Of a DNA stretch of 38,897 bases, positions 1 through 38,897 are shown in pieces. How positions within the stretch are numbered: position 1 is the stretch's first letter; every line of letters starts with the position of its first letter. This stretch comes from Prevotella sp. (GTDB lineage Bacteria; Bacteroidota; Bacteroidia; Bacteroidales; Bacteroidaceae), in assembly GCA_017460515.1 (NCBI GenBank), contig JAFUAY010000043.1, positions 1 through 38,897 on the forward strand. The letters run 5' to 3'. The notes beneath the pieces were generated by a model. That model saw only the letters and a program-made list of their open reading frames with translations. It did no database searches and was not told where the DNA came from. Made by a program: the position numbers and the translations under genes.

Positions 1-737
1 GAGAATGTGTATGTCATACCACCGCAGAGGATGAGCTTATCAACCTTACCGAGCAGGTTCTCGATGATACCAATCTTAGAAGATACCTTAGAACCACCCA
101 TGATGGCAACGAATGGGCGCTTGATGTTAGAGAGAACGGCATCAACAGCCTGAACCTCCTTCTCCATCAGCAGACCCAGCATCTTGTTGTTTGCGTCGAA
201 GTAATCGGCGATAACAGCAGTAGAAGCGTGCTTGCGGTGAGCTGTACCAAAGGCATCCATCACGTAGCAGTCAGCGTAAGAAGCGAGCGTCTTAGCAAAC
301 TCCTTCTGGCTAGCCTTCATAGCCTTCTTAGCCTCGTCGTATGCAGGATCAGCCTTGTCGATACCTACGGGCTTACCCTCTTCCTCAGGATAGAAACGCA
401 GGTTCTCAAGCAGCAGAGCCTCGCCCATCTTCAGAGCCTTAGCAGCATCAGCAGCCTTAGCGCAGTCGGGAGCAAAAGCAACGGGAACACCCAGAGCCTT
501 CTCTACAGCCTCGCGAATCTGACCCAGAGACTTCTTAGCATCTACCTTACCTTTGGGCTTACCCATGTGGCTCATGATGATGACAGCACCACCATCGGCC
601 AGAATCTTCTTCAGGGTAGGCAGGGCACCACGGATACGGGTGTCGTCAGTGATCTTACCATTCTCATCGAGGGGTACGTTGAAGTCTACACGTACGATTG
701 CCTTCTTACCGGCAAAGTTGAATTCGTTGATTGTCAT
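1..737 (-). CDS. pgk: Phosphoglycerate kinase, N-terminal part (cut by window edge)
   Basis: Phosphoglycerate kinase moves the phosphate of 1,3-bisphosphoglycerate to ADP in cytosolic glycolysis. Reading leftward from the ATG at 737-735, about 245 codons are visible before the edge, against roughly 390-415 for the family. Visible hallmarks are the N-terminal substrate loop '[15 protein letters not shown]', 'SHMGKPKG', '[12 protein letters not shown]', '[12 protein letters not shown]' and '[11 protein letters not shown]', so the whole N-domain and the start of the C-domain are here; the nucleotide-binding Gly-rich end is outside. The gene is divergent from the leu operon and has its own promoter. 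The identification is secure; only the 3' end is missing because of the window. Confidence 0.96.
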
Positions 738-795
738 AATGCTATTAATATTAATAATGTGTAAAAATGTTCAGTCACACTTCATAAAAGCGTCG

Positions 796-826
796 CAAAG
801 TTACGATAAATAATTGACAATTGAAA
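796..826 (-). promoter_or_regulatory. pgk promoter (Bacteroidetes type)
   Basis: On the minus strand a perfect -7 box TAACTTTG lies at 803-796, with a weak -33 box TTTC at 826-823 and 19 bp between them. This matches the Bacteroidetes sigma-ABfr pattern. Transcription would begin near 789, giving a leader of about 50 nt before the pgk ATG. Confidence 0.6.
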
Positions 827-958
827 TACGGTAATTAATTATTTATACTTTTTTTGCGCTCAAAGACGCTTTCTGCTAACTACGGTTGTCAAAATGATTA
901 GAATGCTATCTGCAGGCTAACAAAAATCTTGTCGATTGAGAAAAAAAGTGATAAAAAG

Positions 959-990
959 TTTGGCTGTTTCATGAGAAATAAGTACTTTTG
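959..990 (+). promoter_or_regulatory. leu operon promoter
   Basis: A -33 box TTTG at 959-962 and a -7 box TACTTTTG at 983-990 are separated by 20 bp, a full match to the Bacteroidetes consensus. The predicted start is near 997, about 23 nt upstream of the leader-peptide ATG and about 237 nt upstream of leuA. Confidence 0.75.
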
Positions 991-1019
991 TCGCCGAATT
1001 ACGAAAATTAAGAGCAAAA

Positions 1020-1085
1020 ATGACGAATTTGAACCTGATTAGCAACATTATTATTATTCGACTGCGCGTAAGTAGCCGGAAGTGA
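1020..1085 (+). CDS. Branched-chain amino acid leader peptide of the leu attenuator
   Basis: A 21-codon open frame, ATG at 1020 and TGA at 1083-1085, sits between the promoter and leuA. It encodes two Leu codons near its start, then an Ile, then four consecutive Ile codons (ATT x4, 1047-1058), followed by a Leu, a Val and a basic/Ser end. Nine of 21 residues are Leu, Ile or Val. Its last ten bases (1076-1085, including the stop) are exactly complementary to 1143-1152, inside the downstream terminator hairpin. This is the layout of a ribosome-stalling attenuation leader peptide: scarcity of Ile (and perhaps Leu/Val) would stall the ribosome and free the 1076-1085 segment. Translation is inferred; the frame and complementarity are seen directly. 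Confidence 0.8.
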   Translation: MTNLNLISNIIIIRLRVSSRK

Positions 1086-1152
1086 TGGGGTATGCAGGTA
1101 ATTCAAAATTGAATTTATAAATAAAACGATACAGAGCCTTTCTCACTTCCGG
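1076..1152 (+). promoter_or_regulatory. Antiterminator pairing of the leu leader RNA
   Basis: CCGGAAGTGA at 1076-1085 and TCACTTCCGG at 1143-1152 are perfect 10-bp complements, extendable by a G-U pair. The right arm occupies the apical loop and the innermost base of the terminator hairpin at 1135-1164, so the two structures compete. A small AT hairpin (AATTCA/TGAATT, about 1100-1115) lies between the arms. A ribosome that finishes the leader peptide covers 1076-1085 and leaves the terminator free; one stalled on the Ile run leaves 1076-1085 free to pair. Confidence 0.7.
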
Positions 1153-1169
1153 TGCAGAGAGGCTTTTTT
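1135..1169 (+). terminator. leu attenuator terminator
   Basis: AGCCTTTCT (1135-1143) pairs with AGAGAGGCT (1156-1164), 9 bp with one G-U, a 12-nt loop, and a T run through 1169. It sits about 65 nt upstream of the leuA ATG with no gene ending before it except the leader peptide, so it can only act as an attenuator. Confidence 0.8.
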
Positions 1170-1233
1170 GTATTATAACAGCAAAATAACGAGTTAGCGA
1201 AACAACTTAATTACGACATAAAAATCAAAAACG

Positions 1234-2736
1234 ATGCGAGACAGATTGTTTATTTTCGACACAACGCTACGCGATGGCGAACAGGTACCTGGTTGTCAGC
1301 TGAACACCATCGAGAAAATTCAAGTGGCAAAAGCACTGGAACAGTTGGGCGTGGATGTGATTGAAGCAGGATTTCCTATTAGTAGTCCAGGCGACTTCAA
1401 CTCAGTGATTGAGATTTCTAAGGCAGTGACATGGCCCACTATCTGTGCACTGACTCGTGCTGTGCAGCGAGATATTGACGTGGCTGCTGAAGCATTGCAG
1501 TATGCTAAGCATAAGCGTATACATACTGGTATAGGCACCAGCGACTCGCATATTCACTACAAATTCAATTCTACCCGTGAAGAGATTATCGAACGTGCTG
1601 TGGCTGCTGTGAAATACGCTAAGAAATACGTGGAAGACGTAGAGTTTTATGCGGAGGATGCCGGACGTACTGACAATGAGTATCTTGCACAGGTGGTAGA
1701 GGCTGTTATCAAAGCTGGAGCTACTGTCGTAAATATCCCTGACACCACAGGCTATTGTCTGCCCGATGAGTTTGGCGGTAAGATACGATATCTGATGGAA
1801 CATGTTGACGGCATAGACCGCGCCATTATCTCTACGCATTGTCATAATGATTTGGGAATGGCTACTGCCAACACGCTTGAAGGCGTACTCAACGGAGCCC
1901 GCCAGGTGGAGGTAACCATCAACGGAATAGGCGAGCGCGCTGGCAACACCAGTTTGGAAGAGATTGTCATGATACTGAAGTGTCATAAGGGCATTAGTGT
2001 TGATACAAACATCAACACGCAGCGCATCTTCCCTACATCGCGAATGGTATCGAGCCTCATGAATATGCCTGTGCAGCCCAATAAGGCAATCGTCGGAAGA
2101 AATGCTTTTGCCCATAGTAGCGGCATTCATCAGGATGGTGTGCTGAAGAACGTACAGACCTATGAGATTATGAATCCCAAGGATGTGGGAATTGACGATA
2201 ACTCTATCGTATTGACAGCCCGCTCAGGACGTGCAGCCTTGAAGCATAGATTGCATGTGAATGGAATAGACCTGACGGAAGAAAAACTGGATAAGGTGTA
2301 TGAGAAGTTCCTGGAGCTTGCCGACCTGAAGAAAGAGGTCTCGGATGCTGATGTGCTGATGCTGGCAGGTGCTGATACAGCCGACCAGCATGCCGTACGT
2401 CTCGACTTCCTGCAGGTGACTACAGGTAAGGGCGTGAAGAGTGTGGCTTCTATCGGACTGGATATCAGCGGACAGAAGTTTGAGGCTGCCAGCAGCGGTA
2501 ACGGTCCTGTAGATGCAGCGATTAAGGCACTGAAGAAGATTATCATGAAGCAGATGACGCTGAAGGAGTTTACCATACAGGCTATCTCGAAAGGATCAGA
2601 CGACGTGGGTAAGGTCCACATGCAAGTGGAGTACGAAGGCTCGATGTATTATGGCTTTGGTGCGAATACCGACATTGTGACAGCTTCGGTGGAAGCATAT
2701 ATCGATTGTATCAACAAATTCAAGAGATCGGAATGA
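1234..2736 (+). CDS. leuA: 2-isopropylmalate synthase
   Basis: LeuA condenses acetyl-CoA with 2-oxoisovalerate to 2-isopropylmalate, the first committed step of leucine synthesis, in the cytosol. The 500-residue protein begins with the HMGL-like TIM barrel signature '[16 protein letters not shown]' and carries the metal-binding '[15 protein letters not shown]' (HxH) and '[14 protein letters not shown]' motifs. Residues about 380-500 form the C-terminal LeuA dimer domain that binds leucine for feedback inhibition. The start at 1234 gives the expected N-terminus. Its TGA overlaps the leuC ATG (ATGA), so the two are translationally coupled. Expression is probably controlled by the attenuator immediately upstream. 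Confidence 0.95.
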
Positions 2737-4115
2737 ATACACTTTTTGATAAGATTTGGGACAGCCATATAGTTCAGACTATTGAAGGGGGCCCCACACA
2801 GTTATATATTGATCGCCTCTACTGTCATGAGGTGACATCGCCACAAGCTTTCGATGGCATGAGGAGCAGAGGACTGAAGTGCTTCCGCCCCAAACAAATA
2901 TATTGCATGCCAGACCATAACACACCAACCCACGATCAGGACAAGCCCATTGAGGATCCCGTTTCAAAGAATCAGGTGGATACGTTGGCAAAGAATGCAG
3001 CTGAGTTTGGCCTGGCACACTTTGGCATGATGTCGAAGGATAACGGCATTATCCATGTGGTAGGCCCGGAGAAAGGACTTTCGCTGCCGGGAATGACCAT
3101 TGTTTGTGGCGATTCCCACACATCGACTCATGGCGCGATGGGTGCTGTTGCCTTTGGCATAGGTACCAGCGAGGTGGAGATGGTGATGGCTTCGCAATGT
3201 ATTCTTCAGCAAAAGCCGAAGTCGATGCGAATTACCATTAACGGCAAGTTGGAAAAGGGTGTAACGGCAAAGGATGTGGCACTCTATCTGATGGCTCAGA
3301 TAACGACAAGTGGAGCTACTGGCTACTTCATTGAATATGCAGGAGATGTGGTGGAGAATCTTTCAATGGAGGGTCGCCTCACACTCTGTAATTTGTCAAT
3401 TGAGATGGGAGCACGTGGTGGCTTTATTGCACCTGATGATGTTACCTTTGCTTACGTTAAAGGTAAAGAGCATGCACCTAAAGGTGATGAATGGGATAAA
3501 GCCGTTGCTTACTGGAAAACGCTACGTAGCGGAGATGATGCGGTGTTTGACAGGGAGCTGACATTCAATGCTGAAGACATAGAACCGAGAATTACATACG
3601 GAACTAATCCAGGTATGGGAATAGGTATTACAGAGTCGATTCCTGTTAGTCAAGCTGATAAGGCAGGCTTTGAAAAGGCGCTGCAGTATATGGGATTTGA
3701 ACCAGGAGAAAAATTGTTAGGCCATCCTATCGACTATGTATTCTTGGGCGCTTGTACGAATGGGCGTATTGAGGATTTCCGCGCCTTTGCTTCAATAGTT
3801 AAAGGACGCAGGAAGGCTGCTAACGTAACTGCATGGTTAGTGCCAGGCTCGTGGGCAGTGGATCGTCAGATACGTGAAGAAGGGATAGACAAGGTGTTGG
3901 CAGATGCAGGCTTTGAGATTCGTCAGCCTGGATGTTCAGCTTGCTTGGCAATGAATGATGACAAAGTGCCAGCAGGGAAGTATTGCGTATCTACCTCGAA
4001 CCGTAACTTCGAAGGACGTCAAGGTCCAGGGGCGCGTACACTTCTCTGTTCACCGTTAATAGCAGCTGCCGCAGCAGTAACAGGTGTTATCACTGATCCG
4101 CGTGTTCTTTTATAA
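2733..4115 (+). CDS. leuC: 3-isopropylmalate dehydratase, large subunit
   Basis: LeuC, with LeuD, isomerises 2- to 3-isopropylmalate using a [4Fe-4S] cluster; the same enzyme usually also converts citramalate to 3-methylmalate. I place the start at ATG 2733, giving 460 residues beginning '[14 protein letters not shown]', close to the usual 466; a longer frame is open upstream, but this ATG overlaps the leuA stop and begins at the conserved N-terminus. Cluster-binding cysteines are visible in '[13 protein letters not shown]' and in '[11 protein letters not shown]' (C-x2-C). '[13 protein letters not shown]' is the conserved aconitase-family segment. It lies 28 nt upstream of leuD. Confidence 0.95.
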
Positions 4116-4143
4116 AGTCGTAAAGAAATAACGAAAACACAAG

Positions 4144-4737
4144 ATGAAACAAAAATTTGACGTCATAACTTCAACCTGCGTGCCTCTACCCATTGAGAAC
4201 GTAGATACAGATCAGATTATTCCTGCCAGATTCTTGAAGGCGACCACTCGTGAAGAAAGCTTTTTTGGCGACAACTTGTTTCGCGACTGGCGTTACGATA
4301 AAGACGGACAGCCCATTCGCGACTTTGTGCTCAACAATCCTGATTATAAAGGTTGTATTTTAGTAGCAGGTAAAAACTTCGGTTCCGGTTCATCACGGGA
4401 ACATGCTGCCTGGGCTATTGCGGGATATGGATTCCGTGTGGTTATCAGCTCGTTTTTTGCCGATATCCATAAAAACAATGAAATGAACAACTTCGTACTG
4501 CCTGTGCAGGTAAGTGAGGATTTCTTACAGGAACTCTTTGAAAGTATCAGGCAGAACCCGCAAATGCAAGTGGAGGTTGACCTTCCTAACCAGTTGGTGA
4601 CAAACAAGGCGACTGGACGTAGTGAGCGCTTTGAGATTAATAGCTACAAAAAGCATTGCTTGATGAATGGCTTGGATGATATTGACTTTTTAGTAGCTAA
4701 CAAAGACAAGATCGTAGCTTGGGAAAATAAAAGATAA
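4144..4737 (+). CDS. leuD: 3-isopropylmalate dehydratase, small subunit
   Basis: LeuD is the swivelling small subunit that completes the isopropylmalate isomerase active site with LeuC. The 197-residue length is typical. It shows 'VDTDQIIPARFLK' near the N-terminus and the substrate-recognition loop 'GKNFGSGSSREHAAWA', followed by 'SSFFADIHKNNEMNN'. Its TAA stop shares one base with the next ATG (TAATG at 4735-4739), so the downstream synthase is probably coupled to it. Confidence 0.95.
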   Translation: MKQKFDVITSTCVPLPIENVDTDQIIPARFLKATTREESFFGDNLFRDWRYDKDGQPIRDFVLNNPDYKGCILVAGKNFGSGSSREHAAWAIAGYGFRVVISSFFADIHKNNEMNNFVLPVQVSEDFLQELFESIRQNPQMQVEVDLPNQLVTNKATGRSERFEINSYKKHCLMNGLDDIDFLVANKDKIVAWENKR

Positions 4738-6275
4738 TGAAGCAGAGATATATAGAAATCATGGACTCTACACTCCGCGATGGTGAACAAACCAGTGGAG
4801 TGAGTTTTCTTCCTCACGAAAAACTGATGATTGCGCGGATGTTGCTGCGCGACTTGAACGTGGACCGTATCGAGGTAGCATCGGCACGCGTCTCTGAAGG
4901 AGAGATGGAAGCCGTGAGGATGATATGCCGATACGCTCGACAGATAGATATGCTGGAAAAAGTGGAAGTACTCGGATTTGTCGATGGAAACGTATCTGTC
5001 GATTGGGTTCGTGATGCTGGTTGTCAGACGTTGAATCTGTTGGCAAAAGGATCCTTACGGCACTGCAAAGAGCAACTGGGCAAAACACCTGAGCAGCATA
5101 TTGAAGACATTCAGCAGGTCGTTGCCTACGCAAAGGAAAACGGCATCAGCGTAAATCTATACTTGGAAGATTGGTCGAGTGGTATGAAAGACTCATCAAA
5201 GTATGTTTATCAGATGATGGATGTCCTCTCGAAAAGTGATATCAAGCGCTTCATGCTTCCAGATACACTCGGAATTATGAATCCGTTGCAAGTAGTAGAG
5301 TATTTCCGTAAGATGGTGAAACGCTATCCTGATGTCCACTTCGATTTCCATGCTCATAACGACTATGACTTGGCGGTTTCAAATTCATTGGCAGCTGCAT
5401 TAAGCGGTGCGAAAGGATTGCATGTTACAGTCAACGGGCTGGGCGAAAGATGCGGAAATGCACCATTATCGAGTGTTCAAGTCATTCTGAAAGACCAGTT
5501 TAATGCCAAGACAAGTATTATCGAGAACAAACTCAACGATATAAGTCGGTTGGTAGAGAGCTATAGTGGAATAGCAGTTGCCCCCAACCAACCAATCATT
5601 GGCGATAATGTTTTCACTCAAGTGGCTGGTGTGCATGCTGACGGAGATCAGAAAGGCGGACTCTATCATAATTCGCTCGTGCCGGAACGATTCGGAAGAA
5701 AACGTGAATATGCGTTGGGTAAGACCAGCGGTAGAGCAAATATTGCACGCAATCTGAAAGAGTTGGGGCTGGAACTGACTGCTGAACAGACCCAGCGTGT
5801 CACCAAGCGAATTACAGAGTTGGGAGATAGAAAGGAAGTTGTGACCCAGGAAGATTTACCGTTCATTGTGAGCGATGTGCTTAAACATGATGTAACAGAA
5901 GATCGCGTAAAACTCGTCAGCTACCAAGTTTCCCTTGCCTATGGTCTCAAACCATTAGCAAATGTCAAGGTTGAAATCAATGGAAACCAGTATGAAGGCC
6001 ACTCTTCAGGCGATGGTCAGTATGATGCTTTTGTGAAGGCTTTGCGAAAGATTTACAAGGAATATCTGGATCGGTCGTTCCCAATACTCGAAAACTATGC
6101 CGTAAGTATTCCGCCAGGAGGTCGTACTGATGCTTTGGTACAGACCGTGATTACGTGGCAGATGGGGGAAGGAAGATTGTTGAGAACAAGAGGACTTGAT
6201 GCAGACCAGACTGAAGCAGCTATTAAGGCTACTATCAAAATGCTTAATATGATTGAGCAGCAGGACAAAGCATAG
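4737..6275 (+). CDS. Second LeuA-family synthase, candidate (R)-citramalate synthase
   Basis: This 512-residue protein belongs to the alpha-isopropylmalate/homocitrate/citramalate synthase family: 'MDSTLRDGEQTSGVSF' at the N-terminus, 'DFHAHNDYDLAVSN' with the metal-binding HxH, 'NGLGERCGNAPLSS', and a C-terminal LeuA-type regulatory domain from about residue 385. It is clearly a paralogue of the first gene of the operon. The second synthase copy in a leu cluster of Bacteroidetes is usually annotated as 2-isopropylmalate synthase; its length and the 'TSGVSF' active-site variant also suit a citramalate synthase, making the precursor of isoleucine from pyruvate and acetyl-CoA. The Ile-rich leader peptide agrees with a role in isoleucine synthesis. 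Substrate is inferred. Its 3' end overlaps the convergent nth by 32 bp. Confidence 0.85.
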   Translation: MKQRYIEIMDSTLRDGEQTSGVSFLPHEKLMIARMLLRDLNVDRIEVASARVSEGEMEAVRMICRYARQIDMLEKVEVLGFVDGNVSVDWVRDAGCQTLNLLAKGSLRHCKEQLGKTPEQHIEDIQQVVAYAKENGISVNLYLEDWSSGMKDSSKYVYQMMDVLSKSDIKRFMLPDTLGIMNPLQVVEYFRKMVKRYPDVHFDFHAHNDYDLAVSNSLAAALSGAKGLHVTVNGLGERCGNAPLSSVQVILKDQFNAKTSIIENKLNDISRLVESYSGIAVAPNQPIIGDNVFTQVAGVHADGDQKGGLYHNSLVPERFGRKREYALGKTSGRANIARNLKELGLELTAEQTQRVTKRITELGDRKEVVTQEDLPFIVSDVLKHDVTEDRVKLVSYQVSLAYGLKPLANVKVEINGNQYEGHSSGDGQYDAFVKALRKIYKEYLDRSFPILENYAVSIPPGGRTDALVQTVITWQMGEGRLLRTRGLDADQTEAAIKATIKMLNMIEQQDKA

Positions 6276-6882
6276 ACAGTCCGCACTGCTCACAATGAGG
6301 GCGGCGTGAGGTACATACATAACGTCCGTGAAGCAGCAGCCAGTGGTGAGCACGAGGAATCAGATCGTCAGGAATATTCTTGGTGAGTGTCTTCTCTACC
6401 AGCAATGGTGTATTGTCTTTAGGAGATACCAATCCTAATCGGTGACTGACGCGGAAAACATGGGTGTCGACTGCCATCGCAGCTCGTCCAAAAGCAACTG
6501 CCTGAATCACGTTGGCTGTCTTACGACCTACACCAGGCAGCTCCAGTAGCATATTCATGTCGTTGGGAACCTCACCATTATGGCGTTCTATCAACAGACG
6601 AGCCATCTCGACCAGATGACGCGCTTTCGAGTTAGGATATGATACGCTCTTGATGTATTCAAACAGCTCATCAATATCGGCAGATGCCATCGATGCTGCA
6701 TCAGGAAAACGGGCAAAGAGTTCTGGCGTCACTTGATTGACACGCTTGTCGGTACATTGCGCACTAAGGATGACGGCAACCAGCAATTGGAAGATACTGC
6801 CGAACTCCAACTCGGTATCAACTACAGGCATCAGCTCCTCAAAGTAAGCTAAGACTTGCTTATATCGTTCTTTACGGGTCAT
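6244..6882 (-). CDS. nth: Endonuclease III, DNA glycosylase/AP lyase
   Basis: Nth removes oxidised pyrimidines and cleaves abasic sites in base-excision repair. I choose the ATG at 6882 ('MTRKERYKQVL'), giving 212 residues, equal to the E. coli length; the frame stays open upstream but has no further conserved sequence. Visible features are the helix-hairpin-helix 'ELPGVGRKTANVI' with the catalytic Lys, 'AVDTHVFRVSHRLGL' with the catalytic Asp, and the iron-sulfur cluster pattern C-x6-C-x2-C-x5-C in 'CTSRRPHCEQCGLSMLC'. The last ten codons overlap the end of the leu-operon synthase on the other strand. Confidence 0.95.
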   Translation of the reverse strand: MTRKERYKQVLAYFEELMPVVDTELEFGSIFQLLVAVILSAQCTDKRVNQVTPELFARFPDAASMASADIDELFEYIKSVSYPNSKARHLVEMARLLIERHNGEVPNDMNMLLELPGVGRKTANVIQAVAFGRAAMAVDTHVFRVSHRLGLVSPKDNTPLLVEKTLTKNIPDDLIPRAHHWLLLHGRYVCTSRRPHCEQCGLSMLCPAAQSY

Positions 6883-6913
6883 ATTCTTTGATGATGAATG
6901 ATTAATCTGACTG

Positions 6914-6944
6914 CAAAAATACAAAAAATATGATAAAACGGAAA
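6914..6944 (-). promoter_or_regulatory. nth promoter
   Basis: On the minus strand -7 TATTTTTG at 6921-6914 matches TAnnTTTG, with TTTC at 6944-6941 as a weak -33 box, 19 bp apart. It is back to back with the ilvC promoter. Confidence 0.5.
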
Positions 6945-6949
6945 GAAAA

Positions 6950-6981
6950 TTTGGTAATTTCGTTGCAATTTGATATCTTTG
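6950..6981 (+). promoter_or_regulatory. ilvC promoter
   Basis: -33 TTTG at 6950-6953, 20 bp, then -7 TATCTTTG at 6974-6981: a perfect Bacteroidetes promoter. Predicted start near 6988, which gives an unusually long leader of about 125 nt before ilvC. Confidence 0.75.
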
Positions 6982-6987
6982 CAGACT

Positions 6988-7113
6988 GAAATAATATAGT
7001 TAAGCCTTTGACGCATCTTCGGGTAAGACGTGTTTCGACTCACAAGACGACGGCTCTCGTGTAGGGCTGGCAGAGTCAGAAGGTAAAGTAAAACATTAAA
7101 AATATTTGCAATT
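6988..7113 (+). promoter_or_regulatory. Long ilvC 5' leader with possible hairpins
   Basis: About 125 nt separate the predicted start site from the ilvC ATG. No ATG-initiated leader peptide is present. One hairpin is visible by eye: ACG, a two-base bulge, TCTT, a CGGGT loop, AAGA, CGT, at roughly 7012-7033. A wider GACTC/GAGTC pairing could enclose the GC-rich segment at about 7038-7078. No terminator with a T tract is seen, so any control would be at translation or stability. Confidence 0.35.
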
Positions 7114-8163
7114 ATGGCAGAAATGAATTTTGGTGGCGTAGTTGAAACAGTTGTCACCAGCAAAGAGTTCTCTTTGGAGAAAGCGCGTGAAGTATTGAAG
7201 AATGAAACCATCGCTGTAATCGGTTATGGTATTCAGGGACCTGGTCAGGCTTGTAACCTGCGCGACAACGGATTTAATGTAATCGTTGGTCAGCGCGAGG
7301 GAAAGACCTATGAGAAGGCCATAGCCGATGGATGGGTACCAGGAAAGACCCTGTTCTCAATTGAAGAGGCAGCTCAGAAGGGCACTATCCTCTGCATGCT
7401 GCTGAGCGATGCAGGTCAGATTCAGGTGTGGCCCACCATTAAGAAATATCTTACACCGGGTAAGACGCTTTACTATTCACACGGCTTCGCTATCAACTGG
7501 AGTGACCGCACAGGCGTTGTTCCTCCAAAGGATGTCGATGTGATTCTGGTAGCTCCTAAGGGCTCCGGTACTTCACTTCGTACGATGTTCTGCGAGGGTC
7601 GTGGATTGAACTGCTCTTATGCAGTCTATCAGGATGCTTCAGGTAAGGCTGAGGAGAAAACATTGGCCTTCGGTATTGGTATCGGTGCAGGTTATTTGTT
7701 TAAGACTACTTTCGAGCGTGAGGCAACCAGTGACCTGACAGGTGAGCGTGGCTCGCTGATGGGTGCTATTCAGGGACTTCTGCTGGCTCAGTATGAGGTG
7801 CTCCGCGAGCATGGACATTCTCCCTCGGAAGCTTTCAACGAAACTGTTGAAGAGCTGACACAGAGCCTGGGCCCGCTCTTTGGTGCAAAAGGTATGGATT
7901 GGATGTATGCCAACTGTTCAACAACGGCACAGCGTGGCGCTCTTGACTGGGCTCCCAGATTCCATGATGCTATCAAGCCGGTTATGGAGTGGCTCTACTA
8001 CTCAGTACTCACGGGTAACGAGGCACAGATTTCTATCGATGCTAACTCTAAGCCCGACTATCGTGCAGGTCTGGAGAAAGAGTTGGAAGCAATGCGTAAT
8101 CAGGAGATGTGGCAGGCTGGCGCCGTCGTACGTCAGTTACGTCCTGAGAACAGTCAGGATTAA
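7114..8163 (+). CDS. ilvC: Ketol-acid reductoisomerase
   Basis: IlvC converts acetolactate or acetohydroxybutyrate to the dihydroxy acids of valine/leucine and isoleucine synthesis, using NAD(P)H and magnesium. At 349 residues it is a class I-sized enzyme. The Rossmann motif 'VIGYGIQGPGQACNLRDNG' lies near residue 35, followed by 'VAPKGSGTSLRTMF' (substrate/cofactor segment) and the C-terminal knotted domain with 'LTGERGSLMGAIQGLLLAQYE' region metal-binding Asp/Glu. The start at 7114 gives the expected Bacteroidetes N-terminus. It stands alone here, not with ilvD/ilvB/ilvN, and is followed by a strong terminator. Confidence 0.95.
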   Translation: MAEMNFGGVVETVVTSKEFSLEKAREVLKNETIAVIGYGIQGPGQACNLRDNGFNVIVGQREGKTYEKAIADGWVPGKTLFSIEEAAQKGTILCMLLSDAGQIQVWPTIKKYLTPGKTLYYSHGFAINWSDRTGVVPPKDVDVILVAPKGSGTSLRTMFCEGRGLNCSYAVYQDASGKAEEKTLAFGIGIGAGYLFKTTFEREATSDLTGERGSLMGAIQGLLLAQYEVLREHGHSPSEAFNETVEELTQSLGPLFGAKGMDWMYANCSTTAQRGALDWAPRFHDAIKPVMEWLYYSVLTGNEAQISIDANSKPDYRAGLEKELEAMRNQEMWQAGAVVRQLRPENSQD

Positions 8164-8186
8164 TCTGTTTCGAACATACTATAATG

Positions 8187-8221
8187 AAGATGGCCGGTAT
8201 ATGCCGGCCATCTTTCTGTTC
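8187..8221 (+). terminator. ilvC terminator
   Basis: AGATGGCCGG (8188-8197) and CCGGCCATCT (8204-8213) form a perfect 10-bp stem, extendable by an A-T pair, with loop TATATG and a T-rich tail. It lies 24 nt after the ilvC stop. Confidence 0.85.
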
Positions 8222-8224
8222 TGA

Positions 8225-8298
8225 TATCAAGATCTTATGCATTAAAGCGTAACAAGATCTATGCATTAAAGCTTATCAAGATCTGATGCATTAAAGCT
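8225..8298. repeat. Three tandem copies of a ~25-bp repeat
   Basis: Units at 8225-8249, 8250-8273 and 8274-8298 share the core AAGATCT(n)ATGCATTAAAGC, differing at one to three positions and in one inserted base. Each holds the palindromes AGATCT and ATGCAT. The third unit contains the stop codon and last codons (KL-stop) of the leftward glycosidase gene, so the array looks like serial duplication of that gene's 3' end between it and the ilvC terminator. Confidence 0.85.
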
Positions 8299-9817
8299 TA
8301 ATCTTTTTCTTGGCAGCTTTGCCTTCATTATGAATTCGATTGACGGCAGTGACTACGTAGGTATATTTCGTCTTACCGTCTGTATATGGTAACTTGTAGA
8401 ACGTGTCGGAAGTAATAGCCATAATCTTCGACGCATCATCCAGATTAATCTTTTCACCCTTATTGAAGCAATAGACAACATACTTTGCTGCGGTATCCTT
8501 CCAATCTTTGCCCTTGGGAGCTGTCCAGAACAGGACATAACCATCAGGCATCCACATCGCCTTCAGTTTCTTAGGGGCTTTAGGCGCATGCTTGTCAATA
8601 AAGGTCATGCTCGGCTGAAGCGAAGGCGTCTTCCAGTATTTGTTGCGGAGCAAAGTACCATAGTTGCCGGGATTGTCGACAGCCATCTTTGCATACCAAA
8701 GAACAGTTCCTTCAATGTTATGCAACTCATCGTGTAGTTTGAACTTGGCAGCTTGCTGATGTTGCATGGGATTCTGAGCATCAGGATATTTAACCGTTCG
8801 CTCTATATCCTCACCGATATAGAGCGGTCGGTTGCCTGCATGTTGGTTCCACCAGCGTATCAGTGTTTCGTAGTCTGCTGCTTTATTGCCAATCTCCCAA
8901 TAAAGTTGTGGAACGCAATAGTCCATCCAGCCATTATTGATCCAAAGAATAATATCTGCATAGAGTTGATCGTAGTTTTGAAGACCATTGGTATTACTGC
9001 CCATAGGTGAGTTCTTCTTGTTACGATAGATACCGAATGGAGAAATACCCACTTTTACCCAAGGCTTGATAGCATGAACGGTCTGGTATAACTGCTTGAC
9101 AAAGAGGTTCACGTTATGTCGGCGCCAGTCACCTCTATCACGTATACCATTATGATATAATCGGTATTGTGCGTCATCAGGGATCTCAATACCTGCAACA
9201 GGGTAGGGATAGAAGTAATCATCCATATGGAGACCATCGATATTATAGCGCTTGACAATATCTGATACCACATTACAAATATAATCACGGTTTTCGGGAA
9301 TTCCTGGGTTCAGGATTGTTAATCTGTCATAGTCAAAACACCGGTTGGGATGGGTGACTGCAATATGATTTGGCGCCAATTCATTGGTAGCTTTCGTCTT
9401 TGCACGGTATGGATTGATCCAAGCATGTAATTCCATATCGCGTTGATGACATTGCTCAATCATCCATTGGAGAGGGTCCCAAAGGGGAGAGGGCGCTACG
9501 CCTTGTTTGCCTGTCAGAAAACGGCTCCATGGCTCCAGCTCACTTTGATAAAGCGCATCACACTCTGGACGTACCTGAAAGATAATAGCATTGACACCGT
9601 CTTTCTTTAGTTCGTCCAACTGATACGAAAGCGTTTGTTGCATTTCAAGGGTGCCGACTCCTTCAAACTGTCTGTTTACACATTGTATCCAGGCACCGCG
9701 AAATTCACGCTTTACCTGAGCCTGTGAACTGTTGGCTGTGAGGACTCCTACGATGAATAATAAGGCAAATCGCCATAATAGGGTCGACTGCTTTAGGAAA
9801 TGTAATACTTGATTCAT
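8291..9817 (-). CDS. Secreted GHL10-type glycoside hydrolase (DUF187 family)
   Basis: This protein belongs to the GHL10/DUF187 family (YngK-like), which are TIM-barrel glycosidase-like proteins thought to act on envelope or extracellular glycans. I take the ATG at 9817 (508 residues); a TTG four codons upstream is possible. A signal peptide with a hydrophobic run ending 'SSQAQ' covers about residues 1-34. The barrel starts at 'REFRGAWIQCVN', with 'GVNAIIFQVRPECDALY', 'MELHAWINPYRA' and 'NIDGLHMDDYFYPYP', where the paired Asp residues are candidate catalytic groups. The last ~95 residues form a fibronectin type III domain. It is last in the leftward metH operon, 31 nt after metH. The substrate cannot be told. 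Confidence 0.88.
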   Translation of the reverse strand: MNQVLHFLKQSTLLWRFALLFIVGVLTANSSQAQVKREFRGAWIQCVNRQFEGVGTLEMQQTLSYQLDELKKDGVNAIIFQVRPECDALYQSELEPWSRFLTGKQGVAPSPLWDPLQWMIEQCHQRDMELHAWINPYRAKTKATNELAPNHIAVTHPNRCFDYDRLTILNPGIPENRDYICNVVSDIVKRYNIDGLHMDDYFYPYPVAGIEIPDDAQYRLYHNGIRDRGDWRRHNVNLFVKQLYQTVHAIKPWVKVGISPFGIYRNKKNSPMGSNTNGLQNYDQLYADIILWINNGWMDYCVPQLYWEIGNKAADYETLIRWWNQHAGNRPLYIGEDIERTVKYPDAQNPMQHQQAAKFKLHDELHNIEGTVLWYAKMAVDNPGNYGTLLRNKYWKTPSLQPSMTFIDKHAPKAPKKLKAMWMPDGYVLFWTAPKGKDWKDTAAKYVVYCFNKGEKINLDDASKIMAITSDTFYKLPYTDGKTKYTYVVTAVNRIHNEGKAAKKKIKL

Positions 9818-9848
9818 GTGATTCTTCAATTGTATATCAAAATTAAAA

Positions 9849-12581
9849 TCAGTTCTGAAACAGATCCTGCTTGTTTTTGCGGGCTTCGTTCAGTGAGACC
9901 AGTTCTTGCTGCTTTTCAGAATACTCCTGGCGCATTTGTTCGTATTGCTTGTCGAGGTCCGATTGTACCTGATGACTATCACTAATTAGTTGTGCGGCAG
10001 TTATTGCGTTTTGCGAGGCGTCTTTCATCCAAACGACAGGTCCGCCGTAGACAGGAGCAATCTTCAACGCAACATGTAATTGACTGGTCGTTGCTCCACC
10101 AATCATAATGGGGATGTCGAGCCCTGCTCGTTTCAGTTCGGTAGCAACGTTAACCATTTCTTCGAGACTGGGAGTAATCAGACCTGATAGTCCAATCATG
10201 TCGACTTGCTCTTCCTTTGCTTTTCTTACTATCTGATCAGCAGGAACCATCACTCCCATGTCGATAACTTCATAGTTATTACAGGTCATCACTACGGCAA
10301 CGATATTCTTTCCAATATCATGAACATCGCCTTTCACTGTTGCCAAAAGTACTTTTCCTGCTTTTGTGGAACCTTCGCTACGTTCCGCTTCTATATAGGG
10401 CTGAAGAATAGCTACTGCTTGTTTCATGGTGCGAGCCGTCTTGACTACCTGCGGAAGAAACATCTTTCCGGCACCAAAGAGTTGGCCAACCTCATTCATT
10501 CCCTGCATGAGGGGGCCTTCGATAATATCAACTGCATGAGGATATTTCTGAAGAGCTTCTTCCAAATCAATTTTCAGATGATCGCCTATACCTTTAATCA
10601 AAGCATGAGAGAGACGTTCCTCAACAGGAATGCTTCTGTCTGTCTCGATAGAAGGAGTAGGAGAGGTTGGGGCGTTTGACGCTTCTTCAGAGAGTTTCGC
10701 AGCCAGCTCAATCAACTGATCAGTAGCTCCCTTCTTGCGATTCAGGACAGCATCTTCAATGATAGTGAGTTGATCCTGTGGGATGTCCGAGTAAAGCACT
10801 TTCGTTGCAGGATTCACAATTCCGAAGTCCATACCAGCCTGAATAGCGTGATAGAGAAATACCGCATGCATCGCCTCACGGATATAGTTGTTTCCTCGGA
10901 AGGAGAAAGAAAGGTTGCTAACACCGCCACTCACATGGGCTCCGGGCAGATTCTTCCGAATCCATCGGGTTGCACGGATAAAGTCGAGTGCATAGTTGTC
11001 ATGTTCTTCTATTCCTGTTGCTATTGCCAGTATATTCGGGTCGAAGATAATGTCGAGCGGATTGAATCCAACCTTCTGAGTTAGAATACGATATGCTCGC
11101 TCTGCAATTTCTATTCTTCTTTCGTAGCTGGTGGCTTGTCCCTGTTCATCGAAGCACATCACCACAACGGCTGCTCCATAGCGCATGATGTCATGAGCGT
11201 GCTGAATAAAAACCTCTTCGCCCTCTTTCAGCGAGATGCTATTTACGATGCTTTTGCCTTGAATACATTTTAGTCCCGCCTTGATAACCTGCCAGTCACT
11301 GGAATCAATCATTACCGGTATGCGAGCAATATCAGGCTCTGTAGCAATCATGTTCAGGAAAGTAACCATTTCCTCACGTGCGTCTAATAGTCCGTCATCC
11401 ATGTTGATATCGATGACCAACGCGCCATCATTGACCTGTTTGCGGGCAATAGAGACGGCTTCATCGTATTGTTTCTCCTTGATGAGACGCAGAAACTTCC
11501 TGGAGCCAGCAACATTACAGCGTTCGCCTACGTTGGTAAACGTGTTTGGTGAAAGCAAATCCAGTCCGCTTAAACAGATATTGTTGGGTTTGGCTTGAGG
11601 AACATGCGGTTGCTTATTTTCGACTAAAGCGGGATATTTACTAATGAAATCAGGCGTTGTTCCGCAACAGCCACCGATGATGTTTACCAATCCCTCGTCG
11701 ATGAATTCGTCAATTTGCGGAGCCATGCTGTCGGGTGTCTCGTCATATTGTCCCATTGAATTAGGAAGACCGGCATTGGGATGTGCGCTGATATAATATG
11801 GAGCATGATGAGCCAGTTCTTTTAGGAATGGTTTCATCTGACTGGCGCCAAACGAGCAGTTGAGTCCGACGGAGAAAATGGGGTAGGTGCTTACTGAAGC
11901 CAGGAAAGCATCGAGTGTCTGTCCGCTCAATGTTCTTCCTGCCAGATCGCTAATGGTAACGCTTAGCATGATAGGCAACTCCTGGTTGAGGCTCCTCATG
12001 GCTTGCATAGCGGCATCAATAGCCACTTTCGCATTCAATGTATCGAAGATGGTTTCAATCAGGATTGCATCGACTCCTCCTTCGATGAGACCCTCCATCT
12101 GTTCGGAGTAAGCATCGAAAAGCTGGTCGTAGGTAAGATCGCGAGCAGCGGGGTTGCTGACGTCGGGCGACATAGAGCAGGTCTTGTTCGTGGGACCTAC
12201 TGAACCAGCGACAAATCTGGGGTGTTCAGGTGTAGAGAATTTGTCAGCTGCTTCACGAGCTAAGCGGGCTCCGTAAAGATTTAGCGTTTTAGCGTAATCT
12301 TCTGTATGATAATCACTTTGCGATATTCTCTGTGCATTAAATGTGTTCGTCGTGATAATGTCTGCACCCGACTTCAGATAGCGTTCATGAATGTCTCGGA
12401 TTACGTCAGGCCGAGTCATGCAGAGTAAGTCATTATTACCTTTCAGCTGTCCGGGGACATCCGAAAAGAACTGTCCTCGAAAGTCGGCTTCCTGGAGTCC
12501 GTATTCCTGAATGACGGTACCCATTGCACCGTCTAAAATTAAGATTCTTTTTTGGATGACGTCGTTTAGTTTTGTTCTCAT
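9849..12581 (-). CDS. metH: Cobalamin-dependent methionine synthase lacking the reactivation domain
   Basis: MetH methylates homocysteine from 5-methyltetrahydrofolate through a cobalamin cofactor. The 910 residues contain the homocysteine-binding barrel (about 1-325, with zinc ligands C242, C305 and C306 in 'NCSFGA' and 'GGCCGTT'), the pterin-binding barrel (about 340-610), the cobalamin cap (about 650-740), and the B12 domain with 'DVHDIGKNI' and its cobalt-ligating H754. It ends at 'LVSLNEARKNKQDLFQN', in the linker where E. coli MetH (1227 residues) continues into the AdoMet-binding activation domain. The ending is clean, not a frameshift in this window. Similar shortened MetH proteins occur in other Bacteroidetes and in Thermotoga, where a separate protein does the reactivation; no such gene is in this window. 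Confidence 0.95.
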   Translation of the reverse strand: MRTKLNDVIQKRILILDGAMGTVIQEYGLQEADFRGQFFSDVPGQLKGNNDLLCMTRPDVIRDIHERYLKSGADIITTNTFNAQRISQSDYHTEDYAKTLNLYGARLAREAADKFSTPEHPRFVAGSVGPTNKTCSMSPDVSNPAARDLTYDQLFDAYSEQMEGLIEGGVDAILIETIFDTLNAKVAIDAAMQAMRSLNQELPIMLSVTISDLAGRTLSGQTLDAFLASVSTYPIFSVGLNCSFGASQMKPFLKELAHHAPYYISAHPNAGLPNSMGQYDETPDSMAPQIDEFIDEGLVNIIGGCCGTTPDFISKYPALVENKQPHVPQAKPNNICLSGLDLLSPNTFTNVGERCNVAGSRKFLRLIKEKQYDEAVSIARKQVNDGALVIDINMDDGLLDAREEMVTFLNMIATEPDIARIPVMIDSSDWQVIKAGLKCIQGKSIVNSISLKEGEEVFIQHAHDIMRYGAAVVVMCFDEQGQATSYERRIEIAERAYRILTQKVGFNPLDIIFDPNILAIATGIEEHDNYALDFIRATRWIRKNLPGAHVSGGVSNLSFSFRGNNYIREAMHAVFLYHAIQAGMDFGIVNPATKVLYSDIPQDQLTIIEDAVLNRKKGATDQLIELAAKLSEEASNAPTSPTPSIETDRSIPVEERLSHALIKGIGDHLKIDLEEALQKYPHAVDIIEGPLMQGMNEVGQLFGAGKMFLPQVVKTARTMKQAVAILQPYIEAERSEGSTKAGKVLLATVKGDVHDIGKNIVAVVMTCNNYEVIDMGVMVPADQIVRKAKEEQVDMIGLSGLITPSLEEMVNVATELKRAGLDIPIMIGGATTSQLHVALKIAPVYGGPVVWMKDASQNAITAAQLISDSHQVQSDLDKQYEQMRQEYSEKQQELVSLNEARKNKQDLFQN

Positions 12582-12639
12582 TTCCGCTTGCTTTTGGATG
12601 GCTTTGCTCTCTAGTTAATACTTGGTGCCGGATTAATGC

Positions 12640-13119
12640 TTAATAGTGCTTGATGGCTCTGTCTATTTCGCGTCTATCTTCTTTTTCCTTGAGTGTTTGC
12701 CGTTTGTCGTAGGCTTTTTTACCCTTGCAAAGGGCAAGGTCAACTTTCGCCCGTCCATTCTCGTCAATGAAGATGAGGGTAGGTACGATGGTGTAGCCAG
12801 TTTGTTTCGTAGCACTCTCCAGTCGGTTGATTTCCCTTCTTGTGAGTAGTAGTTTACGGTCTCTTTTCTGCTCGTGGTTATTGTAGGACCCATAAAAATA
12901 CGGGCTGATACTCATTCCCTTTACCCATAGTTCCCCCTGGATAATGGTGCAGTAAGTATCAACCAGCGAGGCTTTTCCTGCTCGTATTGACTTGATCTCG
13001 GTTCCAGTCAATACGATACCAGCCGTAAATTCCTCGATGAAGAAGTATTCGAAGGCTGCCTTCTTGTTCTTTATCTGTACAGGACTTTTCTTCCTGAGTT
13101 CTTGTTCAGCTTTATTCAT
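12640..13119 (-). CDS. smpB: SsrA-binding protein SmpB
   Basis: SmpB binds tmRNA and brings it to stalled ribosomes for trans-translation. The 159 residues show the oligonucleotide-binding beta-barrel ('[20 protein letters not shown]', '[18 protein letters not shown]') and the basic C-terminal tail '[20 protein letters not shown]' that inserts into the mRNA channel. It lies 12 nt after the DMP19-family gene and 58 nt before metH, all on the same strand, so it is probably co-transcribed with them. Confidence 0.96.
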
Positions 13120-13131
13120 TGCCTTTTCTGA

Positions 13132-13641
13132 TTATGGTTCAATGCTGGCGAATTTTTCAATATTTTCGTCAATATAGCGTGCTACTTGCTCTGTGTATGT
13201 CTCCTCGTTTTCTACGAACTGATCATCCAAGTCGTCAAATTCCGGATATTGCTCGAAGAGTGCCATAAACTCATCGTCGGTACAGTCTTTCTGCAGTTCT
13301 TTTCCGTACTTGACGAAGAGCGAATGGGCGTCATAGATGAGCTTTGACAGCTCTCTCATGTTCCACATCTTGTTGAGTGCCTTTGCAAACGGGTTCTTGA
13401 AAATGAAAGGTCCGTAACCGTTGTGGATGAGCTGGATGAATCCACCGTCCATCACCTCTTCGTGCAGGGTGTCCCAAGCCAGCAAAGTGATTTGATCGCT
13501 GTTCAGTTCCTGCATCGATTCTGTAGTCAGTTCGCCGCCAATAGCCTCTCGCAGTGCCTTGATGAAGACACCGACGAAGGCATCCATACCTTCCTCAGCA
13601 GCTTTGCGCAGGGTAGCGTCTTTGATAATTATTTCCTTCAT
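13132..13641 (-). CDS. DMP19 family protein (DUF4375)
   Basis: A cytosolic protein of unknown role. I choose the ATG at 13641, giving 169 residues starting 'MKEIIIKDATLRKAAEEG', because the predicted promoter lies inside the longer frame upstream of it. The diagnostic DUF4375 segment 'DGGFIQLIHNGYGPFIFKNPFAKAL' region is at about residues 78-100. The protein is strongly acidic, with a run of Asp/Glu near residues 135-150. It is the first gene of the operon with smpB and metH. Family assignment is good; function is unknown. Confidence 0.8.
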   Translation of the reverse strand: MKEIIIKDATLRKAAEEGMDAFVGVFIKALREAIGGELTTESMQELNSDQITLLAWDTLHEEVMDGGFIQLIHNGYGPFIFKNPFAKALNKMWNMRELSKLIYDAHSLFVKYGKELQKDCTDDEFMALFEQYPEFDDLDDQFVENEETYTEQVARYIDENIEKFASIEP

Positions 13642-13659
13642 GTCTGTTGTTATGGAGTG

Positions 13660-13690
13660 CAAAATTAGACAATTTCTTTCAAACTGCAAA
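13660..13690 (-). promoter_or_regulatory. Promoter of the DMP19-smpB-metH operon
   Basis: Minus strand -33 TTTG at 13690-13687 and -7 TAATTTTG at 13667-13660, 19 bp apart. The predicted start is near 13653, about 12 nt from the chosen ATG. Confidence 0.65.
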
Positions 13691-13786
13691 ATAAAAGCCC
13701 TATAACTTTCGTGAATCGTTTTTTAACCCTTTATCGTTAATAATGTTAAAAAGTTCCAATTAGTAGTAATCTAATGTTTATTTTCC

Positions 13787-13818
13787 TTGTCAATTCAGAA
13801 ATTAGTTGTAAATTTACA
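13787..13818 (+). promoter_or_regulatory. Arabinose operon promoter with overlapping palindrome (candidate AraR operator)
   Basis: A -33 element TTG at 13787-13789 and a -7 element TAAATTTA at 13809-13816 (one mismatch to TAnnTTTG) are 19 bp apart. The -7 box lies within a perfect 12-bp palindrome TGTAAATTTACA at 13807-13818. A repressor bound there would block the promoter, and the operon contains an AraR-type regulator. The operator role is inferred from position and symmetry only. A second, weaker ATTAG/CTAAT inverted repeat lies at about 13759-13775. Confidence 0.5.
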
Positions 13819-13864
13819 CCCAAATTTCATTCAATAACTAAAATTATAATTAAAACTAAGGAAA

Positions 13865-15061
13865 ATGAAAACACTTAAAAGTTCATTGTTGAGCCTTGGC
13901 GCAATGGCGCTGATGCTTGTTTCTTGCGACTCTCAGCCGGCAGTTACACTTACTGCTTCTGGTCTTGACGCAGCCAAATTTGACACGGTGATTAACGAGA
14001 AGCCCGTCAAGCTCTACACACTGAAGAATGCTCAGGGTATGGAGGTTTGCATTACCAACTATGGCGGACGTATTGTTTCACTTGTTGTGAATGACAAGGA
14101 TGGCAAGCCAACTGACGTTGTTCTGGGTTTCGACAATATCGCCCAGTATGCCGATACGTTGAATACTCCAACTGATTACGGTTCAAGTGTAGGTCGTTAT
14201 GCGAACCGTATTTGTGACGGTAAGTTCAAGCTTGATGGCGTAGAATATCAGCTCCGTCAGAACGATCCTCATCCTGGTGATACTCGTATTCACTGTCTGC
14301 ACGGTGGTGGTGCAACAGGTTGGATGAACCAGGTCTATGACGTTGTTGAGGTGAATGACTCACTGATTAAGTTGGAAATCAAGGCTGCAGACGGTGAGAA
14401 CGGATTCCCCGGCAATGTAGTTGCAACAACCACTTATAAGGTTACAGCCGACAATGTTCTTGATATTGTTTGGGAGGCAACAACCGATAAGCCAACCATT
14501 ATCAACCAGACGAACCATAACTACTACAACCTGAGTGGCGACCTTGAGAATGCTGCCTATGATCAGGTTCTTTATGTCAATGCTGATAACTTCACAGAGG
14601 CTGACTTCAGCTATATGCCTACAGGCAAGATTCTTCCTGTTGAGGGCACCCCGATGGACTTCCGTACTCCTCATGCCGTTGGCGACAGCATCAAGTCGGA
14701 ATATAGCCAGACAAAGAATGCTCACGGCTATGACCATAACTGGTGTCTGAATACTTATAAGGATGGCGTAGGTGACGATACTCAGGTTTGTGCATCTCTC
14801 TACAGTCCCAAGAGTGGTATCTTCATGGAGATGTATACCAACGAGCCCGGTGTACAGGTCTACAGCGGTAACTTCCAGGGCGTAGGCGGCGAAGAGAATG
14901 TTGTTCGCAAGCTTGGCAAGAAGTATCCTCAGCACGTGAGCGTATGTCTGGAGAGCCAGAAGTTCCCCGACAGCCCCAACCATCCTGAGTGGGCAAGTCC
15001 CGTGGTTACTCCTGAGAAGCCTTACTACAGCCATGCTGCCTATAAGTTCTCAATCAAGTAA
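13865..15061 (+). CDS. galM: Aldose 1-epimerase (mutarotase), lipoprotein
   Basis: Mutarotase interconverts alpha and beta anomers of free aldoses, here probably L-arabinose, before uptake. The 398 residues start with a lipoprotein signal peptide and the lipobox 'LVSC' (Cys at about residue 21), so the enzyme is anchored to a membrane and faces outside the cytosol. Family motifs are 'NYGGRIVSLVVNDKDG', 'GRYANRI', 'IHCLHGGG' with a catalytic His, and 'NQTNHNYYNLSG' with the second His; a catalytic Glu is expected in 'VCLESQKFPDSPNH'. It is the first gene of the arabinose operon, 23 nt before the MFS gene. Confidence 0.93.
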   Translation: MKTLKSSLLSLGAMALMLVSCDSQPAVTLTASGLDAAKFDTVINEKPVKLYTLKNAQGMEVCITNYGGRIVSLVVNDKDGKPTDVVLGFDNIAQYADTLNTPTDYGSSVGRYANRICDGKFKLDGVEYQLRQNDPHPGDTRIHCLHGGGATGWMNQVYDVVEVNDSLIKLEIKAADGENGFPGNVVATTTYKVTADNVLDIVWEATTDKPTIINQTNHNYYNLSGDLENAAYDQVLYVNADNFTEADFSYMPTGKILPVEGTPMDFRTPHAVGDSIKSEYSQTKNAHGYDHNWCLNTYKDGVGDDTQVCASLYSPKSGIFMEMYTNEPGVQVYSGNFQGVGGEENVVRKLGKKYPQHVSVCLESQKFPDSPNHPEWASPVVTPEKPYYSHAAYKFSIK

Positions 15062-15084
15062 ATGCATATTGAAAATTGACAATT

Positions 15085-16554
15085 ATGTCACAGACAGAAA
15101 ATGGTAGTAAAAGCTACCTGATAAGTATTGTAATGGTGGCAGTATTGGGCGGACTTTTGTTCGGCTACGATACTGCCGTCATCTCTGGTGCAGAGAAGGG
15201 CTTGCAGGCTTTCTTTATGGAGGCCAAAGATTTTGCCTATACTGACGGCTGGCACGGATTTACTTCTGCTTCGGCCCTCATTGGATGTATCATTGGTTCG
15301 GCTTTGTCAGGCTTCCTGGCTACAAACTTGGGCCGTAAGCGTTCGCTGATTATTGCAGGATTGCTGTTCTTCGTATCAGCTCTGGGTTCTATGACCCCTG
15401 AATTCCTGTTCTTTACCTATGGTGAGCCTACTTTCTCGCTGCTGATCATGTTCAACATCTACCGTGTTATCGGTGGTATCGGTGTAGGTTTGGCTTCAGC
15501 CATCTGTCCGATGTATATTGGTGAGGTAGCTCCTTCCAATATCCGTGGCATGCTTGTCAGCTGGAACCAGTTTGCCATTATCTTTGGTCAGTTGGTGGTC
15601 TACTTTGTCAACTTCTTCATCCTGGGCGACCATATCCAGCCGCTCGTTGAAGAGATGGGTAAGGGTATTGCCAATATTACCCCTGCAGCCCAATGGACTG
15701 TGATTACAGGCTGGCGCTATATGTTTGGTTCCGAGGCTGTTCCTGCAGGTCTCTTTGCCCTGCTCATCTGCTTTGTTCCTGAAACTCCGCGCTACCTTGT
15801 TTCAATTGGACGCGATGATGTAGCCTCCCGTATTCTTGCCAAGATTAATGGTGAGAGCAAGGCCGCCAAGATTCTGCAGGATATTAAGGACACGATGGTG
15901 GTGAAGACCGAGAAGCTGATGACCTATGGTGCGATGTGTATCTTCGTGGGTATCATGCTCTCAGTATTCCAGCAGGCTGTAGGTATCAATGCAGTGCTCT
16001 ACTATGCTCCGCGTATCTTTGGCGATATGGGAATGGAGAACCCGATGGTGATTACCGTCTTCATGGGTGTTGTCAATATTCTCTTTACGCTTGTAGCCAT
16101 CTTTACCGTTGAAAAGTGGGGCCGCAAGCCTCTGCTCATCTGGGGTTCTGTTGGTATGGCCATTGGTGCTTTTGGCGTTGCCGTCACCTTTGGCGCAGAA
16201 GGCCTTGAGTTTGTGACCGCAGCCTCTATTATGGTCTATGCCGCTTCGTTCATGTTCTCTTGGGGGCCCATTACGTGGGTGCTCATTGCTGAGATATTCC
16301 CCAACACCATTCGTGGCGGTGCTGTAGCTATTGCTGTTGCCTTCCAATGGATTTTCAACTTCATTGTCAGTTCGACCTTCGTGCCAATGTTCAATATGCA
16401 CCTCAGCGAGGGCGATGATTTCGGCCATTGGTTCACCTATGGTCTCTACGGTCTTATCTGTCTGTTGGCAGCAGTCTTCGTTTGGAAGCTCGTGCCTGAG
16501 ACCAAGGGTAAGACGCTGGAGGATATGACTGCTATGTGGAAAAACAGGAAATAG
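15085..16554 (+). CDS. Sugar porter family MFS transporter (XylE/AraE type)
   Basis: An inner-membrane 12-helix sugar:proton symporter. I use the ATG at 15085 (489 residues, 'MSQTENGSKSYL'); a TTG three codons upstream is in frame. Sugar-porter hallmarks are 'GGLLFGYDTAVISGAE' in helix 1, 'LGRKRSL' between helices 2 and 3, 'QQAVGINAVLYYAPRIF' in helix 7, 'WGRKPLL', 'WGPITWVLIAEIFP' and the C-terminal 'PETKGKTLEDM'. Placement between the mutarotase and the symporter in an arabinose operon suggests pentose or hexose uptake. The exact sugar cannot be read from the sequence. Confidence 0.92.
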   Translation: MSQTENGSKSYLISIVMVAVLGGLLFGYDTAVISGAEKGLQAFFMEAKDFAYTDGWHGFTSASALIGCIIGSALSGFLATNLGRKRSLIIAGLLFFVSALGSMTPEFLFFTYGEPTFSLLIMFNIYRVIGGIGVGLASAICPMYIGEVAPSNIRGMLVSWNQFAIIFGQLVVYFVNFFILGDHIQPLVEEMGKGIANITPAAQWTVITGWRYMFGSEAVPAGLFALLICFVPETPRYLVSIGRDDVASRILAKINGESKAAKILQDIKDTMVVKTEKLMTYGAMCIFVGIMLSVFQQAVGINAVLYYAPRIFGDMGMENPMVITVFMGVVNILFTLVAIFTVEKWGRKPLLIWGSVGMAIGAFGVAVTFGAEGLEFVTAASIMVYAASFMFSWGPITWVLIAEIFPNTIRGGAVAIAVAFQWIFNFIVSSTFVPMFNMHLSEGDDFGHWFTYGLYGLICLLAAVFVWKLVPETKGKTLEDMTAMWKNRK

Positions 16555-16609
16555 CCCTACAGAAAAAGTAATAAACAGTAAATTATAAATGCAAAAATTG
16601 TAAATTATC

Positions 16610-18343
16610 ATGAATTGGAGTTCACATGAATTTATCTGGCTCGACTGGACTATTCTCGCAGTCGGTCTGTTAGGTGTGGTGGCTGCTGTATGGTATGCCA
16701 TTTGGAAAGACAAGAAAGCCCAACAGGGCGAAGACTCTTCAGCTTACCTCTTTGGTAAGGGAGAGCCTTGGTATGTAATTGGTATGGCTATTTTTGCCGC
16801 CAACATCGGTTCTGAGCACCTCGTAGGTCTCGCTGGTACTGGCGCAAAGGATGGTGTAGGTATGGCCCACTGGGAGATGCAGGGCTGGATGATCCTGATT
16901 CTCGGATGGCTGTTCGTTCCATTCTATCAGCTGCTGATCACGAAGATGGGTAAGATTATCACGATGCCCGACTTCCTGAAGTTCCGTTACACACAGCGTA
17001 CCGGTTCTTGGCTCAGCATCATCACCCTTGTGGCTTATGTGCTGACGAAAGTGTCTGTGACCGCATTCACAGGTGGTATCTTCTTCGAGTATTTGCTTGG
17101 CCTGAACTTCTGGGTAGGTGCAATCGGCCTGATTGCCGTTACTGCAGTCTTCACCGTGTTTGGTGGTATGAAGGGCGTGATGACGCTTTCTTCTATCCAG
17201 ACACCTATTCTTATTATTGGTTCGTTCCTCGTGTTGTTCCTCGGTTTGGCAGCTCTGGGTGCCGGTAGCATTACTGAAGGCTGGGGTATGATGATGGACA
17301 CAGCCCGCGCTATGCACGACGGCTACGGTATCAACCACATGTTCCACACCGATCCAGGCGATCCTATGTATGCTGAGTATCCTGGCTATGTAGTATTCCT
17401 GGGCGCATGTATCATTGGCTTCTGGTATTGGTGTACTGACCAGCATATCGTTCAGCGTGTGCTCGGACAGGTTCCCGGTGAGGATAATGCCGCTGTGATG
17501 GCCCGTGCTCGTCGTGGTACGATTGCAGCTGGTTTCTTCAAGATTCTGCCTTGCTTCATGTTCTTGATTCCTGGTATGATTGCTGCTGCTTTGGCTCAGC
17601 ATCCTGAGATCAACGGTTTCGTCATGGAAGATACCGACGCTGCTTTCGCCCTGATGGTGAAGAACATTCTGCCTGCTGGCGTGAAAGGTATTGTGACCAT
17701 CGGTTTCGTATGTGCTCTGGTAGCTTCTTTGGCAGCTTTCTTTAACAGCTGCGCTACGCTGTTTACTGAGGACTTCTACAAGCCCATGAAGAAGGGTATG
17801 AGCGAGGCTCACTACGTCTTCGTAGGCCGTACCGCTACTGTAGTCGTTGTGCTGCTGGGTCTGGCTTGGATGCCTGTGATGATGAGCCTCGGTTCGCTCT
17901 ACAGCTATCTGCAGGGTATCCAGTCGCTGCTGGCTCCTGCTATGGTTGCCGTGTTCACACTGGGTATTTTCTCTAAGAAGATCACTCCGAAGGCAGGTGA
18001 ATGGGGCCTTATCGGTGGCTTCGTAGTAGGTATGATCCGTCTGGTAACAAACGTTATTACCGATACGGGCAAGGCAACAATGGACGGTGCTTTCTGGGAG
18101 AACACCGCATGGTTCTGGCAGACCAACTGGCTCGTCTTCGAGTGCTGGCTGTTGGTATTCATCATTGCCTTGATGGTCGTAGTAAGTTTCTTCACTCCTG
18201 CTCCTTCTCAGGCTCAGGTAGACGCCATCACTTTCTCGGCAGACTTCAAGAAGTCTATCAAGGAGAGCTGGGGCGTTTGGGATATCGTAGGTACACTGGT
18301 CGTTGTTGGCCTCTGCGCTTGCTTCTATGCTTACTTCTGGTAA
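16610..18343 (+). CDS. Sodium/sugar symporter (SSS/SGLT family), probable arabinose uptake
   Basis: A 577-residue inner-membrane protein with about 14 hydrophobic helices. SSS-family features are 'AIFAANIGSEHLVGLAGTGA' in the first core helix, 'ITMPDFLKFRYTQRTGSW', and 'WYWCTDQHIVQRVLGQVPGED', typical of the glucose/galactose branch. It imports sugar with sodium. In related Bacteroidetes arabinose operons an SSS transporter sits directly upstream of araR, as here (17-nt gap). Having both this and an MFS porter in one operon is notable: they may serve different affinities or sugars. Confidence 0.92.
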   Translation: MNWSSHEFIWLDWTILAVGLLGVVAAVWYAIWKDKKAQQGEDSSAYLFGKGEPWYVIGMAIFAANIGSEHLVGLAGTGAKDGVGMAHWEMQGWMILILGWLFVPFYQLLITKMGKIITMPDFLKFRYTQRTGSWLSIITLVAYVLTKVSVTAFTGGIFFEYLLGLNFWVGAIGLIAVTAVFTVFGGMKGVMTLSSIQTPILIIGSFLVLFLGLAALGAGSITEGWGMMMDTARAMHDGYGINHMFHTDPGDPMYAEYPGYVVFLGACIIGFWYWCTDQHIVQRVLGQVPGEDNAAVMARARRGTIAAGFFKILPCFMFLIPGMIAAALAQHPEINGFVMEDTDAAFALMVKNILPAGVKGIVTIGFVCALVASLAAFFNSCATLFTEDFYKPMKKGMSEAHYVFVGRTATVVVVLLGLAWMPVMMSLGSLYSYLQGIQSLLAPAMVAVFTLGIFSKKITPKAGEWGLIGGFVVGMIRLVTNVITDTGKATMDGAFWENTAWFWQTNWLVFECWLLVFIIALMVVVSFFTPAPSQAQVDAITFSADFKKSIKESWGVWDIVGTLVVVGLCACFYAYFW

Positions 18344-18360
18344 TCATATTCTAAAAAGAA

Positions 18361-19035
18361 ATGACTTTCTATCAAGAACATTCCAAAGTCTGGGTGTCTG
18401 TCGACTGCATCATATTCGGCTTTGACGAGAACAAGCTGAAGGTGTTGATTGGCAAGCGCCAGATGGACCCCGGCAGGGGAGAGTGGAGCCTCTATGGTGG
18501 CTTTGTCGGTGCTGAAGAGAGCATCGACGAGGCTGCCGAGCGCACCCTTTCCGAACTGACGGGTATGAAAAAGATCTTCATGCGTCAGGTAGGTGCTTTC
18601 GGTAATGTGGACCGTGATCCGGGCGAACGCGTTATCTCTATTGCCTACTATGCGCTGATCAATGTACATGATTATAGTGAGAAACTGCGTAAGGAGCATC
18701 ATGCTGAATGGGTTTATGTCAACGAACTTCCCCAGCTTTATTCCGACCACAATGAGATGGTGATGAAGGCTTGGCGCATGATGAAGCAGAAGATGCGTAC
18801 CGAACCCATCGGCTTCCGTCTGCTGCCGCAGCTCTTTACGCTGACCCAGCTGCAGCGTCTCTATGAGGCAGTGGGTGGCGAGGAGATCGACAAGCGCAAC
18901 TTCCGCAAGCGCATCAAGGACATGGACTTCATTGAGAAGACCGAGCTCATTGACAAGATCACCTCAAAGCGTGGTGCCTCGCTCTATCGCTTCAACAAGA
19001 AGGCATATAAGGAAGATCCTAACTTTAAACTTTAA
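18361..19035 (+). CDS. araR: Nudix-related transcriptional regulator AraR (NrtR family)
   Basis: A 224-residue DNA-binding repressor of the NrtR type: a Nudix-like sensor domain at about residues 10-140 and a winged helix at about 150-224 ('[19 protein letters not shown]', '[14 protein letters not shown]'). The Nudix box '[20 protein letters not shown]' is degenerate: the REx2EE catalytic core reads R-T-L-S-E-L, so hydrolysis is unlikely and ligand sensing likely. In Bacteroides thetaiotaomicron the homologue in the same position represses arabinose genes and is released by L-arabinose. It is followed 5 nt later by araD. A target site is suggested upstream of galM. Confidence 0.88.
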
Positions 19036-19040
19036 TTACT

Positions 19041-19751
19041 ATGTTAGAAGAACTGAAACAGAAAGTATTCAAGGCCAATCTGGACCTTGTGAAACAGGGA
19101 TTAGTAATTTTCACGTGGGGAAACGTCTCAGGTATCGACCGTGAGAAAGGCCTCGTAGTTATCAAGCCCAGTGGCGTCAGCTATGACGAGATGAAAGCCA
19201 GCGACATGGTAGTCGTTGACCTGCAAACGGGAAAGGTGGTTGAGGGCGATCTGAACCCTTCCAGCGATACACCTACACACCTTGTATTATATAAGGCATT
19301 CCCCAATATCCAGGGCGTTGTTCATACCCATTCTACCTATGCCACCGCTTTTGCACAGGCAGGTCGTGATATCCCCAATATCGGTACAACCCATGCCGAC
19401 TATTTCTATAAGGACATCCCCTGCACCCGTGATATGACGAAGGCTGAGGTGGAAGGCCAGTATGAGCTGGAAACTGGCAATGTGATTGTCGACGAGATTC
19501 TGAATATCCGCAAGATCAACCCCGACCACACACCTGCTGTGCTGGTGAAGAACCACGGCCCGTTCTCATGGGGAACATCGCCCGACAACGCTGTTTACAA
19601 CGCCAAGGTTATGGAACAGTGTGCTAAGATGGCTTTTGTTGCCTTCTCGGTGAATCCCAACCTGACGATGAACCCGCTGCTCGTTGAGAAGCACTACAAC
19701 CGCAAACACGGTCCTAATGCTTACTACGGACAGAAAGGTCAGAAGCATTAA
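19041..19751 (+). CDS. araD: L-ribulose-5-phosphate 4-epimerase
   Basis: AraD converts L-ribulose 5-phosphate to D-xylulose 5-phosphate, the last step from arabinose to the pentose phosphate pathway. The 236-residue class II aldolase-like protein shows '[14 protein letters not shown]', '[11 protein letters not shown]', the zinc ligands in '[16 protein letters not shown]', and the third histidine in '[10 protein letters not shown]'. It follows araR after 5 nt. L-fuculose-phosphate aldolase and related enzymes share the fold, but length, the C-terminus '[21 protein letters not shown]' region and the operon context favour AraD. Confidence 0.93.
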
Positions 19752-19803
19752 GCGTTGAACGACGATACGCGAAAAGAAACATGAAGCGTTGAACGACAAT
19801 ACG
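19751..19803 (+). repeat. Imperfect 19-bp direct repeats after araD
   Basis: AGCGTTGAACGACGATACG at 19751-19769 recurs at 19785-19803 with one change. A few upstream bases (CAT, one variable base, A) are also shared. The spacing of copies is 34 bp. The pair lies in the 62-nt gap before the unknown 144-residue gene. Confidence 0.8.
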
Positions 19804-19813
19804 GACAGTACAG

Positions 19814-20248
19814 ATGGACGAACAGTGGCACAATCGCGACCTGAAGCTGAAGGCTGAAAAGAGAAGGGTGGGAGAGAGTGATACTACCACGGAGGAGTGG
19901 ACTCAACACGTTTGCGACCTGAAAGAAGGCGAGCTGACGCGGTGGGCCAAACATGGCGGTTTCTACCGTACTCCCTACGAAGGTCCTCACACCTATCGTA
20001 TTGTGTTTCTGGAGGCCAAAGAGTTTATCAAGCTCCGTCTGATGCGCGATACCGTTCAGGTCATCGATCTTGATGACTTCGGTGAGTGGACCTCAGGCTG
20101 GTATGAGATGGATGGCTACAGCTATCGCATCACCATCAACGTCATCACGAGTCTTTATGCTGTGAGCGAACTGCCTGAAGGAGTGCGCACCATGCAACAG
20201 CAGGACCATGATGCCTGGGACTATGCTGTTCGTAACGGACTGATTTAG
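19814..20248 (+). CDS. Hypothetical protein in the arabinose operon
   Basis: I do not recognise this 144-residue protein. It has no signal peptide or membrane helix and is rich in Trp, Tyr, Arg and Asp/Glu. The N-terminal third is charged and probably helical ('HNRDLKLKAEKRRVGESDTT'); the middle, from 'GFYRTPYEGPHTYRIVFL' to 'GYSYRITINVITSLYAV', alternates in a beta-strand manner; the end has 'QQQDHDAWDYAVRNGLI'. Its position between araD and araA, on the same strand with codon use like its neighbours, argues that it is real and co-expressed. A role in arabinose metabolism is only a guess from context. Confidence 0.7.
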   Translation: MDEQWHNRDLKLKAEKRRVGESDTTTEEWTQHVCDLKEGELTRWAKHGGFYRTPYEGPHTYRIVFLEAKEFIKLRLMRDTVQVIDLDDFGEWTSGWYEMDGYSYRITINVITSLYAVSELPEGVRTMQQQDHDAWDYAVRNGLI

Positions 20249-20303
20249 AGTTCAAAAGAATTATTTCTACTATTAATAACTAAAGACCCGTGCCCTGTTA
20301 CGG

Positions 20304-20334
20304 TCCTCTCCCATTAGGAGAGTTAGAAGGGGGC
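20304..20334. repeat. GC-rich palindromic repeat, copy A (before araA)
   Basis: CTCTCC (20306-20311) pairs with GGAGAG (20317-20322) around a CATTA loop, flanked by TTAGAAGGGGG. On the minus strand it reads as a run of C, then CTAACTCTCC, then the palindrome, the same layout as the copies at 26033-26061 and 33909-33958. It is intergenic, between the hypothetical gene and araA, but its frame is open and in phase with araA. Confidence 0.6.
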
Positions 20335-20343
20335 TCAATGATT

Positions 20344-21876
20344 ATGTTCAAAGATTTGGAGATTTGGTGGGTGACTGGTGCACAGTTGCTTTATGGAGGT
20401 GATGCAGTTGTAGCCGTTGACGGTCACTCAAAGGAGATGGTTGAAGGTCTGAACAAGAGCGGAAACATTCCTGTTAAGATTGTATACAAAGGCACAGCCA
20501 ACAGTTCGAAGGAAGTAGAGCAGGTGATGCTCGCTGCCAACAATGAGGAGAAGTGTATCGGTATCATCACCTGGATGCACACCTTCTCTCCCGCCAAGAT
20601 GTGGATCAAGGGCCTGCAGGCTCTGAAGAAGCCCATGCTGCACTTCCACACTCAGTACAACGCTGAGATACCCTGGGAGACCATGGATATGGACTTCATG
20701 AACCTGAACCAGTCGGCTCACGGTGATATTGAGTTCGGTCACATCTGCACCCGTATGCGTGTTCCCCGCAAGGTTGTCTGCGGCTACTGGAAGGACGAGA
20801 ACGCTCAGAAGCAGATTGCTGTTTGGGCTCGCGTAGCAGCCGGTGTTGCCGATGCTCACAACGTGCGCTGTCTGATGTTCGGTATGAACATGAACAACGT
20901 TGCCGTTACCGATGGCGACCGCGTAGAGTTCGAGCAGCGCATGGGCTACCATGTTGACTACTATCCTGTTTCTTCTCTGATGGAGTACTTCAAGCAGGTT
21001 ACCGATGCCGAGGCTGACGCTTTGGTTGAGGAGTACAAGAAGCTCTACACCATCAAGATCGACGAGAGCGGTGAAGAGGTTTACTGGCAGAAGGTGAAGA
21101 ACGCAGCCAAGGCCGAGATTGCCCTGCGCCGCATGCTGAAGGATGAGGGTGCTACTGCCTTCACCACCAACTTCGACGACCTGGGCGATGCTGATATCGA
21201 TGCTCCCGACTTCTGTGGCTTCGACCAGATTCCCGGTCTTGCTTCACAGCGCCTGATGCAGGAAGGTTACGGTTTCGGTGCTGAGGGCGACTGGAAGACC
21301 GCTTGTCTGTATCGCACACTGTGGGTCATCCAGCAGGGTATGCCTATCGGTTGCTCATTCCTGGAGGACTACACCCTTAACTTTGCCGGCGACCGCTCTT
21401 CTTGCCTGCAGAGCCACATGCTCGAAGTATGTCCGCTCATCGCAGTCGACAAACCCAAGCTGGAGGTTCACTTCCTCGGCATCGGTATCCGCAAGCAGCA
21501 GACCGCCCGTCTGGTGTTCACCTCAAAGACCGGCCGTGGTATCAAGGCTACCGTTGTTGACCTGGGCAACCGCTTCCGCCTGATCAGTCAGGAGGTAGAG
21601 TGCATCGAGCCGAAGCCCATGCCTAACCTGCCCGTGGCAAGCGCCCTCTGGGTTCCTCAGCCCACGTTCGAGATTGGTGCCGGCGCTTGGATTCTCGCAG
21701 GCGGTACCCACCACAGTGCCTTCTCTTACGACATCACCGAGGAGTACTGGGAAGACTTCGCTGAGATGCTCGGCATTGAGTATGTCAAGATCAACAAGGA
21801 CACCAAGACCTACGAGTTCAAGCAGCAGCTGCAGAACAACGAGGTTTACTACATGCTGAACAAGGCACTGAAGTAA
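20344..21876 (+). CDS. araA: L-arabinose isomerase
   Basis: AraA isomerises L-arabinose to L-ribulose using manganese. I take ATG 20344 ('MFKDLEIWWVTGAQLLYGGD'), which starts at the conserved N-terminus and gives 510 residues; ATG 20338 or GTG 20290 would add non-conserved residues read from the palindromic repeat. Seen motifs include 'TWMHTFSPAKMWIKGLQAL', 'HFHTQYNAEIPW', 'SFLEDYTLNF', 'CLQSHMLEVCP' and 'AGGTHHSAFSYD', which hold the metal-binding Glu and His residues. It ends the operon with a strong terminator. L-ribulokinase, normally between AraA and AraD in the pathway, is not encoded in the window. Confidence 0.95.
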   Translation: MFKDLEIWWVTGAQLLYGGDAVVAVDGHSKEMVEGLNKSGNIPVKIVYKGTANSSKEVEQVMLAANNEEKCIGIITWMHTFSPAKMWIKGLQALKKPMLHFHTQYNAEIPWETMDMDFMNLNQSAHGDIEFGHICTRMRVPRKVVCGYWKDENAQKQIAVWARVAAGVADAHNVRCLMFGMNMNNVAVTDGDRVEFEQRMGYHVDYYPVSSLMEYFKQVTDAEADALVEEYKKLYTIKIDESGEEVYWQKVKNAAKAEIALRRMLKDEGATAFTTNFDDLGDADIDAPDFCGFDQIPGLASQRLMQEGYGFGAEGDWKTACLYRTLWVIQQGMPIGCSFLEDYTLNFAGDRSSCLQSHMLEVCPLIAVDKPKLEVHFLGIGIRKQQTARLVFTSKTGRGIKATVVDLGNRFRLISQEVECIEPKPMPNLPVASALWVPQPTFEIGAGAWILAGGTHHSAFSYDITEEYWEDFAEMLGIEYVKINKDTKTYEFKQQLQNNEVYYMLNKALK

Positions 21877-21927
21877 AAAAGAATCAGTTTCAGTAATTCT
21901 GAGTGAAGAATTCAGAATTGATTATTT

Positions 21928-21957
21928 AGGAGCATCCCAGTCAGGATGCTCCTTTTT
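21928..21957 (+). terminator. araA operon terminator
   Basis: AGGAGCATCC (21928-21937) and GGATGCTCCT (21944-21953) make a perfect 10-bp stem with loop CAGTCA and a T5 run. An additional AATTCTGA/TCAGAATT hairpin precedes it at about 21895-21920. The T run touches the stop of the convergent permease gene. Confidence 0.85.
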
Positions 21958-23215
21958 AGTTGGTTCCCCGCTTCAACCATCCCTCAATAAAGGAGAGAAT
22001 GATAAACGAGAGAAGGCCGGCAATGATACCATCGGTGATGCTGCCAGTGACAGGCATCAGCAGAATGGTCAGGAAGACGGGCATGGAATGCTTGGGGTCC
22101 GACAGACTGATGTGACGAATAGAGCCAAACAGATAGAGTCCTGCCACTACCATTACCGGTGCTGTTGCTGACGCAGGGATTGTCAGGAAGAGCGGTGCCA
22201 TGAACAGACTGATGGTGAAGCACAGCGCTACGACAAGCGCTGACAGTCCGGTGCGTCCGCCCTCGGCAAATCCCGTGGCGCTCTCTGCATAACTGGTCAC
22301 CGTACTGCATCCCAGACAGGCGCCAGTCGCTGTGGCAATGGCGTCACTCAGCATGATGTTTCGCATGTGAGGAATACGACCGTTCGGACGTATGATATCC
22401 GAACAGGCCATCACTCCCACAATCGTTCCCAGGCTGTCGAACACATCAAAGAACAACATGATGAGCACACACACCCAGAGGTCTGGCAACAACAGCGCGT
22501 CCCATGAGAACTGACAGAAAAGAGGTGCTATCGAGTCAGGCATCGAAATAAACTCGGTAGGTAATTTCGTAACCCCCACCGGAATGCTTACCACCGTTAC
22601 GATGAGGATGCTCAGCAGCAATCCTCCCTTGATTCGTAAGATAGAGAAGAATCCCGTCAGCAGCAATCCGAGGAGGAACAGCAGCGAGGAGGGCGTTGTC
22701 AGCGTGTCCAGGTGGTTGAAGATAGTGCCCTCAGCCAGAATGCCGCTATTCTTGAATCCTATCATCGCAATGAAGAATCCTATACCCGCAGCAATACCGT
22801 GCTTCAACGAGGCAGGCACCATCTCGAAGATGATGCGTCGCAGACTGCTTACGCACAGCAATATGAACAATAATCCCTCTAACAACACTGCAGTAAGTGC
22901 GAACTGCCACGTGTAGCCCAGTGCCAGGCAGACTGTCTCAATAAAGAAAATATTGATGGTCAGTCCGGGAGCCAGTCCGAAGGGGCGCTTGCCCAGAAAA
23001 GCCATGATAACTGTTCCCACGATGGTGGCAAGGGCCGTTGCGGTGAAGGCAGAGTCAACGGGGTAGCCTACTGCCCTCAGCGGTTCCAGCATAGCGGGGA
23101 GCAACGCCAGGATATAGACCATCGAGGTGAAGGTGGTGATGCCAGACAAGATCTCCGTTTTCAGGCTGTTGCGCTGAAAAGAGAATCCCACAAGAGTCAG
23201 GATACGCTCTTTCAT
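21956..23215 (-). CDS. Purine permease, AzgA/PbuG-type (NCS2)
   Basis: A 419-residue inner-membrane transporter of the AzgA subgroup, which takes up hypoxanthine, guanine or adenine with protons. It shows 'LKTEILSGITTFTSMVYIL', 'GKRPFGLAPGLTINIFFIE', 'ASLKHGIAAGIGFFIAMIGF' and 'GCSTVTSYAESATGFAEGG', family-specific segments, with about 12-13 hydrophobic helices. The usual APGMG(L/I)NA(F/Y) motif reads APGLTINIF, a variant that may affect substrate choice. Its start overlaps the stop of the upstream histidine kinase gene by four bases (ATGA). Confidence 0.88.
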   Translation of the reverse strand: MKERILTLVGFSFQRNSLKTEILSGITTFTSMVYILALLPAMLEPLRAVGYPVDSAFTATALATIVGTVIMAFLGKRPFGLAPGLTINIFFIETVCLALGYTWQFALTAVLLEGLLFILLCVSSLRRIIFEMVPASLKHGIAAGIGFFIAMIGFKNSGILAEGTIFNHLDTLTTPSSLLFLLGLLLTGFFSILRIKGGLLLSILIVTVVSIPVGVTKLPTEFISMPDSIAPLFCQFSWDALLLPDLWVCVLIMLFFDVFDSLGTIVGVMACSDIIRPNGRIPHMRNIMLSDAIATATGACLGCSTVTSYAESATGFAEGGRTGLSALVVALCFTISLFMAPLFLTIPASATAPVMVVAGLYLFGSIRHISLSDPKHSMPVFLTILLMPVTGSITDGIIAGLLSFIILSFIEGWLKRGTN

Positions 23216-24252
23216 GATTTCTGCTGTGGATTAATGGGAATAAAGAGGTCAAACTTCGCACCGCCGCTATAGCTCGTGTCAAGCGTCAGCTGTCCGCCTA
23301 TGCGCTCGGCACTCATGCGGGCAATGAAGAGGCCGAGGCCCGTGCCCTGTATAAAGCTGTCGAGTTTCGAGAAGCGCTCAAAGATGACGTCTTTCTTATC
23401 GGCAGGAATACCGGGGCCAGTATCGCTCACGGAGAATCTCACCATGCCGTTTTCGTTGTTGAAGTTTATCGTGATACTTCCTGCCTTGGTAAACTTCACC
23501 GCGTTGTCAAGCAGTTTGACAAGGATGGTCTGCACCATGTGGGGATAAGTCGTGATGAGCAGGTCGTCAACCTTCTTGTACGGAAGGTCGAACGTTACTG
23601 TTGCCGGCTTTTGCGGCATAACCGTTTCAACAGCCTGCGTGATGATTCCTGTAGCCGATGTCTGTTCGGCGGTAGGCAGTTGCCAGTGGCCTTCCAAGTC
23701 AGATATCAGCAACAAGTCGTCCAGAATGTTCGTCAGCAGTCGTATATTCTCCTGAATGTTCGTGCTCAGCTTCTGCTTCTCCGCCTGTGGCAGGTCTATG
23801 TCGGGCATCGTCAGCACCTGTGTGAAGCCGCTGATGCCGTTCAGCGGAGTACGTATCTCATGGGTCATGCTCTGCATGAAAGCCGTCTTCGCCTTCAGTG
23901 CAGCCTCGGCACGGTCACGCTCTATGGCCAATTGCTTGTTCTGAGCCACCACCACATTACGCTCGCGCTCCAGCTGTCGGTTCTTGATTTCCAGTCTATG
24001 GTTCCATCGGTTGTTGATAACCAGGAACACAAGCATGGCTGCGATAATCAGAATCATGGCCAGGCCGCCCGTGGTGAATCGTGAACGCTGTTGCAGCAGC
24101 TCGTTCTCTGCGCGTAGCTCGTTCAGTACCGTCAGCGTGTCAGTAGGCTGAACCGTGGCGTCGGCCCACACCTGCACAGTTGCCGCCAGCATCAGTACTA
24201 CAAGGCCCACCAGCAGTACAAGTCGTGATGTTAAAATATCGGCTCTTTTCAT
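23212..24252 (-). CDS. Orphan membrane sensor histidine kinase
   Basis: I choose the ATG at 24252 (346 residues, 'MKRADILTSRLVLL'). A signal-like helix (about 10-30), a short extracytoplasmic segment (31-60) and a second helix (62-80) are followed by a coiled coil (82-122) and a kinase core: H-box 'FMQSMTHEIRTPLNGISGF' with phospho-acceptor H131, N-box 'VKLLDNAVKF', G1 'VSDTGPGIPADK' and G2 'GTGLGLFIARM'. All catalytic elements look intact. There is no response regulator beside it; instead it is coupled by a four-base overlap to the purine permease. A -7-like TAATTTTG at 24293-24286 upstream suggests its own promoter. The signal sensed is unknown. Confidence 0.9.
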   Translation of the reverse strand: MKRADILTSRLVLLVGLVVLMLAATVQVWADATVQPTDTLTVLNELRAENELLQQRSRFTTGGLAMILIIAAMLVFLVINNRWNHRLEIKNRQLERERNVVVAQNKQLAIERDRAEAALKAKTAFMQSMTHEIRTPLNGISGFTQVLTMPDIDLPQAEKQKLSTNIQENIRLLTNILDDLLLISDLEGHWQLPTAEQTSATGIITQAVETVMPQKPATVTFDLPYKKVDDLLITTYPHMVQTILVKLLDNAVKFTKAGSITINFNNENGMVRFSVSDTGPGIPADKKDVIFERFSKLDSFIQGTGLGLFIARMSAERIGGQLTLDTSYSGGAKFDLFIPINPQQKS

Positions 24253-24368
24253 TGGTCGAATATCGTTTTGGTTGAATTTCGCCTGCAAAATTAGCTAAAT
24301 CTTCTGAGAAACTCCCTCCTGTGATAAAAAACTTTTATTATTTGACCTAAAAAAGTATCAAAATGATA

Positions 24369-24395
24369 AAGGAGCAACCTGTGTGGCTGCTCCTT
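24369..24395 (-). terminator. Hairpin, possible terminator of the polysaccharide-enzyme genes
   Basis: AAGGAGCA (24369-24376) and TGCTCCTT (24388-24395) form an 8-bp stem with further CC/GG pairing inside. On the minus strand the following sequence is moderately T-rich. It is about 300 nt beyond the stop of the three-module enzyme and could end that transcript before the kinase gene. Confidence 0.45.
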
Positions 24396-24699
24396 CGGAG
24401 GGCGTGGTGCACTCGAAGACTCTCTATAAACGCTTCTGTGGCAGTAAGCTCGTGATTGATAAAAGCATTAGAAAAGCAATGTCGCACAGAAAAGCAGACA
24501 AGAAAGAAGTATGAGTTGCATCAAGAAATTCAAAAACTAAGGATAAAGATTAAGCAGGTTTGAACATGCTTAATTTATATTTTGGTTTTAAATGCTTAAT
24601 AATCAATTACTTGAAAATATATTTTAAGACAAAATATCTTAATAATAGTATTATTTTTCTTATTAATAAGATGGTTTATAGTCTTTCTTATACAATGTT
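24396..24699. other. AT-rich gene-free stretch
   Basis: About 300 bases between the hairpin and the three-module enzyme. The half nearest the enzyme gene (24550-24690) is very AT-rich. I see no conserved frame, RNA gene or clear repeat on either strand. It is presumably the 3' untranslated region of the enzyme transcript. Confidence 0.5.
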
Positions 24700-27600
24700 T
24701 CATTGCTGCAGTTTTTTTAGCCGAAGCAGGGCTTCGAGGTAGTAATAGTCGGCATAGACAATGCTGGCATCAATCTCGGAACCAGCGGGATGGTGGCCAG
24801 TAGAGTGCATGAGGAATGAGACGTTCTTGTCGCGGCTTTGGTAGCGGGCGGTACTCAGGTCGCGGAGCATCTGTATGGCTGCATCGCGGTAGCGGTCGCC
24901 ATCTTTCACATATTGGCACAACTCCAGCAGGGCACTGGCAACGACACAAGCCGCTGAGGCGTCCTTAGGGGCCGCTATACCTCTTGAGTCATCCATATCC
25001 CAGATAGGCACCATGTCGTCGCTGGTTTCATGCAATCGCTTCAGATAGATGTCCGTTACCTTTTGGGCGAAATCGAGAAAACGTTTGTCCTTGGTGAACC
25101 GATAGACCATGGTGTAGCCATAGATGGCCCACGACTGCCCGCGGCTCCACATGGAGGAATCACTGTAGCCCTGATGCGTCACGCCCTTGATGAATTTGCC
25201 CGTAAGCGTATTATAGACAGCCACGTGGTAGCAACTGCCATCCTTGCGGAAGTGGTTCTCCATCGTGGTCTCTGCATGACGGACTGCGATCTCTCGCCAT
25301 TTTTCACTTCTCACTCTATCACTTTTCATTTCTTCTGCAGCCCACAGCAGCAGTTCCAAATTCATCATGTTGTCCATGATGGTGTTATGCCCGCCGTAGT
25401 CTTTCACATGGCGCGGCCAGCTAAGGATGGTTCCCACCTTATCATTAAATAATGTGGCCAGTGAGTCGGCTGCTTGCAGGGCTAACCGCTTATAGTGCTC
25501 GTTCTCTGTCACTTCATATCCCTTCAGCATGGAATTGATGGTGATGAAGCCGAGGTCGTGATCATAGACGGCCGTATCGATGATGGGCGCGATGGCATCG
25601 GTATATCCCGTAGCTGCCTTCTGTACGGCTTCGCTACGGTTGTAGTCGAATGCCATCCACAGGATGCCTGGCCAGAAGCCCGAACACCATTCTTCGGCTT
25701 TGGCCTTGCGGCAATTCCATGTTTGTTCGCCAGTGAGGATATTGCGTGGCATCATCGTAAAGTCGTATGGGCGCAAAGCCTCTAATGCCCTATCTACCTG
25801 TGAAGAGCAATAAGACAGTTGCTGGTTCACATTAAATTGTCCTATCTCTTTAGTAAACACCACGTCGCTGACGTGATTACCCACATACATCGGTACATAG
25901 TCGGCGGTGGCGTACCAACGCGGTTTGTCAGGCATATCATCATAAATAGTTTGTCCGTTGATCTTCAAACCTTCAAAGGTGACGTTTTGTACGCGATGGT
26001 CAGCGTCATAGCCGTTGATGATGGAAAGAGCGGCCCCCTCCCGACCTCCCCGAGGGGAGGAGTAGTAGCGGATGTTGCAGAAGGTGATATCCTCCACGCC
26101 TCGTCCGGGCGCTGTGCAATACTTTTGGTTATAACCCACTTTCACCTGACAGATGCTGCCCTGCTCAATCTGCTCAATGCGTATATTGTCAAAGAGTACG
26201 TCGCGTACGAGATTGCCGTCGCCGCAGTTAATGGCCAGACAACCTTGGTAATCCACCTGCGGCTCGGCCTGACCCAGGATATCAATGTTCTCATAGACCA
26301 GATGCTCGATGGTGTCGCCCACTTCGGGATTGCCATGTATGCCGATGAAGATGGGGTGCGCCACGTCGGCCCACAGCGTGCTGTTCCTCATGTGCACATT
26401 GCGGGTGGAGCCGCTGAAACCCTTGCGTGTGGCGTAGGCCGTGGTGCAGTCGTCGGAGTTGCGGCAGAACACTCGGTCGAAAAGAATATCGCAGCTTCCA
26501 CCAAAGACATTCAAGCCGTCGCCCCATTGTGGATGAGAGATGCTACGAACATCATGAAGCGTCACGTTCTTGGATTCGCCAATGGGGCAGGTGTTGACGA
26601 TGAGACCGTCAATCAGCACGTTCTTCGAACGGTGAATATGACAGCCCTCGTAGCCACGAACGGGACGGGCCACGCCGCGCCCCAGGATGCTCACATTTTC
26701 GGCATCATTGATGGCGAAGGTTCCTGTGAAATAAGCACCTCCAGCAAGATACACCGTGGTATTCGAGCCAACAAACATAGTATCCTGTTGATGATAGAAA
26801 CCAGGAGCGTAGTACTTAAACTCTCGTCCTTGTGCTTTCGCCTCCCTTTCTGCCTTCTCTTTGCTTACGGGAGGTTTCGAGGTGAACACCAGTAGGTTAT
26901 TGGTGATGTCACCGTCCAATTCCAGGCTCACGTTCTCGGGCTGGAACAGCAGGAATTGCACCGTCGAATCGTTCTGCACGTTGGCAATCGTGCCGCGATA
27001 GTCGGGACGGATGCGGGCCTTCTTGAATTTCTTGTTTTTGCTAAGCACCTTCACAAACACATCGCCCGTGAAGTCGAAGAAGGCGTAGGAAATCTCGCTA
27101 ATGGCGTGCTTGCCGCTGCCAGTCGAGGCATTCACCTTCGCCATATATGTGTCTATTTTCGTCCACTCCTTGCTGCCGCGCGGCTGGATAAACACATCGT
27201 AGTCATGCTTCAGAGGCGCACCTTCAGGGGCTGGATACGTAAACACCTGATGCAGTTTCGTACCTTCCTTCACACCCGGCACCCGCACCTCGCGACTCTC
27301 CCCCTTGCGCTCTGCCTTGGCTTGCAGTGCCAGCACCTTTTTCGTGTACGGCATCTTCAGCCCCTTCGCCTTCACATAGTGGTCGTAGGGTTTCTGGTAG
27401 ATGTCCCACAGCTTTCCGCGTCCCATCTGCCCCGGTTCCGTCCAGTCGCAGTAGAGACCAGTCAAGTCTGTCCATGTCTCGAAAGGCACGTCGTTGCCCA
27501 GATTGTAGCGGGCCGTGTACTCAAAGCCCTTCATCAGCCGGTTGTCGAGTGCCCCCCAGAGGTCATCGCCCTGCTGCCAAGCCATCTCGCAGATGTCGGC

Positions 27601-28200
27601 TATCGCCTCTAGTCCCAACTGCGCGTGTCCTTGGTCGCGTCCTGTCTCCTGACACTGTCCCGTCTCACTGATATAGCGCGGCAGTGAGCCGTTGTCATAA
27701 ACGTGCAGGTAATAGTCGATGGCCTGACGGTACATCACCGTATCCTCCATAACTATCGCCGCCGCCATGCGGAAGCGGTTGACAATCGCACCCCAGTTGC
27801 CGTTGGCGTAGGGACTGTCCGCCTCGAATTTGTTCATCGTTGGCATCATCGCCCTTCTCAGCATAGTTTCCCACGCTGGTGTCTTTTGTTCCTTCTCTAT
27901 TATCATCGCTCTGCATAGCCAGTATCCCTGAATCAGGCACAGCGGTGCATCATGACCATCAATCCTCTGCAACTTCTCCGTGTATGCATTGATGATGCGC
28001 AGTGCTTCATCGTGCTTTCCTTCCTTGGCGAAGTCCCACGCCGCTTTCATATCGCGTTCACTGCCGCCCTTCGATTTACGGAACTCGCCATCGCGTGCCA
28101 CCACCTCGTAAGGCCCGGCCATCTTATACTCCTGCGCGAACACTGGGGCTAATGAATGACTTGCGCAGAGAAACGCGAGTGTGAGAAAAAACTTTTTCAT
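24700..28200 (-). CDS. Three-module secreted enzyme: alginate-lyase-like, GH28/GH49-like beta-helix, GH88
   Basis: An 1166-residue protein with a signal peptide (1-22, 'SLAPVFAQ'). Module 1 (about 25-300) is an alpha-helical alginate-lyase-superfamily domain with 'NGNWGAIVNRFRM' and 'CQETGRDQGHAQLGLEAIADI', matching the same motif in the neighbouring 1427-residue protein. Module 2 (about 305-790) is a GH49-N-like beta sandwich followed by a right-handed beta-helix of repeated 'NVxIxG'-type coils ('NVSILGRGVARPVRGYEGCH', 'WGDGLNVFGG', 'RNSDDCTTAYATRKG', where Asp pairs may be catalytic). Module 3 (about 795-1166) is a GH88 unsaturated glucuronyl hydrolase with candidate catalytic D943 ('IMDNMMNLELL') and D1014 ('GYSDSSMWSRGQSWA'). 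One chain could thus cut a uronate polymer by lyase and hydrolase action and remove the resulting unsaturated uronic acid. Its ATG overlaps the stop of the 66-residue gene. Substrate is inferred. Confidence 0.85.
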   Translation of the reverse strand: MKKFFLTLAFLCASHSLAPVFAQEYKMAGPYEVVARDGEFRKSKGGSERDMKAAWDFAKEGKHDEALRIINAYTEKLQRIDGHDAPLCLIQGYWLCRAMIIEKEQKTPAWETMLRRAMMPTMNKFEADSPYANGNWGAIVNRFRMAAAIVMEDTVMYRQAIDYYLHVYDNGSLPRYISETGQCQETGRDQGHAQLGLEAIADICEMAWQQGDDLWGALDNRLMKGFEYTARYNLGNDVPFETWTDLTGLYCDWTEPGQMGRGKLWDIYQKPYDHYVKAKGLKMPYTKKVLALQAKAERKGESREVRVPGVKEGTKLHQVFTYPAPEGAPLKHDYDVFIQPRGSKEWTKIDTYMAKVNASTGSGKHAISEISYAFFDFTGDVFVKVLSKNKKFKKARIRPDYRGTIANVQNDSTVQFLLFQPENVSLELDGDITNNLLVFTSKPPVSKEKAEREAKAQGREFKYYAPGFYHQQDTMFVGSNTTVYLAGGAYFTGTFAINDAENVSILGRGVARPVRGYEGCHIHRSKNVLIDGLIVNTCPIGESKNVTLHDVRSISHPQWGDGLNVFGGSCDILFDRVFCRNSDDCTTAYATRKGFSGSTRNVHMRNSTLWADVAHPIFIGIHGNPEVGDTIEHLVYENIDILGQAEPQVDYQGCLAINCGDGNLVRDVLFDNIRIEQIEQGSICQVKVGYNQKYCTAPGRGVEDITFCNIRYYSSPRGGREGAALSIINGYDADHRVQNVTFEGLKINGQTIYDDMPDKPRWYATADYVPMYVGNHVSDVVFTKEIGQFNVNQQLSYCSSQVDRALEALRPYDFTMMPRNILTGEQTWNCRKAKAEEWCSGFWPGILWMAFDYNRSEAVQKAATGYTDAIAPIIDTAVYDHDLGFITINSMLKGYEVTENEHYKRLALQAADSLATLFNDKVGTILSWPRHVKDYGGHNTIMDNMMNLELLLWAAEEMKSDRVRSEKWREIAVRHAETTMENHFRKDGSCYHVAVYNTLTGKFIKGVTHQGYSDSSMWSRGQSWAIYGYTMVYRFTKDKRFLDFAQKVTDIYLKRLHETSDDMVPIWDMDDSRGIAAPKDASAACVVASALLELCQYVKDGDRYRDAAIQMLRDLSTARYQSRDKNVSFLMHSTGHHPAGSEIDASIVYADYYYLEALLRLKKLQQ
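26033..26061. repeat. GC-rich palindromic repeat, copy B (inside the three-module enzyme)
   Basis: A CCCCCTCCCGA tract leads into the 16-bp palindrome CCTCCCCGAGGGGAGG (26045-26060). It is in frame inside the beta-helix module and adds residues about 715-723 ('SPRGGREGA') within a coil. It shares the C-run, spacer, palindrome layout with copies A and C. Confidence 0.7.
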
Positions 28201-28397
28201 TTGAAAAGCACTTTCTTGGCATTCATGATGTATATGCCCTTTTGTAACGAAGAGTGCTGAATGATTCGTCCTGATAAATCATTGTAAAGATAGAAAGTGC
28301 CATTGCCTACAGGACTGGCCGTCCACGTTTGGGCTTGTAGGCTCGTTGCCATCAGGCCGATGAGCCATAGCATAAAGAATCGTAATAGCTGTTTCAT
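28197..28397 (-). CDS. 66-residue secreted micro-protein: signal peptide plus sorting-like tail
   Basis: The small frame starts at ATG 28397 and its TGA overlaps the ATG of the 1166-residue enzyme (ATGA). Residues 1-23 are a clear signal peptide ending 'SLQAQ'. The remaining 43 residues consist mostly of a tail, 'LYNDLSGRIIQHSS' then 'LQKGIYIMNAKKVLFK', which matches the C-terminal end of the 1427-residue neighbour ('FDLSGRKI', 'LPKGVYIINGRKVVVK') and resembles the last half of type IX secretion type A sorting domains. No catalytic domain lies between. It may be the stump of a deleted exported protein, or a real leader that couples translation of the enzyme. Whether this organism has type IX secretion is not shown here. 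Confidence 0.65.
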   Translation of the reverse strand: MKQLLRFFMLWLIGLMATSLQAQTWTASPVGNGTFYLYNDLSGRIIQHSSLQKGIYIMNAKKVLFK

Positions 28398-28473
28398 GAG
28401 CTGTTTGCTTTTTTGTTTATGTTATTTATTATTGTTCATTTATTCGATGCCGATACAACCATTTTGTGTTGCT

Positions 28474-31400
28474 TCATTTCACAACTACCTTACGTCCATT
28501 GATAATATAAACGCCTTTCGGCAATTTGCTAGTTAACAAATTACCTTTAATAATTTTACGACCACTGAGGTCAAAACATTCACTATTTGACGATTTACTA
28601 TTTACTATTTGTTCTATGCGATCAGGAGCGGGACCTTGATAAGTTAGGGTGAAGTTGTCCCATACGAGCCAGGTGGTGCCGCTGGTGGGTTCTTTGATGC
28701 CAAGGGTGAGCTGACCCTCGTCACCCACGGTAACATTAACGGATAATTGGCCGTAGGTGGCATCACTCGCCATCTTGTTTCGCTGGGTGTCGAAATCGGA
28801 CCCTGCACAACTCTGCTTGACAACGGCTTTGGTGGTTTCGCCGCCAGCCGTGGCAAAGAGATAGCCAGTGTTGCTGCCCTCGCCGTTGGCCATCTGGCAA
28901 GTGACGGTGTAGGAACCTGCAGGGAGGCCAGTGAGCGTCTGCTGCATAGAGAAATCTGTACTGTGCCACACTTCAGCGGCTCCATTGAAGCGTTGATTGC
29001 CCCATGTACCTGTGACAGTCCATCCTGGCCAGCCGTTGCCAGCAAAGTCGGGGGAAGCGAGGAGAGGGGTGATGTCGATGGGCGTCTCGGCTGCGGAACC
29101 GCCGAGTACACTGACATAATCCGTATGGAAGCGGGCACGGGGGATAGCAAAGATTTGGAAATGGCCCACTTCTGCCCCGATTTTGTTGCAGGCCAGTTCC
29201 TCACCGTCACAGTAGCCGTTGGCGGGAGTCCAGAGGCCGAGCCAGTTTCCAGGGTAAGTGCCGTTCTCGATGGTCCACGCTCCGCCAGTATTCTCTGGAA
29301 GGAAACGTGCCCACGAAATGGCGTAAGGCTGATCGTGTGTGCGCCATTGTTGGGGTGCATTGTACTCCGTCTGCAGTAGGAGACCATCGTAGTCGATGTT
29401 GCGCATAACGTAGCCACCGTCGAAGGATTCAAACTGGAATACAGTGCGGAGGTCTGTCAGAGGGTCGGTTGGGCTCTGATAAAAGAAGGCCCTGTTTCCG
29501 TTGTGGGGTGCATTAGCCCGAAGACCAACGAGGAGGTCGGCTTCATCGCTGGCGATGACAAAGTAGCTGCCTGCCGCAACCGCTTCGGAGAGCTGCGCTT
29601 CGCTGTCAATGCGGGTGTAGCCGTGTTTTGAGGACAGGAGGTCGTAGTAACTGTAGGCTGCCGCTTTGACATCTATGGTGAAGGTGTAGGTTTTGTCAAG
29701 ATAGTTGGCTGTGTAGGTGAGAGGGGTCCCGTCGGGCAAGCCGATGGGCACACTGACGGTGAGGGTGCGGCCATGGGTGCCATCCTGCCAGGTAACCTCC
29801 TCGGGCAGGGCATTGTCGGGCAGGGTAAGGCCGAGGATGACTTCCGTACCAGCGAAGACAAGGGCGCTGGTCTCGCCATCAGTCTGTGTGCCACCGATGG
29901 AAATAAACGGACGGGCAGGAATAACATGGAGGTGGAACTGCTGCTCATTGACATAACCGCCCTGGTTCACATACTGGCAGGTGTAGGTGCGGTCTTCAGT
30001 GATGTTGGGAATGACGATTACGCTGCTGCCCATAGCGCCTGTACTCCAGCGGTAGTCATCGGTCCAGCCGGAAGAGTTGCCAAGATAGAGGATTACGCTT
30101 TGGCCGTAGAGGACAGTCTGCTCCGTAGCACTGTAAATGGTGCCATCAACGGTAATCTCGGGAACAGTAACGTCAGGCACGGCATCGCCTGCAACAGCGA
30201 TGGCGAAGCTCTGTTCCGAGGTCGTGCCGTTGGCTGCGGTGTAGGTAACGCGATAAATATGACTGCGGTCGGCCTTTACGGTGAGCTGTCGAGTGGTCTC
30301 ACCAGACTCCCATTGCCATAGACCAGTGTCCTCTGTGTCAGCGGGCAACTGGGGAATAAGGGTGATGTCGGCTCCGTCGGCAGGGATGGCACGGGTCTTT
30401 TCAATCCTATAAGTATATTTCAGTCCGCCGAGGTTGGTCTGGTTCTTGTAAGTGACACCTTTATATATGATATCACCGCTAAGTGGCGTGATGGCATCGG
30501 CCTTCTCGATGGCTGGTCGCCAGTGGGTAAGCGTGGAGAAGCCCAGATGGTCGAAGCCGCCGCTGTTCTGGCTGTAGTTGCCCCCACCGCCATCAGGACA
30601 TATCTTCGCGCTTGCCGCTTCAGAGTATTGCATCTTGACACCGCGCAGACCTTCGTAGTAACCGATGAGACGATCCCAATAAGGACGGTACTCGCCTGAG
30701 CCGCCCGTGTTGACACCTGTCATGAGCCAACCGGCACCCATCGTGCCACGACAGTCGGCATAGTTGTAGTTCTTCCATGGCAGCGAAGCGGCATCCACGC
30801 CTCCGAAATTGCTGGCCGCCACGAACTCTGCACCGGCAGCAATGCGGTCATCCATGTAGGCGAAGAGATCATCCCCCTGTGAGAAGCCCGTCTGACAGAT
30901 ATCGACAGCCAGTCCGAGTGCCATCAGCGCGTGGCCTTGGTCACGGCCACTCTCCTGCATTTGTCCGAGATAGCCAAAGGGACCACGTTCGTCGGGCATA
31001 AGGACTGGTACGAGGTTGCCCAAGAACTCATCACATCCGTCATTGAGAATCTGCGAGAGCGTAGTGCGGTTGGGGTTATAGGTGCCGACGTGGTCATATT
31101 TGTAGAAAGAAACACCCTGATTGTAGATGTGAACGTCATCACAGAGAATACCGATACTCATAAGACAGAGGGCGTTGCAGAGGCCCCAGTTGCTCCAATA
31201 ATGTCCCGGGCGCTCGCCAAGGTTGGCATAGCGGGCGTTGAGCCACGTGTCATGACGGCGGCGCAGGAAATCGAGGGCCACGGGATACCACGTGGTGAGC
31301 ATATAGCGCTTGAACTCCTCGAAGTCAGTACGGCTCCAACCGTCATAGTCACGTACCAACTCAGCAGCCTGTGCGAAGCCGTAACCATATAGCCCGGCGG

Positions 31401-32757
31401 CGAGGCTCTTATTGGTGTCACCACCTACGTATTTGTTGTTGTGTGCCCAGTTCATCAAGGCACGCACCGCATTGTCTGCATGGGCACGGTCGCCGCTGAT
31501 ACGCCATCGCAAGGCGTTCTGGAAGGCGATGGCTGCTCCACGTGCGGCATTCATATAATTTTGCCCACTGCTGCCGCCACGTATGATTTCCCAGACGGGC
31601 CACGTTGCCGTGCCGCTTTGCGAGTATTCGTTCTGGCACAGAATCTCGAATGCGCGCTTGATGCGGGTGTCACCGGCAGCCAAAGCTGCCTTGATGCGGT
31701 TAATATCAGCCTCTGTGACCATGCCACCAGGATGACGGAAGCCGTGGCCTTCGGGTGTGAAGATGCTGGTCTCGGCCATCGTGAAGCCTGCGGTCTTCTT
31801 GGTCGAGATGAGGGCTGAGGTAAGGTTCTTCAGCCGCAGGTCAATCAGAGTCTGTGATGCGCGCCCGCGTACAATTTCTTTCTCTGAGAGGTTCCGCTCA
31901 TCGCGCAGTTGGCCGATAGCCCCGTCAGCGTATGCAGTAAGATCGGTAGCAAGAAAGTCCTTTACTTCATCGAGCTTCGTTTGCAAGGCTGTGAAGTCGC
32001 CTGACACGCCGTAGCGGTAGGACGTCTCCAGCTCGTCGGCTACGGCAGCGAGGGCTGTTACTTCGGCATCGGCCAGAGCTGCATCGTAGAGACGGAAGTC
32101 GTAAATGAGAGTCTGTTTCAGATAGCTGTCACCAGAAAAAGGAGCACGACCAATCCAGCAGTATGCAGGATCGGCTGTGAACGTCTGCTTCAGTACTGGC
32201 ATTCCGCTCTGACTGAGCATCTGACGACCATTCAGAAAGACCTGCCCAGTAGTGCCACGCTGGCGATAGAGAAAGTGAATCCAGCGGCCCTTGGCAGATT
32301 CGGTTCCTGTCTCCATGCCTGTTTCATGGTTGTAGCCACCTGTGGATGTGGCCATACGCTGGGCGTTCAGGCGATATGCCGTATATGGAGAGGCATCCGC
32401 AGTGTTGGCAGCCAACTGTGAGAAGCACCACAGGAAATAGCCTGCGCCGGAGAGCGAGGCATTCTCGTTGACACGGTAATACACGGAGACGGTAAAGTCC
32501 TCCAGCTGGCGGACGATGCTGCCAGCGTTCTTCGTCAGGTCGAAATAGCCAGAGGCGTTGCCCAAGTCAAGGACGTGGAAGTCACCCATCTCTACTACCT
32601 TAGCTGCCCCGACGGTCTTGGCGGTGATACCGGAAATATCGTCTTTTACACTTGTTCCAGATACATTTTCAAAGTCGAAACGCATCTTCAGATTTTCTTC
32701 CTGTGCCCCTGCAGTCATCGAGAAAAGGAGCATGACAAACCAAAGTTTTGTTTTCAT
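28474..32757 (-). CDS. Large modular secreted alginate-lyase-like protein (LamG, lyase, Ig-like, CBM-like)
   Basis: A 1427-residue exported protein. In order: signal peptide (1-19); LamG/concanavalin-like domain (about 25-235, 'FTVSVYYRVNENASLSGAGY'); helical linker; alginate-lyase-superfamily alpha/alpha toroid (about 335-750) with 'GHYWSNWGLCNALCLMSIGI' (N523) and 'QESGRDQGHALMALGLAVDI' (R605, H609) as candidate catalytic segments; three Ig-like repeats (about 770-1030), each with a W-x-(S/D)G-x3-R/S-x-L/V-x-V pattern; a probable beta-trefoil-like module (about 1040-1205); a carbohydrate-binding jelly-roll-like module (about 1225-1375); and the tail 'LPKGVYIINGRKVVVK'. The family (PL5/PL38-like) cleaves uronate polymers such as alginate or glucuronan. 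Surface attachment or secretion by the tail is inferred. Closest partners are the two genes downstream and the divergent regulator. Confidence 0.82.
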   Translation of the reverse strand: MKTKLWFVMLLFSMTAGAQEENLKMRFDFENVSGTSVKDDISGITAKTVGAAKVVEMGDFHVLDLGNASGYFDLTKNAGSIVRQLEDFTVSVYYRVNENASLSGAGYFLWCFSQLAANTADASPYTAYRLNAQRMATSTGGYNHETGMETGTESAKGRWIHFLYRQRGTTGQVFLNGRQMLSQSGMPVLKQTFTADPAYCWIGRAPFSGDSYLKQTLIYDFRLYDAALADAEVTALAAVADELETSYRYGVSGDFTALQTKLDEVKDFLATDLTAYADGAIGQLRDERNLSEKEIVRGRASQTLIDLRLKNLTSALISTKKTAGFTMAETSIFTPEGHGFRHPGGMVTEADINRIKAALAAGDTRIKRAFEILCQNEYSQSGTATWPVWEIIRGGSSGQNYMNAARGAAIAFQNALRWRISGDRAHADNAVRALMNWAHNNKYVGGDTNKSLAAGLYGYGFAQAAELVRDYDGWSRTDFEEFKRYMLTTWYPVALDFLRRRHDTWLNARYANLGERPGHYWSNWGLCNALCLMSIGILCDDVHIYNQGVSFYKYDHVGTYNPNRTTLSQILNDGCDEFLGNLVPVLMPDERGPFGYLGQMQESGRDQGHALMALGLAVDICQTGFSQGDDLFAYMDDRIAAGAEFVAASNFGGVDAASLPWKNYNYADCRGTMGAGWLMTGVNTGGSGEYRPYWDRLIGYYEGLRGVKMQYSEAASAKICPDGGGGNYSQNSGGFDHLGFSTLTHWRPAIEKADAITPLSGDIIYKGVTYKNQTNLGGLKYTYRIEKTRAIPADGADITLIPQLPADTEDTGLWQWESGETTRQLTVKADRSHIYRVTYTAANGTTSEQSFAIAVAGDAVPDVTVPEITVDGTIYSATEQTVLYGQSVILYLGNSSGWTDDYRWSTGAMGSSVIVIPNITEDRTYTCQYVNQGGYVNEQQFHLHVIPARPFISIGGTQTDGETSALVFAGTEVILGLTLPDNALPEEVTWQDGTHGRTLTVSVPIGLPDGTPLTYTANYLDKTYTFTIDVKAAAYSYYDLLSSKHGYTRIDSEAQLSEAVAAGSYFVIASDEADLLVGLRANAPHNGNRAFFYQSPTDPLTDLRTVFQFESFDGGYVMRNIDYDGLLLQTEYNAPQQWRTHDQPYAISWARFLPENTGGAWTIENGTYPGNWLGLWTPANGYCDGEELACNKIGAEVGHFQIFAIPRARFHTDYVSVLGGSAAETPIDITPLLASPDFAGNGWPGWTVTGTWGNQRFNGAAEVWHSTDFSMQQTLTGLPAGSYTVTCQMANGEGSNTGYLFATAGGETTKAVVKQSCAGSDFDTQRNKMASDATYGQLSVNVTVGDEGQLTLGIKEPTSGTTWLVWDNFTLTYQGPAPDRIEQIVNSKSSNSECFDLSGRKIIKGNLLTSKLPKGVYIINGRKVVVK

Positions 32758-32920
32758 TGTTGTATGAGTTTTTAAATTTTTGCTGCAAAATAACTAATTT
32801 CGTTGAGAAATGTGGTGTTTCGTTCGTCTGAATACATAGGTTCAGCTTGTCTTATGGCACAAATAGACATTTCAGACGTTTTTTTTAGACAAAAGAAGCT
32901 GTTATTTCAATAGAAATTTA

Positions 32921-32928
32921 TAAATTTG
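32921..32928 (+). promoter_or_regulatory. -7 box of the membrane regulator gene
   Basis: TAAATTTG at 32921-32928 fits TAnnTTTG exactly and would start transcription near 32935, 20 nt before the ATG. No good -33 TTTG is seen 19-20 bp upstream, which may mean activator dependence. The 197-nt region to the divergent 1427-residue gene probably holds the regulator's target sites. Confidence 0.5.
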
Positions 32929-32954
32929 TCGCCCAATAATGATTGTTTTAGCCT

Positions 32955-35123
32955 ATGAAAGGTAAATTCTGTATCTTGTTGTGCAGCATGTTCGTATGGG
33001 CTCTTTGCGTCAGCGGGCAACGTCATTGGATGGTGGCCGATGGGCTTCCGACGGGTGAGGTGCAGCAGATTGTGGAACTCCCCAACGGCCAGATGCTCGT
33101 GAACTGCGAAGGAGTATTTTGTCTTTCGAATGGACACTCCTTCGACGTTGTGTCCTGCAACCAAATCCTGGCATATAAGCTTTCCCAATACACCAATCGA
33201 TATGGCCAATTGTGGGAAGGAGACTCTATTTTATGGCTGCGAGACTTTTATCGAATCTACCGCTTTGACGCCCACCAATACAGATTTGTAAAAACCGACG
33301 AGAACGGATTGGGCAGACCCTTCCTGAAAACCATCCTTGCCGACAAGGCTGACACGCCACAGCCAACAGCACAACAACAACACGTCATCGACTCACTCCA
33401 TATACATGACGCTACCGTTGCCATAACTGACCGTCAGGGCGGTCTATGGATAGGCACTCGCACCAATGGTATCGTCTATCAGCCGCCACATAGGACTAAG
33501 CCTATGATACACACTGGGAATGATCCCTTGATCGGACAAACACGAAGTGCTTCCCTGCGCAACGGACAGACTATGTTTGTCATACAGCTACACGATGGAC
33601 GACAGTTGCGCTGCGATTCGCTCTGCCATCTGGCTTATGCGCTCCAAGACCACACAACCATATCACTAAACGCGAAGCTACCGGCTTTGAACCAATATCG
33701 TTACATGGTGGGCGCCTGCCCAATGGATGGGGACTGGGTGGCGGTCTATACGCAAAACGGAGCTTTCCTGCTCGACACAAAGGCCGACACGCTGGCATCG
33801 TTCCCCTATGTTTCTGAGATTGAGCGTTACAGCAGTAAATATAACTGTATGCTGAAGGATGGCGATGGACGGTTATGGGTCGGTACGCAGAACGGACTGT
33901 TTAGCCTCACCCCTAACCCCTCTCCCGTGGGCGAGGGGAAATGTGTGGGCGAGGGGAACTTTAATTACCTTTGCCAACGTGCGTCTGGGTTGGCGAATAA
34001 CTGCATACGCAGCTTAGTGATGGATGCTGACGGACACGTCTGGGCAGGTACGTCGTTTGGCATTTCACGCATCACACCTTCTGTCGTTAATTTGAGTGTA
34101 GATGACGGCATCCCTGCCACAACGATGATGGATCGGTCTGCAATTCTCTTGGACGATGGACGACTGATCTTTGCTATCGGTGGTGGATTGGCCGTATCTT
34201 TCCGCCCCGACGAACAATTAGGTGAGGAAAAGCCACTCCCCGTCGTCATTACCAACATCACAATAAACGGAGAAACGGTTGAAAGTTCGACGCTTTCCCT
34301 TTTAGGCAACCTTTCCTACAAACAGAACTACCTCTCATTCCAGTTCTCAACCCTCAACTACGCCACACCCTCGCACGACCGCTACCGTTACCGCATCCGG
34401 AATTTGGAAAGTGAATGGAACACTTGCAGTGATGGGGGTGGACAATGTACAGCCATCTATAGGGCGCTACCCCCAGGCGATTACACCTTTGAGGTACAGG
34501 CTGCTACGGCATCGAGCGAATGGGGAACTGTCACCACATTCCAATTCGCCATACGTCCACCTTGGTGGCTCACATGGTGGATGAAGACAGCCTATGGCCT
34601 GGCTACCATCCTGATGATTGTGGGTCTCATTAGCGTCTATCTGCAGAAAAAGAATGCAAAATTGAAGCGAGAGAATGATGAACGAGTGAACCACCTCTTT
34701 GAGTTGCGCGAGGAAGCCCGACACCAATTTGCTGAGTCGGCTAACATCTCTCCCGACAAGATAGCCATCAATGCCGAAGAGGAAAAGCTTGTATCTCAGA
34801 TGCTAAAAGCCATTGAAGCACATATCGATAACGAGCAATACAACGCTGACCTGTTGGCACGCGATGTCGCCATGAGCCGTGCTTCGCTCTACAAAAAGTT
34901 GCAAAACATGCTCGGCATTACACCTACTGATTTCATCCGAAAAGTGCGCCTGAAGCGAGCTGCCCAGTTGCTTACCGAATCCCAGCTCTCCATCAATGAA
35001 ATTGCCACTCATGTCGGTTTCGCCACTGCTCGCAACTTCTCTTCCTCTTTTAAAAAGATATTCGGTGTTACCCCCTCGGAGTACCGCAATAGAGAAGAAA
35101 ATGCTAAAAAAACGCATAATTGA
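32955..35123 (+). CDS. Membrane-spanning sensor with AraC DNA-binding domain, lacking kinase and receiver
   Basis: The 722-residue protein has a signal peptide (1-21), a periplasmic Reg_prop beta-propeller (about 22-425; 'GGLWIGTRTNGI', 'GRLWVGTQNGLF', 'GHVWAGTSFGIS'), a Y_Y_Y domain (about 460-533), one transmembrane helix (about 542-563), a charged coiled-coil-like linker (564-607), and an AraC-type double helix-turn-helix (about 608-712; 'LARDVAMSRASLYKKLQNML', 'INEIATHVGFATARNFSSSF'). Hybrid two-component systems of Bacteroidetes have the same ends but carry a histidine kinase and receiver between; here nothing of either is present. The signal would pass directly through the membrane to a tethered DNA-binding domain. 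It is divergent from the lyase genes and is their likely regulator, sensing an oligosaccharide. Residues 319-335 are encoded by a palindromic repeat. Confidence 0.88.
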   Translation: MKGKFCILLCSMFVWALCVSGQRHWMVADGLPTGEVQQIVELPNGQMLVNCEGVFCLSNGHSFDVVSCNQILAYKLSQYTNRYGQLWEGDSILWLRDFYRIYRFDAHQYRFVKTDENGLGRPFLKTILADKADTPQPTAQQQHVIDSLHIHDATVAITDRQGGLWIGTRTNGIVYQPPHRTKPMIHTGNDPLIGQTRSASLRNGQTMFVIQLHDGRQLRCDSLCHLAYALQDHTTISLNAKLPALNQYRYMVGACPMDGDWVAVYTQNGAFLLDTKADTLASFPYVSEIERYSSKYNCMLKDGDGRLWVGTQNGLFSLTPNPSPVGEGKCVGEGNFNYLCQRASGLANNCIRSLVMDADGHVWAGTSFGISRITPSVVNLSVDDGIPATTMMDRSAILLDDGRLIFAIGGGLAVSFRPDEQLGEEKPLPVVITNITINGETVESSTLSLLGNLSYKQNYLSFQFSTLNYATPSHDRYRYRIRNLESEWNTCSDGGGQCTAIYRALPPGDYTFEVQAATASSEWGTVTTFQFAIRPPWWLTWWMKTAYGLATILMIVGLISVYLQKKNAKLKRENDERVNHLFELREEARHQFAESANISPDKIAINAEEEKLVSQMLKAIEAHIDNEQYNADLLARDVAMSRASLYKKLQNMLGITPTDFIRKVRLKRAAQLLTESQLSINEIATHVGFATARNFSSSFKKIFGVTPSEYRNREENAKKTHN
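33909..33958. repeat. GC-rich palindromic repeat, copy C (inside the membrane regulator)
   Basis: CCCCTCTCCC-GT-GGGCGAGGGG (33917-33938) is a palindrome with one mismatch, preceded by CACCCCTAA. Its right half GTGGGCGAGGGGAA is repeated 18 bp later (33945-33958), adding one more six-residue unit. In frame it encodes 'LTPNPSPVGEGKCVGEGN' in a propeller blade. Confidence 0.75.
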
Positions 35124-35139
35124 AAATGTAAACAGACTC

Positions 35140-35205
35140 GCAAGAAAAACCTGCATATCCTGCACCGATGCCTGATTATCATCAGGATATGCAGGTTTTT
35201 CTTGC
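35140..35205. terminator. Perfect 23-bp inverted repeat after the regulator gene
   Basis: The arms 35140-35162 and 35183-35205 are fully complementary over 23 bp, with a 20-nt loop. Each arm contains a run of five A (left) or five T (right) at its outer part, so it can act as a terminator on either strand, between the rightward regulator and leftward VapE genes. The arm length is much greater than for ordinary terminators here. Confidence 0.75.
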
Positions 35206-35254
35206 ACCAGAAGTTGCACCAAAATGGGGCAGAAGTGGTATTGGAAGTTGCACT
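35202..35254. repeat. TTGCACC repeats downstream of vapE
   Basis: TTGCACC at 35202-35208 and 35214-35220, and TTGCACT at 35248-35254; TGCACC also occurs at 35161-35166. The 13-mer AGAAGTTGCACCA (35209-35221) has an exact inverted copy at 37479-37491 on the other side of vapE. Confidence 0.7.
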
Positions 35255-37263
35255 TACTTTTCACGGAGACTGAGATAGTAGCCGTGGATGCCGTTCTGCG
35301 AACCGTCGGGGATGTGCTGTCGATGGAGGATACGACCCAGTTTGCCCAAGGTAGGTACGTCGCTCTTCATGAGGACGCTGTTCAGGTGATGCTGAATATC
35401 GGTGGCGGTCATGAAGTGTTCTTTGCAGCGCTTGGCAGGAACAAAGAGGTTGTTGATGACATCTTCAAGTGAGGTGTGTTGCTGGTACTGAGCATTATGC
35501 TCCATGATTTCGCGTTCGTCATCGTTGTCGAACCAGTACTGTGCTCCATGTTCTATTTCCCAAACAGCTTGGGCATACATCTGGCGGTAGTTGATGTCGC
35601 CTGACATGTCGACCTGCTCCTTGACTTCAACGCAAAGGTAGCGACGTGAACCAGTGGGGTCGGTGAGCGGATGGTAGTTGTTGGTGGTAGCGATGAACGA
35701 GCAGAGACGGGGCTTCATGGTGTAGTGCTCGCTGCGCATCTTGCGTGTCTGCACATCTTTCTCCGTGAGCAGACGCTTGATTTTTGCCTGTTCATCGTCG
35801 GTCTTACCGTCATACTCTTCGATATTTACCAACCACATTCGTCCTAAGACGCGCTCCACCTGATCGGGATTGTCCATCTTGATATCATCCATGAAGTATT
35901 CTCGGAGGGAGTAGGGCAGTATGTTCTTGCAGAAGACGGTCTTCTTCATGGCTTGCGGACCGATAAGTAGCGGTACCATCGAGTTGCCGTAGTCACGGCT
36001 TTTACGCATGGCTTGTGCTACGACAGCCAATAGCCAGCGATGGAAGAAATGAGGCCAGCGGTCGAAGTCGGTCTTCAGTCTTTGCGCGTACATTTCAATA
36101 TAATTATGCTGCTGGTCCCATTCTCCTACGCCGCCCAGGAAGTCGAAGATGGGGTTATAGCGTTTGATGAGCGATGAGTTCACATACATATTAATGTCGA
36201 TCAGCCATCCATGTCCGCCCTCCAGCATTTCCTCGAAGGCTATGCGACGCAGTTCGCGGTCATCCAACGGCTTCCACGGATAGAAGGTCTGGTCGTTCTG
36301 TCGATATTCCACCATCTCCTTCACCTCGTTGTAGCGCAGCTGATAGCGTCGCTCAAAGAAATTGCGGATGGTGCGTGCAATGCGTTCCTTCTGGTTCATC
36401 TGAGAGATAGTTTTTCCATGATAGTCGTTAGCGTAGGCGGCACGGAATATCTTGCGCACGAGGTCTTCGCTTTCATGGAAATGCCAGTCCCAAAGTGTAC
36501 GGTGTACGGAGGCTTCTTCGTCCAAATGTGCCTTATGGCAATAGCCGGCCAAAGTGCAGAGCGCCTGTTCCTCGTCTTCTTTTCGTGGATGCTCTTCAAG
36601 GGCTTTTCTGAGACAGGTATAGTACTCCAGTTTCATGTATTCCTGCTCCTCAGCCGAAGGTCTGTCATTGATGTTCCCGCTGTCGGTCACCTGTGTTTGG
36701 CGATAGGGTCGCAACAGGTCGTCATCCTTGATGATTACGGGAAAAGGTTGAGCCGCTTCATTTGCATGCACCACGGGATCGAAGCTTGTGGCGCATCCTT
36801 TGTTCAGTTGTAGTTCCTCCGACATCCACTCACAGCCTATTAACGACTGATAGACAACGGCTACTTGCTGCTGTGCATGTTGCAGCAGACTGACGTATTC
36901 CTCTACGGATGTAGCCTCATGCCCATCGGCAAAGGCCACATGTACTACGATGTGCAACTTGTGACGGTTGATACTGCGATAGGCCAGTACGGTATAGGGC
37001 AACTGCATGGCCTGCTGTTGCCACTCGCTGATGGCCTGCTCTGACTCGCTGACAGCTGTCAGTTTCAGGAGTCCTGTAAAGTGCTTTACGTCATCAAAGC
37101 CGCCTCGTCCGAAGGTGGCGCTGAACATCAGCATTGGCAATTCCTTGCCGTCAAGCATTTTCTCACTGTGCATCCTTTCTACTTCGGCTTGCAGGGTGGT
37201 GGTCACCGGATGCTTCATCAAGCCGTCTTTCATTGCTGCTTTTGTTATCTTCATCATCATCAT
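35254..37263 (-). CDS. VapE/VirE family protein with BT4734-like N-terminal domain
   Basis: A 669-residue cytosolic protein of the virulence-associated E family, common in Bacteroidetes and in mobile elements, where it resembles primase-helicase replication proteins. A BT4734/VirE_N-like domain lies at about residues 40-190 ('MLMFSATFGRGGFDDVKHFT'). The VirE P-loop ATPase spans about 350-620: 'VPLLIGPQAMKKTVFCKNIL' is the Walker A position, but the usual second Gly of GxxxxGK(T/S) is Lys; 'RMWLVNIEEYDG' is the Walker B position; 'CSFIATTNNYHPLTDPTGSR' is a sensor-like segment. The start is ambiguous: four consecutive ATG codons stand at 37263-37252. It is flanked by inverted GCACC repeats and lies beside an M15 peptidase, a pairing seen in other Bacteroidetes. 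Its role is unknown. Confidence 0.85.
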   Translation of the reverse strand: MMMMKITKAAMKDGLMKHPVTTTLQAEVERMHSEKMLDGKELPMLMFSATFGRGGFDDVKHFTGLLKLTAVSESEQAISEWQQQAMQLPYTVLAYRSINRHKLHIVVHVAFADGHEATSVEEYVSLLQHAQQQVAVVYQSLIGCEWMSEELQLNKGCATSFDPVVHANEAAQPFPVIIKDDDLLRPYRQTQVTDSGNINDRPSAEEQEYMKLEYYTCLRKALEEHPRKEDEEQALCTLAGYCHKAHLDEEASVHRTLWDWHFHESEDLVRKIFRAAYANDYHGKTISQMNQKERIARTIRNFFERRYQLRYNEVKEMVEYRQNDQTFYPWKPLDDRELRRIAFEEMLEGGHGWLIDINMYVNSSLIKRYNPIFDFLGGVGEWDQQHNYIEMYAQRLKTDFDRWPHFFHRWLLAVVAQAMRKSRDYGNSMVPLLIGPQAMKKTVFCKNILPYSLREYFMDDIKMDNPDQVERVLGRMWLVNIEEYDGKTDDEQAKIKRLLTEKDVQTRKMRSEHYTMKPRLCSFIATTNNYHPLTDPTGSRRYLCVEVKEQVDMSGDINYRQMYAQAVWEIEHGAQYWFDNDDEREIMEHNAQYQQHTSLEDVINNLFVPAKRCKEHFMTATDIQHHLNSVLMKSDVPTLGKLGRILHRQHIPDGSQNGIHGYYLSLREK

Positions 37264-37388
37264 TGTTTAAATTATACTGCAAAGATACAGAAAAACAATG
37301 ATGTTTGCAAGAGGTGAAATGTATTGTAAATCAGTGAGATAGTGCTTGTAAACCGTCTCTGTAATAGAAATGAAGTGTACCTCGGATT

Positions 37389-37424
37389 AGGACAAAATGT
37401 CCGAGTATGGCGGACATCGCGTCC
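37389..37424. promoter_or_regulatory. Paired GGAC/GTCC palindromes upstream of vapE
   Basis: GGAC-AAAAT-GTCC and GGAC-ATCGC-GTCC are arranged in tandem, separated by nine bases, about 130 nt upstream of the vapE start. Alternatively ATGTCCG (37397-37403) and CGGACAT (37411-37417) make one 7-bp hairpin with a 7-nt loop. Either form could be a protein-binding site. Confidence 0.4.
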
Positions 37425-37478
37425 CAATGTGACGGATTATTTTTGGGATTTTTGTTAAATGATTATAAAAAATAGGAA

Positions 37479-37533
37479 TGGTGCAACTTCTACTTGTTTT
37501 AGGTGCTGGAAATGGTGCAGGAAAATCGGTGCT
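37479..37533. repeat. GGTGC repeats upstream of vapE
   Basis: GGTGC begins at 37480, 37502, 37514 and 37528. The first is within TGGTGCAACTTCT (37479-37491), the exact reverse complement of the 13-mer at 35209-35221. The clusters lie at both ends of vapE in opposite orientation, like iterons or element termini. Confidence 0.7.
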
Positions 37534-37605
37534 AAACAGTTGATAATCAGCGGTTAGTGTAGGAAATGCGGAAAATTAGCTATCGAAGTCATATACATAG
37601 GTATA

Positions 37606-37923
37606 GTGATCGAATTCCAGTTGGTTCTGATAGCCATACTCCTGGAACCTGCCCGCCTTGAGGTCGGCCCCATCATCATCAACTCAGGCTTCCGCAATAG
37701 CCGCGTCAACGCTCAGGTTGGTGGCGTCCGAAACTCCCAGCACCTGCAAGGCTGCGCCGCCGACATCCGCCCCAAGGATCCTCGCCAGTTCCACCGCCTT
37801 GTGGACTTCTTAAAGTCCCATGAACTCACCGACCAACTCCTTACCGCCTCCAGCTGGCTCCACATCTCGTGGACTCCCTTCGCCAAGCCCCGCCACTATG
37901 TCAAAATTGGATATTATAAGTAA
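37606..37923 (+). CDS. M15-family peptidase (Peptidase_M15_3), N-terminally shortened
   Basis: A zinc D-Ala-D-Ala carboxypeptidase-like domain that would cut cell-wall peptides. From GTG 37606 the frame gives 105 residues. 'IIINSGFRNSRVNAQVGGVRN' region, 'SQHLQGCAADI' (zinc His and Asp) and 'WLHISW' (third His) are intact. Relatives in Bacteroidetes are about 130-160 residues and begin with a further 30-40 residues that I do not find; a stop at 37555-37557 closes the frame upstream. There is no ATG in the frame before the conserved part. It may be a truncated pseudogene or use the GTG start. It is divergent from vapE, with which such peptidases often cluster. Confidence 0.7.
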   Translation: MIEFQLVLIAILLEPARLEVGPIIINSGFRNSRVNAQVGGVRNSQHLQGCAADIRPKDPRQFHRLVDFLKSHELTDQLLTASSWLHISWTPFAKPRHYVKIGYYK

Positions 37924-37928
37924 AAAAC

Positions 37929-37964
37929 TCCCCACAACTCATTCAGAATTGCGGGGAAATTTTT
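37929..37964 (+). terminator. Terminator after the M15 peptidase
   Basis: TCCCC-A-CAA (37929-37937) pairs with TTG-C-GGGGA (37949-37957) with one internal mismatch, followed by AA and T5. It lies six bases after the peptidase stop. Confidence 0.65.
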
Positions 37965-37990
37965 ATATAAAAAGGATCGTTCCGTGCCTA

Positions 37991-38362
37991 TTATTTTATC
38001 ACAATCTTCTTGCCATTTACGATATTAATACCCTTCTTCGGCTCGAACTGGCGAACACCATTCAAGTTATAAATAGTGGTATTATTATTGTATGCATTCT
38101 CAATGACATTGATTCCAGCAGGAACACCCTCTACAATATTTTCAAAGTCCTTCCACCCATCCGTTGCCTTGTACTTATCGATGGTGCCCTTTGGCACATA
38201 CAGGGTAGCATTATTAAAAGTATTTTCGGAAAAAGTTCTACTATCTTTATAGAAACCATAGTAGTAATATTTGGATGTTTTACCTTCTATTGGAAAGGGA
38301 TTCTCTATCAGTGAAATAACAGTATGAATATCACAGCCGTAGAATATTTTAAATATTGATAA
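37991..38362 (-). pseudogene. C-terminal remnant of a BspA-like leucine-rich repeat surface protein
   Basis: An open frame without a start runs leftward from just after a TGA at 38365-38363 to the TAA at 37993-37991, about 123 residues. It contains the end-piece typical of BspA-like LRR proteins: '[20 protein letters not shown]', '[20 protein letters not shown]' and '[12 protein letters not shown]', followed by the tail '[20 protein letters not shown]' and 'GKKIVIK', similar to the tails of the secreted proteins at 28.2 and 28.5 kb. The repeats and signal peptide that should come before are absent. A GTG inside ('YVPKG') could start a 68-residue piece, but that would begin in mid-domain. I call it a 5'-truncated pseudogene. 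Confidence 0.75.
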
Positions 38363-38365
38363 TCA

Positions 38366-38761
38366 ACAACTTATGTGTCAAACGATAGTAAAGTGGTGCT
38401 AGGGATTCCTGAAAACCCTCAAAGCAAGAAGATTTAACATATTTAACATTGCTAAACAGTCACAAGCGATGCATAAGACGCATTTCTTTGGACAATGGGG
38501 TGCCTATATATATAAACGTTGGGGCTTGTTGTCTTAACTAATCCGACTGCTGTTGCCCGTTACAGCATCAATTCATTGACGCGCCTTTCAAGTTTATCAT
38601 TGGGGCGTTTTTCATAGCTTTTCGCGCGAAAGGTTAAAAAATTAAAATAAACGCGTAAAATCTTAATGTTTTGCAGTTATTTATCTTTTTTTTATTATTT
38701 TTGCAGTGATTTTCCGCGTTCTTTGTTGGATGATTGTCGTTTTAAGCGGCTATCTGAAAAC
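38366..38761. other. Gene-free stretch with palindrome and weak terminator-like hairpin
   Basis: No supported protein frame. Items visible: a mixed-composition segment (38500-38600) followed by a hairpin ACGC-G-CC / GG-G-GCGT with one mismatch (38579-38608) and a T run to 38612, which could end a short untranslated RNA; a perfect 12-bp palindrome TTTCGCGCGAAA at 38620-38631; and a -7-like TATTTTTG near 38696-38703 pointing right, with TTTTG about 22 bp upstream. Confidence 0.4.
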
Positions 38762-38897
38762 TGTAGATAATAACTGAAAAGGATACCACTATAATAATCG
38801 AAAAGGTTACCACGTAGACCAGAGTTTTACGTTATATATAAGGTGACTCATAAGAGCGCTGTAAGGTATAATTAGTTAAAACATGGTAGACATGGAC
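38762..38897 (+). mobile_element. Possible left end of an IS21-like insertion sequence
   Basis: From TG at 38762 the sequence holds two near-identical units, GAAAAGG-AT-ACCAC at 38776-38789 and GAAAAGG-TT-ACCAC at 38800-38813, 24 bp apart. IS21-family elements begin with TG and carry several such repeats near each end. An ATG at 38883 opens a frame ('MVDMD') that runs off the window and would be where istA begins. The evidence is layout only; five codons are too few to identify a transposase. Confidence 0.35.

Follow-up and report, generated by a model that had tools for sequence, protein, structure and literature searches.

Can a single protein chain both make and remove an unsaturated uronic acid? 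A gene on a 38,897-nucleotide stretch of Prevotella sp. DNA (GCA_017460515.1, contig JAFUAY010000043.1; the whole stretch is referred to here as the window) raises this question. Its product was read in a preliminary description as a secreted chain of three catalysts, namely an alginate-lyase-type toroid, a GH28/GH49-like beta-helix hydrolase and a GH88 unsaturated glucuronidase. All three kinds of module are indeed present, but in the first the catalytic His and Tyr of canonical toroid lyases are missing, and the three-catalyst claim thus stands only in part. The answer matters in either case. An active module 1 would mean that a different catalytic pair is open to toroid lyases and would add a family to a well-studied fold, with one chain carrying out both steps; an inactive one would be a clean example of a lyase fold retained in the role of a partner. 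In both cases the locus offers a testable way into the digestion of a uronic-acid plant glycan by rumen Prevotella, and it is present in a cultured strain, Xylanibacter brevis ATCC 19188. The source genome (2.27 Mb, 65% complete) has its relatives in Prevotella and Xylanibacter, many of them from ruminant samples.

An intact three-module reading frame

The reading frame is intact, with an ATG start and no internal stops, and the module borders found here (Table 1) match those first proposed to within a few residues. An NCBIfam search at E ≤ 0.1 gave no match for the fusion or for the neighbouring toroid protein. By eye, the chain begins with a signal-like segment, as do most of the relatives compared that carry modules 1 and 2 (six rows have no clear start), and it has no C-terminal sorting tail; "exported" is therefore a better word than the original "secreted".

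Table 1. Position and basis of the features of the fusion gene and of two nearby genes in the window
Feature	Position	Strand	Basis
Whole fusion ORF, 1166 aa	24700..28200	-	Translation and full-length relatives
N-terminal signal-like segment, residues 1-22, abutting module 1 directly	28135..28200	-	By eye
Module 1, residues 23-300, PF05426-type toroid without N-terminal hairpin	27301..28134	-	Pfam, profiles, alignments
Module 2, residues 303-786, beta-sandwich-like N-terminal part and GH28/GH49-like right-handed beta-helix	25843..27294	-	Profiles
Module 3, residues 791-1166, GH88	24703..25830	-	Pfam, PDB matches, alignment
1427-aa neighbour: LamG (84-233) and fuller toroid (Pfam match 400-648)	28474..32757	-	Pfam, alignment
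Y_Y_Y / AraC-type regulator, divergent	32955..35123	+	Pfam; relative in 17/58 related loci

Two trivial origins of the architecture were ruled out: a truncation of this one gene, as most Prevotella fusions share its starting point immediately behind the signal-like segment, and a unique or assembly-made fusion, as the arrangement is present in a cultured isolate and in further genomes.

A comparison with the DNA of 13 genes revealed a mosaic structure of the fusion gene. DNA identity to L048 (RUG036) is 98-100% over residues 1-425 and 1060-1166, and identity to L063 is 99-100% over residues 791-1055, while for residues 426-700 the best identity among these genes is no more than 85%. Allele recombination or chimeric assembly could each account for this pattern.

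Catalytic residues of the GH88 and beta-helix modules

PF07470 (GH88) matches module 3 at residues 832-1153 (E 3.1e-10, 40 bits against a curated cut-off of 26.6). Similarity extends over the full domain to unsaturated glucuronyl hydrolases of Pedobacter heparinus (3wiw, E 3.9e-73) and S. agalactiae (3anj, E 4.7e-50), others matching at E values of about 1e-46 to 1e-50; unlike in 3wiw and 3anj, the GH88 domain here stands at the C-terminal end of a chain of three modules. Both catalytic aspartates are shared with these enzymes. D882 and D943, whose positions were counted on the alignment, align with the GH88 catalytic pair, D115/D175 in the S. agalactiae enzyme, and are identical in 26/26 aligned relatives, as are W838, H881, Q1010, W1018, R1020, Q1022 and W1024. 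The GH88 catalytic residues are therefore intact, as originally described.

Module 2 was assigned as GH28/GH49-like because of its homologues and its profile; the window sequence alone matches no Pfam family in this part, PF00295 included, even at E ≤ 1. At that threshold, PF00295 is matched by 26 of the 29 aligned relatives, PF03718 by three and PF17433 (the GH49 N-terminal Ig domain) by two. Similarly, the profile of the module reached 3jur (E 6.1e-16), 5olp (7.2e-15), 7b8b (4.2e-12) and the dextranase 1ogm (1.6e-8) in the PDB. The catalytic Asp triad and His of GH28 sit in NTD, GDD and GHG motifs. Module 2 has in common with the clan GH-N hydrolases (GH28/GH49) three Asp and a His, D561, D583 and D584 being identical in 29/29 relatives and His615 in 27/29, which bears out the view of this module as one that has kept its catalytic residues. 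It differs from them in its silence in Pfam and in the absence of RIK, the carboxylate-binding motif of pectin-cleaving GH28 enzymes, the aligned stretch being C-L-A-I-N. We read module 2 as a putatively active GH28/GH49-like hydrolase with a substrate other than pectin. The invariance or near-invariance of the GH88 and GH28-type catalytic residues favours the three-catalyst view; what speaks against it is module 1, in which the canonical His and Tyr and the first hairpin are missing.

Module 1, a shortened toroid with an altered active site

PF05426 (Alginate_lyase) matches residues 121-234 of the fusion at E 8.6e-8, with a score of 32.4 bits against a curated cut-off of 22.2, the match covering only the last 115 profile positions (156-270 of 275), and it is matched at E ≤ 0.1 by all 42 aligned homologues of module 1. 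Single-sequence PDB searches with modules 1 and 2 gave chance matches only, and profiles were needed. A profile of module 1 reached the PL5 lyase 1hv6 at no better than E 0.46, and a profile of the wider family, to which fuller toroids were added, matched 3nfv at E 1.4e-6 and 1hv6 at E 1.8e-4; the PL38 enzyme 8bdq was matched only at E 0.26, in a stretch of about 40 positions. With 14 collected PF05426 ORFs, two of which are strays, the hhalign probability was 97.5 in the case of module 1 and 98.3 in that of the wider family; with toroids that we label PL17-like, it was 4% and 94%, respectively, so the wider family may have a distant kinship to the latter.

The module had also been described as short for a toroid. 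Indeed, it falls short of stand-alone relatives and of the neighbour's toroid by about 50-55 residues at the N-terminus and by two short segments, because the Prevotella fusions have lost an N-terminal hairpin that is kept in the stand-alone relatives and in one distant fusion (L134). In most of the fused relatives compared the signal-like segment runs directly into the toroid. In L091 and L096, module 1 is split over two reading frames. Another toroid protein has a different beta-helix behind its toroid (L119 by Pfam; L122 and L124 by eye).

Conserved residues of module 1 include N135, W136, E185, R188, D189, H192, E227, Y228 and H274, with D213 a further invariant acid in addition to D189 and E227. 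Trp136, Glu185, Arg188, Asp189 and His192 are identical in 42/42 homologues, fused and stand-alone alike, and Asn135 in 41/42, the remaining one being a gap. The neighbour's toroid shares this NW / QExxRDxxH arrangement. In the wider family, the QExxRDxxH motif is found in all 30 rows, the neighbour's among them, and the Trp is nearly invariant (in L138 it is Gln).

For comparison with canonical toroid lyases we relied on the catalytic residues of A1-III and its kin, which are consistent with a Tyr-His-Asn triplet. Such a triplet is named in PMC12088678, and the use of Y298 and H243 is given for PL38 in PMC13169297. Asn135 and Arg188 align with the neutralising Asn and Arg of 3nfv, A1-III (1hv6) and the collected PF05426 set, a likeness to these lyases in two active-site residues. 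Unlike them, module 1 carries Trp136 at the catalytic His in all alignments. Its His192 falls on the catalytic Tyr in the alignments with 3nfv and the collected set, and on H245, one place before Y246, in that with A1-III. Neither a catalytic His beside the neutralising Asn nor a catalytic Tyr was therefore found in module 1, and its lyase activity is one that we infer. On this evidence from sequence profiles, module 1 appears to be either a lyase whose site has been rewired or a pseudo-lyase.

If it were a pseudo-lyase, the shrunken toroid would only bind a uronic-acid glycan and present it to module 2, and GH88 would act on the products of the neighbouring lyase. The replaced His and Tyr, the lost hairpin and the fuller toroid of the same family encoded next to the fusion all fit this possibility, which we nevertheless think unlikely to a degree, as the polar signature is kept in every one of the 42 homologues, stand-alone ones included, and is common to the fuller toroids. 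Such invariance suggests a site that works differently rather than one in decay. The changed catalytic pair and the invariant acids D189, D213 and E227 could also serve another uronic-acid chemistry on the toroid, such as epimerisation or hydrolysis, in which His192/Asp189 or Glu227 would be the catalysts. We regard this as quite improbable; PDB and Pfam searches gave no homologue with such an activity, and pairing with GH88 suits a lyase better. A lyase with a His base has a precedent, if by analogy: according to PMC8377490 and PMC13169297, the Rha-GlcA lyases of PL27 and PL42 free rhamnose from gum arabic via beta-elimination at GlcA, and in PL42 the base is His. This comparison is an analogy and not evidence for the fusion itself. 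We tentatively propose, as a possibility with less than even prospects, that module 1 and the neighbour's toroid represent an unclassified polysaccharide-lyase family in which the base has changed from Tyr to His and the usual His to Trp, and that the fusion works self-sufficiently in the periplasm on one plant glycan, cleaving it, taking off the unsaturated cap that this leaves and hydrolysing the bond that follows.

Distribution, gene neighbourhood and proposed role

The fusion recurs in the genus. Matches were present in 95 of 398 genus genomes searched, and a single alignment ran from module 1 to module 3 at 15 places in 13 of the 398, the window's own included; three of these places begin at residue 120-155. 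In G421 all three modules lie in one frame, as two matches. Modules 1 and 2 alone in one alignment were commoner, occurring in 26 further genomes, 14 of which had a GH88 match within about 400 bases. At most two candidates were scored per genome, and the fusion counts are therefore lower bounds. At the level of the order, module 1 or 2 had matches in 39 of 393 genomes, nearly all as separate parts. Among the 52 related loci that we gathered are those of the cultured X. brevis ATCC 19188 (L049), which carries the full three-module order, and X. muris (L053). A quick tree was built from 64 GH88 rows, 26 of them fused; the distribution of the fused rows on it requires three changes (shuffled mean 20.2), only one of which is forced by the starred branches. 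Few origins are therefore indicated, and splitting or regaining of the fusion is possible. The fusion is under purifying selection: in comparisons of the window gene with nine relatives, 19 of 27 module comparisons were computable (8 were saturated) and 17 of these gave a dN/dS of 0.055-0.121, and module 1 gave 0.18 and 1.34 against the two closest relatives, on dS values of 0.08 and 0.01.

The pairing of lyase and GH88 is also found in simpler fusions of the genus. Among 21 long-frame genus loci checked, 17 encode a canonical PF05426-type lyase fused to GH88 (L009, L179-L185, L187-L193, L196, L197), with GH2 and malectin domains added in L196 and L197. These proteins likewise combine the two activities' domains in one chain; in contrast to module 1, their lyase is canonical, with NNH and GY motifs in 17/17, and they have no beta-helix. 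L009 is the one canonical lyase-GH88 fusion included in the tree, and its GH88 lies far from the GH88 of the three-module protein. The source genome also encodes a 1699-aa GH28-GH88/105 fusion (L177), which resembles the three-module protein in that a PF07470 domain comes after a beta-helix hydrolase, and differs in its strong PF00295 and PF07470 scores and in that no lyase module was found. The preliminary statement that no described enzyme with the three-module order was known agrees with our literature search, which gave none among the matches listed, as judged by titles and abstract openings. GH88 is also fused to DUF2264 (L016) and, in the source's own genome, to DUF4861 (L178).

Genes near the relatives point to a plant glycan. 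In 58 related loci, which are not independent, differ in length and in some cases come from one genome, the full-toroid neighbour was present in 35, GH43 in 18 (16 alone, two fused to GH88), a separate GH88 in 11 and GH97 in nine. Relatives also have GH127, GH3, GH2 and AXE1 genes, and GH43-GH88 fusions lie at L054:3564-6218 and L073:14216-17026. A host or microbial glycosaminoglycan-like polymer would be the alternative target: the nearest solved GH88, from P. heparinus, is heparin-specific, and it points to another substrate. Set against it are the GH43, GH97 and GH127 genes, the GH43-GH88 fusions and the absence of sulfatases from 20 chosen ORFs scanned in related loci, and we consider such a target very improbable.

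By eye, the neighbour's C-terminal tail resembles a T9SS sorting tail, as do those of 16 of 20 picked neighbour-type proteins, and no such tail was seen in the proteins with modules 1 and 2 compared. Our guess is therefore that the neighbour works outside the cell and the fusion in the periplasm. Two neighbour-type toroid proteins (L056:5550-9851 and L090:6201-9935) have tails that look dockerin-like rather than T9SS-like.

We give an even chance to the reading in which the fusion belongs to a small Prevotella/Xylanibacter glycan-utilisation locus and is a three-catalyst enzyme, exported and probably periplasmic, that acts by a lyase, GH88 and GH28-like route. The sequences show what the modules are, how they are conserved, that selection on them is purifying and which genes lie around them; the activities, compartment and order of action that we infer would be as follows. 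The LamG-toroid neighbour, surface-anchored or secreted, would open a uronic-acid plant glycan, and the imported pieces would reach the fusion. Module 1 would carry out beta-elimination at a uronic acid that is 4-linked; Asn135/Arg188 would neutralise its carboxylate, and His192 would take over from the usual Tyr as base. Module 3 would take off the resulting 4,5-unsaturated uronic acid through the GH88 hydration mechanism; and module 2, as an inverting GH28/GH49-like hydrolase without RIK, would cut a neighbouring alpha-linkage. Periplasmic processing of a uronic-acid plant glycan is the likely role, and as a guess the substrate bears GlcA and arabinose, for example arabinogalactan or a gum. 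Alginate is unlikely, because of the GH43, GH97 and GH127 genes and because the His missing from module 1 matters for alginate activity, as reported for one PL35 enzyme in PMC12088678.

Further points against the three-catalyst reading are the two higher dN/dS values of module 1 and the P. heparinus origin of the nearest solved GH88. In addition, no SusC/SusD was found among 15 window ORFs scanned, the other ORFs being at most 512 aa and short for SusC. The window also contains an arabinose operon at 13865-21876, with AraA, a class II aldolase, an AraR-like regulator and transporters. Adjoining the divergent regulator, at 35254-37263, is a protein with VapE-like and BT4734-like domains, of a kind found on mobile elements.
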